Shown one piece after another: positions 1-39,308 of a DNA stretch of 39,308 bases (its first letter is position 1; each line of letters opens with the position of its first letter). This DNA comes from an uncultured Alphaproteobacteria bacterium. GTDB taxonomy: Bacteria > Pseudomonadota > Alphaproteobacteria > HIMB59 > GCA-002718135. The notes under the pieces were generated by a model. The model ran no database searches. It was given only the letters and a program-made list of their open reading frames with translations, and was not told where the DNA came from. The DNA lies in assembly GCA_902602885.1 (NCBI GenBank), contig CACKSM010000008.1, positions 1 to 39,308 of the forward strand, given 5' to 3'. A program made the position numbers and the translations under genes.

Positions 1-283
1 TAATTTCAGTTCTCATTTGTGTTCTTAGTTTAGCATCGAGATTTGATAATGGTTCATCAAACAAAAAAGCATCAGGCCTCCTTACAATTGCTCTTCCCAT
101 TGCTACTCTCTGTCTTTGACCTCCAGAAAGCTGAGAAGGTTTTCTTTTTCGAAGTTCTTCTAAACCCAAAATTTGTACAGCCTCTCTAACTCTAGTTTCA
201 ATTTCCTCTTTGTCTTCCTTTGCTATTTTAAGACTGAATCCTAAATTTTCTTCTACAGTCATGTGAGGATACAAAGCATAATT
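1..283 (-). pseudogene. MalK/UgpC-type ABC ATPase, middle fragment
   Basis: Read on the - strand, this piece starts in the Q-loop region ([16 protein letters not shown]) and continues through the ABC signature [14 protein letters not shown], Walker B (DAFLFDEP) and the D-loop [10 protein letters not shown], then runs off the left edge. These are hallmarks of the carbohydrate-importer (CUT1) ATPase family, which powers MalFG-type permeases from the cytoplasmic side. The Walker A half expected upstream is absent: just before the Asn of NYALYPHM the sequence switches to an unrelated reading, with an in-frame stop at about 284-286. It is therefore broken at its 5' side. The + strand immediately beyond carries the C-terminal part of the same kind of protein, so this looks like one inverted gene or a chimeric join, not two intact genes. 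The family call is secure; whether the break is biological is not. Confidence 0.8.
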
Positions 284-289
284 TTAAAA
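282..289. other. Inversion junction with 8-bp palindrome
   Basis: The self-complementary TTTTAAAA sits exactly where - strand ATPase coding sequence gives way to + strand coding sequence of the same family. The - strand homology extends to about 283-285 and the + strand homology begins at about 283. A few bases of shared T/A microhomology at a strand switch are typical of fold-back rearrangements and of multiple-displacement-amplification chimeras. The evidence is the abrupt loss of homology on both sides; no flanking repeat is visible. Confidence 0.6.
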
Positions 290-714
290 AACCAGCGACT
301 AAATTTGTTGCAACATTTATTGGTTCACCATCAATGAATATGATTGAAGCTAAAATTACTAATATTTCAGGGGAACTTTATATGGAAACTAATGATGGTA
401 TTTCTGTATTAGTTCCAAAACATAAAATAAATTCTTTAGCTGAAGGAAAAAGAATTTCTTTTGGTTTTAGAGCAGAAGATATCGTCCCACTAAAATTTGG
501 TCAGAAACCAAAAAATTCATGGAGTATTAAATCTAAGGTTAATCTTGCTGAACCGCTTGGAACAGAAACTTTGATTTTTACTAATTTAGGTAATACAGAA
601 GTTGTAAGCAGAATGTTTACACCCGAATTAGTAAATTCTAATGACGATTTAGAATTTGCATTAAATCTAGATAGAACTTATTTGTTTGATGGAGATACTG
701 GTTTGGCAATATGA
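283..714 (+). pseudogene. MalK/UgpC-type ABC ATPase, C-terminal fragment
   Basis: The reading frame is open from about 283 and begins [19 protein letters not shown]. That is the characteristic segment following the nucleotide-binding domain in MalK/UgpC/MsmK proteins, and the OB-fold (TOBE) regulatory domain follows it. The frame ends with the family-typical DGDTGLAI. An ATG at 334 could start a 126-residue product, but this would be only a TOBE domain without ATPase activity, so initiation there is probably not meaningful. The piece overlaps the next gene by 4 bases (ATGA), as in an intact operon, so this right-hand part is likely in its native context. The break lies to its left. An intact version would be the natural partner for the MalFG-type permeases further right, which have no ATPase of their own in the window. 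Confidence 0.75.
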
Positions 715-1367
715 CAAGTTCTGCAGAAATTTCTGATAGATTAGCAAAATGTTTCAGTAGTGTAATACATGATGTAATGAGAGATGATGGATTTAAAAAT
801 TTTGTTTTAAATCCTAGAATCAAACCAAATAAAGAAAAACATAAAATCGCAGGCCAGATTTTTACAATAGAAGGAGAGTCAAATAATAGTTTTTCTCATC
901 ATGAAACTTTATTAGCTTGGACAGGTCTTTTATCAAAAGCACCAACAGATAAAGTTCTAATATGTCAACCAAATGATAATAATATCGCTTTAATGGGTGA
1001 ATTAAGTGCCGAAACATTACAAAAGAAAAAAATCAGAGGTTATATTGCTGATGGTGGTTGTAGAGACTTAGAATTTATTAATAAAATTGATTTTCCTGTT
1101 TGGTCAAAATTTTATACCCCAAAAGATGTTGTGGCTTACTGGAAGCCAACTAAATTTGAACAAACAATAAAAATTGATGAAGTTGAAATCCATAATGGTG
1201 ATTATGTAATGGCAGATATTGATGGTATTGTTATTATTCCCCAAGAAAAAGTAATAGATATTTTGAAAAAATCAGAAAAATTAATTAATACTGAAAGCCA
1301 AGTTAGAAAAGCGATAAGAGAAGGAATGGACCCACAAGAAGCATATATTAAGTATAGCGTTTTTTAA
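711..1367 (+). CDS. RraA-family protein (aldolase/decarboxylase-like)
   Basis: This 218-residue protein belongs to the RraA/HMG-CHA aldolase fold. The conserved GELSAE segment and, about 15 residues later, GYIADGGCRDL match the family's active-site region, in which the Arg-Asp pair holds divalent metal and a 2-oxoacid substrate. Family members include 4-hydroxy-4-methyl-2-oxoglutarate aldolase, oxaloacetate decarboxylase and several sugar-acid lyases; some (E. coli RraA) instead bind RNase E. The neighbourhood of sugar-acid enzymes favours a metabolic role, such as retro-aldol cleavage of a 2-keto acid. The ATG overlaps the preceding stop by 4 bases, implying translational coupling. The stop shares TTAA with the convergent MaoC gene. 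The exact substrate cannot be read from the sequence. Confidence 0.8.
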   Translation: MTSSAEISDRLAKCFSSVIHDVMRDDGFKNFVLNPRIKPNKEKHKIAGQIFTIEGESNNSFSHHETLLAWTGLLSKAPTDKVLICQPNDNNIALMGELSAETLQKKKIRGYIADGGCRDLEFINKIDFPVWSKFYTPKDVVAYWKPTKFEQTIKIDEVEIHNGDYVMADIDGIVIIPQEKVIDILKKSEKLINTESQVRKAIREGMDPQEAYIKYSVF

Positions 1368-1813
1368 GTATTTTTTCTTTCAACCAAAAGTATATGTTCA
1401 GAATAACAAACACATTTGTCGTTTTGATTTAAAATTTCACACGCTTCATTAACTTGACCAAATTGTGGTCTTTTAGGATCGTCTTTTTTTTCTTTAATTG
1501 TTACTTTTGTGTGAATAGTGTCTCCAATAAAAACTGGATTAGGAAAACGCAGTCTTTCAAATCCATAGGTGAATGCTCTTTTATTTACAACTGAAGCTGT
1601 GAGAGCTATCCCAATGGAAAAAGTACAACTGAATTGTGCAACTCTTTGTCCAAAAGGACCTTTCTTTGCAAATTCTGCATCAACATGATGCGGATAAAAA
1701 TCTCCAGAATGCATTGCATGAGTGACTATATCTGTTTCAGTAATTGTCCTACCAGCAGTAATTCTTTCAGCTCCTATTTCATAGTCTTCGAAGAATTGTT
1801 CTATTTCTACCAT
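1364..1813 (-). CDS. MaoC-like (R)-specific enoyl-CoA hydratase
   Basis: A 149-residue single hot-dog-domain protein. The hydratase signature is intact: ITETDIVTHA is followed by SGDFYPHHVD, which places the catalytic Asp at residue 38 and His at residue 43. A later GERLRF-like stretch ([16 protein letters not shown]) is typical of the family. It should add water reversibly to a trans-2-enoyl-CoA or related acyl-CoA in the cytoplasm. It is divergent from a second MaoC-type gene only 48 bases away, and both lie beside a CaiB CoA-transferase gene, pointing to a short CoA-thioester pathway. Its stop codon overlaps that of the RraA-family gene. Confidence 0.85.
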   Translation of the reverse strand: MVEIEQFFEDYEIGAERITAGRTITETDIVTHAMHSGDFYPHHVDAEFAKKGPFGQRVAQFSCTFSIGIALTASVVNKRAFTYGFERLRFPNPVFIGDTIHTKVTIKEKKDDPKRPQFGQVNEACEILNQNDKCVCYSEHILLVERKNT

Positions 1814-1861
1814 TTTTATTGAATAAATATTATTGTGTAATAAGGTATCATATTTGTAAAA
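1814..1861. promoter_or_regulatory. Divergent intergenic region between two MaoC genes
   Basis: These 48 bases separate two divergently transcribed starts and must carry both start regions. A TATCAT at 1846-1851 is a possible -10 for the rightward operon, although it lies very close to the ATG at 1862. No convincing -35 or Shine-Dalgarno sequence is visible, so the rightward transcript may have a very short leader. The assignment rests mainly on gene arrangement. Confidence 0.3.
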
Positions 1862-2425
1862 ATGAATAAAGATAATAAGTTTGAAAATACTGTTGGAATA
1901 GAGTCAACTTATCCAAAAGATATGCCAAAAGATCACGGTGAAATTCCAGTATGGAATTCTGAAAATTGGTTTTATGAAGATGTAATTGTTGGTCATAAAA
2001 TTAGATCTCTACGTCGAACAATATCTGAAGGAGAGGCCATGCAATTTAATTGTATGGTTTTAGATATGCATCCTTATGTAGGCGACGAACATTTTGCAAA
2101 AAATGAAGGAATGTTCCAAAAAAGATTAGTAGCAGGAGCTATGGTTTTTTCTTATGGTTTAGGTTTAGTTGCAACTAACTGTGTAAACTCTTTTAGTTAT
2201 GGATATGACCGTTTAAGATTCATCAAACCAGTTTTTATTGGAGATACAATTTATACAATTAGAACTAATATGGAAAAAAAACCTAAATATGAAAAAATGG
2301 GTTTAGTTAGAACTAGTTACGAAGTTTTTAAAGATGAAGGCGAAATTGTTCTATATTGTGAGCATCTACATTCAGTTTTATATAAAAAACCAGAAGACTT
2401 TAAAGATAAATACGAAAAAAAATGA
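1862..2425 (+). CDS. MaoC-like protein lacking the canonical His
   Basis: This 187-residue hot-dog-fold protein is related to the neighbouring MaoC protein; both share the [16 protein letters not shown] and PVFIGDTI segments. It has an N-terminal extension of about 35 residues. In the active-site loop the paralogue reads GDFYPHHVD while this one reads LDMHPYVGD. The Asp is kept but the position of the catalytic His is a Val, with the nearest His shifted three residues earlier. It may be a hydratase with altered chemistry, a non-catalytic partner forming a heterodimer, or a thioesterase-like binder. It is the first gene of the operon and overlaps the next gene by 4 bases (ATGA). Confidence 0.75.
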
Positions 2426-3555
2426 TTAACTTAAAAGGAATGACCTGGGATCATTCTAGAGGTTTTGACCCAATGGTTGCTACATCTAAAAAATTTAAGG
2501 AAATTCATAATAATAAAGTTTCAATTGAATGGGATAAAAGACCGTTACAAGCATTTGCAGATAGACCTATAGAAGACATGACTGATGATTATGATTTAAT
2601 AGTAATAGACTATCCTCATGTTGGTGAAGTAGCTCACAAAGGTCTTTTACAAAACTTAAATCTCAGTGAATATCAATCTCAGTTAAACGATTTAAAAAAG
2701 CAATCAGTTGGAAAATCACATGAGAGTTATTTTATAGATAATAAACAATGGGCTCTTGCCATAGATGCTGCCTCACAGACCGCCTGTTACAGAGAAGATT
2801 TAGTTAGAATACTTCCGTCCAAATGGGATGATCTTCTTTCATTAGCAAAAGAGAGAAAAGTTCTTTGGCCTTTAAAACCAGTTCATGCAATAAGTAGTTT
2901 TTATAGTATTTATAACAACATTACTGAAGAATTAATCCCAGAAGAAAAAAATTTTATTAATACAGATGCTGGCGTTAAAACTCTTACAATGATGAAAGCT
3001 GTATCTAAAGAAATAATCAATGATTGTTTAAGTATGGATCCAATTCAAACTGCTGAACTCATGACTGAGACTAATGATTTTTATTATTGCCCATACATTT
3101 ATGGATTTTCAAATTACTCTAGAAATAATTATAGAAAAAATATTTTGAAATACATTGATGTTTTAGATTTGTCAGGCAAAGGTCCATCAGGAACACATTT
3201 AGGTGGTACTGGTATAGCAGTATCAAATGTAAGTAAGAATAAAGATCTAGCAATTGAATATGCATTTTGGATAGCAGGTGCTGAATGTCAAAAGTCACTT
3301 TTTTATCAAAGTGGTGGACAGCCAGGAAATTCTGAAGCTTGGAAGGATGAAAAGATAAATCTAGAAACAAACGATTTTTTTAAAGCAACTCGTAAAACTC
3401 TTGATTTGGCATGGGTAAGACCAAGGCATAATGGTTATATGGAATTTCAGGACGAAAGTGGTGATCTCATTAATGAATATCTACAAACAGAAATTACTGC
3501 TGAAAGTGTTTGTGAAAAATTATCTGATATGTACAATAAGAGTTTCAAAGAATAA
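2422..3555 (+). CDS. Family 1 solute-binding-like protein without signal peptide
   Basis: The 377 residues have the architecture of family 1 ABC substrate-binding proteins. An early [14 protein letters not shown] segment corresponds to the usual region naming the target compartment. The C-terminal half has GGTGIAVS followed by [16 protein letters not shown], a very typical pattern for sugar-type binding proteins. There is no hydrophobic signal sequence: the protein starts [14 protein letters not shown], and the start is fixed by a 4-base ATGA overlap with the preceding gene. No permease or ATPase gene adjoins it; it sits between MaoC and CaiB genes. It may therefore be a cytoplasmic binding or chaperone-like protein that holds a metabolite or CoA-linked substrate. 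The fold assignment is good; the function is unknown. Confidence 0.7.
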
Positions 3556-3563
3556 ATTATTGT

Positions 3564-4712
3564 ATGACTAAACCATTAGAAGGATTAACTGTATTAGAAT
3601 TTAGCCAGTTTTTATCAGGACCATATGCAGGCTTAAGACTTGCTGATTTAGGTGCAAGAGTAATTAAAATTGAAAGACCAGAAGTTGGGGATCTTTGTAG
3701 AAACTTATATATCAGCGATACCGATCTTGAAGGTGATAGTACTTTATTTCATGCAATTAATAGAAATAAGGAAAGCTTTGCAGCAAATTTAAAAGATGCC
3801 AAAGACATAGAGTTAGTAAAAAAATTAATTGAGAAGGCAGATATAATTACACAAAATTTTAGACCAGGAGTAATAGAACGTATTGGTTTGGATTATAAAA
3901 ATGTAAAAAAAATAAATCCAAAAATAGTTTATGGAACTATTTCTGGTTACGGATCTGATGGACCTTGGAGTTCATTACCTGGACAAGATTTATTAGCGCA
4001 ATCTAGAACTGGTTTAGTTTGGTTAAATGGCAATGGAGGTGAAGCACCAACACCAATGGGTTTGGCAGTTGCTGACATGTTAGCAGGACATACACTAGTT
4101 GAAGGTATATTAGCAGCGGTTATCAAAAGATTTCGAACTGATAATGGATCTCATGTAGAAACAAGTTTAGTTGAGGCCTTATTAGATTTTCAATTTGAAG
4201 TTCTTACGACATATTTTAACGATGGAAACAGAAACCCGCAAAGAAGCTCTTATAATAATGCCCATGCATATCTATCTGCTCCATATGGAATTTATAAAAC
4301 TTCTAATGGATATATAGCAATAGCAATGACACCACTACCTCAACTTGGTGAATTGCTTGATTTAAATTCAATCAAAGGTTTGGATGATCAAAAAGAATGG
4401 TTCACAAAAAGAGATGAGATTAAAAAACAAATTGGTGATTGGATTGAAAAAGAAACAACAGAACATTGGTTGAGTATTCTTGAGCCAGCAGATATATGGT
4501 GTGCCAAAGTACTCGATTGGGAAACAATGGTTAAACACGAAGGATTTAAAATACTCGATATGGTTCAGAGAATAAAAAGAGATGATGGACTTGATATTGA
4601 AACACTTCGTTGCCCAATAAAAATTGATGGAGAGATCTTTAAATCAAGTAAGGCAGCTCCAAAAATTGGGAACGACAATAATAGTATTATGAAAGAATTT
4701 GGTATCTCATGA
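3564..4712 (+). CDS. CaiB/BaiF family III CoA-transferase
   Basis: A 382-residue family III CoA-transferase. It opens with PLEGLTVLEFSQFLSGPYAG, contains the NRNKESF motif near residue 67, and has the catalytic Asp at residue 142 in PGQDLLAQ. These enzymes move CoA between carboxylic acids through a mixed anhydride on that Asp. Length is close to the family norm of about 390-430. It is separated by 8 bases from the binding-protein-like gene and overlaps the next gene by 4 bases. With two MaoC proteins in the locus, a plausible role is activating a dicarboxylic or hydroxy acid to its CoA ester before (de)hydration. The acid itself cannot be named. Confidence 0.88.
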   Translation: MTKPLEGLTVLEFSQFLSGPYAGLRLADLGARVIKIERPEVGDLCRNLYISDTDLEGDSTLFHAINRNKESFAANLKDAKDIELVKKLIEKADIITQNFRPGVIERIGLDYKNVKKINPKIVYGTISGYGSDGPWSSLPGQDLLAQSRTGLVWLNGNGGEAPTPMGLAVADMLAGHTLVEGILAAVIKRFRTDNGSHVETSLVEALLDFQFEVLTTYFNDGNRNPQRSSYNNAHAYLSAPYGIYKTSNGYIAIAMTPLPQLGELLDLNSIKGLDDQKEWFTKRDEIKKQIGDWIEKETTEHWLSILEPADIWCAKVLDWETMVKHEGFKILDMVQRIKRDDGLDIETLRCPIKIDGEIFKSSKAAPKIGNDNNSIMKEFGIS

Positions 4713-5815
4713 AAATAAAAGATATAGAAATTCGTATGTGTCGACACAAAGAGCCTGTCATGAAAGATTCAGAAATGAGAGATGGAAAAAAATCAGATTT
4801 AGAATTCTTAGTTATTACATTTCACACTGATGAAGGTCTATCTAGCTCTACTTTTGGGTTTGCAGGTAGGGGCGCAGAAATGGCTGGTGAAATTGCAAAT
4901 TCAATTTTTAAACCTTTTTTTATTGGCAGAGACCCGCTTTATCGTGAGCAACATTGGCATGAATACAGAATCGCAGACAGATGGTGGAACCACGCACCTA
5001 TATATAGTTATGGACCATTTGATATTAATTGTTGGCTTCTCTCATCTATGCAAGCAGGCCAACCTCTTTATCAGTATTTAGGCGCTTATAGAGACAAGGT
5101 TCCAATTTATGGAAGTTCTTTAGTTTTAGATTCACCTGAGGCTTACGCAAAAGAAGCCTTGGAATATAAAAAGAGAGGTTTCAATGCTTATAAACTTCAT
5201 CCTCCTGGAAAATATGATTTTGATTTGGAAGCTCATAAAAAAACACGTGAAGCAGTTGGTGATGAATTTAAACTTATGAGTGATCCGGTTGCCCCTTATA
5301 CTTTTGAACAAGCTCTACGTTTTGGAAGAGAGTTAGAAAAATTAAATTATTATTGGTACGAGGAGCCTTTATTTGATGAAAATTTTCATAATCTAAGAGA
5401 ATTAACTAGAATATTAGATATTCCTATTATTGGAACAGAGGTTATAGCAAAACATCCTTACAGTGTTGCTGAATGTATCTCTACAAGGGTTGTAGATATG
5501 GTAAGAGCTGATGTTTCATGGAGTGGAGGTATTACGGCTACAATGAAAACAGCACATTTAGCAGAAAGTTTTGGTGTTCAGTGTGAAATTCATACAGCTA
5601 TTTATCATCCTTTAGAACTTGTTAATTTACATTGTTGTGCAGCTATAAAAAATTCTGAATTTTTTGAAGTATTGGTTCCTTATGAATATTTTAATTTTGG
5701 TTTAAAAGGTTCTATCAAAGTCGAAAACGGTTATGCTCATTTACCTTCTAAGCCAGGTCTTGGTATTGATTTAGATTGGGATTTTATAGATAATACAACT
5801 TTCAAAAAAATTTAA
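4709..5815 (+). CDS. Mandelate racemase-family (enolase superfamily) enzyme
   Basis: A 368-residue enolase-superfamily protein of the mandelate racemase subgroup. Predicted Mg2+ ligands are Asp192 (SDPVAP), Glu218 (WYEEP) and Glu244 (GTEV). The Asp268/His295 pair (RADVSWSGG and EIHTAIYH) is the general acid/base dyad that defines this subgroup. On the opposite face the usual KxK is KLH (Lys162, His164), seen in some acid-sugar dehydratases. It most likely abstracts the alpha-proton of a sugar acid to give a 2-keto-3-deoxy acid. It lies directly before L-fuconate dehydratase, so the operon holds two non-identical dehydratase-type enzymes. Substrate unassigned; racemase or epimerase activity is possible. 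Confidence 0.82.
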   Translation: MKIKDIEIRMCRHKEPVMKDSEMRDGKKSDLEFLVITFHTDEGLSSSTFGFAGRGAEMAGEIANSIFKPFFIGRDPLYREQHWHEYRIADRWWNHAPIYSYGPFDINCWLLSSMQAGQPLYQYLGAYRDKVPIYGSSLVLDSPEAYAKEALEYKKRGFNAYKLHPPGKYDFDLEAHKKTREAVGDEFKLMSDPVAPYTFEQALRFGRELEKLNYYWYEEPLFDENFHNLRELTRILDIPIIGTEVIAKHPYSVAECISTRVVDMVRADVSWSGGITATMKTAHLAESFGVQCEIHTAIYHPLELVNLHCCAAIKNSEFFEVLVPYEYFNFGLKGSIKVENGYAHLPSKPGLGIDLDWDFIDNTTFKKI

Positions 5816-5817
5816 TA

Positions 5818-7119
5818 ATGACAAAGATTACTAAATTTAGTGTTCAAGATGTAAGATTTCCAACTTCAAAAGATTTAACTGGATCTGATGCTATTCATAC
5901 AGATCCTGATTATTCAGCAACGTATGTGATGGCTTTTACTGATCAATCACAATTAAAAGGATATGGTATTGCCTTCACGATTGGTAAAGGAAATGACATT
6001 GTTGCTGAATGTATAAAACATTTTTTTCCAATTTTTGAAAATATGGACTTAAATGATTTAGAAAATAACATTGGTAAGCTCTGGTTTAAGTGTGTTGATC
6101 ATAGTCAACTACGTTGGTTAGGTCCTGAAAAAGGAGTTGTTCATATGGCTGTATCAGCAATCTTTAATTGTTTATGGGATTTAATTGCTAAGAAGCACAA
6201 AAAACCTTTGTGGCAGTTTGTTGTAGAAAGTGAGCCTGAAAAAATCGTTAGTTGGTTAACATTTAAATATATTGAGGATGTTTTAACTCCAGAGGAAGCA
6301 TTAGTGATTTTGTCAAACAATCAAAATGATAAACAAAAACGTATCAATAAAGTATTGCAAGAAGGATATCCATCTTACACAACTGCTGCAGGATGGCTTG
6401 GCTATTCAGATGAAAAAATAATTCAATTATGCAAAGAATATATGGCGAAAGGTTGGAAGCATTTTAAAATCAAAGTAGGTTTAGATCTAGATGCAGATGT
6501 AAAAAGACTTGAGTTAATTAGAAAAACAATTGGTCATGATTGCTTTATTATGGTTGATGCAAACCAACAATGGAGTGTAAAACAATCGATTAAACATATT
6601 AATGCATATAAAAAATTTAATTTGTTTTTTGTAGAAGAACCTACAAGTCCAGATGATGTAATGGGTTTTGCCAAAATAAAAAAAGAAGTTGGAAACGTAA
6701 GGCTTGCAACTGGAGAAGCTTGTGGAGGTCGTATCATGTTTAAACAATTTCTAGAATCTGGTGCAATGAACATTTGTCAAATTGATAGTTGTAGATTGGG
6801 AAGCATCAATGAAATAATAACTGTATTGTTAATGGCACATAAATTTAATGTTCCAGTTTTTCCTCACGCAGGCGGTGTTGGTCTTTGTGAGTATGTCCAA
6901 CACTTATGTATGATTGATTATATTTTAATTAATGGTTCTAAAAATGATAAAGTAGTAGAATATCAGGACAGTTTACATGAACACTTCATATATCCATGTA
7001 AAATTGAAAATGGAAATTATATGCCTCCACTTGATCATGGGTATTCTATTGAAATGAAAGAAAAGTCTGTTAATGATTTCTCTTTTCCTAACGGCGAGTA
7101 TTGGAAGAATAATATATGA
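5818..7119 (+). CDS. fucD: L-fuconate dehydratase
   Basis: This 433-residue enolase-superfamily protein carries the FucD-type N-terminus (VRFPTSKDL, GSDAIHTDPDYS) and the full catalytic set: Lys217 and Lys219 (KIKVG), metal ligands Asp247, Glu273 and Glu300, and Asp323 with His350 (FPHAGG). This spacing agrees to about one residue with the characterised Xanthomonas L-fuconate dehydratase. It converts L-fuconate to 2-keto-3-deoxy-L-fuconate in the cytoplasm. The next three genes encode the following steps of the non-phosphorylating fucose pathway, which strongly supports the call. Spacing is 2 bases from the gene before and a 4-base overlap with the gene after. Confidence 0.92.
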   Translation: MTKITKFSVQDVRFPTSKDLTGSDAIHTDPDYSATYVMAFTDQSQLKGYGIAFTIGKGNDIVAECIKHFFPIFENMDLNDLENNIGKLWFKCVDHSQLRWLGPEKGVVHMAVSAIFNCLWDLIAKKHKKPLWQFVVESEPEKIVSWLTFKYIEDVLTPEEALVILSNNQNDKQKRINKVLQEGYPSYTTAAGWLGYSDEKIIQLCKEYMAKGWKHFKIKVGLDLDADVKRLELIRKTIGHDCFIMVDANQQWSVKQSIKHINAYKKFNLFFVEEPTSPDDVMGFAKIKKEVGNVRLATGEACGGRIMFKQFLESGAMNICQIDSCRLGSINEIITVLLMAHKFNVPVFPHAGGVGLCEYVQHLCMIDYILINGSKNDKVVEYQDSLHEHFIYPCKIENGNYMPPLDHGYSIEMKEKSVNDFSFPNGEYWKNNI

Positions 7120-7853
7120 GACTAAAAGAAAAAAAAATAATTGTAACTGCAGCTGCACAAGGAATTGGTAGAGCAACTGCAATGATGTTTGCTAAAGAAG
7201 GTGCTTCTGTGATTGCTACAGATATTAACGAAGAAAAACTTAATGAATTAAACAAAGAAAATAATTTAATAAAAACTCAAAAATTAGATGCAACAAATAA
7301 AAAGGGAGTTGAAGAATTTTGTTCCAGTATTGATTCGGTTGATGTTCTTTTTCACGCAGTGGGTTTTGTTCATCATGGAACGTTATTGGAATGTGATGAT
7401 GAAGAATTTTATCGATCAGTAAATGTAAATGTATATTCAGCCTATCTTATGAGCTACAATTTAGTTCCTAAAATGTTAGAAAAAGGAAAAGGAAATATTA
7501 TAATAGTATCTTCTGCAGCTTCTAATGTAAAAGGTGTTGAAAATAGATTTATATATGGAGCAACTAAAGCAGCTTTAAATGGTTTTGTGAAAGCAGTTGC
7601 GGCTGACTATGTGAAAAAAGGAATTCGATGCAATGCAATACTTCCTGGAACTGTAGAAACACCTTCCTGGGAAGGAAGAGTAAACATGGCTGCTGATCCA
7701 AAGAAAGCTCGTGAAGACTTTATAGCGAGACAGGCAATGGGTAGATTGGCTCAACCAGAAGAAATTGCTTCACTTGCTACATATCTAGCGAGTGACGAAT
7801 CATCTTTTGTAACAGGAACCTTAAATTTAATTGATGGAGGATGGACTTTATAA
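7116..7853 (+). CDS. SDR, probable 2-keto-3-deoxy-L-fuconate dehydrogenase
   Basis: A 245-residue classical short-chain dehydrogenase with the nucleotide loop TAAAQGIG (11-18), an Asp at residue 36 favouring NAD+ over NADP+, and a catalytic Ser133/Tyr147/Lys151 set in SSAAS...YGATK. Arg144 precedes the Tyr. This arrangement is that of the DHRS6/BDH2-like group, which includes 2-keto-3-deoxy-L-fuconate 4-dehydrogenase. In this position, right after L-fuconate dehydratase and before an FAH-family hydrolase, it is expected to oxidise C4 to give 2,4-diketo-3-deoxy-L-fuconate. It overlaps the gene before by 4 bases and the next by 1 (TAATG). Confidence 0.87.
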   Translation: MRLKEKKIIVTAAAQGIGRATAMMFAKEGASVIATDINEEKLNELNKENNLIKTQKLDATNKKGVEEFCSSIDSVDVLFHAVGFVHHGTLLECDDEEFYRSVNVNVYSAYLMSYNLVPKMLEKGKGNIIIVSSAASNVKGVENRFIYGATKAALNGFVKAVAADYVKKGIRCNAILPGTVETPSWEGRVNMAADPKKAREDFIARQAMGRLAQPEEIASLATYLASDESSFVTGTLNLIDGGWTL

Positions 7854-8701
7854 TGAAAACTTTAAGATATAGAATTGGAAAAGAAGTGAAACCAGGGATT
7901 GTCGATACTCAAGGACAAGTTCGCGATGCTTCAACGTTGGTAAAAGATTGGGATAGAGAAAATGTAACTATTGATAAGCTTAATGAAGTGAAAAAAGCTG
8001 ATATTGGATCACTTCCTATTGTTCAAAGTTACGATAGTATTGCTCCTTGTGTCTGTAAAGAAAGTATTGGAAAGTTTATATGTATAGGATTAAATTACTC
8101 AGACCATGCTGAAGAAACTGGGATGAAAGTACCGCCTGAACCAATTATATTTGCAAAAGCAACAAGCGCTGTTATTGGTCCAAATGATGATGTAGAAATT
8201 CCTAAAAAATCTGTAAAGTCTGACTGGGAAGTAGAGCTTGGAGTAATTATTGGAAAAGAAGCAAAGTATATTTCAGAGAGTGAATCAGAATCTCATATAG
8301 CTGGTTACTGTGTTATTAATGATCTTAGTGAAAGAGAATTTCAGATAGAACACTCAGGCCAGTGGGTGAAAGGTAAGTCTTGTGATACTTTTGGACCAAT
8401 TGGTCCCTATTTGGTTACAACTGATGAAGTACCCGACCCACAAAATCTTAAAATGTGGTTAGAAGTTAATGGGAAAACAATGCAAAATGGCTCAACAAAT
8501 ACCATGGTTTATGGTGTAAATTTTCTAGTAAGTTATCTAAGCCAATTCATGTCATTGCAACCTGGTGACATTATTTCCACTGGTACACCTCCAGGAGTAG
8601 GCATGGGAATGAACCCACAGGTATTTTTAAAAGCTGGTGATGTAATGAAATTGGGAATTGAAGGTCTAGGAGAGCAAACTCAAAAAACTATTCAGGCGTA
8701 A
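7853..8701 (+). CDS. FAH-family 2,4-diketo-3-deoxy-L-fuconate hydrolase
   Basis: A fumarylacetoacetate-hydrolase-family protein of 282 residues. The ATG at 7853 within TAATG is preferred over an in-frame ATG at 7841 because it gives the family-like start MKTLRYRIG and the 1-base coupling common in this operon. Metal-binding acidic residues are seen at Glu126/Glu128 (DWEVELG) and Asp157 (NDLSER), followed by WVKGKSCDTFGP and the C-terminal GTPPGVG loop. In the L-fucose pathway this family splits 2,4-diketo-3-deoxy-L-fuconate into pyruvate and L-lactate. The preceding and following genes supply the matching reactions. The same family includes acylpyruvases, so the assignment depends partly on context. 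Confidence 0.87.
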   Translation: MKTLRYRIGKEVKPGIVDTQGQVRDASTLVKDWDRENVTIDKLNEVKKADIGSLPIVQSYDSIAPCVCKESIGKFICIGLNYSDHAEETGMKVPPEPIIFAKATSAVIGPNDDVEIPKKSVKSDWEVELGVIIGKEAKYISESESESHIAGYCVINDLSEREFQIEHSGQWVKGKSCDTFGPIGPYLVTTDEVPDPQNLKMWLEVNGKTMQNGSTNTMVYGVNFLVSYLSQFMSLQPGDIISTGTPPGVGMGMNPQVFLKAGDVMKLGIEGLGEQTQKTIQA

Positions 8702-9855
8702 TGTTTGGGAGTATTAATAACTGTCATAATGTAAAAGACTTTAGAAATTTAGCAAAAAAAAGGCTACCAAGTCCAATATTTCATTACATCGATGGTGCAG
8801 CAGATGATGAAATAACTTATAAAAGAAACACAGATGCTTACGAGCAATGTGATTTGATTCCAAATGTTTTAAGTGGCGTTGATAAAGTGGATATGTCAAC
8901 TACGGTTATGGGACAAAAGTTAGATATACCTTTGTATTGTGCACCTACTGCTCTTCAAAGGTTGTTCCATCATGAAGGTGAGATTGGAGTTGCAAAAGCT
9001 GCCGAAAAATTTGGCACAATGTTTGGAATATCTTCTTTAGGTACAGCAAGTATCGAGGAGATATCAAATTTAGTTAAAACACCAAAACTTTTTCAACTTT
9101 ATGTTCATAAAGATAAAGGATTAAACAAAGCCCTTATAGAAAGATGTAAAGAGTCAAATTTTGAAGCAATGGCAGTTACAGTTGATACGGCTGTTGGAGG
9201 AAATCGTGAAAGAGATTTATATACAGGTTTCACTATTCCAATGAAATTAAAACTCAATAGCGTTTTAAGTTTTATGCTCCATCCAAAGTGGGCAGTCGAT
9301 TATTTTACAAAACCTAAATGGGAATTAAGTAATCTAAAAGATCACATTAATGAAGGCACAACAGTAATGACAACAATAGGAGATTATTTCACAAAAATGC
9401 TTGATAATTCAATGAGTTGGAAAGATGTAGAAAATATTAATAAAGAGTGGGGTCGTCAATTTGCTATTAAAGGTGTTATGTCTGTAGACGATGCAAAAAA
9501 AGCTGTTGATGTAGGCGCCTCAGCTATAATGGTTTCAAATCATGGTGGTAGACAATTAGATGGTTCAAGATCACCATTTGATCAACTAGCTGAAATTGTT
9601 GATGCTGTTGGAGATAAGATAGATGTAATTTGTGAAGGAGGAATTAGAAGAGGTACTCATGTTTTAAAGGCACTGTCACTTGGTGCAAAAGCCTGTTCTG
9701 GTGGAAGAATGTATCTATACGCTTTGGCAGCAGGAGGTCAAAAAGGTGTTGAAAAAAGTTTATCTAATTTACGCAATGAAATTGAACGAGATATGAAATT
9801 AATGGGAGTTTCTAACGTAAAAGAACTCACAAGAAAAAATCTAAAATTCAGATAA
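8701..9855 (+). CDS. lldD: FMN-dependent L-lactate dehydrogenase
   Basis: A 384-residue FMN alpha-hydroxy acid dehydrogenase. It has the N-terminal FHYIDGAADDE motif (Tyr29), the QLYVHKD substrate/FMN segment and the catalytic SNHGGRQLDG with His281 and Arg284. A GGIRRG phosphate-binding loop lies near residue 320. The length fits LldD (about 380-396). It oxidises L-lactate to pyruvate, passing electrons to the membrane quinone pool. As last gene of the fuconate operon (1-base overlap with the hydrolase gene) it would recycle the lactate released by the previous step. Other L-2-hydroxy acids are possible substrates. Confidence 0.85.
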   Translation: MFGSINNCHNVKDFRNLAKKRLPSPIFHYIDGAADDEITYKRNTDAYEQCDLIPNVLSGVDKVDMSTTVMGQKLDIPLYCAPTALQRLFHHEGEIGVAKAAEKFGTMFGISSLGTASIEEISNLVKTPKLFQLYVHKDKGLNKALIERCKESNFEAMAVTVDTAVGGNRERDLYTGFTIPMKLKLNSVLSFMLHPKWAVDYFTKPKWELSNLKDHINEGTTVMTTIGDYFTKMLDNSMSWKDVENINKEWGRQFAIKGVMSVDDAKKAVDVGASAIMVSNHGGRQLDGSRSPFDQLAEIVDAVGDKIDVICEGGIRRGTHVLKALSLGAKACSGGRMYLYALAAGGQKGVEKSLSNLRNEIERDMKLMGVSNVKELTRKNLKFR

Positions 9856-9915
9856 ATTAACAACTTTCTTAAAAAAAATATTTATTCTAATTCAATTTTA
9901 TTTTACAAATTTTTT

Positions 9916-10236
9916 ATGAATGATGAAATAGAGCCAATCTTAATAGGTGAAGTTGACGATATTGATGTTGGCTCGGTTGAAAATTTTGAATACGACGATG
10001 TAAATTATGCAATTTATAGACTTGAGTCTGGCTTTTTTGCAACTGAAGGAAATTGCCCTTGTGCAGAGAAAACTTTATTAAGTGAATCTAGTATTGAAGG
10101 TGAAGAACTGGAGTGTCCAACATGCGGAAATAAATTTAGTATTGTATCTGGAGACTCTATATCTGATTTAGAACAGACCCCACTAAAAATATTTGATGTT
10201 ACAGAAGAAGATGGAAATCTTTACCTTAATATTTAA
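9916..10236 (+). CDS. Rieske-fold-like small protein with four Cys
   Basis: This 106-residue soluble protein aligns by eye with small Rieske ferredoxins, including the region before the first cluster loop (GFFATEGNCPC) and the LECPTCGNKFSIVSGD segment. A true Rieske centre uses C-x-H and C-x2-H about 17 residues apart. Here the ligands are Cys47-x-Cys49, 17 residues, then Cys67-x2-Cys70, so both histidines are replaced by cysteine at identical spacing. It could carry an all-Cys [2Fe-2S], a single Fe or a Zn. It may serve as electron donor to an oxygenase or as a regulatory module. It is 60 bases after lldD, and its stop overlaps the convergent dehydrogenase gene. Confidence 0.7.
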   Translation: MNDEIEPILIGEVDDIDVGSVENFEYDDVNYAIYRLESGFFATEGNCPCAEKTLLSESSIEGEELECPTCGNKFSIVSGDSISDLEQTPLKIFDVTEEDGNLYLNI

Positions 10237-11198
10237 TCAAAAATATTTAGATTTATAATATTACTTTTATTTAAGTTTTTACTTTTAGTTAAAAAATCAA
10301 AAACATTTTCACACGATTCCACTGACATTCTTTTTCTACATTCTAAAGTTAAAGCAGCGTTATGAGGAGTTAATAAAATATTATTTAAAGAAAAAAGTTT
10401 ATGATTTTCTATAGGTGGTTCTTTTTCAAATACATCAACACCAGCACCAAAAATTTTTTCATTTTTTAAAGCTTCATATAAAGCGTTTTCATTAATTATA
10501 CCTCCTCTTGCTGTATTAATTAAAATCAAATTTGATTTAAAGGTTTCAAATTGATCAAAAGAAATCAAATTTTTTGTTTTTTCATTTAAAGGTAAATGGA
10601 TACTTATATAATCAGCAATTTTAAAGCCTTCGTCTTTATTGATTGGAATACAGTTAAGATTTTTTATTTCTTCATCCGAAAGAAAAGGATCATGTACATA
10701 AACTTTCATTTCAAACCCACTACATCTTTTTGCTAAAGCTTTTCCTATTCGGCCAAAACCAAGAATTAAAATTTTTTTATTGTAGAGTTCAAAGTAGTTG
10801 GGAAGATTACCTTTTTCTTTAAATTTACCTAATTTCACCAATTTATCTGATTCAAAAATATTCTTTGTCAAACAAAGCATCATAGTCATTACATGTTCAG
10901 CTACACTCGTTGCATTTGCTGTCCCAGTAATGGCCATAGCTATTTTATTATTATTTAAATATTCAGTATCTACATTGTCATAGCCAACACCATGTCTTGC
11001 AACAATTTTTAGGTTCTTTGCTTGAGAAAGTATATTTTTATTTATTTCTGCTGTTCTTACAACAATACCATCCACATCTCGTAATTTTTCAATTAGGTGA
11101 TCTTCATCAATATTATTAGTAACAAAATATTCAATATTATTTTTATCAAATATCTCATATCCACTTGGATGAATTTCACCAACAATCCCAACTTTCAT
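10233..11198 (-). CDS. D-2-hydroxyacid dehydrogenase (SerA-like)
   Basis: A 321-residue NAD-dependent D-isomer-specific 2-hydroxyacid dehydrogenase. The dinucleotide loop is GFGRIG (147-152), with Asp170 at the end of the next strand favouring NAD. The catalytic triad is Arg231 (NTARGG), Glu260 (EKEPP) and His279 (TPHNAA). It has the short form, without the ACT domain of serine-biosynthetic PHGDH. Neighbouring sugar genes suggest reduction of hydroxypyruvate, glyoxylate or a sugar-derived 2-keto acid. It is divergent from iolD across a 100-base gap and convergent with the Rieske-like gene. Confidence 0.85.
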   Translation of the reverse strand: MKVGIVGEIHPSGYEIFDKNNIEYFVTNNIDEDHLIEKLRDVDGIVVRTAEINKNILSQAKNLKIVARHGVGYDNVDTEYLNNNKIAMAITGTANATSVAEHVMTMMLCLTKNIFESDKLVKLGKFKEKGNLPNYFELYNKKILILGFGRIGKALAKRCSGFEMKVYVHDPFLSDEEIKNLNCIPINKDEGFKIADYISIHLPLNEKTKNLISFDQFETFKSNLILINTARGGIINENALYEALKNEKIFGAGVDVFEKEPPIENHKLFSLNNILLTPHNAALTLECRKRMSVESCENVFDFLTKSKNLNKSNIINLNIFD

Positions 11199-11263
11199 GA
11201 GATATTCTATATTCTAAAATATTAGAAAAATAAATTGTTTAACTCTTTAAATTATTTTTTTAA

Positions 11264-11294
11264 TATAATAGTATCTATTTTTTTTGTGAAAGGA
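11264..11294 (+). promoter_or_regulatory. Probable -10 element and SD upstream of iolD
   Basis: In the 100-base divergent gap, a perfect TATAAT lies at 11264-11269, 29 bases before the iolD ATG. AAAGGA at 11289-11294 is a fair ribosome-binding site with 4-base spacing. A -35 is not clear: TTGTTT at 11235-11240 is 23 bases upstream, too far for a standard sigma-70 promoter. The AT-rich background makes chance TATAAT likely, so this is tentative. Confidence 0.35.
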
Positions 11295-11298
11295 ACAA

Positions 11299-13143
11299 AT
11301 GAAAACAATTAGAATGTCATGTTCACATGCATTAATTAAGTATTTAACTATGCAAAAAATTTTAATTAATGGAAAAAAAGAACAATTATTTCCAGGTGCT
11401 TTCGGTATTTATGGCCATGGTAATGTTGCTTGTATTGGACAAGCTATGGAAGAATATCAAAATGAACTTCCTGGATACAGAGGTCATCATGAACAAAATA
11501 TGGCACTAACAGGTATTGCATATGCTCGTGCCAAAAGAAGACAACAAATATTTGTTGCAACTTCATCTGTTGGACCTGGTTCTACTAATATGGTTACAGC
11601 TGCAGCAGTTGCTTTAAGTAACAGACTTCCAATTTTACTTTTACCAGGTGATACATTTTCTAGCCGTTTTCCAGATCCTGTTTTACAACAAGTAGAACAT
11701 TTTAATTCCCCTTCAGAAACTCAAAATGATTCATTTAAATCTGTATCACGATATTTTGATCGAATAACTAGACCTGAACAAATTTTAACATCTTTACCAC
11801 AAGCAATTAATGTAATGCTTGATCCTGCAGATTGTGGACCAGCAGTAATTTCTATGTCACAAGATGTTCAAGGAGAAGCCTATGATTATCCTGAAATCTT
11901 TTTTGAAGAAAAAATTCATGAAATTAGAAGAATTCATCCTGATCCAAATCAAATACAAAAAGCTGCAGATAAATTAAAACAATCTAAACAACCAATTATT
12001 ATTTCAGGTGGAGGTGTTTTATATTCAGAAGCAGAAGAGGAAATTTCTAATTTTGCAAAAAAACATAATATTCCTGTAACAGCAACTGTAATGGGGATTG
12101 GTTGTATGAATAAAGATGATCCCTATTATATAAGTGCAATTGGTTGCTTAGGAGAAGGCTCATCTAATAACCTTGCTACTGATACAGATTTAGCACTAGC
12201 TGTGGGAACAAAGTTAGGAGACTTTACAACTGGCTCTTGGACTAATTTTGAAAATGAAAATTTTCAACTTGTATCAATAAATACTTCACGATTTGACACT
12301 ACAAAACATCGTGCTACTCCTGTTGTAAGCGATGCAAAAATTGGACTTCAAGAATTATCAAAAGCATTAGGAGATTGGAAAGCACCAGATAATTGGTACC
12401 AGCGTTCAATTGAGGAAAGAAATAAATGGGATGAATATGTTGCCAAAGAAAGCGGACCAACAAATCAAGAATTACCATCCTATGCTCATGCTGTAGGAGC
12501 AGTTTATAGAAACTCAGACCCATCAGATATTGTGGTCACTGCAGCTGGAGGGTTAGTTGGAGAAGTGGTTCAAATATGGAAACCTAAAGAACTGAATACT
12601 TTTGAAACTGAATGGGGTTTTAGTTGCATGAGTTATGAAATATCAGGTGCACTTGGAATCAAAATGGCAAAACCTGAACAAGATGTAATTGTATTTGTAG
12701 GTGATGGTTCATACCTCTTACAAAATAGCGATATCTACAGTTCAGTTTTATATGATAAAAAATTAATTATAGTTGTTTGTGATAATGGTGGTCATATGGT
12801 TATTAATAGATTGCAATTGGCAAAAGGTGGGAATGAATATCTTTGCAATCTCAATGCTGCAAGAGCGACAAATGTACAGTTTGTAGATTTTGAAGCTCAC
12901 GCAAAAAGTATGGGTGCAAATGGTGAGACTGTTAAATCTATTTCAGAATTAGAGGCCGCTTTCAAAAGAGCAAAAGAATCAGACAAAACATATGTTATTT
13001 CTATGAAAACAGATGGGTATGAATGGTTAGAGGGGACAGCTTTCTGGGAAAGCCCAACACTTGAAGTAGATAACACTGAAGGTAAGAAATCAGCTCTTAA
13101 TGAATTTTTAGAAGGAAAAAATAAACAACGTAAGGGCGTATAA
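11299..13143 (+). CDS. iolD: IolD, THcHDO hydrolase (ThDP enzyme)
   Basis: A 614-residue thiamine-diphosphate enzyme, close to the usual IolD length. The N-terminal domain has GYRGHHEQNMAL with the cofactor-activating Glu65, and the family-specific PGDTFSSRFPDPVLQQVEH stretch. The ThDP/Mg2+ motif begins GDGSYLLQ near residue 469 and ends in the CDNGGH segment. IolD opens the ring of 3D-(3,5/4)-trihydroxycyclohexane-1,2-dione to 5-deoxy-D-glucuronate in myo-inositol breakdown. The downstream RbsABC-type importer and Gfo/Idh dehydrogenase suit inositol use, but iolB, iolC, iolE and iolJ are not in the window. A related cyclic dione remains possible. Confidence 0.9.
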   Translation: MKTIRMSCSHALIKYLTMQKILINGKKEQLFPGAFGIYGHGNVACIGQAMEEYQNELPGYRGHHEQNMALTGIAYARAKRRQQIFVATSSVGPGSTNMVTAAAVALSNRLPILLLPGDTFSSRFPDPVLQQVEHFNSPSETQNDSFKSVSRYFDRITRPEQILTSLPQAINVMLDPADCGPAVISMSQDVQGEAYDYPEIFFEEKIHEIRRIHPDPNQIQKAADKLKQSKQPIIISGGGVLYSEAEEEISNFAKKHNIPVTATVMGIGCMNKDDPYYISAIGCLGEGSSNNLATDTDLALAVGTKLGDFTTGSWTNFENENFQLVSINTSRFDTTKHRATPVVSDAKIGLQELSKALGDWKAPDNWYQRSIEERNKWDEYVAKESGPTNQELPSYAHAVGAVYRNSDPSDIVVTAAGGLVGEVVQIWKPKELNTFETEWGFSCMSYEISGALGIKMAKPEQDVIVFVGDGSYLLQNSDIYSSVLYDKKLIIVVCDNGGHMVINRLQLAKGGNEYLCNLNAARATNVQFVDFEAHAKSMGANGETVKSISELEAAFKRAKESDKTYVISMKTDGYEWLEGTAFWESPTLEVDNTEGKKSALNEFLEGKNKQRKGV

Positions 13144-13177
13144 AAATAAATTTCTTTTTCTAAAATTCAAAAATTGT

Positions 13178-14206
13178 ATGAGTCAAAACAAGCCTATAAT
13201 TTTATTAGATCCATATCCAAGAACAATGGACCTACTTTTTTCTAAAGAAAATTTAAAATACTTAAAAAAAAATTTTAAACTTATTACTGCCCCAAATAAA
13301 AATAAAAATAATTTTTATGAAAAAAATTTACCAAAGGCAGATTATATCTTTGGGCAGCCCAATTTACCTTCATCCTTAATTTCTAAATCCACAAAACTTA
13401 AAGCAATTTTTAATGTAGAAAGCAATTTTATGGACAATATGGATTACGATTATTGTTTTAGAAAAGGAATACATGTTTTAGCAACATCGCCTGTGTTTGC
13501 TCAACCTGTTGCTGAAATGGCAATGGGTCTTACTTTATCTATAGCTAGAAGTATTCATATTGCTCACTCAGACTTTATTTCAAAAAAAGAAAAATATGGT
13601 GGCGCAATAAGTCAGAATAATTTTTTAATAAAAAATAAAACATTTGGTTTAATTGGATTTGGTGATTTAGCTAAATCACTTACTCCTATAATCAAAGCAT
13701 TCTCTAATAAAATTATTGCCTATGATCCTTGGATTCCCAATAAAGAAATCGAAAAATTTGATGTTAAGCCTACTAGTTTAAATTCGTTACTCAAAAATGC
13801 TGACATCATTTATATATTAGCTTCCATTACTTCCTCTAATGAAGCTATGATTAATACTTCTAAACTTAAATTAATAAAAGATGGATCAGTGTTTGTCTTA
13901 ATGAGTAGAGCGGCCATAATAAATTTTGATGATTTTTTTAATTTTTTAAAAAATAGAAATGTGTTTGCTGCCATTGATGTTTTTCCACAAGAGCCATTTC
14001 CTAAAAATCATAAATTAAGAAAACTCAAAAATGTAATTTTTTCTCCACACAGAGCCGGCGCATTAGACAGCGCATTTAAAGAGATGGGTGAATTAGTAAT
14101 TCAAGATTTAAAACTTATTTCAAAAGGCCTGCCTCCTAAATTATGCAAAAAAGCTGAAAGAGAAACTGTTAAATATTTACGCTCAAAACCAGTTGATATT
14201 AATTAA
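13178..14206 (+). CDS. Divergent D-2-hydroxyacid dehydrogenase
   Basis: A 342-residue protein of the D-isomer-specific 2-hydroxyacid dehydrogenase family. The catalytic Arg244 (MSRAAI), Glu272 (PQEPFP) and His291 (SPHRAG) are present. The nucleotide loop reads GFGDLA (160-165), so the third Gly of the usual GxGxxG is Ala; Asp183 follows at the NAD-ribose position. The protein has a C-terminal tail of about 40 residues and is Lys/Asn-rich. It lies 34 bases after iolD and 21 before a sugar ABC ATPase, probably the same transcript. It is clearly not a close relative of the - strand dehydrogenase at 10233-11198. Substrate unknown. Confidence 0.78.
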   Translation: MSQNKPIILLDPYPRTMDLLFSKENLKYLKKNFKLITAPNKNKNNFYEKNLPKADYIFGQPNLPSSLISKSTKLKAIFNVESNFMDNMDYDYCFRKGIHVLATSPVFAQPVAEMAMGLTLSIARSIHIAHSDFISKKEKYGGAISQNNFLIKNKTFGLIGFGDLAKSLTPIIKAFSNKIIAYDPWIPNKEIEKFDVKPTSLNSLLKNADIIYILASITSSNEAMINTSKLKLIKDGSVFVLMSRAAIINFDDFFNFLKNRNVFAAIDVFPQEPFPKNHKLRKLKNVIFSPHRAGALDSAFKEMGELVIQDLKLISKGLPPKLCKKAERETVKYLRSKPVDIN

Positions 14207-14227
14207 AATTTATTTAAAAACACACTT

Positions 14228-14974
14228 ATGTCAGATAACTTAGTACTGGAAGCTAAATCAGTTTCAAAATTTTTTGGTACTATTACAGCACTTCAAAATG
14301 TAGATCTTCATTTAAATAAAGGTGAGGTTCTTGGTGTCGTCGGCGATAACGGTGCTGGAAAGTCTACATTAATGAAAGTTTTATCAGGATTATATAAGCC
14401 AAGTGAAGGATCTCTTTTTTTTGATAAAGAAAAAGTAACTTTAAATAGTCCCAGAGACTCTCAAAATTTGGGCTTAGAAATGGTCTATCAAGATTTAGCA
14501 CTAGCTGGGAATCTCCCCATTGGTGATAATATTTTTTTAGGAAGAGAGCCAACAAGAAAAGTTGGCCCTTTCAATTTTTTAGATCATAAAAAAAGAAAAC
14601 AGTTAACTGAAGAGCATCTTGCAAAACTAAAAATTAACGTAAAGAGTGCTGATCAAAAGGTTGAAGAATTATCAGGTGGACAAAGACAAGCTGTTGCGAT
14701 TGCTAGAGCTACAGCTTTTAATGCAAAAATTGTATTGATGGATGAACCAACAGCTGCACTTGCTGTTAAGGAAGTGGGGAAAGTTTTAGATTTAATTTTA
14801 AATCTTAAAAAGTTAGGTGTTAGTGTAATAGTAATTAGCCATCGAATGGATGATATTTTTACTGTTTGTGATCGAGTCATGGCACTTTTTCAAGGAACAA
14901 ACTTTGCTGAGTCAGAATTAAAAAATACTTCAAGAGACGAAGTGATTGGATGGATCATGGGGAAAAAAGATTAA
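14228..14974 (+). CDS. Sugar ABC importer ATPase (FrcA/RbsA-like, single domain)
   Basis: A 248-residue nucleotide-binding subunit with Walker A GDNGAGKST (39-47), signature LSGGQRQAVAIARA starting at residue 148, Walker B IVLMDEPT and the H-loop ISHRMDD. Classical RbsA has two ATPase domains in about 500 residues; this one has a single domain, as in the FrcA type. It therefore should act as a homodimer under the RbsC-type permease encoded next. The permease start overlaps its stop by 1 base (TAATG). Confidence 0.9.
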   Translation: MSDNLVLEAKSVSKFFGTITALQNVDLHLNKGEVLGVVGDNGAGKSTLMKVLSGLYKPSEGSLFFDKEKVTLNSPRDSQNLGLEMVYQDLALAGNLPIGDNIFLGREPTRKVGPFNFLDHKKRKQLTEEHLAKLKINVKSADQKVEELSGGQRQAVAIARATAFNAKIVLMDEPTAALAVKEVGKVLDLILNLKKLGVSVIVISHRMDDIFTVCDRVMALFQGTNFAESELKNTSRDEVIGWIMGKKD

Positions 14975-15981
14975 TGGATAAGAATCAAGAATCTTTATTT
15001 GTCAGACTTATTCCTTTTTTTGAAAGATATGGGATCTTATTACTTATCCTAATAATGATTGCTGTCCTGCATTTGTTGCAACCTGATGTGTTTTTATCAT
15101 GGAGAAATGTAACAAACATTTTTAAACAAGTTTCTTGGCAGTCTATGTTAGCACTTGGTGTTTTTATGGTCATTGTAACTGCAGGTATAGATCTATCAGT
15201 TGGTTCAATTATTATGTTATCATTAATGGGACTCGCTATTGCTTCGAAGGCAGGAATGCCGTGGTACGTCGTCATGTTAGTTGCGCCAGCAATTGGATTT
15301 TTGTGTGGCATGTTTAATGGTATTGGAATTACCTTACTTCGAATGCCTCATCCATTCATAATGACACTAGGGACGCTTTATATATTTAGAGGTATTGGAA
15401 ATCTTATATCCGGCGGTGTTCCAATAACAGGTTTTGCTGAACAGATTAGAGTTATAGGAAATGGTAAAATTAAACTGGATGTAATTTTTGGAGAAGGCGC
15501 AAGAGAGTACATACCCACAAGTTTAATTTTAATGATTGTAATATTTTTTATCTTTTGGATATTTTTAAATCATACACGAATAGGTAAATGGATTTATGCA
15601 ATTGGAGGTAACCCAGGAGCAGCAAGGGCAGCAGGTATTAACGTTGATCGAATTTTGATCGTCGTTTACACACTTTGTGGTTTTTTGGCGGGCATCGGAG
15701 GTTTAATTTTAGCTGGAAGAACGAATTCCGCTTATCCAAATGCTGGTTTACAATCTGAGCTAGATGCGATTGCAGCAGTAATTATAGGTGGAGCAAGCTT
15801 CTTTGGGGGAAGAGGAACCGTTTTAGGTGTATTCGCTGGAGTCATGATTATGGGTATACTCCGAAATGGTCTAAATTTAATGAATGTCAGTGTTTTCTGG
15901 CAACAAGTTCTTATTGGGTCAATTATTATTTTGGCTGTTTATATCGATGTTCTAAGAAGACAACTTGCAACCAGAACATAA
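14974..15981 (+). CDS. RbsC-type sugar ABC permease
   Basis: An inner-membrane permease of 335 residues with many hydrophobic segments. It has the family landmarks GIDLSVGSIIMLSLMG, RAAGINVDRI and the C-terminal IAAVIIGGASFFGGRGT. I place the start at 14974, where TAATG couples it to the ATPase, giving MDKNQESLFVRL. An in-frame ATG at 14950 would add eight residues inside the upstream gene. It forms the channel of the importer with the preceding ATPase and the following binding protein. The ligand is probably a monosaccharide or cyclitol. Confidence 0.9.
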   Translation: MDKNQESLFVRLIPFFERYGILLLILIMIAVLHLLQPDVFLSWRNVTNIFKQVSWQSMLALGVFMVIVTAGIDLSVGSIIMLSLMGLAIASKAGMPWYVVMLVAPAIGFLCGMFNGIGITLLRMPHPFIMTLGTLYIFRGIGNLISGGVPITGFAEQIRVIGNGKIKLDVIFGEGAREYIPTSLILMIVIFFIFWIFLNHTRIGKWIYAIGGNPGAARAAGINVDRILIVVYTLCGFLAGIGGLILAGRTNSAYPNAGLQSELDAIAAVIIGGASFFGGRGTVLGVFAGVMIMGILRNGLNLMNVSVFWQQVLIGSIIILAVYIDVLRRQLATRT

Positions 15982-16070
15982 TATCAAAAAATAATCATTT
16001 TCTGACAAACAGTCACTTGATTAGAATTTCATTTTTCATTAATGTTTAAAAAAAAATTTTAGGAGGAAAA

Positions 16071-16988
16071 ATGAAATTTTTTATTTCTATAATTACTACT
16101 TCTTTATTGTTTTTTTCAGGTAGTCTTCTTGCAGGATCGCATGCTAAAACAATAATGCTAAGTACAAAAGGACCAGGTGCTGGAAATCCATTTTGGGCTT
16201 CAGTTGAAGCTGGTGCAAAAGATGCTGCTGAGGAATTAGGTGTAAACCTAATTATTCTTTCACCACCGCAAGAGAGTGATGTTATGGCTCAGGTAGCGCA
16301 AATTGAAGACCAAATTGCTAAAGGTGTAGACGGTATTGCGATTGCACCAACTGACCCTAACGCAGTTGCTCCAATTCTTGATGATGCAATGGCTTCAGGT
16401 GTTCCAGTTGTATACATTGATACTAATGGAATTAATGAAGGTGTAACTTTCATTGGAACTAATAATATCAATGGTGCTGCTTTAGCTGCTCAATACATTT
16501 GTGATAATGTTCCAAGTGGTTCTGATGTTGCAATTCTTCAAGGAATGATAACGCAAACTACTGGTCAACACAGAGCGGAAGGATCTCACAAAGGTCTTGA
16601 AGCATGTGGCATGAACATTGTTGCTGAACTTCCAGCTAACTGGGATACTGCACAAGGTATGTCAGTAACAGAAGATATCATCACTGGTAACCCAAATCTA
16701 AAAGCAATCTTTGCTTCTAATGACAATATGGGTCTAGGTGCTATTCAAGCATTAAAAAATGCTGATATGCTAGATGATGTTGTCGTTGTTGGATTTGATG
16801 CTAACCCTGATGCTGCTGCAAGTGTAATGGCTGGTGAAATGTCAGCTACTATTGCTCAATTCTCATACAACATGGGATACATGGGTGTAGAAAATGCACT
16901 TAAATTAGCTAATGGTGAAAGTATTCCAGATAACATTGATACTGGAACTGTATTAGTTACTAAAGAAAACGCTGCAGACTTTATGTAA
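16071..16988 (+). CDS. RbsB-type periplasmic sugar-binding protein
   Basis: A 305-residue periplasmic binding protein (Peripla_BP_4 family). A Sec signal peptide covers about the first 21-25 residues, with a hydrophobic core and cleavage near LLA or SHA. Then comes KTIMLSTKGPGAGNPFW, the typical first strand and ligand contact. Further landmarks are AIAPTDPNAV and VVVGFDANPDA. A strong AGGAGG at 16061-16066 precedes the ATG, unlike the weak sites of the neighbouring membrane and ATPase genes, fitting the excess of binding protein needed. It completes the importer encoded from 14228. Ligand unknown; the nearby iolD makes a cyclitol possible. Confidence 0.9.
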   Translation: MKFFISIITTSLLFFSGSLLAGSHAKTIMLSTKGPGAGNPFWASVEAGAKDAAEELGVNLIILSPPQESDVMAQVAQIEDQIAKGVDGIAIAPTDPNAVAPILDDAMASGVPVVYIDTNGINEGVTFIGTNNINGAALAAQYICDNVPSGSDVAILQGMITQTTGQHRAEGSHKGLEACGMNIVAELPANWDTAQGMSVTEDIITGNPNLKAIFASNDNMGLGAIQALKNADMLDDVVVVGFDANPDAAASVMAGEMSATIAQFSYNMGYMGVENALKLANGESIPDNIDTGTVLVTKENAADFM

Positions 16989-17013
16989 GTCAAAGCTAAA
17001 AATTATTTTAAAG

Positions 17014-17040
17014 GGCCGTAATTTTTACGGCCTTTTTTTT
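17014..17040 (+). terminator. Intrinsic terminator after the binding protein
   Basis: A 7-bp stem GGCCGTA (17014-17020) pairs with TACGGCC (17026-17032) across a 5-base loop and is followed by eight T residues (17033-17040). AAA upstream can extend the stem against the T tract. It lies 25 bases after the stop, has the form of a rho-independent terminator, and probably ends the importer operon begun upstream. Confidence 0.9.
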
Positions 17041-17080
17041 TACTATTCCATTTTTTACAATTGATTTATAGAAACAACTT

Positions 17081-18232
17081 ATGAAAAATATTGGACTGAT
17101 TGGTTGTGGTAATATTGCAGAGACCTACTTCCGGGCTCAGGAATATTTTAATAATATAAATTTTGTTGCTTGTGCTGATATTAATTTAGATGCTGCTAAA
17201 AAAACAGCTGATCAATATAATATTATTCCTTTATCAGTTGATGAAATACTTAATGACAAGAACGTAGACATCATTCTTAATCTCACAATTCCCCAAGCGC
17301 ACTATGAAATATCTAAAAGAGCTCTTGAGGCAAATAAACATGTTTATTGTGAAAAACCAATGAGTGTTAAGTTTGATCAAGCAAAAGAATTATTAAATTT
17401 AGCAAAAAAAAATAGTCTCTACATTGGGAATGCACCAGATACTTTTTTAGGAGGAGGAGGGCAACTTACACGAAATTTAATTGACAACAATGATATTGGA
17501 CAAGTTCTAACTGGTAATTTTATATTTGCTTTTCCTGGCGTTCAAGATTTTCATCCAAGTCCTGAGTCTTGGTTTCAAGAAGGAGGAGGACCTGTAATAG
17601 ACATGGGTCCATATTTTTTCACCACCCTTGTTAATCTTCTAGGTCCTGTAAAAAATATAAGAGGAAGAGGAGCTAAATTTTCTGATAAAAGAGAATACAA
17701 AGCTGGTCCAAAAAAAGGAGAAACTTTTAATGTTGAAATTCCAACTTCTTATATGTTTAATATTGAGTTTCAAAATAAAGCTATCATTCAAGGTTTCATT
17801 TCATTTGATGTTTTAAATCATAAACGTAATCATATGGAGCTTTATGGAACCAAAGGTTCAATAGTAGTTCCTGATCCAAATATGTTTGGTGGTCCAGTTT
17901 CCATATCTGGTGAGTTTGGATCTGAATGGAAAGATATTAGCGTCGAAGATAAACCCCTTGGAAAAACAAATATTGTTAACCATAGTGGAAGAAGTAATGA
18001 GGCGCCTGAACAAGCAAACTACAGGGGTATTGGACTTGCTGAAATGATTGACGCTATCGAAAATAATAGAATGCATAGGTGTAATGGAGAACTTGCTCTT
18101 CACGTTTTAGATGTAATCGAGTGTGCTATGATTTCTTCAATTTATAAAGTGGAAGTAGAACTTCGTTCCTCATGTGTGAAGCCTGAACCCATGCATGACG
18201 ATTTCGTAAGGCAAATCCTTAAAAAACTATGA
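17081..18232 (+). CDS. Gfo/Idh/MocA-family dehydrogenase
   Basis: A 383-residue oxidoreductase with an N-terminal Rossmann fold (GLIGCGNIAETY, residues 5-16) and the family Glu-Lys-Pro motif at 91-93. The C-terminal domain carries GGGPVIDMGPYFFT with Asp174. In inositol 2-dehydrogenase the motif is usually D-x-G-x-H; here the His position is Phe or Tyr (DMGPYFF), a variant common among uncharacterised members. It likely oxidises or reduces a sugar or cyclitol with NAD(P). It is flanked by two sugar importers and has its own space after the terminator. An IolG role is possible but not supported by the His loss. Confidence 0.85.
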   Translation: MKNIGLIGCGNIAETYFRAQEYFNNINFVACADINLDAAKKTADQYNIIPLSVDEILNDKNVDIILNLTIPQAHYEISKRALEANKHVYCEKPMSVKFDQAKELLNLAKKNSLYIGNAPDTFLGGGGQLTRNLIDNNDIGQVLTGNFIFAFPGVQDFHPSPESWFQEGGGPVIDMGPYFFTTLVNLLGPVKNIRGRGAKFSDKREYKAGPKKGETFNVEIPTSYMFNIEFQNKAIIQGFISFDVLNHKRNHMELYGTKGSIVVPDPNMFGGPVSISGEFGSEWKDISVEDKPLGKTNIVNHSGRSNEAPEQANYRGIGLAEMIDAIENNRMHRCNGELALHVLDVIECAMISSIYKVEVELRSSCVKPEPMHDDFVRQILKKL

Positions 18233-18343
18233 ATTTAATTCAACCACTTATTACTGCGATAATTTTACTATCTTATTCCCAACATTTCTCCTTGTTTTAG
18301 ATACCTATTCTTGCTAGGAAATTATTATTTATAGGAGGAATGC

Positions 18344-19309
18344 ATGAAAAAATTTGCTTCAATTATTCTTGCCTCAGTAGCTCTTTTTGCTACTTCAGCA
18401 AAGGCAGAATATAAATTTAACTTCGTTATGCACAGTGATACGAACAATGCTTTCTGGGCAGCTGTTCACAAAGGTTTTAAAGACGCTTGTGCACAAGTTG
18501 GCGCTGATTGCCAAATGTTAACTCTATCTGGTGATGGAGATCAACAAGAGCAATTACAAAACTTAGAATCATCAATTGCTCAAGGTGTTGACGGTATCGT
18601 AACAACAATTACTAACCCAACTATCTTTGATGCTGCTGTTGATGAAGCTCTAGCTGCTGGTATTCCAGTAATTACCGCTAACACTGACGATCCAGAAGGT
18701 GCAGCAGGTAGTAATAGACTTGCTTATGTTGGACAAGATTTAGAAGCAGCAGGTTATGAACTTGCAGCAACTTTATCAAAACAATTCCCTGATGGTCCAG
18801 TACACGTATTAATTGGTGTCGCTGATATGAACCAATCTTGGGCTTACACAAGAGCTAATGGTATTGCTAGATTCATGGATGATTTCAAAGCTGCTAACCC
18901 AGACAGAGAAATTACATATGAAAAAATTGAATCTGGTATGGACCTTTCAACTGTTGGAAACAGAGTTGCTTCATACGTACAAACTAACCCAAACACTACT
19001 GCTTACTTTGATGTAGGATTTTGGGAAGCAGGTGCTGCACAAGGTATAAGAAACCTTGGTTATGAGCCTGGTCAAATGTTGCTAGCAGGATTTGACTTAG
19101 TTGACGTTGTATTTGAAGAAATGGAAAAAGGTTATGTTCAACTTACAGTTGACCAACAACCATACTATCAAGGATACATGTCTGTACACCAGCTATATTT
19201 AATGAATAAATATGGTTTAAGTGCATTAGATATTAACACTGGTAAAGCTATGATTGGACCGGATGATGTTGCAAAAATCCGTTCATTCAAAGGTATGTCA
19301 GTTAGATAA
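18344..19309 (+). CDS. RbsB-type periplasmic binding protein 2
   Basis: A 321-residue periplasmic binding protein with a clear Sec signal peptide, cleavage expected after Ala-Lys-Ala at about residue 21. The mature part has FVMHSDTNNAFW in the first strand and GFDLVDVVFEEM near the end, typical of the sugar-binding Peripla_BP_4 family. AGGAGG at 18333-18338 is a strong ribosome site. It differs clearly from the binding protein at 16071, so the ligand is probably different. It is first in an importer operon that continues into three oxygenase-type genes. The 111-base gap upstream shows no convincing promoter. Confidence 0.9.
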   Translation: MKKFASIILASVALFATSAKAEYKFNFVMHSDTNNAFWAAVHKGFKDACAQVGADCQMLTLSGDGDQQEQLQNLESSIAQGVDGIVTTITNPTIFDAAVDEALAAGIPVITANTDDPEGAAGSNRLAYVGQDLEAAGYELAATLSKQFPDGPVHVLIGVADMNQSWAYTRANGIARFMDDFKAANPDREITYEKIESGMDLSTVGNRVASYVQTNPNTTAYFDVGFWEAGAAQGIRNLGYEPGQMLLAGFDLVDVVFEEMEKGYVQLTVDQQPYYQGYMSVHQLYLMNKYGLSALDINTGKAMIGPDDVAKIRSFKGMSVR

Positions 19310-19324
19310 TCTAACTTTAATTTT

Positions 19325-19354
19325 AGCCGGATAGTTCCTATCCGGCTTCTTTTT
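19325..19354 (+). terminator. Intra-operon hairpin after binding protein 2
   Basis: A perfect 10-bp stem, AGCCGGATAG (19325-19334) against CTATCCGGCT (19338-19347), closes a TTC loop and is followed by a T-rich run. It lies between the binding-protein gene and its permease (ATG 19363). It would act as a partial terminator or a 3'-end stabiliser, giving more binding-protein mRNA than permease mRNA. Confidence 0.85.
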
Positions 19355-19362
19355 AAAAAAAT

Positions 19363-20394
19363 ATGAACACTAATAATTTAAAATCAATTTTAATGCGTCC
19401 TGAGATAAGCACCTTCATTATGTTTATTGTGATTATGACAGGGTTTTTTATTGCTAATGAGAACTTTTTAAGTGCCCGAAATATTCGAATTGTTATGGGT
19501 ATTACGCCTGAATATATTATTGTAGCTATTGGTATTGCAATACTGATGATATCAGGTGAGTTTGATCTATCTGTAGGGTCAGTATTTGCACTTGTTCCAA
19601 TGACTATGGTTCAGCTTGTTCACCAAGGTATACCTCCATGGGTTGCAATTGCATTAGGTTTATCAATTGGTATTGCAGTTGGTTTTGTTAATGGTTTCAT
19701 AACTTTAAGGTTTGGTATCCCTTCATTTATTGCAACACTAGGAATGCTTTATATTGCTAGAAGTTTAACAACAGTTGCAACAGGTGGCTTTCCACCTCCT
19801 TTCCCACATGAATTACCAAACGAACTATTTGTTTTTCAATTTGAAGTTTTTAGAGCTTCATTATTTTGGATGTTAGGAGTAGCGTTTATCGCTGGAATTA
19901 TGTTGCATAGAAGTAATTTAGGGAACTGGATTTATTCAACTGGTGGTGATACAGCAGCTGCATCATCGATGGGTATTAAGACCAATAATGTTAAAATGTT
20001 TTGTTTCATTCTTTGTGGTTTTTTAGCTGGATTTGCAGGAATGATCCAAACATTTAGAATTGAAGCCCCACTACCCTCGCAAGGTTATTTACTTGAACTA
20101 GAGTCAATAGCTGCTGCAGTTATTGGAGGAGTAAGTTTATTTGGAGGAGTAGGAACTATTTTTGGTGCAGCAATTGGAGCAATCTTAATTCGCTTTCTAG
20201 AAAGTGGAATTATCATGGCAAGAATAGACGCTGAATGGTTTAGAGCAGGATTAGGATCATTGATTATTATTTCTGTAGTTTTCAATACTTGGGTTGTTAG
20301 AAGAGGTGAAAACATGGTTCATAAAAATCAAGCAGAAGAAAATCAAAATAGTTCTCAAAATAATGAAAGTGTAACGGAGAGTAAAGATGAGTAA
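19363..20394 (+). CDS. RbsC-type sugar ABC permease 2
   Basis: A 343-residue inner-membrane permease of the RbsC family, with EFDLSVGSVFALVP in the first half and SIAAAVIGGVSLFGGVGT near the C-terminus. A hydrophilic tail of about 30 residues rich in Asn, Gln and Glu follows the last membrane segment and lies on the cytoplasmic side. There is no obvious Shine-Dalgarno sequence; the start follows the hairpin by 15 bases. It overlaps the ATPase gene by 8 bases. Confidence 0.9.
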   Translation: MNTNNLKSILMRPEISTFIMFIVIMTGFFIANENFLSARNIRIVMGITPEYIIVAIGIAILMISGEFDLSVGSVFALVPMTMVQLVHQGIPPWVAIALGLSIGIAVGFVNGFITLRFGIPSFIATLGMLYIARSLTTVATGGFPPPFPHELPNELFVFQFEVFRASLFWMLGVAFIAGIMLHRSNLGNWIYSTGGDTAAASSMGIKTNNVKMFCFILCGFLAGFAGMIQTFRIEAPLPSQGYLLELESIAAAVIGGVSLFGGVGTIFGAAIGAILIRFLESGIIMARIDAEWFRAGLGSLIIISVVFNTWVVRRGENMVHKNQAEENQNSSQNNESVTESKDE

Positions 20395-21130
20395 TGAAAA
20401 CATAATTGAGTGTAAAGATCTTAACAAATACTACTCTGGTGTTCACGCTCTTAAAAATCTCAGTCTTAAAATTAAAAAAGACTCAGTTGTTGGTCTGATT
20501 GGAGACAATGGAGCTGGTAAATCAACATTGATAAAAATTTTATCAGGAGCTCATTCACCTGACTCTGGACAAATATACTTTGAAGGTAATGAAGTAAAAT
20601 TTAAATCTACTAAAGAAGCTATGAATCTTGGTATTGAAACTATTTACCAATACTCAGCTCTTATTCCTCAAATGTCTATTGCTAGAAATATTTTTATTGG
20701 AAGAGAACAAACCACTTTCTCTCTTGGTTCCATAGGATTAATGAAAACTAAATCTATGGATAAAGCTGCTATGGATGCTTTAAATGATGTTGAACTTCAT
20801 TTGAGATCTCCAGATACACCAGTAAATCAACTATCTGGTGGAGAAAGACAGGGTGTCGTTATTGCAAGAGCTATGTATTTTAAATCAAAAGTTTTAATAC
20901 TTGATGAACCAACTAACCACTTATCTGTTAAAGAAACCAACAAAGTTTTAAGATTTGTTGAGGGTTTGAAAAAACAAGGTGTGACTTCAATTTTTATTAC
21001 ACATAATTTAAGTCACGTATATCCTATAGCTGATCATCTTTGTGTTATGGCAAGAGGTGAGAAAATTGCTGATTTAGCAAAAGAAGATACAAATATTGAT
21101 GAATTGACTGATTTATTGGTAAATGGGTAA
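20387..21130 (+). CDS. Sugar ABC importer ATPase 2 (single domain)
   Basis: A 247-residue ATPase with Walker A GDNGAGKST (39-47), signature LSGGERQGVVIARA, Walker B VLILDEPTNHLS and H-loop ITHNLSHV. Like the ATPase at 14228 it is a single-domain FrcA-type subunit and should work as a homodimer beneath the preceding permease. The unusual Q-loop region reads ETIYQYSALIPQM. The 29-base gap to the next gene contains no terminator, so the oxygenase genes downstream are likely co-transcribed. Confidence 0.9.
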   Translation: MSNENIIECKDLNKYYSGVHALKNLSLKIKKDSVVGLIGDNGAGKSTLIKILSGAHSPDSGQIYFEGNEVKFKSTKEAMNLGIETIYQYSALIPQMSIARNIFIGREQTTFSLGSIGLMKTKSMDKAAMDALNDVELHLRSPDTPVNQLSGGERQGVVIARAMYFKSKVLILDEPTNHLSVKETNKVLRFVEGLKKQGVTSIFITHNLSHVYPIADHLCVMARGEKIADLAKEDTNIDELTDLLVNG

Positions 21131-21159
21131 ATATATTTAATTTCTTTGTGGGGGAATAA

Positions 21160-22095
21160 ATGATTAGTAAAGAACAAATCGAACAATATAATGAAGAAGG
21201 ATACACGATTGTAGAAGATGTATTTGATAAAAATGAATTAAATCCAATTCTGAATGAATTTGATGAAATTGTTAATGACTTCGCAGAAAAGGCTTTTCAA
21301 GCTGGTAAAATTCAAAACAAGCATGACGACAAAGATGTATTCAAAAGATTAGCTGCATTGGAAAAAGATTTTAAAGGCTCTTCAGTATTAATTCATCACA
21401 GAGGTGAGTTAAAGCCTGCACTCGCTAACCTTTGGGGATCAAAAAAACTTTTAGATATGGTTGAAAACTGGGTTGGTAAGGATATTTCTGGCCATCCTGT
21501 TTGGAACATTAGATCAAAAACTCCACAAACTGAAAGAATGACCGTTCCGTGGCATCAAGATTCAGCATATTTAAAAGAAGGGGCAGAAAAAACTACTCAA
21601 CCTGCTGCATGGATACCCTTTCTAGACGTAAACAAAAATAATGGTTGTATGCAAGTTGTTCCTGGTGGACACAGACCTGAGAGAGTATTGAATCACAAGC
21701 TTGAAAAAAAAGATGGATCAGTAAAAGATTCTTGGTATTTGTTTATTGAAGAAAAAGATATTCCAGATGAAAAAGTAGTTACATGTGAAATGAAAGTTGG
21801 TTCTGTTTTATTTCTTCATCAGTTAGTACCTCATCGATCTCTTGAAAATTTATCTGATGATGTAAGATGGAGTGTTGATTTAAGATTTCAAAATCCAAAA
21901 GATGAAGCTGGTTTTCATACTGGTCTTGTTGATCCAATTATTATGAGAAAATCAGAAGACCCTAGTTACACCGCCGATTGGGATTCATGGTTTAAAGGTT
22001 ATGAAGAAGAGCATACTAAATTTAGAGGAACTTCAAAAAAGGATCAATTTGACTCTTCTGTTGATGGATCTTGGCTTGATCGTTGGGATAATTAG
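21160..22095 (+). CDS. PhyH-family Fe(II)/2-oxoglutarate dioxygenase
   Basis: A 311-residue double-stranded beta-helix dioxygenase of the phytanoyl-CoA hydroxylase family. The iron triad is His132, Asp134 (PWHQDSAY) and His225 (VPHRSLEN), with Arg236 placed to bind 2-oxoglutarate. Such enzymes hydroxylate or oxidatively cleave small molecules in the cytoplasm. A run of Gs (21149-21154) gives a modest ribosome site. It sits between an importer and two more oxygenase-type genes, so its substrate is probably the imported compound or a product of it. TauD-like chemistry is possible; the sequence pattern is PhyH. Confidence 0.88.
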   Translation: MISKEQIEQYNEEGYTIVEDVFDKNELNPILNEFDEIVNDFAEKAFQAGKIQNKHDDKDVFKRLAALEKDFKGSSVLIHHRGELKPALANLWGSKKLLDMVENWVGKDISGHPVWNIRSKTPQTERMTVPWHQDSAYLKEGAEKTTQPAAWIPFLDVNKNNGCMQVVPGGHRPERVLNHKLEKKDGSVKDSWYLFIEEKDIPDEKVVTCEMKVGSVLFLHQLVPHRSLENLSDDVRWSVDLRFQNPKDEAGFHTGLVDPIIMRKSEDPSYTADWDSWFKGYEEEHTKFRGTSKKDQFDSSVDGSWLDRWDN

Positions 22096-22109
22096 ACTAA
22101 ATATTTATA

Positions 22110-23087
22110 ATGCACGTTAATTTAGATGACTGGTACAAACCTGAAGTTGATAAAAAGGTACTAAAAAATCTATCAAAGAGAAAAGATCTTCCAGGATTAA
22201 TACATTTCTTTTTTTATTTTTTATCTTTATTTGCATCAGGTTATCTTGCATACCTAACTTTAGGAACTTGGTGGACATATCTATTCTTTTTTATTTATGG
22301 TACAATTTATGCGTTCAGTGTAGCGAACTGGCATGAAACTGTTCATCGAACTGCATTCAAGACTCGTTGGATAAATGAATTTTTTTATCATATCAGTTCT
22401 TTCATGTGTGACTTTGAAGGTTTTAGATGGCGTTGGAGTCATACTTTTCATCACTCAAAAACATTACAAACAGAAGATGATTATGATCACGAAATACAAG
22501 TATCAAGACCGATAGAATTATTTGCATTCTTTTTGAATTTTATACCTCTTACAGATTTATTATACCCACATAAATTAATTAAGTTTGAAGTTCTAAAACA
22601 TGCTTTTGGAAAATTTACTCCAGTTATTGATATAACCGCACCTAAAGAAGAAAAGAAAAAAATTCTTTGGAACTCAAGATTATATGTCTTTATTTGGTTA
22701 TCAGTAATTGCATATTCTTTTTACATAGGTTCTTTTTTACCAATAATTTATATTATTTTACCAACTTATATTGGGAAGCCTATTTGGTTTGCTGTTAATG
22801 TGACTCAACACCTAGCTGCTAAAGTTGACACAAAGGATCACCGCTTAAGCACATACTCTGTGAGAATAAATCCAATATTAAGTTTTTTATATTGGCATAT
22901 GGAATATCATTTAGAACATCATATGTTCCCGATGATACCTTCATATAATCTTAAAAAATTAAGAAAAGAAATAGATGATCAACTACCCAAACCTTTCAAA
23001 AGTTTATTTCAATTTTATAGACTTGTTCTTCCATCAGTTATAGCTTTGGCTACTAATCCTGAAAAATATTATAAAGTTAAAATATAA
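22110..23087 (+). CDS. Membrane fatty-acid-desaturase-family protein
   Basis: A 325-residue integral membrane diiron enzyme. All three histidine boxes are present: HETVH (75-79), HTFHH (111-115) and HLEHH (267-271), with His234 in TQHLA as an additional ligand candidate. Hydrophobic spans lie at about 31-72 and 191-230. The superfamily includes acyl desaturases and also hydroxylases for alkanes, carotenoids and other compounds. Its place between a PhyH and a DUF1479 gene behind a sugar-type importer argues for hydroxylation or desaturation of an uncommon substrate, not general lipid metabolism. It lies 14 bases after the dioxygenase gene. Confidence 0.85.
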   Translation: MHVNLDDWYKPEVDKKVLKNLSKRKDLPGLIHFFFYFLSLFASGYLAYLTLGTWWTYLFFFIYGTIYAFSVANWHETVHRTAFKTRWINEFFYHISSFMCDFEGFRWRWSHTFHHSKTLQTEDDYDHEIQVSRPIELFAFFLNFIPLTDLLYPHKLIKFEVLKHAFGKFTPVIDITAPKEEKKKILWNSRLYVFIWLSVIAYSFYIGSFLPIIYIILPTYIGKPIWFAVNVTQHLAAKVDTKDHRLSTYSVRINPILSFLYWHMEYHLEHHMFPMIPSYNLKKLRKEIDDQLPKPFKSLFQFYRLVLPSVIALATNPEKYYKVKI

Positions 23088-23094
23088 TTGAACT

Positions 23095-24327
23095 GTGATT
23101 GATTTAAAAAATATTGAAGAAATAATTATTAAAGAAAAAAAAATTTTAAGAAATAAATCAAAGAATTTTAGAGAAAATTTTTCAAAAATTGAAAAATATA
23201 TTTTGAGTGAAATTATAAAAATAGAAGACTTAAAAAAAAATAATAAACAAATTATTCCGGAGATTAAATTCCAAGATTTAAATTCAAATACAGAAGAATT
23301 TGAAAGAGAAGTTAAACAAAAAGGTTGTGTCATTATTAGAGATGTTTTTGAAGATAGTATGATCCATAAAATGAACAAAGATTTAGAAAATTATATTGAA
23401 GAAAATAATTATTATGAAGATCAAAAGAAAAAAGCTGACTTGGATAAATATTTCAGTGAATTAAAATCAGGTAAACCGCAGATATTTGGATTGTATTGGT
23501 CAAAAACACAAGTGGAAATAAGACAATCTGCTGAAATGGATGTTGTAAAAAAATGGTTAAATAATCTTTGGATCAATAAAAATAAAGATGAAGTAATTTT
23601 TGATCCTAATCAAGAACTTGTTTATGCTGATCGTATTCGAAGAAGAGAACCCGGAGACTCAACTTTAGGATTGTCACCTCACTGCGATGCTGGCTCAGTT
23701 GAAAGATGGATAGATAAAGGGTATCAATCAGTTTACGAAAAAGTTTTTGCTGACAAATTTCTAGACTATGATCCTTTTAATGCTTCTTTTAGAAATAAAA
23801 CTCAAGAAATAGAATCTCCTGCTGTTAGTCATGTCTTTAGAACTTTTCAAGGTTGGGTTGCTTTAACTCAACAAGGTCCTGGAGATGGTACACTTCAATT
23901 AATCCCAATAGCAAAGTCCATGGCTTTTATTTTAACGAGAGCCTTAATGGAGGATGTAAATGAAAATGAATTATGTGGTTCTAAACCAGCAAGGGCGTTG
24001 TCTGTTAATTCGACATATCACTCTCTTTTATTAAGGGGATTAGTTTCAATTCCAAAAATGAATGCAGGAGATACAGTGTGGTGGCATCCAGATGTAGTTC
24101 ATGCAGTGGAAGATCATCATTCTGGAACAGGTTATTCAAATGTGGTTTATGTTGGATCCACACCTTACTGTGAAAAAAATTTAGCTTATGCTCAAAAGCA
24201 ATCCAAAAAATTTATCGAGGGAAAAAGCCCACCCGATTTTGCAGCTGAGGATTATGAAGTTACTTATAAAAACAGAGCTACAATTGACGACTTAACTCCT
24301 TTAGGAAAAAAACAACTAGCTTTATAA
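23095..24327 (+). CDS. DUF1479/YbiU-type non-heme iron oxygenase-like protein
   Basis: A 410-residue protein resembling the DUF1479 family (E. coli YbiU), whose function is not established. A likely iron site is His196-x-Asp198 (SPHCDAGSVERW), with a distal His336 in WWHPDVVHAVED, giving the 2-His-1-carboxylate layout of Fe(II)/2-oxoglutarate enzymes. The first 50 residues are Lys/Ile/Glu-rich and helical. The start is GTG at 23095, giving MIDLKNIEE; there is no good Shine-Dalgarno site. It lies 7 bases after the desaturase-type gene and is convergent, with a 1-base gap, to the glyoxalase gene. Confidence 0.8.
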   Translation: MIDLKNIEEIIIKEKKILRNKSKNFRENFSKIEKYILSEIIKIEDLKKNNKQIIPEIKFQDLNSNTEEFEREVKQKGCVIIRDVFEDSMIHKMNKDLENYIEENNYYEDQKKKADLDKYFSELKSGKPQIFGLYWSKTQVEIRQSAEMDVVKKWLNNLWINKNKDEVIFDPNQELVYADRIRRREPGDSTLGLSPHCDAGSVERWIDKGYQSVYEKVFADKFLDYDPFNASFRNKTQEIESPAVSHVFRTFQGWVALTQQGPGDGTLQLIPIAKSMAFILTRALMEDVNENELCGSKPARALSVNSTYHSLLLRGLVSIPKMNAGDTVWWHPDVVHAVEDHHSGTGYSNVVYVGSTPYCEKNLAYAQKQSKKFIEGKSPPDFAAEDYEVTYKNRATIDDLTPLGKKQLAL

Positions 24328-24328
24328 A

Positions 24329-24754
24329 TTACCAACTTCCAGAATTTTCCATAGACTTCCATGGTTCCTGTTCTGGTAAAGATTCCCCTTCTTGTAATAT
24401 CTCAATGGAAATTCCATCGGGAGAGCGGACAAAAGCCATATGTCCATCACGAGGTGGTCTATTAATTGTGACGCCGTTGTTCATTAATTTTTCACACACT
24501 TCATAAATATTGTTAACACTGTAAGCTAGATGACCAAAGTTTCTTCCCCCAGTATATTTTTCTGGATCCCAATTGTATGTTAATTCAAGAAGACCCGTTC
24601 TTTCATCACTATTTTCAGCTGCTAAAAATATTAAGGTGAAACGACCTTTTTCATTGTCAACACGTCGCACTTCTTTTAATCCAAGTTTGTTACAGTAAAA
24701 ATCTAGAGAAGCATCAATGTTCTCAACCCTCACCATTGTGTGTAAATATTTCAT
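24329..24754 (-). CDS. gloA: Glyoxalase I (lactoylglutathione lyase)
   Basis: A 141-residue VOC-family protein with the four metal ligands of bacterial glyoxalase I: His5, Glu57 (LLELTYNW), His75 (FGHLAYSV) and Glu118 (SIEIL). Asn and Arg residues of the glutathione-binding start (LHTMVRV) are also typical. It converts the hemithioacetal of methylglyoxal and glutathione to lactoylglutathione. Methylglyoxal can build up during sugar catabolism, so the locus is suitable. It is divergent from the Tat-exported binding protein and convergent with the DUF1479 gene. Confidence 0.87.
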   Translation of the reverse strand: MKYLHTMVRVENIDASLDFYCNKLGLKEVRRVDNEKGRFTLIFLAAENSDERTGLLELTYNWDPEKYTGGRNFGHLAYSVNNIYEVCEKLMNNGVTINRPPRDGHMAFVRSPDGISIEILQEGESLPEQEPWKSMENSGSW

Positions 24755-24796
24755 ATAAACTAATAAATATTAACACAATTTTAAATTTATTTTCAA

Positions 24797-24843
24797 TTGT
24801 TATTTTGCTTATTTCACGTAAGATAAAAAGCAAATAGGGAGGA
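24797..24843 (+). promoter_or_regulatory. Possible promoter and SD for binding protein 3
   Basis: In the divergent gap, TTGTTA (24797-24802) and TAAGAT (24819-24824) are 16 bases apart, each matching 4 of 6 consensus bases. GGGAGGA at 24837-24843 is a strong ribosome site just before the ATG at 24848. The Shine-Dalgarno is convincing; the promoter is only plausible in such AT-rich DNA. Confidence 0.35.
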
Positions 24844-24847
24844 ATTA

Positions 24848-26380
24848 ATGAAAAAGAAAAAAGAATTAAAAATCTCTAGACGTACAGTTATGAAAGGAGC
24901 TCTTGCTGCAGGTGCAATGATGTCAGCAGGATCTATACCTTCAAAACTATTTGCTGGAGAATATAATATTCCTGATCCACTAAAACCATTACCAACAACA
25001 GGTGGTAATATGCGATGGATTGATAGTGGTGATATGAAGGGTGTCTTTTGGAAAAAATTATTTCCAGAATATGCAGCTTCAAGAGGTATCACTATTGAAT
25101 ATGATGGATTACCATGGAAAGAAATAAACAAAATTGTTCCAATCGCTATAAGAAATGGAACTGTTCATGATGTATTCCAATTACCGTTAGGAATGGATCC
25201 AGGTGTTGCAGTAGCTGAAGGTTGGGTTCAACCATGGGATGACTACATTGAAAGCATCGATGAATGGTTAGCTGCATTTCCTAGTGGTGTTTATCTGCCT
25301 GGTGTCAACCAATTCAATGGAAAGACTTATGGAACATGTTTAACAGCAAATAAGAGAACTGGAACGTGTCTTCTTTATAGTGAAAAATATATGAGTGAAG
25401 CTGGTTATGATCCTCAAGCTGGTCGTATGACATATTCTGAAATCAGAGATGCTGCTAAAAAAATTACTAAAAATGGTAATGGTCAGTATTATGGTTGGAT
25501 TATTGGTGGAAACCAAGTTAATCGATGGGAAGATGTTGTCCATACATTTGGACAAGTAGGTGGAGCACATAGTGGAAGAGGTGGTTTTACAAATAGACAC
25601 ATTAACTTCCAAAATGGTAAATTCCAAATTGCATCTGATCAATATATGGAAGCAGTTGAATTACTTCTTCAATTAAAATCAGATGGTAGCGCTTTTCCAG
25701 GAGTTATGAGTATGAATGCTCCTCAAGCTAGAGCTTTGATGCCACAAGGTGCAGCAGGAATGATATTCCAAGGTCCTTGGTGTATTGGAGTTTGGGGAAG
25801 AGATGCTCCAAATTGGAAATATGGTATTGCAAGTGAACCAGTTCCAGATGGAAAAGAAGCACAACCACTTTACATTGCAGAAGGTGGATCAAATACTTTT
25901 TGGTTAAGTGCTAATAGTACAATGGGACCATTTGCTGGTGACCTGATTAGATTTATGGGAACTGAGCAAGGTCAAATTTACTGGGCTCAAACTGTTGGTG
26001 CCGCAGATCCAGCTGTTAATCCAGATGCAGTTGCTAAAGCTGGTTTAACCGGACCATCAGCACAAGCTTTATCTATGTTTGCTGAAAACATACTTGTTGG
26101 ACCTAATCCAATTGTAAGAAATAAAGATGTTGGTATTGTAGCTGCAAAGTCTAGAGTACCAGATCCTTCTTTGGCTCTAGTTATTCAAGGGTTGTATACT
26201 GGACAACTTAAAGGTGTGGAAGCACAGCTTAAAGATTGTAATCAAAGGTATGAAGATGCTCTTGATAAAGCTGTTGAAGAGGCAAGAGCAGATGGTGCTA
26301 ATGTAACTCGTGATGATTGGGTCTTCCCTAATTGGGATGTATACTCAAATTACGGTGCTGAAAAGTATCAAGAACTTTAA
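24848..26380 (+). CDS. Tat-exported family 1 sugar-binding protein
   Basis: A 510-residue MalE-type substrate-binding protein. The N-terminus has a twin-arginine motif, SRRTVMKG (residues 10-17), a hydrophobic stretch rich in Ala, Gly and Met, and a possible cleavage site near residue 36. Folded export by the Tat system is therefore predicted, unlike the Sec signals of the other binding proteins in the window. Later features are GAAGMIFQGPWCIGVWG and GGSNTFWLSANS, typical of the closing C-terminal lobe. It heads an importer with the next two permeases, which lead straight into the sulfatase genes, so its ligand may be a sulfated sugar or oligosaccharide. It is longer than usual for the family (400-450). 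Confidence 0.88.
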   Translation: MKKKKELKISRRTVMKGALAAGAMMSAGSIPSKLFAGEYNIPDPLKPLPTTGGNMRWIDSGDMKGVFWKKLFPEYAASRGITIEYDGLPWKEINKIVPIAIRNGTVHDVFQLPLGMDPGVAVAEGWVQPWDDYIESIDEWLAAFPSGVYLPGVNQFNGKTYGTCLTANKRTGTCLLYSEKYMSEAGYDPQAGRMTYSEIRDAAKKITKNGNGQYYGWIIGGNQVNRWEDVVHTFGQVGGAHSGRGGFTNRHINFQNGKFQIASDQYMEAVELLLQLKSDGSAFPGVMSMNAPQARALMPQGAAGMIFQGPWCIGVWGRDAPNWKYGIASEPVPDGKEAQPLYIAEGGSNTFWLSANSTMGPFAGDLIRFMGTEQGQIYWAQTVGAADPAVNPDAVAKAGLTGPSAQALSMFAENILVGPNPIVRNKDVGIVAAKSRVPDPSLALVIQGLYTGQLKGVEAQLKDCNQRYEDALDKAVEEARADGANVTRDDWVFPNWDVYSNYGAEKYQEL

Positions 26381-26391
26381 ACAAAATATCT

Positions 26392-26422
26392 AAAGGCGAA
26401 TTTTTTAAATTCGCCTTTTTTT
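26392..26422 (+). terminator. Intra-operon hairpin after binding protein 3
   Basis: A perfect 12-bp stem, AAAGGCGAATTT (26392-26403) with AAATTCGCCTTT (26407-26418), closes a TTT loop and runs into Ts up to 26422. The permease ATG is only three bases further, at 26426. It looks like a strong intrinsic terminator used in a leaky way, or an mRNA 3' stabiliser for the binding-protein message. Confidence 0.88.
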
Positions 26423-26425
26423 ACT

Positions 26426-27340
26426 ATGCACAAAAAACCTCTATCTAAACAAATATATGATGCAAGATGGTGTTACTTATTTGTTTTACCATGCTCAATT
26501 CTTACAGGAATGTTTGTCATTTATCCTATTGGAATGTCTTGGTATTTTTCTTTATTAGATTGGAGTGGTTTTACAAAAGAAGCAAAATTTATTGGCCTTC
26601 AAAATTATTATGAAGCTGTCAATGATGAATTCTTTTGGGATGCATTCATTCGTTCTTTTATTTTTATGTTTGGAACAGTTCCAGTAAAAATAGTTTTAGG
26701 TTTCATTATTGCAGTATTTTTAAATAATCAGGTTTTAAAACTTGCCCCTTTCTTTCGTACTGTAATCTTTATGCCTGTAGTTACTGCAATTGCTATCATT
26801 GGTATTGTAATGACTTTTGTATTTAGCCCTTTTAATGGACCTGCTAATAAATTTTTAATGTCTACTAATTTAACTTCTGCTCCAATTGATTTTCTTGGAA
26901 ACCCAGATACGGTGCTTCCAACTGTAATGGGAGTATATGTTTGGAAATGGTTAGGAATAACAATGATGTATTGGCTTGCCGCTTTACAAACAGTTCCACA
27001 AGATGTTTACGATGCTGCAAAAATTGATGGTGCTGAAGGATATAGATTATGGATCCATATTATTTTACCAATTGTACTACCTTTTGCTATTGTCATTATT
27101 CTTGTGGAGGCGGTTGGAGCACTAAATGTTTTTCCTTTAATTGAAACTATGACAGCTGGAGGACCATTCTTTAGTAGTGAAGTTATGGAAATATATATTT
27201 TTAGAACAGCTTTTGTAACTGATTCTGGCACAATGCCTAGGCTCGGATACGCTTGTGCTGCAGGAGTATTTTGGGGTGTTGCTGTTTTATTTATTACAGT
27301 GCTTCAGGGATTATGGATGAGGAGAACCCGAAGAATATGA
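26426..27340 (+). CDS. MalF/UgpA-type ABC permease
   Basis: A 304-residue inner-membrane permease with about six membrane segments. The cytoplasmic EAA loop that docks the ATPase is DAAKIDGAEGYRLWIHIILP, near residues 193-212. No Shine-Dalgarno is visible, and the start nearly abuts the upstream hairpin. It pairs with the next permease (ATGA overlap). No ATPase gene adjoins, so a shared MalK/MsmK-type ATPase is required. Confidence 0.9.
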   Translation: MHKKPLSKQIYDARWCYLFVLPCSILTGMFVIYPIGMSWYFSLLDWSGFTKEAKFIGLQNYYEAVNDEFFWDAFIRSFIFMFGTVPVKIVLGFIIAVFLNNQVLKLAPFFRTVIFMPVVTAIAIIGIVMTFVFSPFNGPANKFLMSTNLTSAPIDFLGNPDTVLPTVMGVYVWKWLGITMMYWLAALQTVPQDVYDAAKIDGAEGYRLWIHIILPIVLPFAIVIILVEAVGALNVFPLIETMTAGGPFFSSEVMEIYIFRTAFVTDSGTMPRLGYACAAGVFWGVAVLFITVLQGLWMRRTRRI

Positions 27341-28188
27341 GTAGATACTTAAATTTTATTGCTGAAAAAAACCAAGTTAAATATTTAATTATAACAATAG
27401 CTTTTATTATTTTCTCTTTCTTTTGGATCTATCCATTACTGTGGGTACTTTCAGCCTCTTTCAAAACTGATTTTGAAATTTGGGGAGGCTTAGGTTTAAT
27501 CCCTGACCGGCTTGTTTGGGAAAATTTTGAAAGAGCATGGTTTGGTGCAAATATGGGTAGGTATTTTTTTAATACCCTTATTATTACAGTTGTTTCTGTA
27601 ATTATAGTTGTCGTAACAACTGGTATGTTTGGTTACGTAATTGGGAGATATTCTTTTCCAGGAAAAAAAATACTAATTGGAATTTTAATTAGTACAATTT
27701 TTATTCCTCAAGGTTACACAATTATTCCTGTTTTTGATTTATTAAATAATTTAAATATTTCTAAAAACTTAATTGGATTAACACTCGCAACAGCAGGACA
27801 CACCCCTGTAATTTATATTTTATTGTTTGCAGGATATTTTTCAAGAGTTCCTGTAGAGCTTGAAGAAGCAGCTAAAATGGATGGAGCGGGTTTTGTTCGA
27901 ACATTTATTTCAATCATGTTACCTTTAACAAAACCAGTAGTAGCCACAGTTTCTATTCTACAAGTTTTACATGCATGGAATGACTTTTTATTACCAGTCG
28001 TCATCACATTAGGTAATCCTGATATACGAACACTATCCGTAGGTGTGTACGCTTTTAAAGGTGAATACTTTGTTGATTGGTCTGGTATGGCAGCTGCATC
28101 TGTTATAACTATTTTGCCTATAATTATTTTGTTTTTGTTTATGCAAAAATATTTCGTTGAAGGTGTTCAAGGAGCTGTAAAAGGGTAA
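27337..28188 (+). CDS. MalG/UgpE-type ABC permease
   Basis: The second permease of the importer, 283 residues from the ATG at 27337, which overlaps the preceding TGA as ATGA and gives MSRYLNFIAEKN. An upstream in-frame ATG at 27253 would add a Cys-rich stretch lying entirely inside the previous gene and is rejected. The EAA loop is EEAAKMDGAGFVRTFISIML, and six membrane segments are apparent. The next gene, a sulfatase, starts 2 bases after its stop, so transport and desulfation are likely co-transcribed. Confidence 0.9.
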   Translation: MSRYLNFIAEKNQVKYLIITIAFIIFSFFWIYPLLWVLSASFKTDFEIWGGLGLIPDRLVWENFERAWFGANMGRYFFNTLIITVVSVIIVVVTTGMFGYVIGRYSFPGKKILIGILISTIFIPQGYTIIPVFDLLNNLNISKNLIGLTLATAGHTPVIYILLFAGYFSRVPVELEEAAKMDGAGFVRTFISIMLPLTKPVVATVSILQVLHAWNDFLLPVVITLGNPDIRTLSVGVYAFKGEYFVDWSGMAAASVITILPIIILFLFMQKYFVEGVQGAVKG

Positions 28189-28190
28189 AT

Positions 28191-29732
28191 ATGAAAAGGC
28201 CAAATATTTTATTAATAACTTCCGATCAACAACATCATGATACTATTGGAAAATTTAATTCAAAAATACAAACACCGTATTTAGATAAGCTTTGTGACGA
28301 GGGAATGAATTTTACAAGAGCTTATTGTCCATCACCAGTTTGCACGCCATCAAGAGCAAGTATTATTACTGGACAATATCCGTCTTCTCATGGAGCTTGG
28401 ACAATTGGAGTTAAATTAGATGAAGAAGTAGAAACTATTGGAGAACTTTTATACAAAAATGGATATTCAACTGGGTTAATAGGTAAAGCACATTTCCAGC
28501 CATTAACTTCAGTTCCAGGTCAGGAATCTATAGAAGGACAACCAACTTTAAGAGATTTGGAATTTTGGAAAAATTTTAAAGGACCTTGGTATGGCTTTGA
28601 ACATATTGAGTTAGCACGTAATCATGCTGATGAAAGTCATGTAGGTCAACATTATGCAATTTGGATGGAACAAAACGGTCTTAGTGATTGGAAAGAATAT
28701 TTTCAACCAGTGCCTGGTGAAACTTCTAAATATGCTCCTCCTATTGCTCGCGAATATGACTACTGGGCGAGACCGGATAGGGTTTGGAAGTTAGACGAAA
28801 AACATCACTACACAAACTGGACAGCTGAAAGATCAATTGAATTTTTAGATCAACAAAAAGATGACAAGCCATTTTTTCTTTGGACAAGTTTTCAAGATCC
28901 ACACCCACCATACGTATTAAGTGAACCATGGGCATCAATGTATAATCCAGAAGATATGTCACCTGGAACTTTAAAAGAAGGTGAGCACGAATTAAATCCA
29001 CCTCATTTTGGAAAAACACAAACGAAAAATCCTGATTTCGAAAATTGGCATTCACCATTTAACGCTCATGGATGTATGAGTCATCTGTATCCTTTGGAAG
29101 AATTAAAAAAAGACATGGCAATTTATTATGGCATGGTTAGTTTTATGGATAAGAATATTGGAAAAATAATTAATAAGTTAGATCAAATGGGTGAACTTGA
29201 TAATACCATAATTATTTTTACTACTGATCATGGTCACTTTATAGGACAGCATGGTCTAATTGCTAAAGGACCTTTTCACTATGAAGACATGCTCCGTTTA
29301 CCATTTATTGTTAGATGGCCAGATAAAGTTCCTCAAAATTCATCATCTTCATCTTTATTAAGTTTAGTTGATCTTGCCCCAACATTTTTAAAAGTCGCGG
29401 GCATTGATATACCAACTCAAATGCAAGGAGTGGATCAAACAGAAGTATTTTATGGTAATAAGGAAAGTATCCGATCACATATATTTGTTGAAAATAGACA
29501 TAATCCAAGAATGCCTCATTTAAAAACTTACATAAATGATAATTATAAAATTTCTATTTACCGAGAAGCTAATTACGGTGAACTTTTTGATTTAGAAAAT
29601 GATCCAAACGAATATAATAATTTATGGGACAATACGAATGCACAAACATTAAAAAAAGATTTATTATTTAAGTTTGCGCAAGCCACATTAAAAGATGAAA
29701 CATCTAAAATGAAAAGAGTTTCAGGTGCTTAA
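28191..29732 (+). CDS. Cytoplasmic sulfatase 1 (Cys-type, CTPSR)
   Basis: A 513-residue type I sulfatase. Cys51 in CTPSR (51-55) is the residue converted to formylglycine. Metal ligands include Asp12/Gln13 (SDQQ) and Asp346/His347 (TTDHGHF), and Lys99/His101 lie in GKAHF. The first metal-binding strand starts at residue 5, leaving no room for a signal peptide, so it should act in the cytoplasm. It hydrolyses a sulfate ester; the related phosphonate monoester hydrolases share these motifs. It starts 2 bases after the permease stop. Confidence 0.88.
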   Translation: MKRPNILLITSDQQHHDTIGKFNSKIQTPYLDKLCDEGMNFTRAYCPSPVCTPSRASIITGQYPSSHGAWTIGVKLDEEVETIGELLYKNGYSTGLIGKAHFQPLTSVPGQESIEGQPTLRDLEFWKNFKGPWYGFEHIELARNHADESHVGQHYAIWMEQNGLSDWKEYFQPVPGETSKYAPPIAREYDYWARPDRVWKLDEKHHYTNWTAERSIEFLDQQKDDKPFFLWTSFQDPHPPYVLSEPWASMYNPEDMSPGTLKEGEHELNPPHFGKTQTKNPDFENWHSPFNAHGCMSHLYPLEELKKDMAIYYGMVSFMDKNIGKIINKLDQMGELDNTIIIFTTDHGHFIGQHGLIAKGPFHYEDMLRLPFIVRWPDKVPQNSSSSSLLSLVDLAPTFLKVAGIDIPTQMQGVDQTEVFYGNKESIRSHIFVENRHNPRMPHLKTYINDNYKISIYREANYGELFDLENDPNEYNNLWDNTNAQTLKKDLLFKFAQATLKDETSKMKRVSGA

Positions 29733-29748
29733 TTAAGAAAGGATAAAG

Positions 29749-31248
29749 ATGAGAATTTTATACGTAGACATAGACTCTTTAAGACCTGATCACTTAGGAT
29801 GTTATGGTTATCATAGAAATACGTCTCCTACGATTGATTCAATAGCAAAAGAAGGAGTCAAGTTTACAAATTTTTATTCAACTGACACACCGTGCCTACC
29901 TAGTAGAACTGCTTTGTTTGGAGGTAATTTTGGTTTCAAAACTGGAGTTGTTAATCATGGCGGTGAATTCTCTGATATTGCTCCTAGAAAAAATATTTGG
30001 AATAGAGAATTTAAAGGCGGCTTAAGAGGAGAATATGCTTTTACATCTCTTGGAAAAGTTCTTCGAGATGCAGGATATTATACAGCAAGTATCAGTCCAT
30101 TCCCTGAAAGACATACAGCTTATCAAGTTTGGTTTGGTTTTACCGAAACGTATGACACTGGAAAAGGTGGTTTAGAAAATGCTGATGAAGTCTACCCTGT
30201 CATAAAAAAGTGGTTAGAAAATAATGGAGAAAAAGAAAATTGGTTCTTACATGTAAATATGTGGGATCCTCATACTCCGTATGATACACCTGAAGACTTT
30301 GGAAATCCTTTTAAAGATGATCCTATTGAAGAATGGGTGACAGAAGAATTAATTAAAAAACAAAGGAATAGTTTTGGACCGCATAGCGCTAGAGAAGTTC
30401 CAGGATTTGATGAAGATCTTGGAGGAAAGTATACAATGGGAGTGGGCGAAATTAAAAATACTTCTGATGCTAAAGAACAAATTGATGCTTATGACACTGG
30501 AATTAAATACGCAGATTTTTATTTAAATAAAGTTTTTGAAGATTTAAAAAAAATGAATCTTTGGGATGATACTGCAATAATTATTTCAGCAGACCACGGA
30601 GAAAATCAAGGTGAGTTAAATGTATGGGGAGATCACCAAACAGCTGATCATATAACTAATAGAGTTCCATTAATAATCAGATGGCCGGGGATAACAGATA
30701 CAAATAAAGGAAGTACTATAGAAAATAAATTTTATAATTTAGATTTAACTTCAACTATTTCTCAAATTACTTCATCTTCTCAACCTGACAGATGGGATGG
30801 TATTAATTTCACTGAAAATTTAACAAATAGTAAATCATCAAATGGAAGAGATTATTTAGTTATTAGTCATGGTGCTTGGAGTTGTCAAAGATCTGTAAGA
30901 TGGGATAATTGGTTACTAATAAGAACGTACGATACTGGTTTAAAAGATTTTCCAAAATATATGCTGTTTGATATTGAAAAAGATCCGCATGAGTTGAATA
31001 ACCTAGCAAATCAGCATAAAGATCTCGTAGCTCATGGTATGTTTTTAATCGATGAGTGGATTGAAGAAAATATGTATGAGGCTGATAGAGGAGATCCACT
31101 TCAAGGTGTAATTAGAGAAGGTGGTCCTCATCATGCAAATATTTATTCAAAAGTCTGGAATATATATGTTGAGCGTCTTGAAAAAACAGATAGAAAAAAA
31201 CACGCTGATAATCTTAGGAAATATAAAGGAAAACCTTTTAGTAAATAA
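29749..31248 (+). CDS. Cytoplasmic sulfatase 2 (Cys-type, CLPSR)
   Basis: A 499-residue sulfatase-family protein with Cys49 in CLPSR (49-53) and Asp282/His283 (SADHGE). The N-terminal metal strand reads DIDSLRPDHLGCYGY from residue 7, with Ser where other sulfatases have a second Asp or Gln. The GKxH motif seen in sulfatase 1 is not apparent. The subgroup therefore differs and could hydrolyse another ester type. No signal peptide. AAAGGA at 29738-29743 is a fair ribosome site. Confidence 0.85.
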   Translation: MRILYVDIDSLRPDHLGCYGYHRNTSPTIDSIAKEGVKFTNFYSTDTPCLPSRTALFGGNFGFKTGVVNHGGEFSDIAPRKNIWNREFKGGLRGEYAFTSLGKVLRDAGYYTASISPFPERHTAYQVWFGFTETYDTGKGGLENADEVYPVIKKWLENNGEKENWFLHVNMWDPHTPYDTPEDFGNPFKDDPIEEWVTEELIKKQRNSFGPHSAREVPGFDEDLGGKYTMGVGEIKNTSDAKEQIDAYDTGIKYADFYLNKVFEDLKKMNLWDDTAIIISADHGENQGELNVWGDHQTADHITNRVPLIIRWPGITDTNKGSTIENKFYNLDLTSTISQITSSSQPDRWDGINFTENLTNSKSSNGRDYLVISHGAWSCQRSVRWDNWLLIRTYDTGLKDFPKYMLFDIEKDPHELNNLANQHKDLVAHGMFLIDEWIEENMYEADRGDPLQGVIREGGPHHANIYSKVWNIYVERLEKTDRKKHADNLRKYKGKPFSK

Positions 31249-31260
31249 ATCTAAATAATA

Positions 31261-32628
31261 ATGAATATTAAATCTAAACCAAATATTATTGTATTTTTTA
31301 CTGATCAACAACGCTGGGATACTTCTGGTTTACATGGCAATCCATTATCCTTGATGGATAACTTCGATCATTATGCAGTTGAAGGTACACATCTTTATAA
31401 CTCATTTACATGCCAACCAGTTTGTGGGCCTGCAAGAGCTTCATTACAATCAGGAATGTATGCAACAAAGACTGGATGTTTTAAAAATAGAATACCTTTA
31501 AAAAAAAATATTAAAACTCTTGCAAAACATTTATCAAAAGAAGGATATGCTACTGGATATATTGGAAAGTGGCACCTCGGCTCATCTGAACCGGTTAAAA
31601 AAGAGGATAGAGGTGGTTATGATTATTGGTTGGGATCAAATCTTTTAGAATTTACTTCCGATGCTTATGAAACATATGTTTATGATGGACAAAATAAAAA
31701 AGTATTTCTTCCAGGATATAGAGTTGATGCAATAACTGATGCAGCTATAAATTTTATAAAACTAAATCAAAAAAAACCATTTTTTCTTTTCGTTTCTCTT
31801 ATTGAGCCACATCACCAAAACAATACAGATGATTATCCACCACCTATTGGATACAGAGAAAAATATACAGGTAAGTGGTCTCCTCCAGATCTTTCATCTC
31901 TGGTTGGATCTTCTCCTCGACATTTAGGAGGTTATTATGGAATGGTGAAGAGAATAGATGAAGCTTATGGAAGAATGATTGATGTAATTAAAAGCTTAAA
32001 ATTATTTGATGATAGTGCAATTATTTTTACATCAGATCATGGAAATAATTTTAAAACACGAAATAGAGAATATAAACGTTCATGTCATGAAAGTTCAATA
32101 CGGGTTCCTACTTCTTTAATTGGAAATGTTTTCCAACAAGGTGGACGTATAAAAGAACTAACCAATATATTAGATATTCATGCAACAATCTTAGATTTGG
32201 CAAAAGTCAAAAATACCTCTCATTGTGATGGTAGATCAGTATTGCCCTTGGTAAATAAAACATCAAAAAAATGGGAAAATGAAATTTTTGTTCAAATAAG
32301 TGAGAGTCAATTAGCTAGAAGTTTAAGAACTGAAAAATGGAAATATTGTATAGCTGATCAAGACTCTAATGGGAGTGATAAACCTTCATCTAATCAATAC
32401 ACAGAGACAAATTTATACGATCTTGATGCTGATCCGTATGAATTAAATAACTTAATTGGTATTAGTACTTATGATGAAATAGTAACCTCCTTAAGAAAAA
32501 AGATTAAAAGTAAAATTAAAAAAGTTGAAAATATAACAACTAAAATTACAAAAGCTAAAAATGTAAATAATCCTGGTCAAATGGGATTAAATCCTGATTC
32601 TTTTCATAGATTAAAGAAAAAACTTTAA
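31261..32628 (+). CDS. Cytoplasmic sulfatase 3 (Cys-type, CGPAR)
   Basis: A 455-residue sulfatase with Cys55 in CGPAR (55-59), the N-terminal FTDQQRWD metal motif, GKWH at 102-105 and Asp259/His260 (TSDHGNN). This set resembles arylsulfatase and sugar-sulfatase groups. The final 40 residues are Lys-rich and probably helical or disordered. There is no signal peptide. It starts 12 bases after sulfatase 2, with no visible Shine-Dalgarno. Confidence 0.86.
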   Translation: MNIKSKPNIIVFFTDQQRWDTSGLHGNPLSLMDNFDHYAVEGTHLYNSFTCQPVCGPARASLQSGMYATKTGCFKNRIPLKKNIKTLAKHLSKEGYATGYIGKWHLGSSEPVKKEDRGGYDYWLGSNLLEFTSDAYETYVYDGQNKKVFLPGYRVDAITDAAINFIKLNQKKPFFLFVSLIEPHHQNNTDDYPPPIGYREKYTGKWSPPDLSSLVGSSPRHLGGYYGMVKRIDEAYGRMIDVIKSLKLFDDSAIIFTSDHGNNFKTRNREYKRSCHESSIRVPTSLIGNVFQQGGRIKELTNILDIHATILDLAKVKNTSHCDGRSVLPLVNKTSKKWENEIFVQISESQLARSLRTEKWKYCIADQDSNGSDKPSSNQYTETNLYDLDADPYELNNLIGISTYDEIVTSLRKKIKSKIKKVENITTKITKAKNVNNPGQMGLNPDSFHRLKKKL

Positions 32629-32659
32629 TAATTATTTTTTTCGTATTAGTCTGGTATTT

Positions 32660-34171
32660 ATGAAAACAGTTTTTCTTTTATTTGATTCATTAAATAAAAG
32701 AATGTTAAATTCTTATGGTGGTAAATATATTGAAACACCAAATTTTAACAGATTAGCAAAAAAATCAGTTCAATTTAATAATCATTATATTGGTAGTATG
32801 CCCTGTATGCCGGCAAGACGTGATATGCATTCAGGTCGATTAAGTTTTCTTCACCGTGCATGGGGTCCATTAGAACCATTTGATAATTCATTTCCAGAAA
32901 TCTTAAGACTAAATAATACGTATACTCATCTTGTGACTGATCATTATCATTACTTTGAAGATGGTGGCGCAACCTATCATAATAGATTTAACTCATGGGA
33001 TTTTATTAGAGGACAAGAGAGTGACCCGTGGAAAGCCATGGTTCAACCACCACTTGAAAAATTAAGAGAAAAATATCATCAATCACAATTAAATTTAACT
33101 GATAGGGAAACAGGTTATTATCATTACGCAATCAATAGTGAATTTATTAAAGAAGAAAAAGATTTTCCTTCAGTTAAATGTTTTGAATCTGGTTTAGACT
33201 TTATAAATATTAATAAAGATGCTGATAATTGGTTTCTTCAACTAGAAACTTTTGATCCTCACGAACCTTTTTTTGCGCCAGAGCGATTTAGAGAAAAACT
33301 AAAAACAAATTATACTGGCCCAAGATTAGATTGGCCTCAGTATGATAGAGTGAAAGAAACAGATGATGAGGTTGCAGAGTTAAAAGCCAATTACATTGCT
33401 TTAGTTGGTCTATGTGATTATTTACTTGGTACGGTTTTAGATTATTTTGATGAAAATAATTTATGGAATGATACTGCATTGATTTTAACTACAGATCATG
33501 GTTTCATGCTCGGAGAACATGATTGGTGGGCTAAAAACAGAATGCCTTTGTATAATGAAATTGCAAATATACCTTTTTATTTTTATCACCCGGAATACAA
33601 ACAATATTCTGGCGAGCAAAGAAATGTTGTAACTCAAAATATTGATTTGATGCCAACATTCATGACAATGCATGGTCACAATCTTCCTAAAGAGGTTAAA
33701 GGTAAATCTATATTAAACTTTCTAGATAAAGACAGTGAAAATGAGCATTTTGCTTTGTATGGATATTGGGGCGGGGGAATAAATATATCCGATGGAAATT
33801 ATACATATTTTCATTTTCCAGAAAATTTTGATCAATACGATAGAAGTAGATTTCAATATACATTGATGCCAACCAATATGAGGCAATTTTTTTCACACGA
33901 AGAGTTGCAAACTGCTACAATGCATGAGCCATTTAACTTTACTAAAAATATTCCAGTAATGAAAGTTAATAGAATTCTTAGAAAATCGGATCCACATAAA
34001 TCATTAGAAGATACTAAATGTGCTCTTTATAATTTGAAGGAAGATCCTGGCCAATTAAACCCTATTAATGATGAAGATTTGATAAACAAATATAAAAATC
34101 TTATGCTGAATGAAATTAAAACATATGATCCTCCAAAGGAATTATTAAAAAATTATTTTAAAGAAAACTAA
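32660..34171 (+). CDS. Cytoplasmic sulfatase 4 (Cys-type, CMPAR)
   Basis: A 503-residue sulfatase-family protein with Cys49 in CMPAR (49-53) and Asp279/His280 (TTDHGFMLGEH). The N-terminal strand is LLFDSLNKRMLNSYGG, so like sulfatase 2 it has Asp-Ser in place of Asp-Asp or Asp-Gln, and GKxH is replaced by a TDHYHYFEDGG segment near residue 94. It appears to form a subgroup distinct from sulfatases 1, 3 and 5. There is no signal peptide. Its stop directly precedes the ATG of the next small gene. Confidence 0.85.
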   Translation: MKTVFLLFDSLNKRMLNSYGGKYIETPNFNRLAKKSVQFNNHYIGSMPCMPARRDMHSGRLSFLHRAWGPLEPFDNSFPEILRLNNTYTHLVTDHYHYFEDGGATYHNRFNSWDFIRGQESDPWKAMVQPPLEKLREKYHQSQLNLTDRETGYYHYAINSEFIKEEKDFPSVKCFESGLDFININKDADNWFLQLETFDPHEPFFAPERFREKLKTNYTGPRLDWPQYDRVKETDDEVAELKANYIALVGLCDYLLGTVLDYFDENNLWNDTALILTTDHGFMLGEHDWWAKNRMPLYNEIANIPFYFYHPEYKQYSGEQRNVVTQNIDLMPTFMTMHGHNLPKEVKGKSILNFLDKDSENEHFALYGYWGGGINISDGNYTYFHFPENFDQYDRSRFQYTLMPTNMRQFFSHEELQTATMHEPFNFTKNIPVMKVNRILRKSDPHKSLEDTKCALYNLKEDPGQLNPINDEDLINKYKNLMLNEIKTYDPPKELLKNYFKEN

Positions 34172-34450
34172 ATGACTAAAAGACAAAAAGTTTTAGTTCT
34201 TTATTTAAAGTTTCCAAGTCTAGAAGCAGAAGTTATTTCTTGGGCAACATTTGATGGGACAGGAAAAAAACTTCATATGACAGGGGATAGTGATGAACCA
34301 CCTTATCCCACTGGTCTTGACGCTTTATTGGATGGATGGAGATTGTTTCAATCGAGTCAATCTATTCCAGAGCATCCTGGTCAAGAATTTAGAACTTCAT
34401 ATTTAAAGCATGAGTTTTTTTTTGAAAAAATAGAAGAAGGAGATTTTTAA
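34172..34450 (+). CDS. 92-residue protein of unknown function
   Basis: I do not recognise this protein. It is 92 residues, with no signal peptide or membrane segment. It has a beta-like start (KVLVLYLKF), then WATFDGTG, a Pro-rich turn (DEPPYPTG), an amphipathic helix DALLDGWRLFQ and an acidic, aromatic C-terminus. The start is immediately after the sulfatase 4 stop, and its stop is 1 base before the next ATG, so it is translated as part of the cluster. A subunit or adaptor for the sulfatase or the dioxygenase is conceivable. Codon use and composition look like the neighbours, which supports a real gene. Confidence 0.7.
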   Translation: MTKRQKVLVLYLKFPSLEAEVISWATFDGTGKKLHMTGDSDEPPYPTGLDALLDGWRLFQSSQSIPEHPGQEFRTSYLKHEFFFEKIEEGDF

Positions 34451-34451
34451 A

Positions 34452-35372
34452 ATGACAAAATTATTGTCAACTGAGCAAATGGCAGAATTTGCAAATAGTG
34501 GCTGTCTTTTTTTTGAAGGTTTAATTGATGAAGATATCAATAAAGAATTTTTAAATGATATTGGGCATACTGATATTGATGATGTTGATAATATTCAGCA
34601 CTACTTTCAAAATATAAAATCCTCTAGTAGTATACCTAGAATACCTGCTGGGACTGCATTGAAAGATGCCTACCCTTTAAACTCTCCTTTGGAAAAAATA
34701 TTTAAAAATGAAATTGTCTCAGGAGCAATCAATAGTTTAGTTGGTTCAAAAACTGTAGTTGACCATCAATTTCTTCACTTAACATTTCCTTCTAAATATT
34801 ATGCAAAAGCAAATCAAAGACAAATGTCACAAGTTAATCATCAAGATAGCACAATTGATCCAAGAACTACTTTCGATATCCAATTATTTTACTTTCCAAC
34901 TGCTGTTACTAAAGAAATGGGTGGTACAAGATATATTCCTGGTACACATTTAAGAATTGTAAATGAAATGGGAATCGCAAAATATCAAAATATAAAAGGA
35001 CAAAAAAATATCATATGTAAAGCAGGTACAATAGGAATTTTTCATAATGGATTGTGGCATGGTGCTGGAGTTAATTTTTCAGATGATATCAGATATATGT
35101 TTAAAGTAAGATTACAGCCTACTGAGAAACAGGAACTATTATGGGATCCTGAAAAAAAATATCAACCTTTACCAAACCGAGCTTTGTATTGGACTGATGA
35201 AACTAAGGATCAAACTATCAATGATATTTTAATGAGGTCCTATCCTTGGCAAGAAGCAGATACTAATAGACTTGATAAAATAAATGTTGTCAAGTTTTGG
35301 AGGTTATTAACTGGTCACAAGAAAATGGATGTCGACTATTGGCTTACAAGAATTGAAAACGAATTATATTAA
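34452..35372 (+). CDS. PhyH-family dioxygenase 2
   Basis: A 306-residue Fe(II)/2-oxoglutarate dioxygenase with His130-x-Asp132 (NHQDS), His203 (LWHGAG) and Arg214 forming the iron and co-substrate sites. It differs strongly from the PhyH protein at 21160. GAAGGAG, within the previous gene at about 34434-34440, may be its ribosome site. It is the last gene of the sulfatase operon, and its stop shares TTAA with the convergent fifth sulfatase. It may oxidise the desulfated product, or it may cleave a sulfate ester oxidatively. Confidence 0.85.
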   Translation: MTKLLSTEQMAEFANSGCLFFEGLIDEDINKEFLNDIGHTDIDDVDNIQHYFQNIKSSSSIPRIPAGTALKDAYPLNSPLEKIFKNEIVSGAINSLVGSKTVVDHQFLHLTFPSKYYAKANQRQMSQVNHQDSTIDPRTTFDIQLFYFPTAVTKEMGGTRYIPGTHLRIVNEMGIAKYQNIKGQKNIICKAGTIGIFHNGLWHGAGVNFSDDIRYMFKVRLQPTEKQELLWDPEKKYQPLPNRALYWTDETKDQTINDILMRSYPWQEADTNRLDKINVVKFWRLLTGHKKMDVDYWLTRIENELY

Positions 35373-36874
35373 TTGAAATCTCTTTCATCACCTTTTAATG
35401 GAACAACATCACAAGTTTCTTGATACCATGAAAGCATTTTATCTTTTAGTTTTTTAAGTTCTGACCCATATTTAGGATCATCAATAACATTATTAATTTC
35501 TCCAGGATCTTCGATTAAATTATAAAACTCATCTTTCTCGTAAGCTCTTTTAATATATTTAAATTTTTTATTTCTGCACATTGTTGCTTTAGTATGCATT
35601 AAAATTTCATCCTCTTGACCTTGTAAACTAACTCTAGGATAATAAAGACCATGGGGTAATTGAAGACTTTGATTTTCACTTGCTTGTCTTTCTAATCTAA
35701 GTCTACCACCCTCCGTAAATACTTCTTCTCTATGATTATCAGTTTTCTGTTCAATAAAATTTTTAATACTTTTGCCAAAATGCCAATATGAGGGCTCGAT
35801 ATTACTGTAATCATATATGGTTCCAGCAATATCAATTAATTCAATCATTGTATCGCTTACTCCATTTAATGTATTTTCACTTTTTGGCGGTTTAATAATA
35901 AGAGGAACATTAGTAAGACAGTCTTGAAAAGTATTTTGTGTTTTTTCAACTAAATTATAATCACCTGTGAAGTCACCATGATCAGATAAAAAAATTATTA
36001 AAGTATCGTCATACAAATTATTTTTTTTTAGTTGATTGACCAAAAGTCCAAATTGATAATCTACTCTTGCACACATACCAAGATATACCGCTCGTAATTC
36101 ATTCCAACGTTCATCGGTCCAATCTTGCATTCTTTGTCCATCCATAATTCCTTTTAAAAGACTTGGCTTGTCTTCCCAATTTTTGTATTGATATCTATTA
36201 GGTATTACGCTTCGATCAATTGAAGAGAACCATGGATCCTCTACACAGTAAGGAGGATGCGGATAACCAAGTGGTAAAAATAAACAGAATGGTTTATCTT
36301 CTTTATAATCTTTTATAAAATCTAATGCTCCATAAACCATGGACCAATCGTCATCGAAATAAATATCTTTATCTTTTTTATCTAATTTTCCTTTGAAGAA
36401 ACTATAATAATTATCTCCATCTTCAGGTCCTCGCCATGATAGATCTCCTCCATGAGTACCAGGTTGTTGAGTGTAGCCCCAATTTTGAAAATCTCTATCC
36501 GTTGGTTCAAAATAAATATCACAATGATTACGATAACCCTCTTGTCCTGCTATCAAATCATTTTTTCCACCCCACCATATAAAGTAATCTTTGTTTTTTA
36601 GTTCGGATAAAATACTAGAGTCTCCTTGATCAGTATGTAGCATATAATGCATTGTTCTATGACCATGTACATGTGGATACCAGCCAGTCATAAATGAACA
36701 ACGACTTGGTGTACAAACTGTTGCTTGGCAAAAAGCATTTTTAAATGCAACTGCGTCTTCTTTGATTATACTATCCAAATTAGGGGTTTGTGCGCCAGGA
36801 TATCCAAGATATCCAAGCATATCCCCTCTCCACTGGTCAGGATTAAATATTAATATGTTTGGTTTATTCTTCAT
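35369..36874 (-). CDS. Cytoplasmic sulfatase 5 (Cys-type, CTPSR)
   Basis: A 501-residue sulfatase with Cys54 in CTPSR (54-58), the N-terminal FNPDQWRGD metal motif and Asp298/His299 (LSDHGDFTGD). The GKxH position reads GKND (103-106). No signal peptide: the metal strand begins at residue 6. It is encoded opposite to the other four and diverges from a further binding-protein gene. It is therefore under separate control and may answer to the same inducer as that importer. It is not an adjacent duplicate of sulfatase 1 despite the same CTPSR. Confidence 0.87.
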   Translation of the reverse strand: MKNKPNILIFNPDQWRGDMLGYLGYPGAQTPNLDSIIKEDAVAFKNAFCQATVCTPSRCSFMTGWYPHVHGHRTMHYMLHTDQGDSSILSELKNKDYFIWWGGKNDLIAGQEGYRNHCDIYFEPTDRDFQNWGYTQQPGTHGGDLSWRGPEDGDNYYSFFKGKLDKKDKDIYFDDDWSMVYGALDFIKDYKEDKPFCLFLPLGYPHPPYCVEDPWFSSIDRSVIPNRYQYKNWEDKPSLLKGIMDGQRMQDWTDERWNELRAVYLGMCARVDYQFGLLVNQLKKNNLYDDTLIIFLSDHGDFTGDYNLVEKTQNTFQDCLTNVPLIIKPPKSENTLNGVSDTMIELIDIAGTIYDYSNIEPSYWHFGKSIKNFIEQKTDNHREEVFTEGGRLRLERQASENQSLQLPHGLYYPRVSLQGQEDEILMHTKATMCRNKKFKYIKRAYEKDEFYNLIEDPGEINNVIDDPKYGSELKKLKDKMLSWYQETCDVVPLKGDERDFN

Positions 36875-37000
36875 TAAAAACCTTTCGTTAATCTTACAGC
36901 ATAAATCGCTGGTTTTAAGCTAAAAATTGACTTTTTTTAGTTTAAAAAAAATTGTTAAGTGTTATAAAATTTAGAATACGATAATCTATGGGAGGATTAG
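36875..37000. promoter_or_regulatory. Divergent control region, sulfatase 5 / binding protein 4
   Basis: These 126 bases separate two divergent genes and should contain both promoters. GGAGG at 36991-36995 is a strong ribosome site for the rightward gene. Near it are GATAAT (36980-36985) and TATAAA (36963-36968) as possible -10 elements, and TTGACT lies at 36927-36932. None of these pairs at 16-18 bases, so no promoter is assigned. No clear inverted-repeat operator is seen. Confidence 0.4.
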
Positions 37001-38251
37001 ATGAAATTATTAATTAAGTTATTTTTTTCAATTATAATTTTAGCTTCTTTTAGTTCAGCTAAAGCTGATACTATTAAGTGGCTACATCTTTTTTCTGATG
37101 ACGATTTAAATATGCCTGGTATGTTGCAGGCTGTAAAAGAGTTTGAAGAAAAAACAGGACATACTGTTGAGATGCAGTATCTAGAAAATGAATCTTTTAA
37201 AGCAAAGTTACCAACTATGCTTCAATCAAATGATAGACCTGATATTTTTTATAGCTGGAGTGGTGGAGTTATGTATGATCAAGCTGAAGCAGGATTTTTA
37301 AGAGACATATCTGATCTTGTTCCAGATAGTTATCTTGATACTGTTAGTGCTGCAGCAGCTGATGCGTTTACATATAATGGACAAAGAGTAGGTTTGCCAA
37401 AACAAGTAGCACAAGTAGCTTGGTGGTATAATAAAGATTTAATCAATCAAGCAGGAGTTGATGTTTCATCAATTAAAATGTGGGATGATCTTTTGTCAGC
37501 AGTAAAGCAAATTAAAGCTGCTGGAATAACTCCAATTTGTCTAGGCGGTAAAGATAAATGGCCTGTGCATTTTATATGGACTCATCTTCATATTAGAAAT
37601 GGTGGTAAAGCTTTATTCCTAGATTCTCTAAATAATGGAGGATGGGACAGACCAGAATACATAAAATCAGGTGAGCAAATGCTTGAGCTTGTCGCTTTAG
37701 AACCTTTCCAAAAAGGATTTTTAGCACACACTTGGCCCGATCAAGCTGGTTTCTTTGGTGATGGAAAATGCGCTATGGCATTCATGGGTAACTGGATGTA
37801 CGGAGCTCAAAAAGGAAACAGTGCAAGCGGTGAAGGCCTTGGTGATGATAACATGGGAATGTTTAATATGCCAATGACAGCTGGTGGTCTCGGTAATCCT
37901 GGAGATACACTAGGTGGTATTAATGGTTGGTTATTTTCAAGTTCCGCACCTGACTCAGCGGTTGAGCTTATAATGCATTATACAAATAAGCAAATTCAAT
38001 CAGCTGATGCTGCTGCAGGCGCTTATATTCCAATTGTAAAAGGTGCAGATGCATCTATTCAAAACCCATTTCTTAAACAAGTAGCTAAGAATATTGCAAA
38101 TTCAGAATATCATCAAATTTTCTATGATCAGTTTTTAGGAGCTGACATTGGAAGAGTTGTAAATGATGTATCTACGGATTTAGCTGCAGGAATCATTACT
38201 CCTGAAGAGGCTACTCAAGCTGTTCAAGAAGCTTGGGAATTTAATCAATAA
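37001..38251 (+). CDS. MalE-type periplasmic sugar-binding protein 4
   Basis: A 416-residue family 1 substrate-binding protein with a Sec signal peptide, cleavage expected after Ala-Lys-Ala near residue 22. The mature part starts DTIKWLHLFSDDD; later come the RPDIFYSWSGG hinge and GLPKQVAQVAWWYNKD. In the C-terminal lobe GKCAMAFMGNWMYG and GGINGWLFS are typical. The strong GGAGG supports abundant translation. It heads a second MalEFG-type importer, next to a sulfatase transcribed the other way. Confidence 0.9.
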   Translation: MKLLIKLFFSIIILASFSSAKADTIKWLHLFSDDDLNMPGMLQAVKEFEEKTGHTVEMQYLENESFKAKLPTMLQSNDRPDIFYSWSGGVMYDQAEAGFLRDISDLVPDSYLDTVSAAAADAFTYNGQRVGLPKQVAQVAWWYNKDLINQAGVDVSSIKMWDDLLSAVKQIKAAGITPICLGGKDKWPVHFIWTHLHIRNGGKALFLDSLNNGGWDRPEYIKSGEQMLELVALEPFQKGFLAHTWPDQAGFFGDGKCAMAFMGNWMYGAQKGNSASGEGLGDDNMGMFNMPMTAGGLGNPGDTLGGINGWLFSSSAPDSAVELIMHYTNKQIQSADAAAGAYIPIVKGADASIQNPFLKQVAKNIANSEYHQIFYDQFLGADIGRVVNDVSTDLAAGIITPEEATQAVQEAWEFNQ

Positions 38252-38260
38252 CAAAATCTT

Positions 38261-38285
38261 AGGGCTCTTTAAATTAAAGAGCCCT
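38261..38285 (+). terminator. Intra-operon hairpin after binding protein 4
   Basis: A perfect 10-bp stem AGGGCTCTTT (38261-38270) with AAAGAGCCCT (38276-38285) and an AAATT loop. The tail (CTTCATTG) is poor in T, so it is more likely a 3' stabiliser or weak attenuator than a full terminator. The permease ATG follows at 38296. Confidence 0.75.
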
Positions 38286-38295
38286 CTTCATTGCT

Positions 38296-39195
38296 ATGAG
38301 ATCACCAAAATTAGATGCACTACTTAGTAGATATTATACAATAATAATTTTTTTAATACCTGCTTTAACAATATTTACTTTGTTTGTAGTACTTCCAATA
38401 GGAGAAGCTGCTTATTACAGTTTTTTTAGATGGAATGGCTATGGTGCACCAGAAAAATTTGTTGGTTTTAAAAATTATGAATTTTTATTCAAAAATAGAG
38501 TGTTTATTATGTCACTCAAAAATAATTTTTACATAATTGCCATATCATTATTTGTTCAGTTACCATTTGCTCTTTTAATTGCTTTAATGATTTCAGATAA
38601 ACTAAGAGGAGCAGCTTTTTTTAGAACAGTTTTTTTTCTTCCATTTATTTTAGCAGAAATAGTTACAGCGTTAATCTGGGCATACATCTATGATGGTAAT
38701 TATGGTTTAGTTGCAGCAATATGGGGATTTTTTGGTGCAGAAGCACCATTTGTACTTGGTGATAAAGATTGGGCATTAGTAGCAATTTTAATTGTTATAT
38801 TTTGGAAGTTTTTTGGAATTCATATGATGATTTATATTGCAGGATTGCAAGCTATCTCAAAAGAAGTTTTAGAAGCAGCTAAAGTAGATGGGGCAGGCCC
38901 AATAACAACTGCCTTTAGAATTAAAATACCAATGCTTATTCCAACAATTAAGCTTTCAGTTTTTTTATCACTATTAGGTAGTTTACAGCTTTTTGATATT
39001 ATAATGCCGCTGACTGGAGGAGGACCTTCAAATGTAACACATTCGATGGTCTCTTATTTATATTACTTTGGTGTAATGCGAATGAAAGTTGGATTTGGAA
39101 GTGCAGTAGGAGTTGTAATATTTTTAATTTGTTTATTTATTGCAATCGGCTATCAAAGAACATTAATGAGAGATGATAATGAAAACAAATTTTAG
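38296..39195 (+). CDS. MalF/UgpA-type ABC permease 2
   Basis: A 299-residue inner-membrane permease with about six membrane segments and the EAA loop LEAAKVDGAGPITTAFRIKI near residues 196-215. There is no Shine-Dalgarno, and the start is 10 bases after the hairpin. It is partner to the binding protein before it and to the truncated permease after it, whose gene starts 17 bases before this one ends. It belongs to the same family as the permease at 26426 but is only distantly similar. Confidence 0.9.
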   Translation: MRSPKLDALLSRYYTIIIFLIPALTIFTLFVVLPIGEAAYYSFFRWNGYGAPEKFVGFKNYEFLFKNRVFIMSLKNNFYIIAISLFVQLPFALLIALMISDKLRGAAFFRTVFFLPFILAEIVTALIWAYIYDGNYGLVAAIWGFFGAEAPFVLGDKDWALVAILIVIFWKFFGIHMMIYIAGLQAISKEVLEAAKVDGAGPITTAFRIKIPMLIPTIKLSVFLSLLGSLQLFDIIMPLTGGGPSNVTHSMVSYLYYFGVMRMKVGFGSAVGVVIFLICLFIAIGYQRTLMRDDNENKF

Positions 39196-39308
39196 AACTT
39201 ATTATTTATACCTTCTTCTATTTTTTTTAGCTGGAGTAATTATCATTCCCTTATATGTTTCAGTAATTGGTGGATTTAAACATACAGGTGAATTAAGAAC
39301 AAACTCGT
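39179..39308 (+). CDS. MalG/UgpE-type ABC permease, cut by window edge
   Basis: An ATG at 39179 opens a frame that runs to the right edge and gives 43 residues. It starts MKTNFRTYYLYLLLFFLAG, with a first membrane segment, and continues to VSVIGGFKHTGELRTNS. Hydrophobic N-terminus, the SxxGGFKxxxEL pattern just after the first membrane segment, and position fit the second permease of a MalFG pair. The 17-base overlap with the previous gene is somewhat larger than elsewhere in the window. Confidence 0.8.
   Translation, partial: MKTNFRTYYLYLLLFFLAGVIIIPLYVSVIGGFKHTGELRTNS

Follow-up and report, generated by a model that had tools for sequence, protein, structure and literature searches.

A gene near the start of the analysed stretch of DNA (the window; 39,308 nt, which form the start of contig CACKSM010000008.1 of an uncultured alphaproteobacterium) was found to encode a protein with the fold of ABC-type sugar receptors that carries no export signal. 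The protein, for which the name SBPC is coined here, represents a real, widespread and misannotated family. An earlier note on this DNA proposed that the gene product is a cytoplasmic protein with a ligand-binding fold that is tied to a CoA-transferase. This proposal finds strong support in the absence of signals throughout the family and in its linkage to CaiB genes. That SBPC is a dedicated cytoplasmic partner of CaiB, acting alongside a hydratase in sugar-acid catabolism, is a plausible reading, for and against which we see about equal weight.

The SBPC gene and its operon

The SBPC gene (2422–3555, plus strand) is a complete open reading frame for a signal-less solute-binding-fold protein of 377 amino acids. 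Its ATG overlaps the stop codon of a MaoC-like gene (1862–2425) in the sequence ATGA, and the CaiB gene starts 8 bases 3' of it; the fixing of the start by this overlap and the nature of both neighbours were as the earlier note had described them. An upstream start inside the MaoC gene was rejected, since the frame is open for just four codons above the ATG before an in-frame stop is reached, with close stops also present in relatives. The family 1 binding-protein pattern previously read from the sequence was confirmed by a match to the Pfam family PF13416 (SBP_bac_8; E 8e-9, 36.1 bits against a cut-off of 27), which was also obtained for all 11 aligned SBPC members, and by the predicted structure. 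An AlphaFold2 model built from the 11-sequence alignment (pLDDT 85.1, pTM 0.87) corresponded over the whole chain to CUT1-type sugar-binding proteins in a fold search (rmsd 2.6–2.7 over 362–367 residues), the matches including MalE3 (6dtq, Z 36.7), TMBP (1eu8, Z 36.6) and SmoF (7ofy, Z 36.5), at only 15–16% sequence identity. Since the fold match covers the chain from residue 1 onwards, the point at which exported proteins start in their mature form, there is no room for a signal peptide, in agreement with its earlier predicted absence. The open frame above the ATG is short, residues 1–35 contain no hydrophobic core, and neither the export signal nor the lipobox of ABC receptors was found in SBPC. 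A clear signal peptide was sought in 81 sequences by means of a hydrophobicity test and was found in none; the test misplaced the starts of some true ABC receptors and was used only for the absence of a signal in SBPC.

Upstream of SBPC, the window contains genes for an RraA-like aldolase/decarboxylase family protein (711–1367, plus strand; PF03737, E 4e-27) and a MaoC hydratase with a GDxxPHH catalytic-type motif (1364–1813, minus strand; PF01575, E 2e-24; PDB 4ffu, E 8e-56), followed by the overlapping MaoC-like gene (plus strand; PF01575, E 1e-12). The latter is conserved beside SBPC and CaiB; the motif His of its product is apparently replaced (LDMHPYVGD), and it may pair with the first MaoC protein. 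Downstream, a full-length CaiB/BaiF class III CoA-transferase is encoded (3564–4712, plus strand; PF02515, E 1e-98), whose D171, the Asp at the catalytic position, is invariant in six aligned sequences. The genes that follow, all on the plus strand, specify an enolase-superfamily sugar-acid dehydratase-like protein (4709–5815; PF13378, E 2.5e-49), an L-fuconate dehydratase (5818–7119; PDB 1yey, an L-fuconate dehydratase, E 1e-136; 4a35, E 7e-146), an SDR assigned by position (7116–7853), an FAH-family hydrolase of the 2,4-diketo-3-deoxy-6-deoxysugar-acid type (7841–8701; NCBIfam NF053535, E 1.6e-113, below the equivalog cut-off) and an FMN-dependent L-lactate dehydrogenase-like protein (8701–9855; NCBIfam NF008398, E 4e-94, below the cut-off). 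The oxidative L-fucose route ends in pyruvate and L-lactate. The last four of these proteins make up the set expected for this route, so that the operon is predicted to encode the oxidative L-fucose pathway. Part of the AEGEAN169 clade, 'Ca. Indicimonas', is reported to carry a fucose operon of the oxidative route (PMC11366302). The operon described here has the same four functions in common with it, together with a sugar ABC transporter in relatives. The genes for the RraA-like protein, the two MaoC proteins, SBPC, CaiB and the second enolase-superfamily protein are extra here and go unmentioned in those parts of that report that are drawn on.

The statement of the earlier note that no transporter is present did not hold. 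The window opens with two pieces of a MalK/UgpC-type ABC ATPase gene. The first (1–298, minus strand; PF00005, E 1.5e-13; in opposite orientation to L002 by blastn) covers about residues 78–177 and matches the ATPase of a relative at 97%, while the second (283–714, plus strand; PF17912, E 7e-10) comprises the C-terminal part of the same ATPase (OB_MalK/TOBE) from residue 222 to the end. The pieces are inverted with respect to each other, have 16 bases in common at their junction and are likely an amplification chimera of the kind met in single-cell genomes. In intact relatives (L002, L013, L014, L018 and others), a complete CUT1 ABC transporter is located directly upstream, the gene order being exported binding protein, two permeases, ATPase, RraA-like protein, MaoC, MaoC, SBPC and CaiB. 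The transporter thus seems absent from the window because the contig ends inside its operon; some related clusters show none. The upstream binding protein of the relatives, which begins MMLRLFLSLILAVSFFGSFSAKAE, carries a signal peptide, and since the transporter therefore has a signal-bearing receptor of its own, SBPC is not linked to the cognate permeases and ATPase.

Elsewhere in the window, five sulfatase genes are located within 28191–36874 (at 28191, 29749, 31261 and 32660 on the plus strand and at 35369 on the minus strand), flanked by sugar ABC transporters. Their products start at the catalytic domain, seemingly without signal peptides, which suggests that imported sulfated sugars may be desulfated in the cytoplasm. 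A full-length gene for a Gig2-like, dioxygenase-like protein (23095–24327; PF07350, E 1e-121) adjoins genes for a PhyH-type dioxygenase and a desaturase-like protein.

Distribution of SBPC and composition of its gene clusters

Homologues of SBPC were gathered from genome contigs, plasmids and whole genomes. After removal of sequences that were more than 80% identical, 62 signal-less sequences (29–98% identical to the SBPC of the window) were retained, originating from Alphaproteobacteria, Betaproteobacteria (Variovorax, Roseateles), Verrucomicrobiota, Bacteroidota (Persicobacter, Rufibacter) and Actinomycetota (Streptomyces). In databases, members of the family are labelled 'extracellular solute-binding protein' or 'carbohydrate ABC transporter substrate-binding protein'. 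The CaiB–SBPC gene pair is also present in Sinorhizobium meliloti; no paper describing it was found among the open-licence PMC literature, and no SBPC relatives were found in viral contigs. In L027 (single-cell assembly AG-892-A10), SBPC is frameshifted by a one-base deletion in a T run (6420–6480), which may reflect a sequencing error or a recent loss.

A CaiB gene was located less than 200 bp away on the same strand for 48 of the 62 homologues and within 8 kb for six further ones (54/62). At these CaiB-linked loci, a MaoC or crotonase hydratase gene was detected within 10 kb in 53 of 54 cases, the exception being L063, which was examined within its flank only. The idea that signal-less homologues always sit next to CaiB and MaoC genes failed for the remaining eight homologues, all of which were devoid of both CaiB and a MaoC/crotonase hydratase in the scanned flank (0/8). 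Seven of the CaiB-free members form one clade (support 0.995), and the eighth branches apart; six of the corresponding genomes contained only generic CaiB matches (29–41% identity) and two had none at E 1e-40. Several loci of the CaiB-free clade (which comprises L088, L089, L090, L120, L131, L136 and L137) are accompanied by a gene for an enolase-superfamily, SDR or FAH-type protein or by ABC genes of the dipeptide type. Within one alphaproteobacterial order, SBPC was detected in 15 of 244 genomes. A CaiB at least 46% identical to that of the window was present in 10 genomes of this set, all 10 of them with SBPC, and the one further CaiB match was generic (37%). Shared ancestry inflates the linkage counts, yet the spread across phyla does not fit chance.

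SBPC is independent of any one transporter type. Clusters lacking ABC genes in the examined flank were found at seven CaiB-linked loci. On two Bacteroidota plasmids (Persicobacter and Rufibacter), each cluster comprises two CaiB genes, two genes for signal-less binding proteins and a gene for a RhaT-type symporter, with no ABC genes in the examined flank. The second of these binding proteins represents a distinct signal-less type, termed SBPCb (L064:17445–18674, L073:15550–16770, L071:5432–6604, L112:15775–16929 and L113:15983–17164), which sits beside or near a second CaiB gene or a Gfo/Idh gene. SBPCb is nearer to transporter receptors than to SBPC, and this resemblance, together with its lack of a signal, suggests a second, independent capture.

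The hydratase fold differs by cluster type, with MaoC in the fucose-type clusters and the non-homologous crotonase in a second type. The latter (sugar unassigned; L070, L072, L074, L076, L085, L115 and L132) includes genes for Gfo/Idh, a sugar isomerase-like protein, an aldose epimerase, an SDR, CaiB, SBPC, a crotonase and an FAH-type hydrolase, not all of which occur at all loci, and its ABC transporters vary. Distance correlations with SBPC (Mantel) amounted to r 0.71 for CaiB, 0.69 for MaoC1, 0.80 for MaoC2, 0.80 for Gfo/Idh and 0.37 for the ABC ATPase, values that set apart the ABC ATPase only. Their use as proof of contact between SBPC and CaiB was rejected, because Gfo/Idh and MaoC2 correlate with SBPC as well as CaiB does or better. 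The composition of the clusters argues for a function of SBPC in metabolism, not in transport.

Conserved residues and proposed function

About 20 SBPC residues are identical in 62 of 62 sequences. The invariant positions comprise W9, R13, W37, L42, F45, D58, D63, P65, G68, Y103, D115, A117, I208, P224, Y232, G261, G262, G264, Q290, G299, Q300, R333 and P334, some of which fall in columns of the sugar pocket. The pocket was compared with that of an alpha-glycoside-binding protein, whose ligand-site mutants were taken from PDB titles (D118A, W287A, R356A). In a profile alignment, R333 corresponds to Arg356, A117 to Asp118 and T263 to Trp287, so that the site would be kept but rebuilt around family-specific residues. 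SBPC thus has the whole fold, the pocket Arg (R333) and a Gly-Gly loop in common with CUT1 ABC sugar-binding proteins (PF13416/PF01547). It differs from them in being signal-less in all members found, in the exchange of two canonical ligand residues and in its linkage to CaiB and a hydratase instead of permeases. The invariance of these residues across clusters for different sugars suggests either an active site or one feature common to the ligands, which might be an open-chain end or an acid group.

For SBPC as a partner of CaiB, we infer physical contact between the two proteins, a ligand and an order of reactions as follows. The SBPC clamp would bind a sugar-derived acid, e.g. an aldonate, which in the operon of the window could be L-fuconate or a compound derived from it, and would hand this acid to the CoA-transferase or hold it there. 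CaiB would transfer CoA to the carboxylate of the acid via its catalytic Asp, after which the hydratase (MaoC or crotonase) would dehydrate or hydrate the thioester. SBPC would thereby supply a recognition of polyhydroxy acids that CaiB alone may lack. As the ligand, the earlier note had proposed an organic acid or the corresponding CoA ester, which would be handled for the transferase. A constant hydratase partner with two unrelated folds points to a shared CoA-ester step, and the simplest common denominator of the clusters would be the CoA activation of a sugar-derived acid, followed by the loss or addition of water. Judged by its sequence, the CaiB protein is a class III CoA-transferase like the formyl-CoA, succinate-hydroxymethylglutarate and benzylsuccinate CoA-transferases, with the catalytic-position Asp kept; to our knowledge, no described member of this class has a binding-protein-fold partner gene. 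Against this reading, CaiB shares the clusters with several other genes, of which Gfo/Idh follows SBPC more closely than CaiB does. In the operon of the window, moreover, a route from L-fuconate that needs no CoA is already encoded, which counts against the CoA step; the CoA branch may thus serve another, perhaps modified, 6-deoxysugar.

The best rival, although on balance unlikely, is that SBPC is itself an enzyme whose clamp converts a sugar acid, sugar lactone or keto-sugar into a product on which CaiB and the hydratase then work. It gains its rank from the CaiB-free members, which keep the invariant residues, so that the ligand of SBPC may not depend on CaiB. About 20 invariant residues at 29–98% identity are more than one would usually see in a binding protein that serves several sugars, and the replacement of D118 and W287 by A117 and T263 points in the same direction. 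Enzymes derived from solute-binding proteins exist (cyclohexadienyl dehydratase and MqnA) and provide a precedent for a clamp in a metabolic role; they stem from other branches of these proteins. SBPC lacks a recognisable catalytic motif, however, and the fold-search matches listed were binding proteins or fusions with one, with no known enzyme among them. A function as a cytoplasmic sensor of a pathway sugar or acid, which would modulate an IclR regulator or an enzyme allosterically, is improbable: an IclR gene is found within 10 kb at 30 of the 54 CaiB-linked loci, sometimes adjoining SBPC, but CaiB and the hydratase are far more constant, and close spacing or translational coupling links SBPC to CaiB or MaoC, not to IclR.

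Very little speaks for an ABC-transporter receptor with a lost or hidden export signal or a misplaced start. Its sequence family and fold are typical of such receptors and a CUT1 transporter adjoins, but in the clade of the window in-frame stops lie few codons upstream, the 81 sequences are without a clear signal, the adjoining transporter owns a signal-bearing receptor and SBPC is kept in clusters without ABC genes. Least credible of all is that SBPC is the degenerating remnant of a binding-protein duplication that the operon carries along, for which the frameshift in L027, maybe a sequencing error, could be cited, against purifying selection in the clade of the window (median dN/dS 0.095, compared with 0.044 for CaiB), residues invariant across phyla and conserved linkage.

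If SBPC is a partner of CaiB, a wider and more doubtful proposal can be made, namely a two-component CoA-transferase system in which a receptor clamp, captured twice (SBPC and SBPCb), would select sugar acids in the cytoplasm and present them for activation with CoA and so open a CoA-thioester catabolism of sugars. Contrary to its database labels, the evidence places SBPC neither outside the cell nor in the service of a transporter. If it serves a CoA-transferase, a fold that ranks among the commonest in bacteria would have found a new use in metabolism, and this would point to a CoA-dependent branch of deoxysugar catabolism, so far uncharted, in organisms from rhizobia to open-ocean bacteria.
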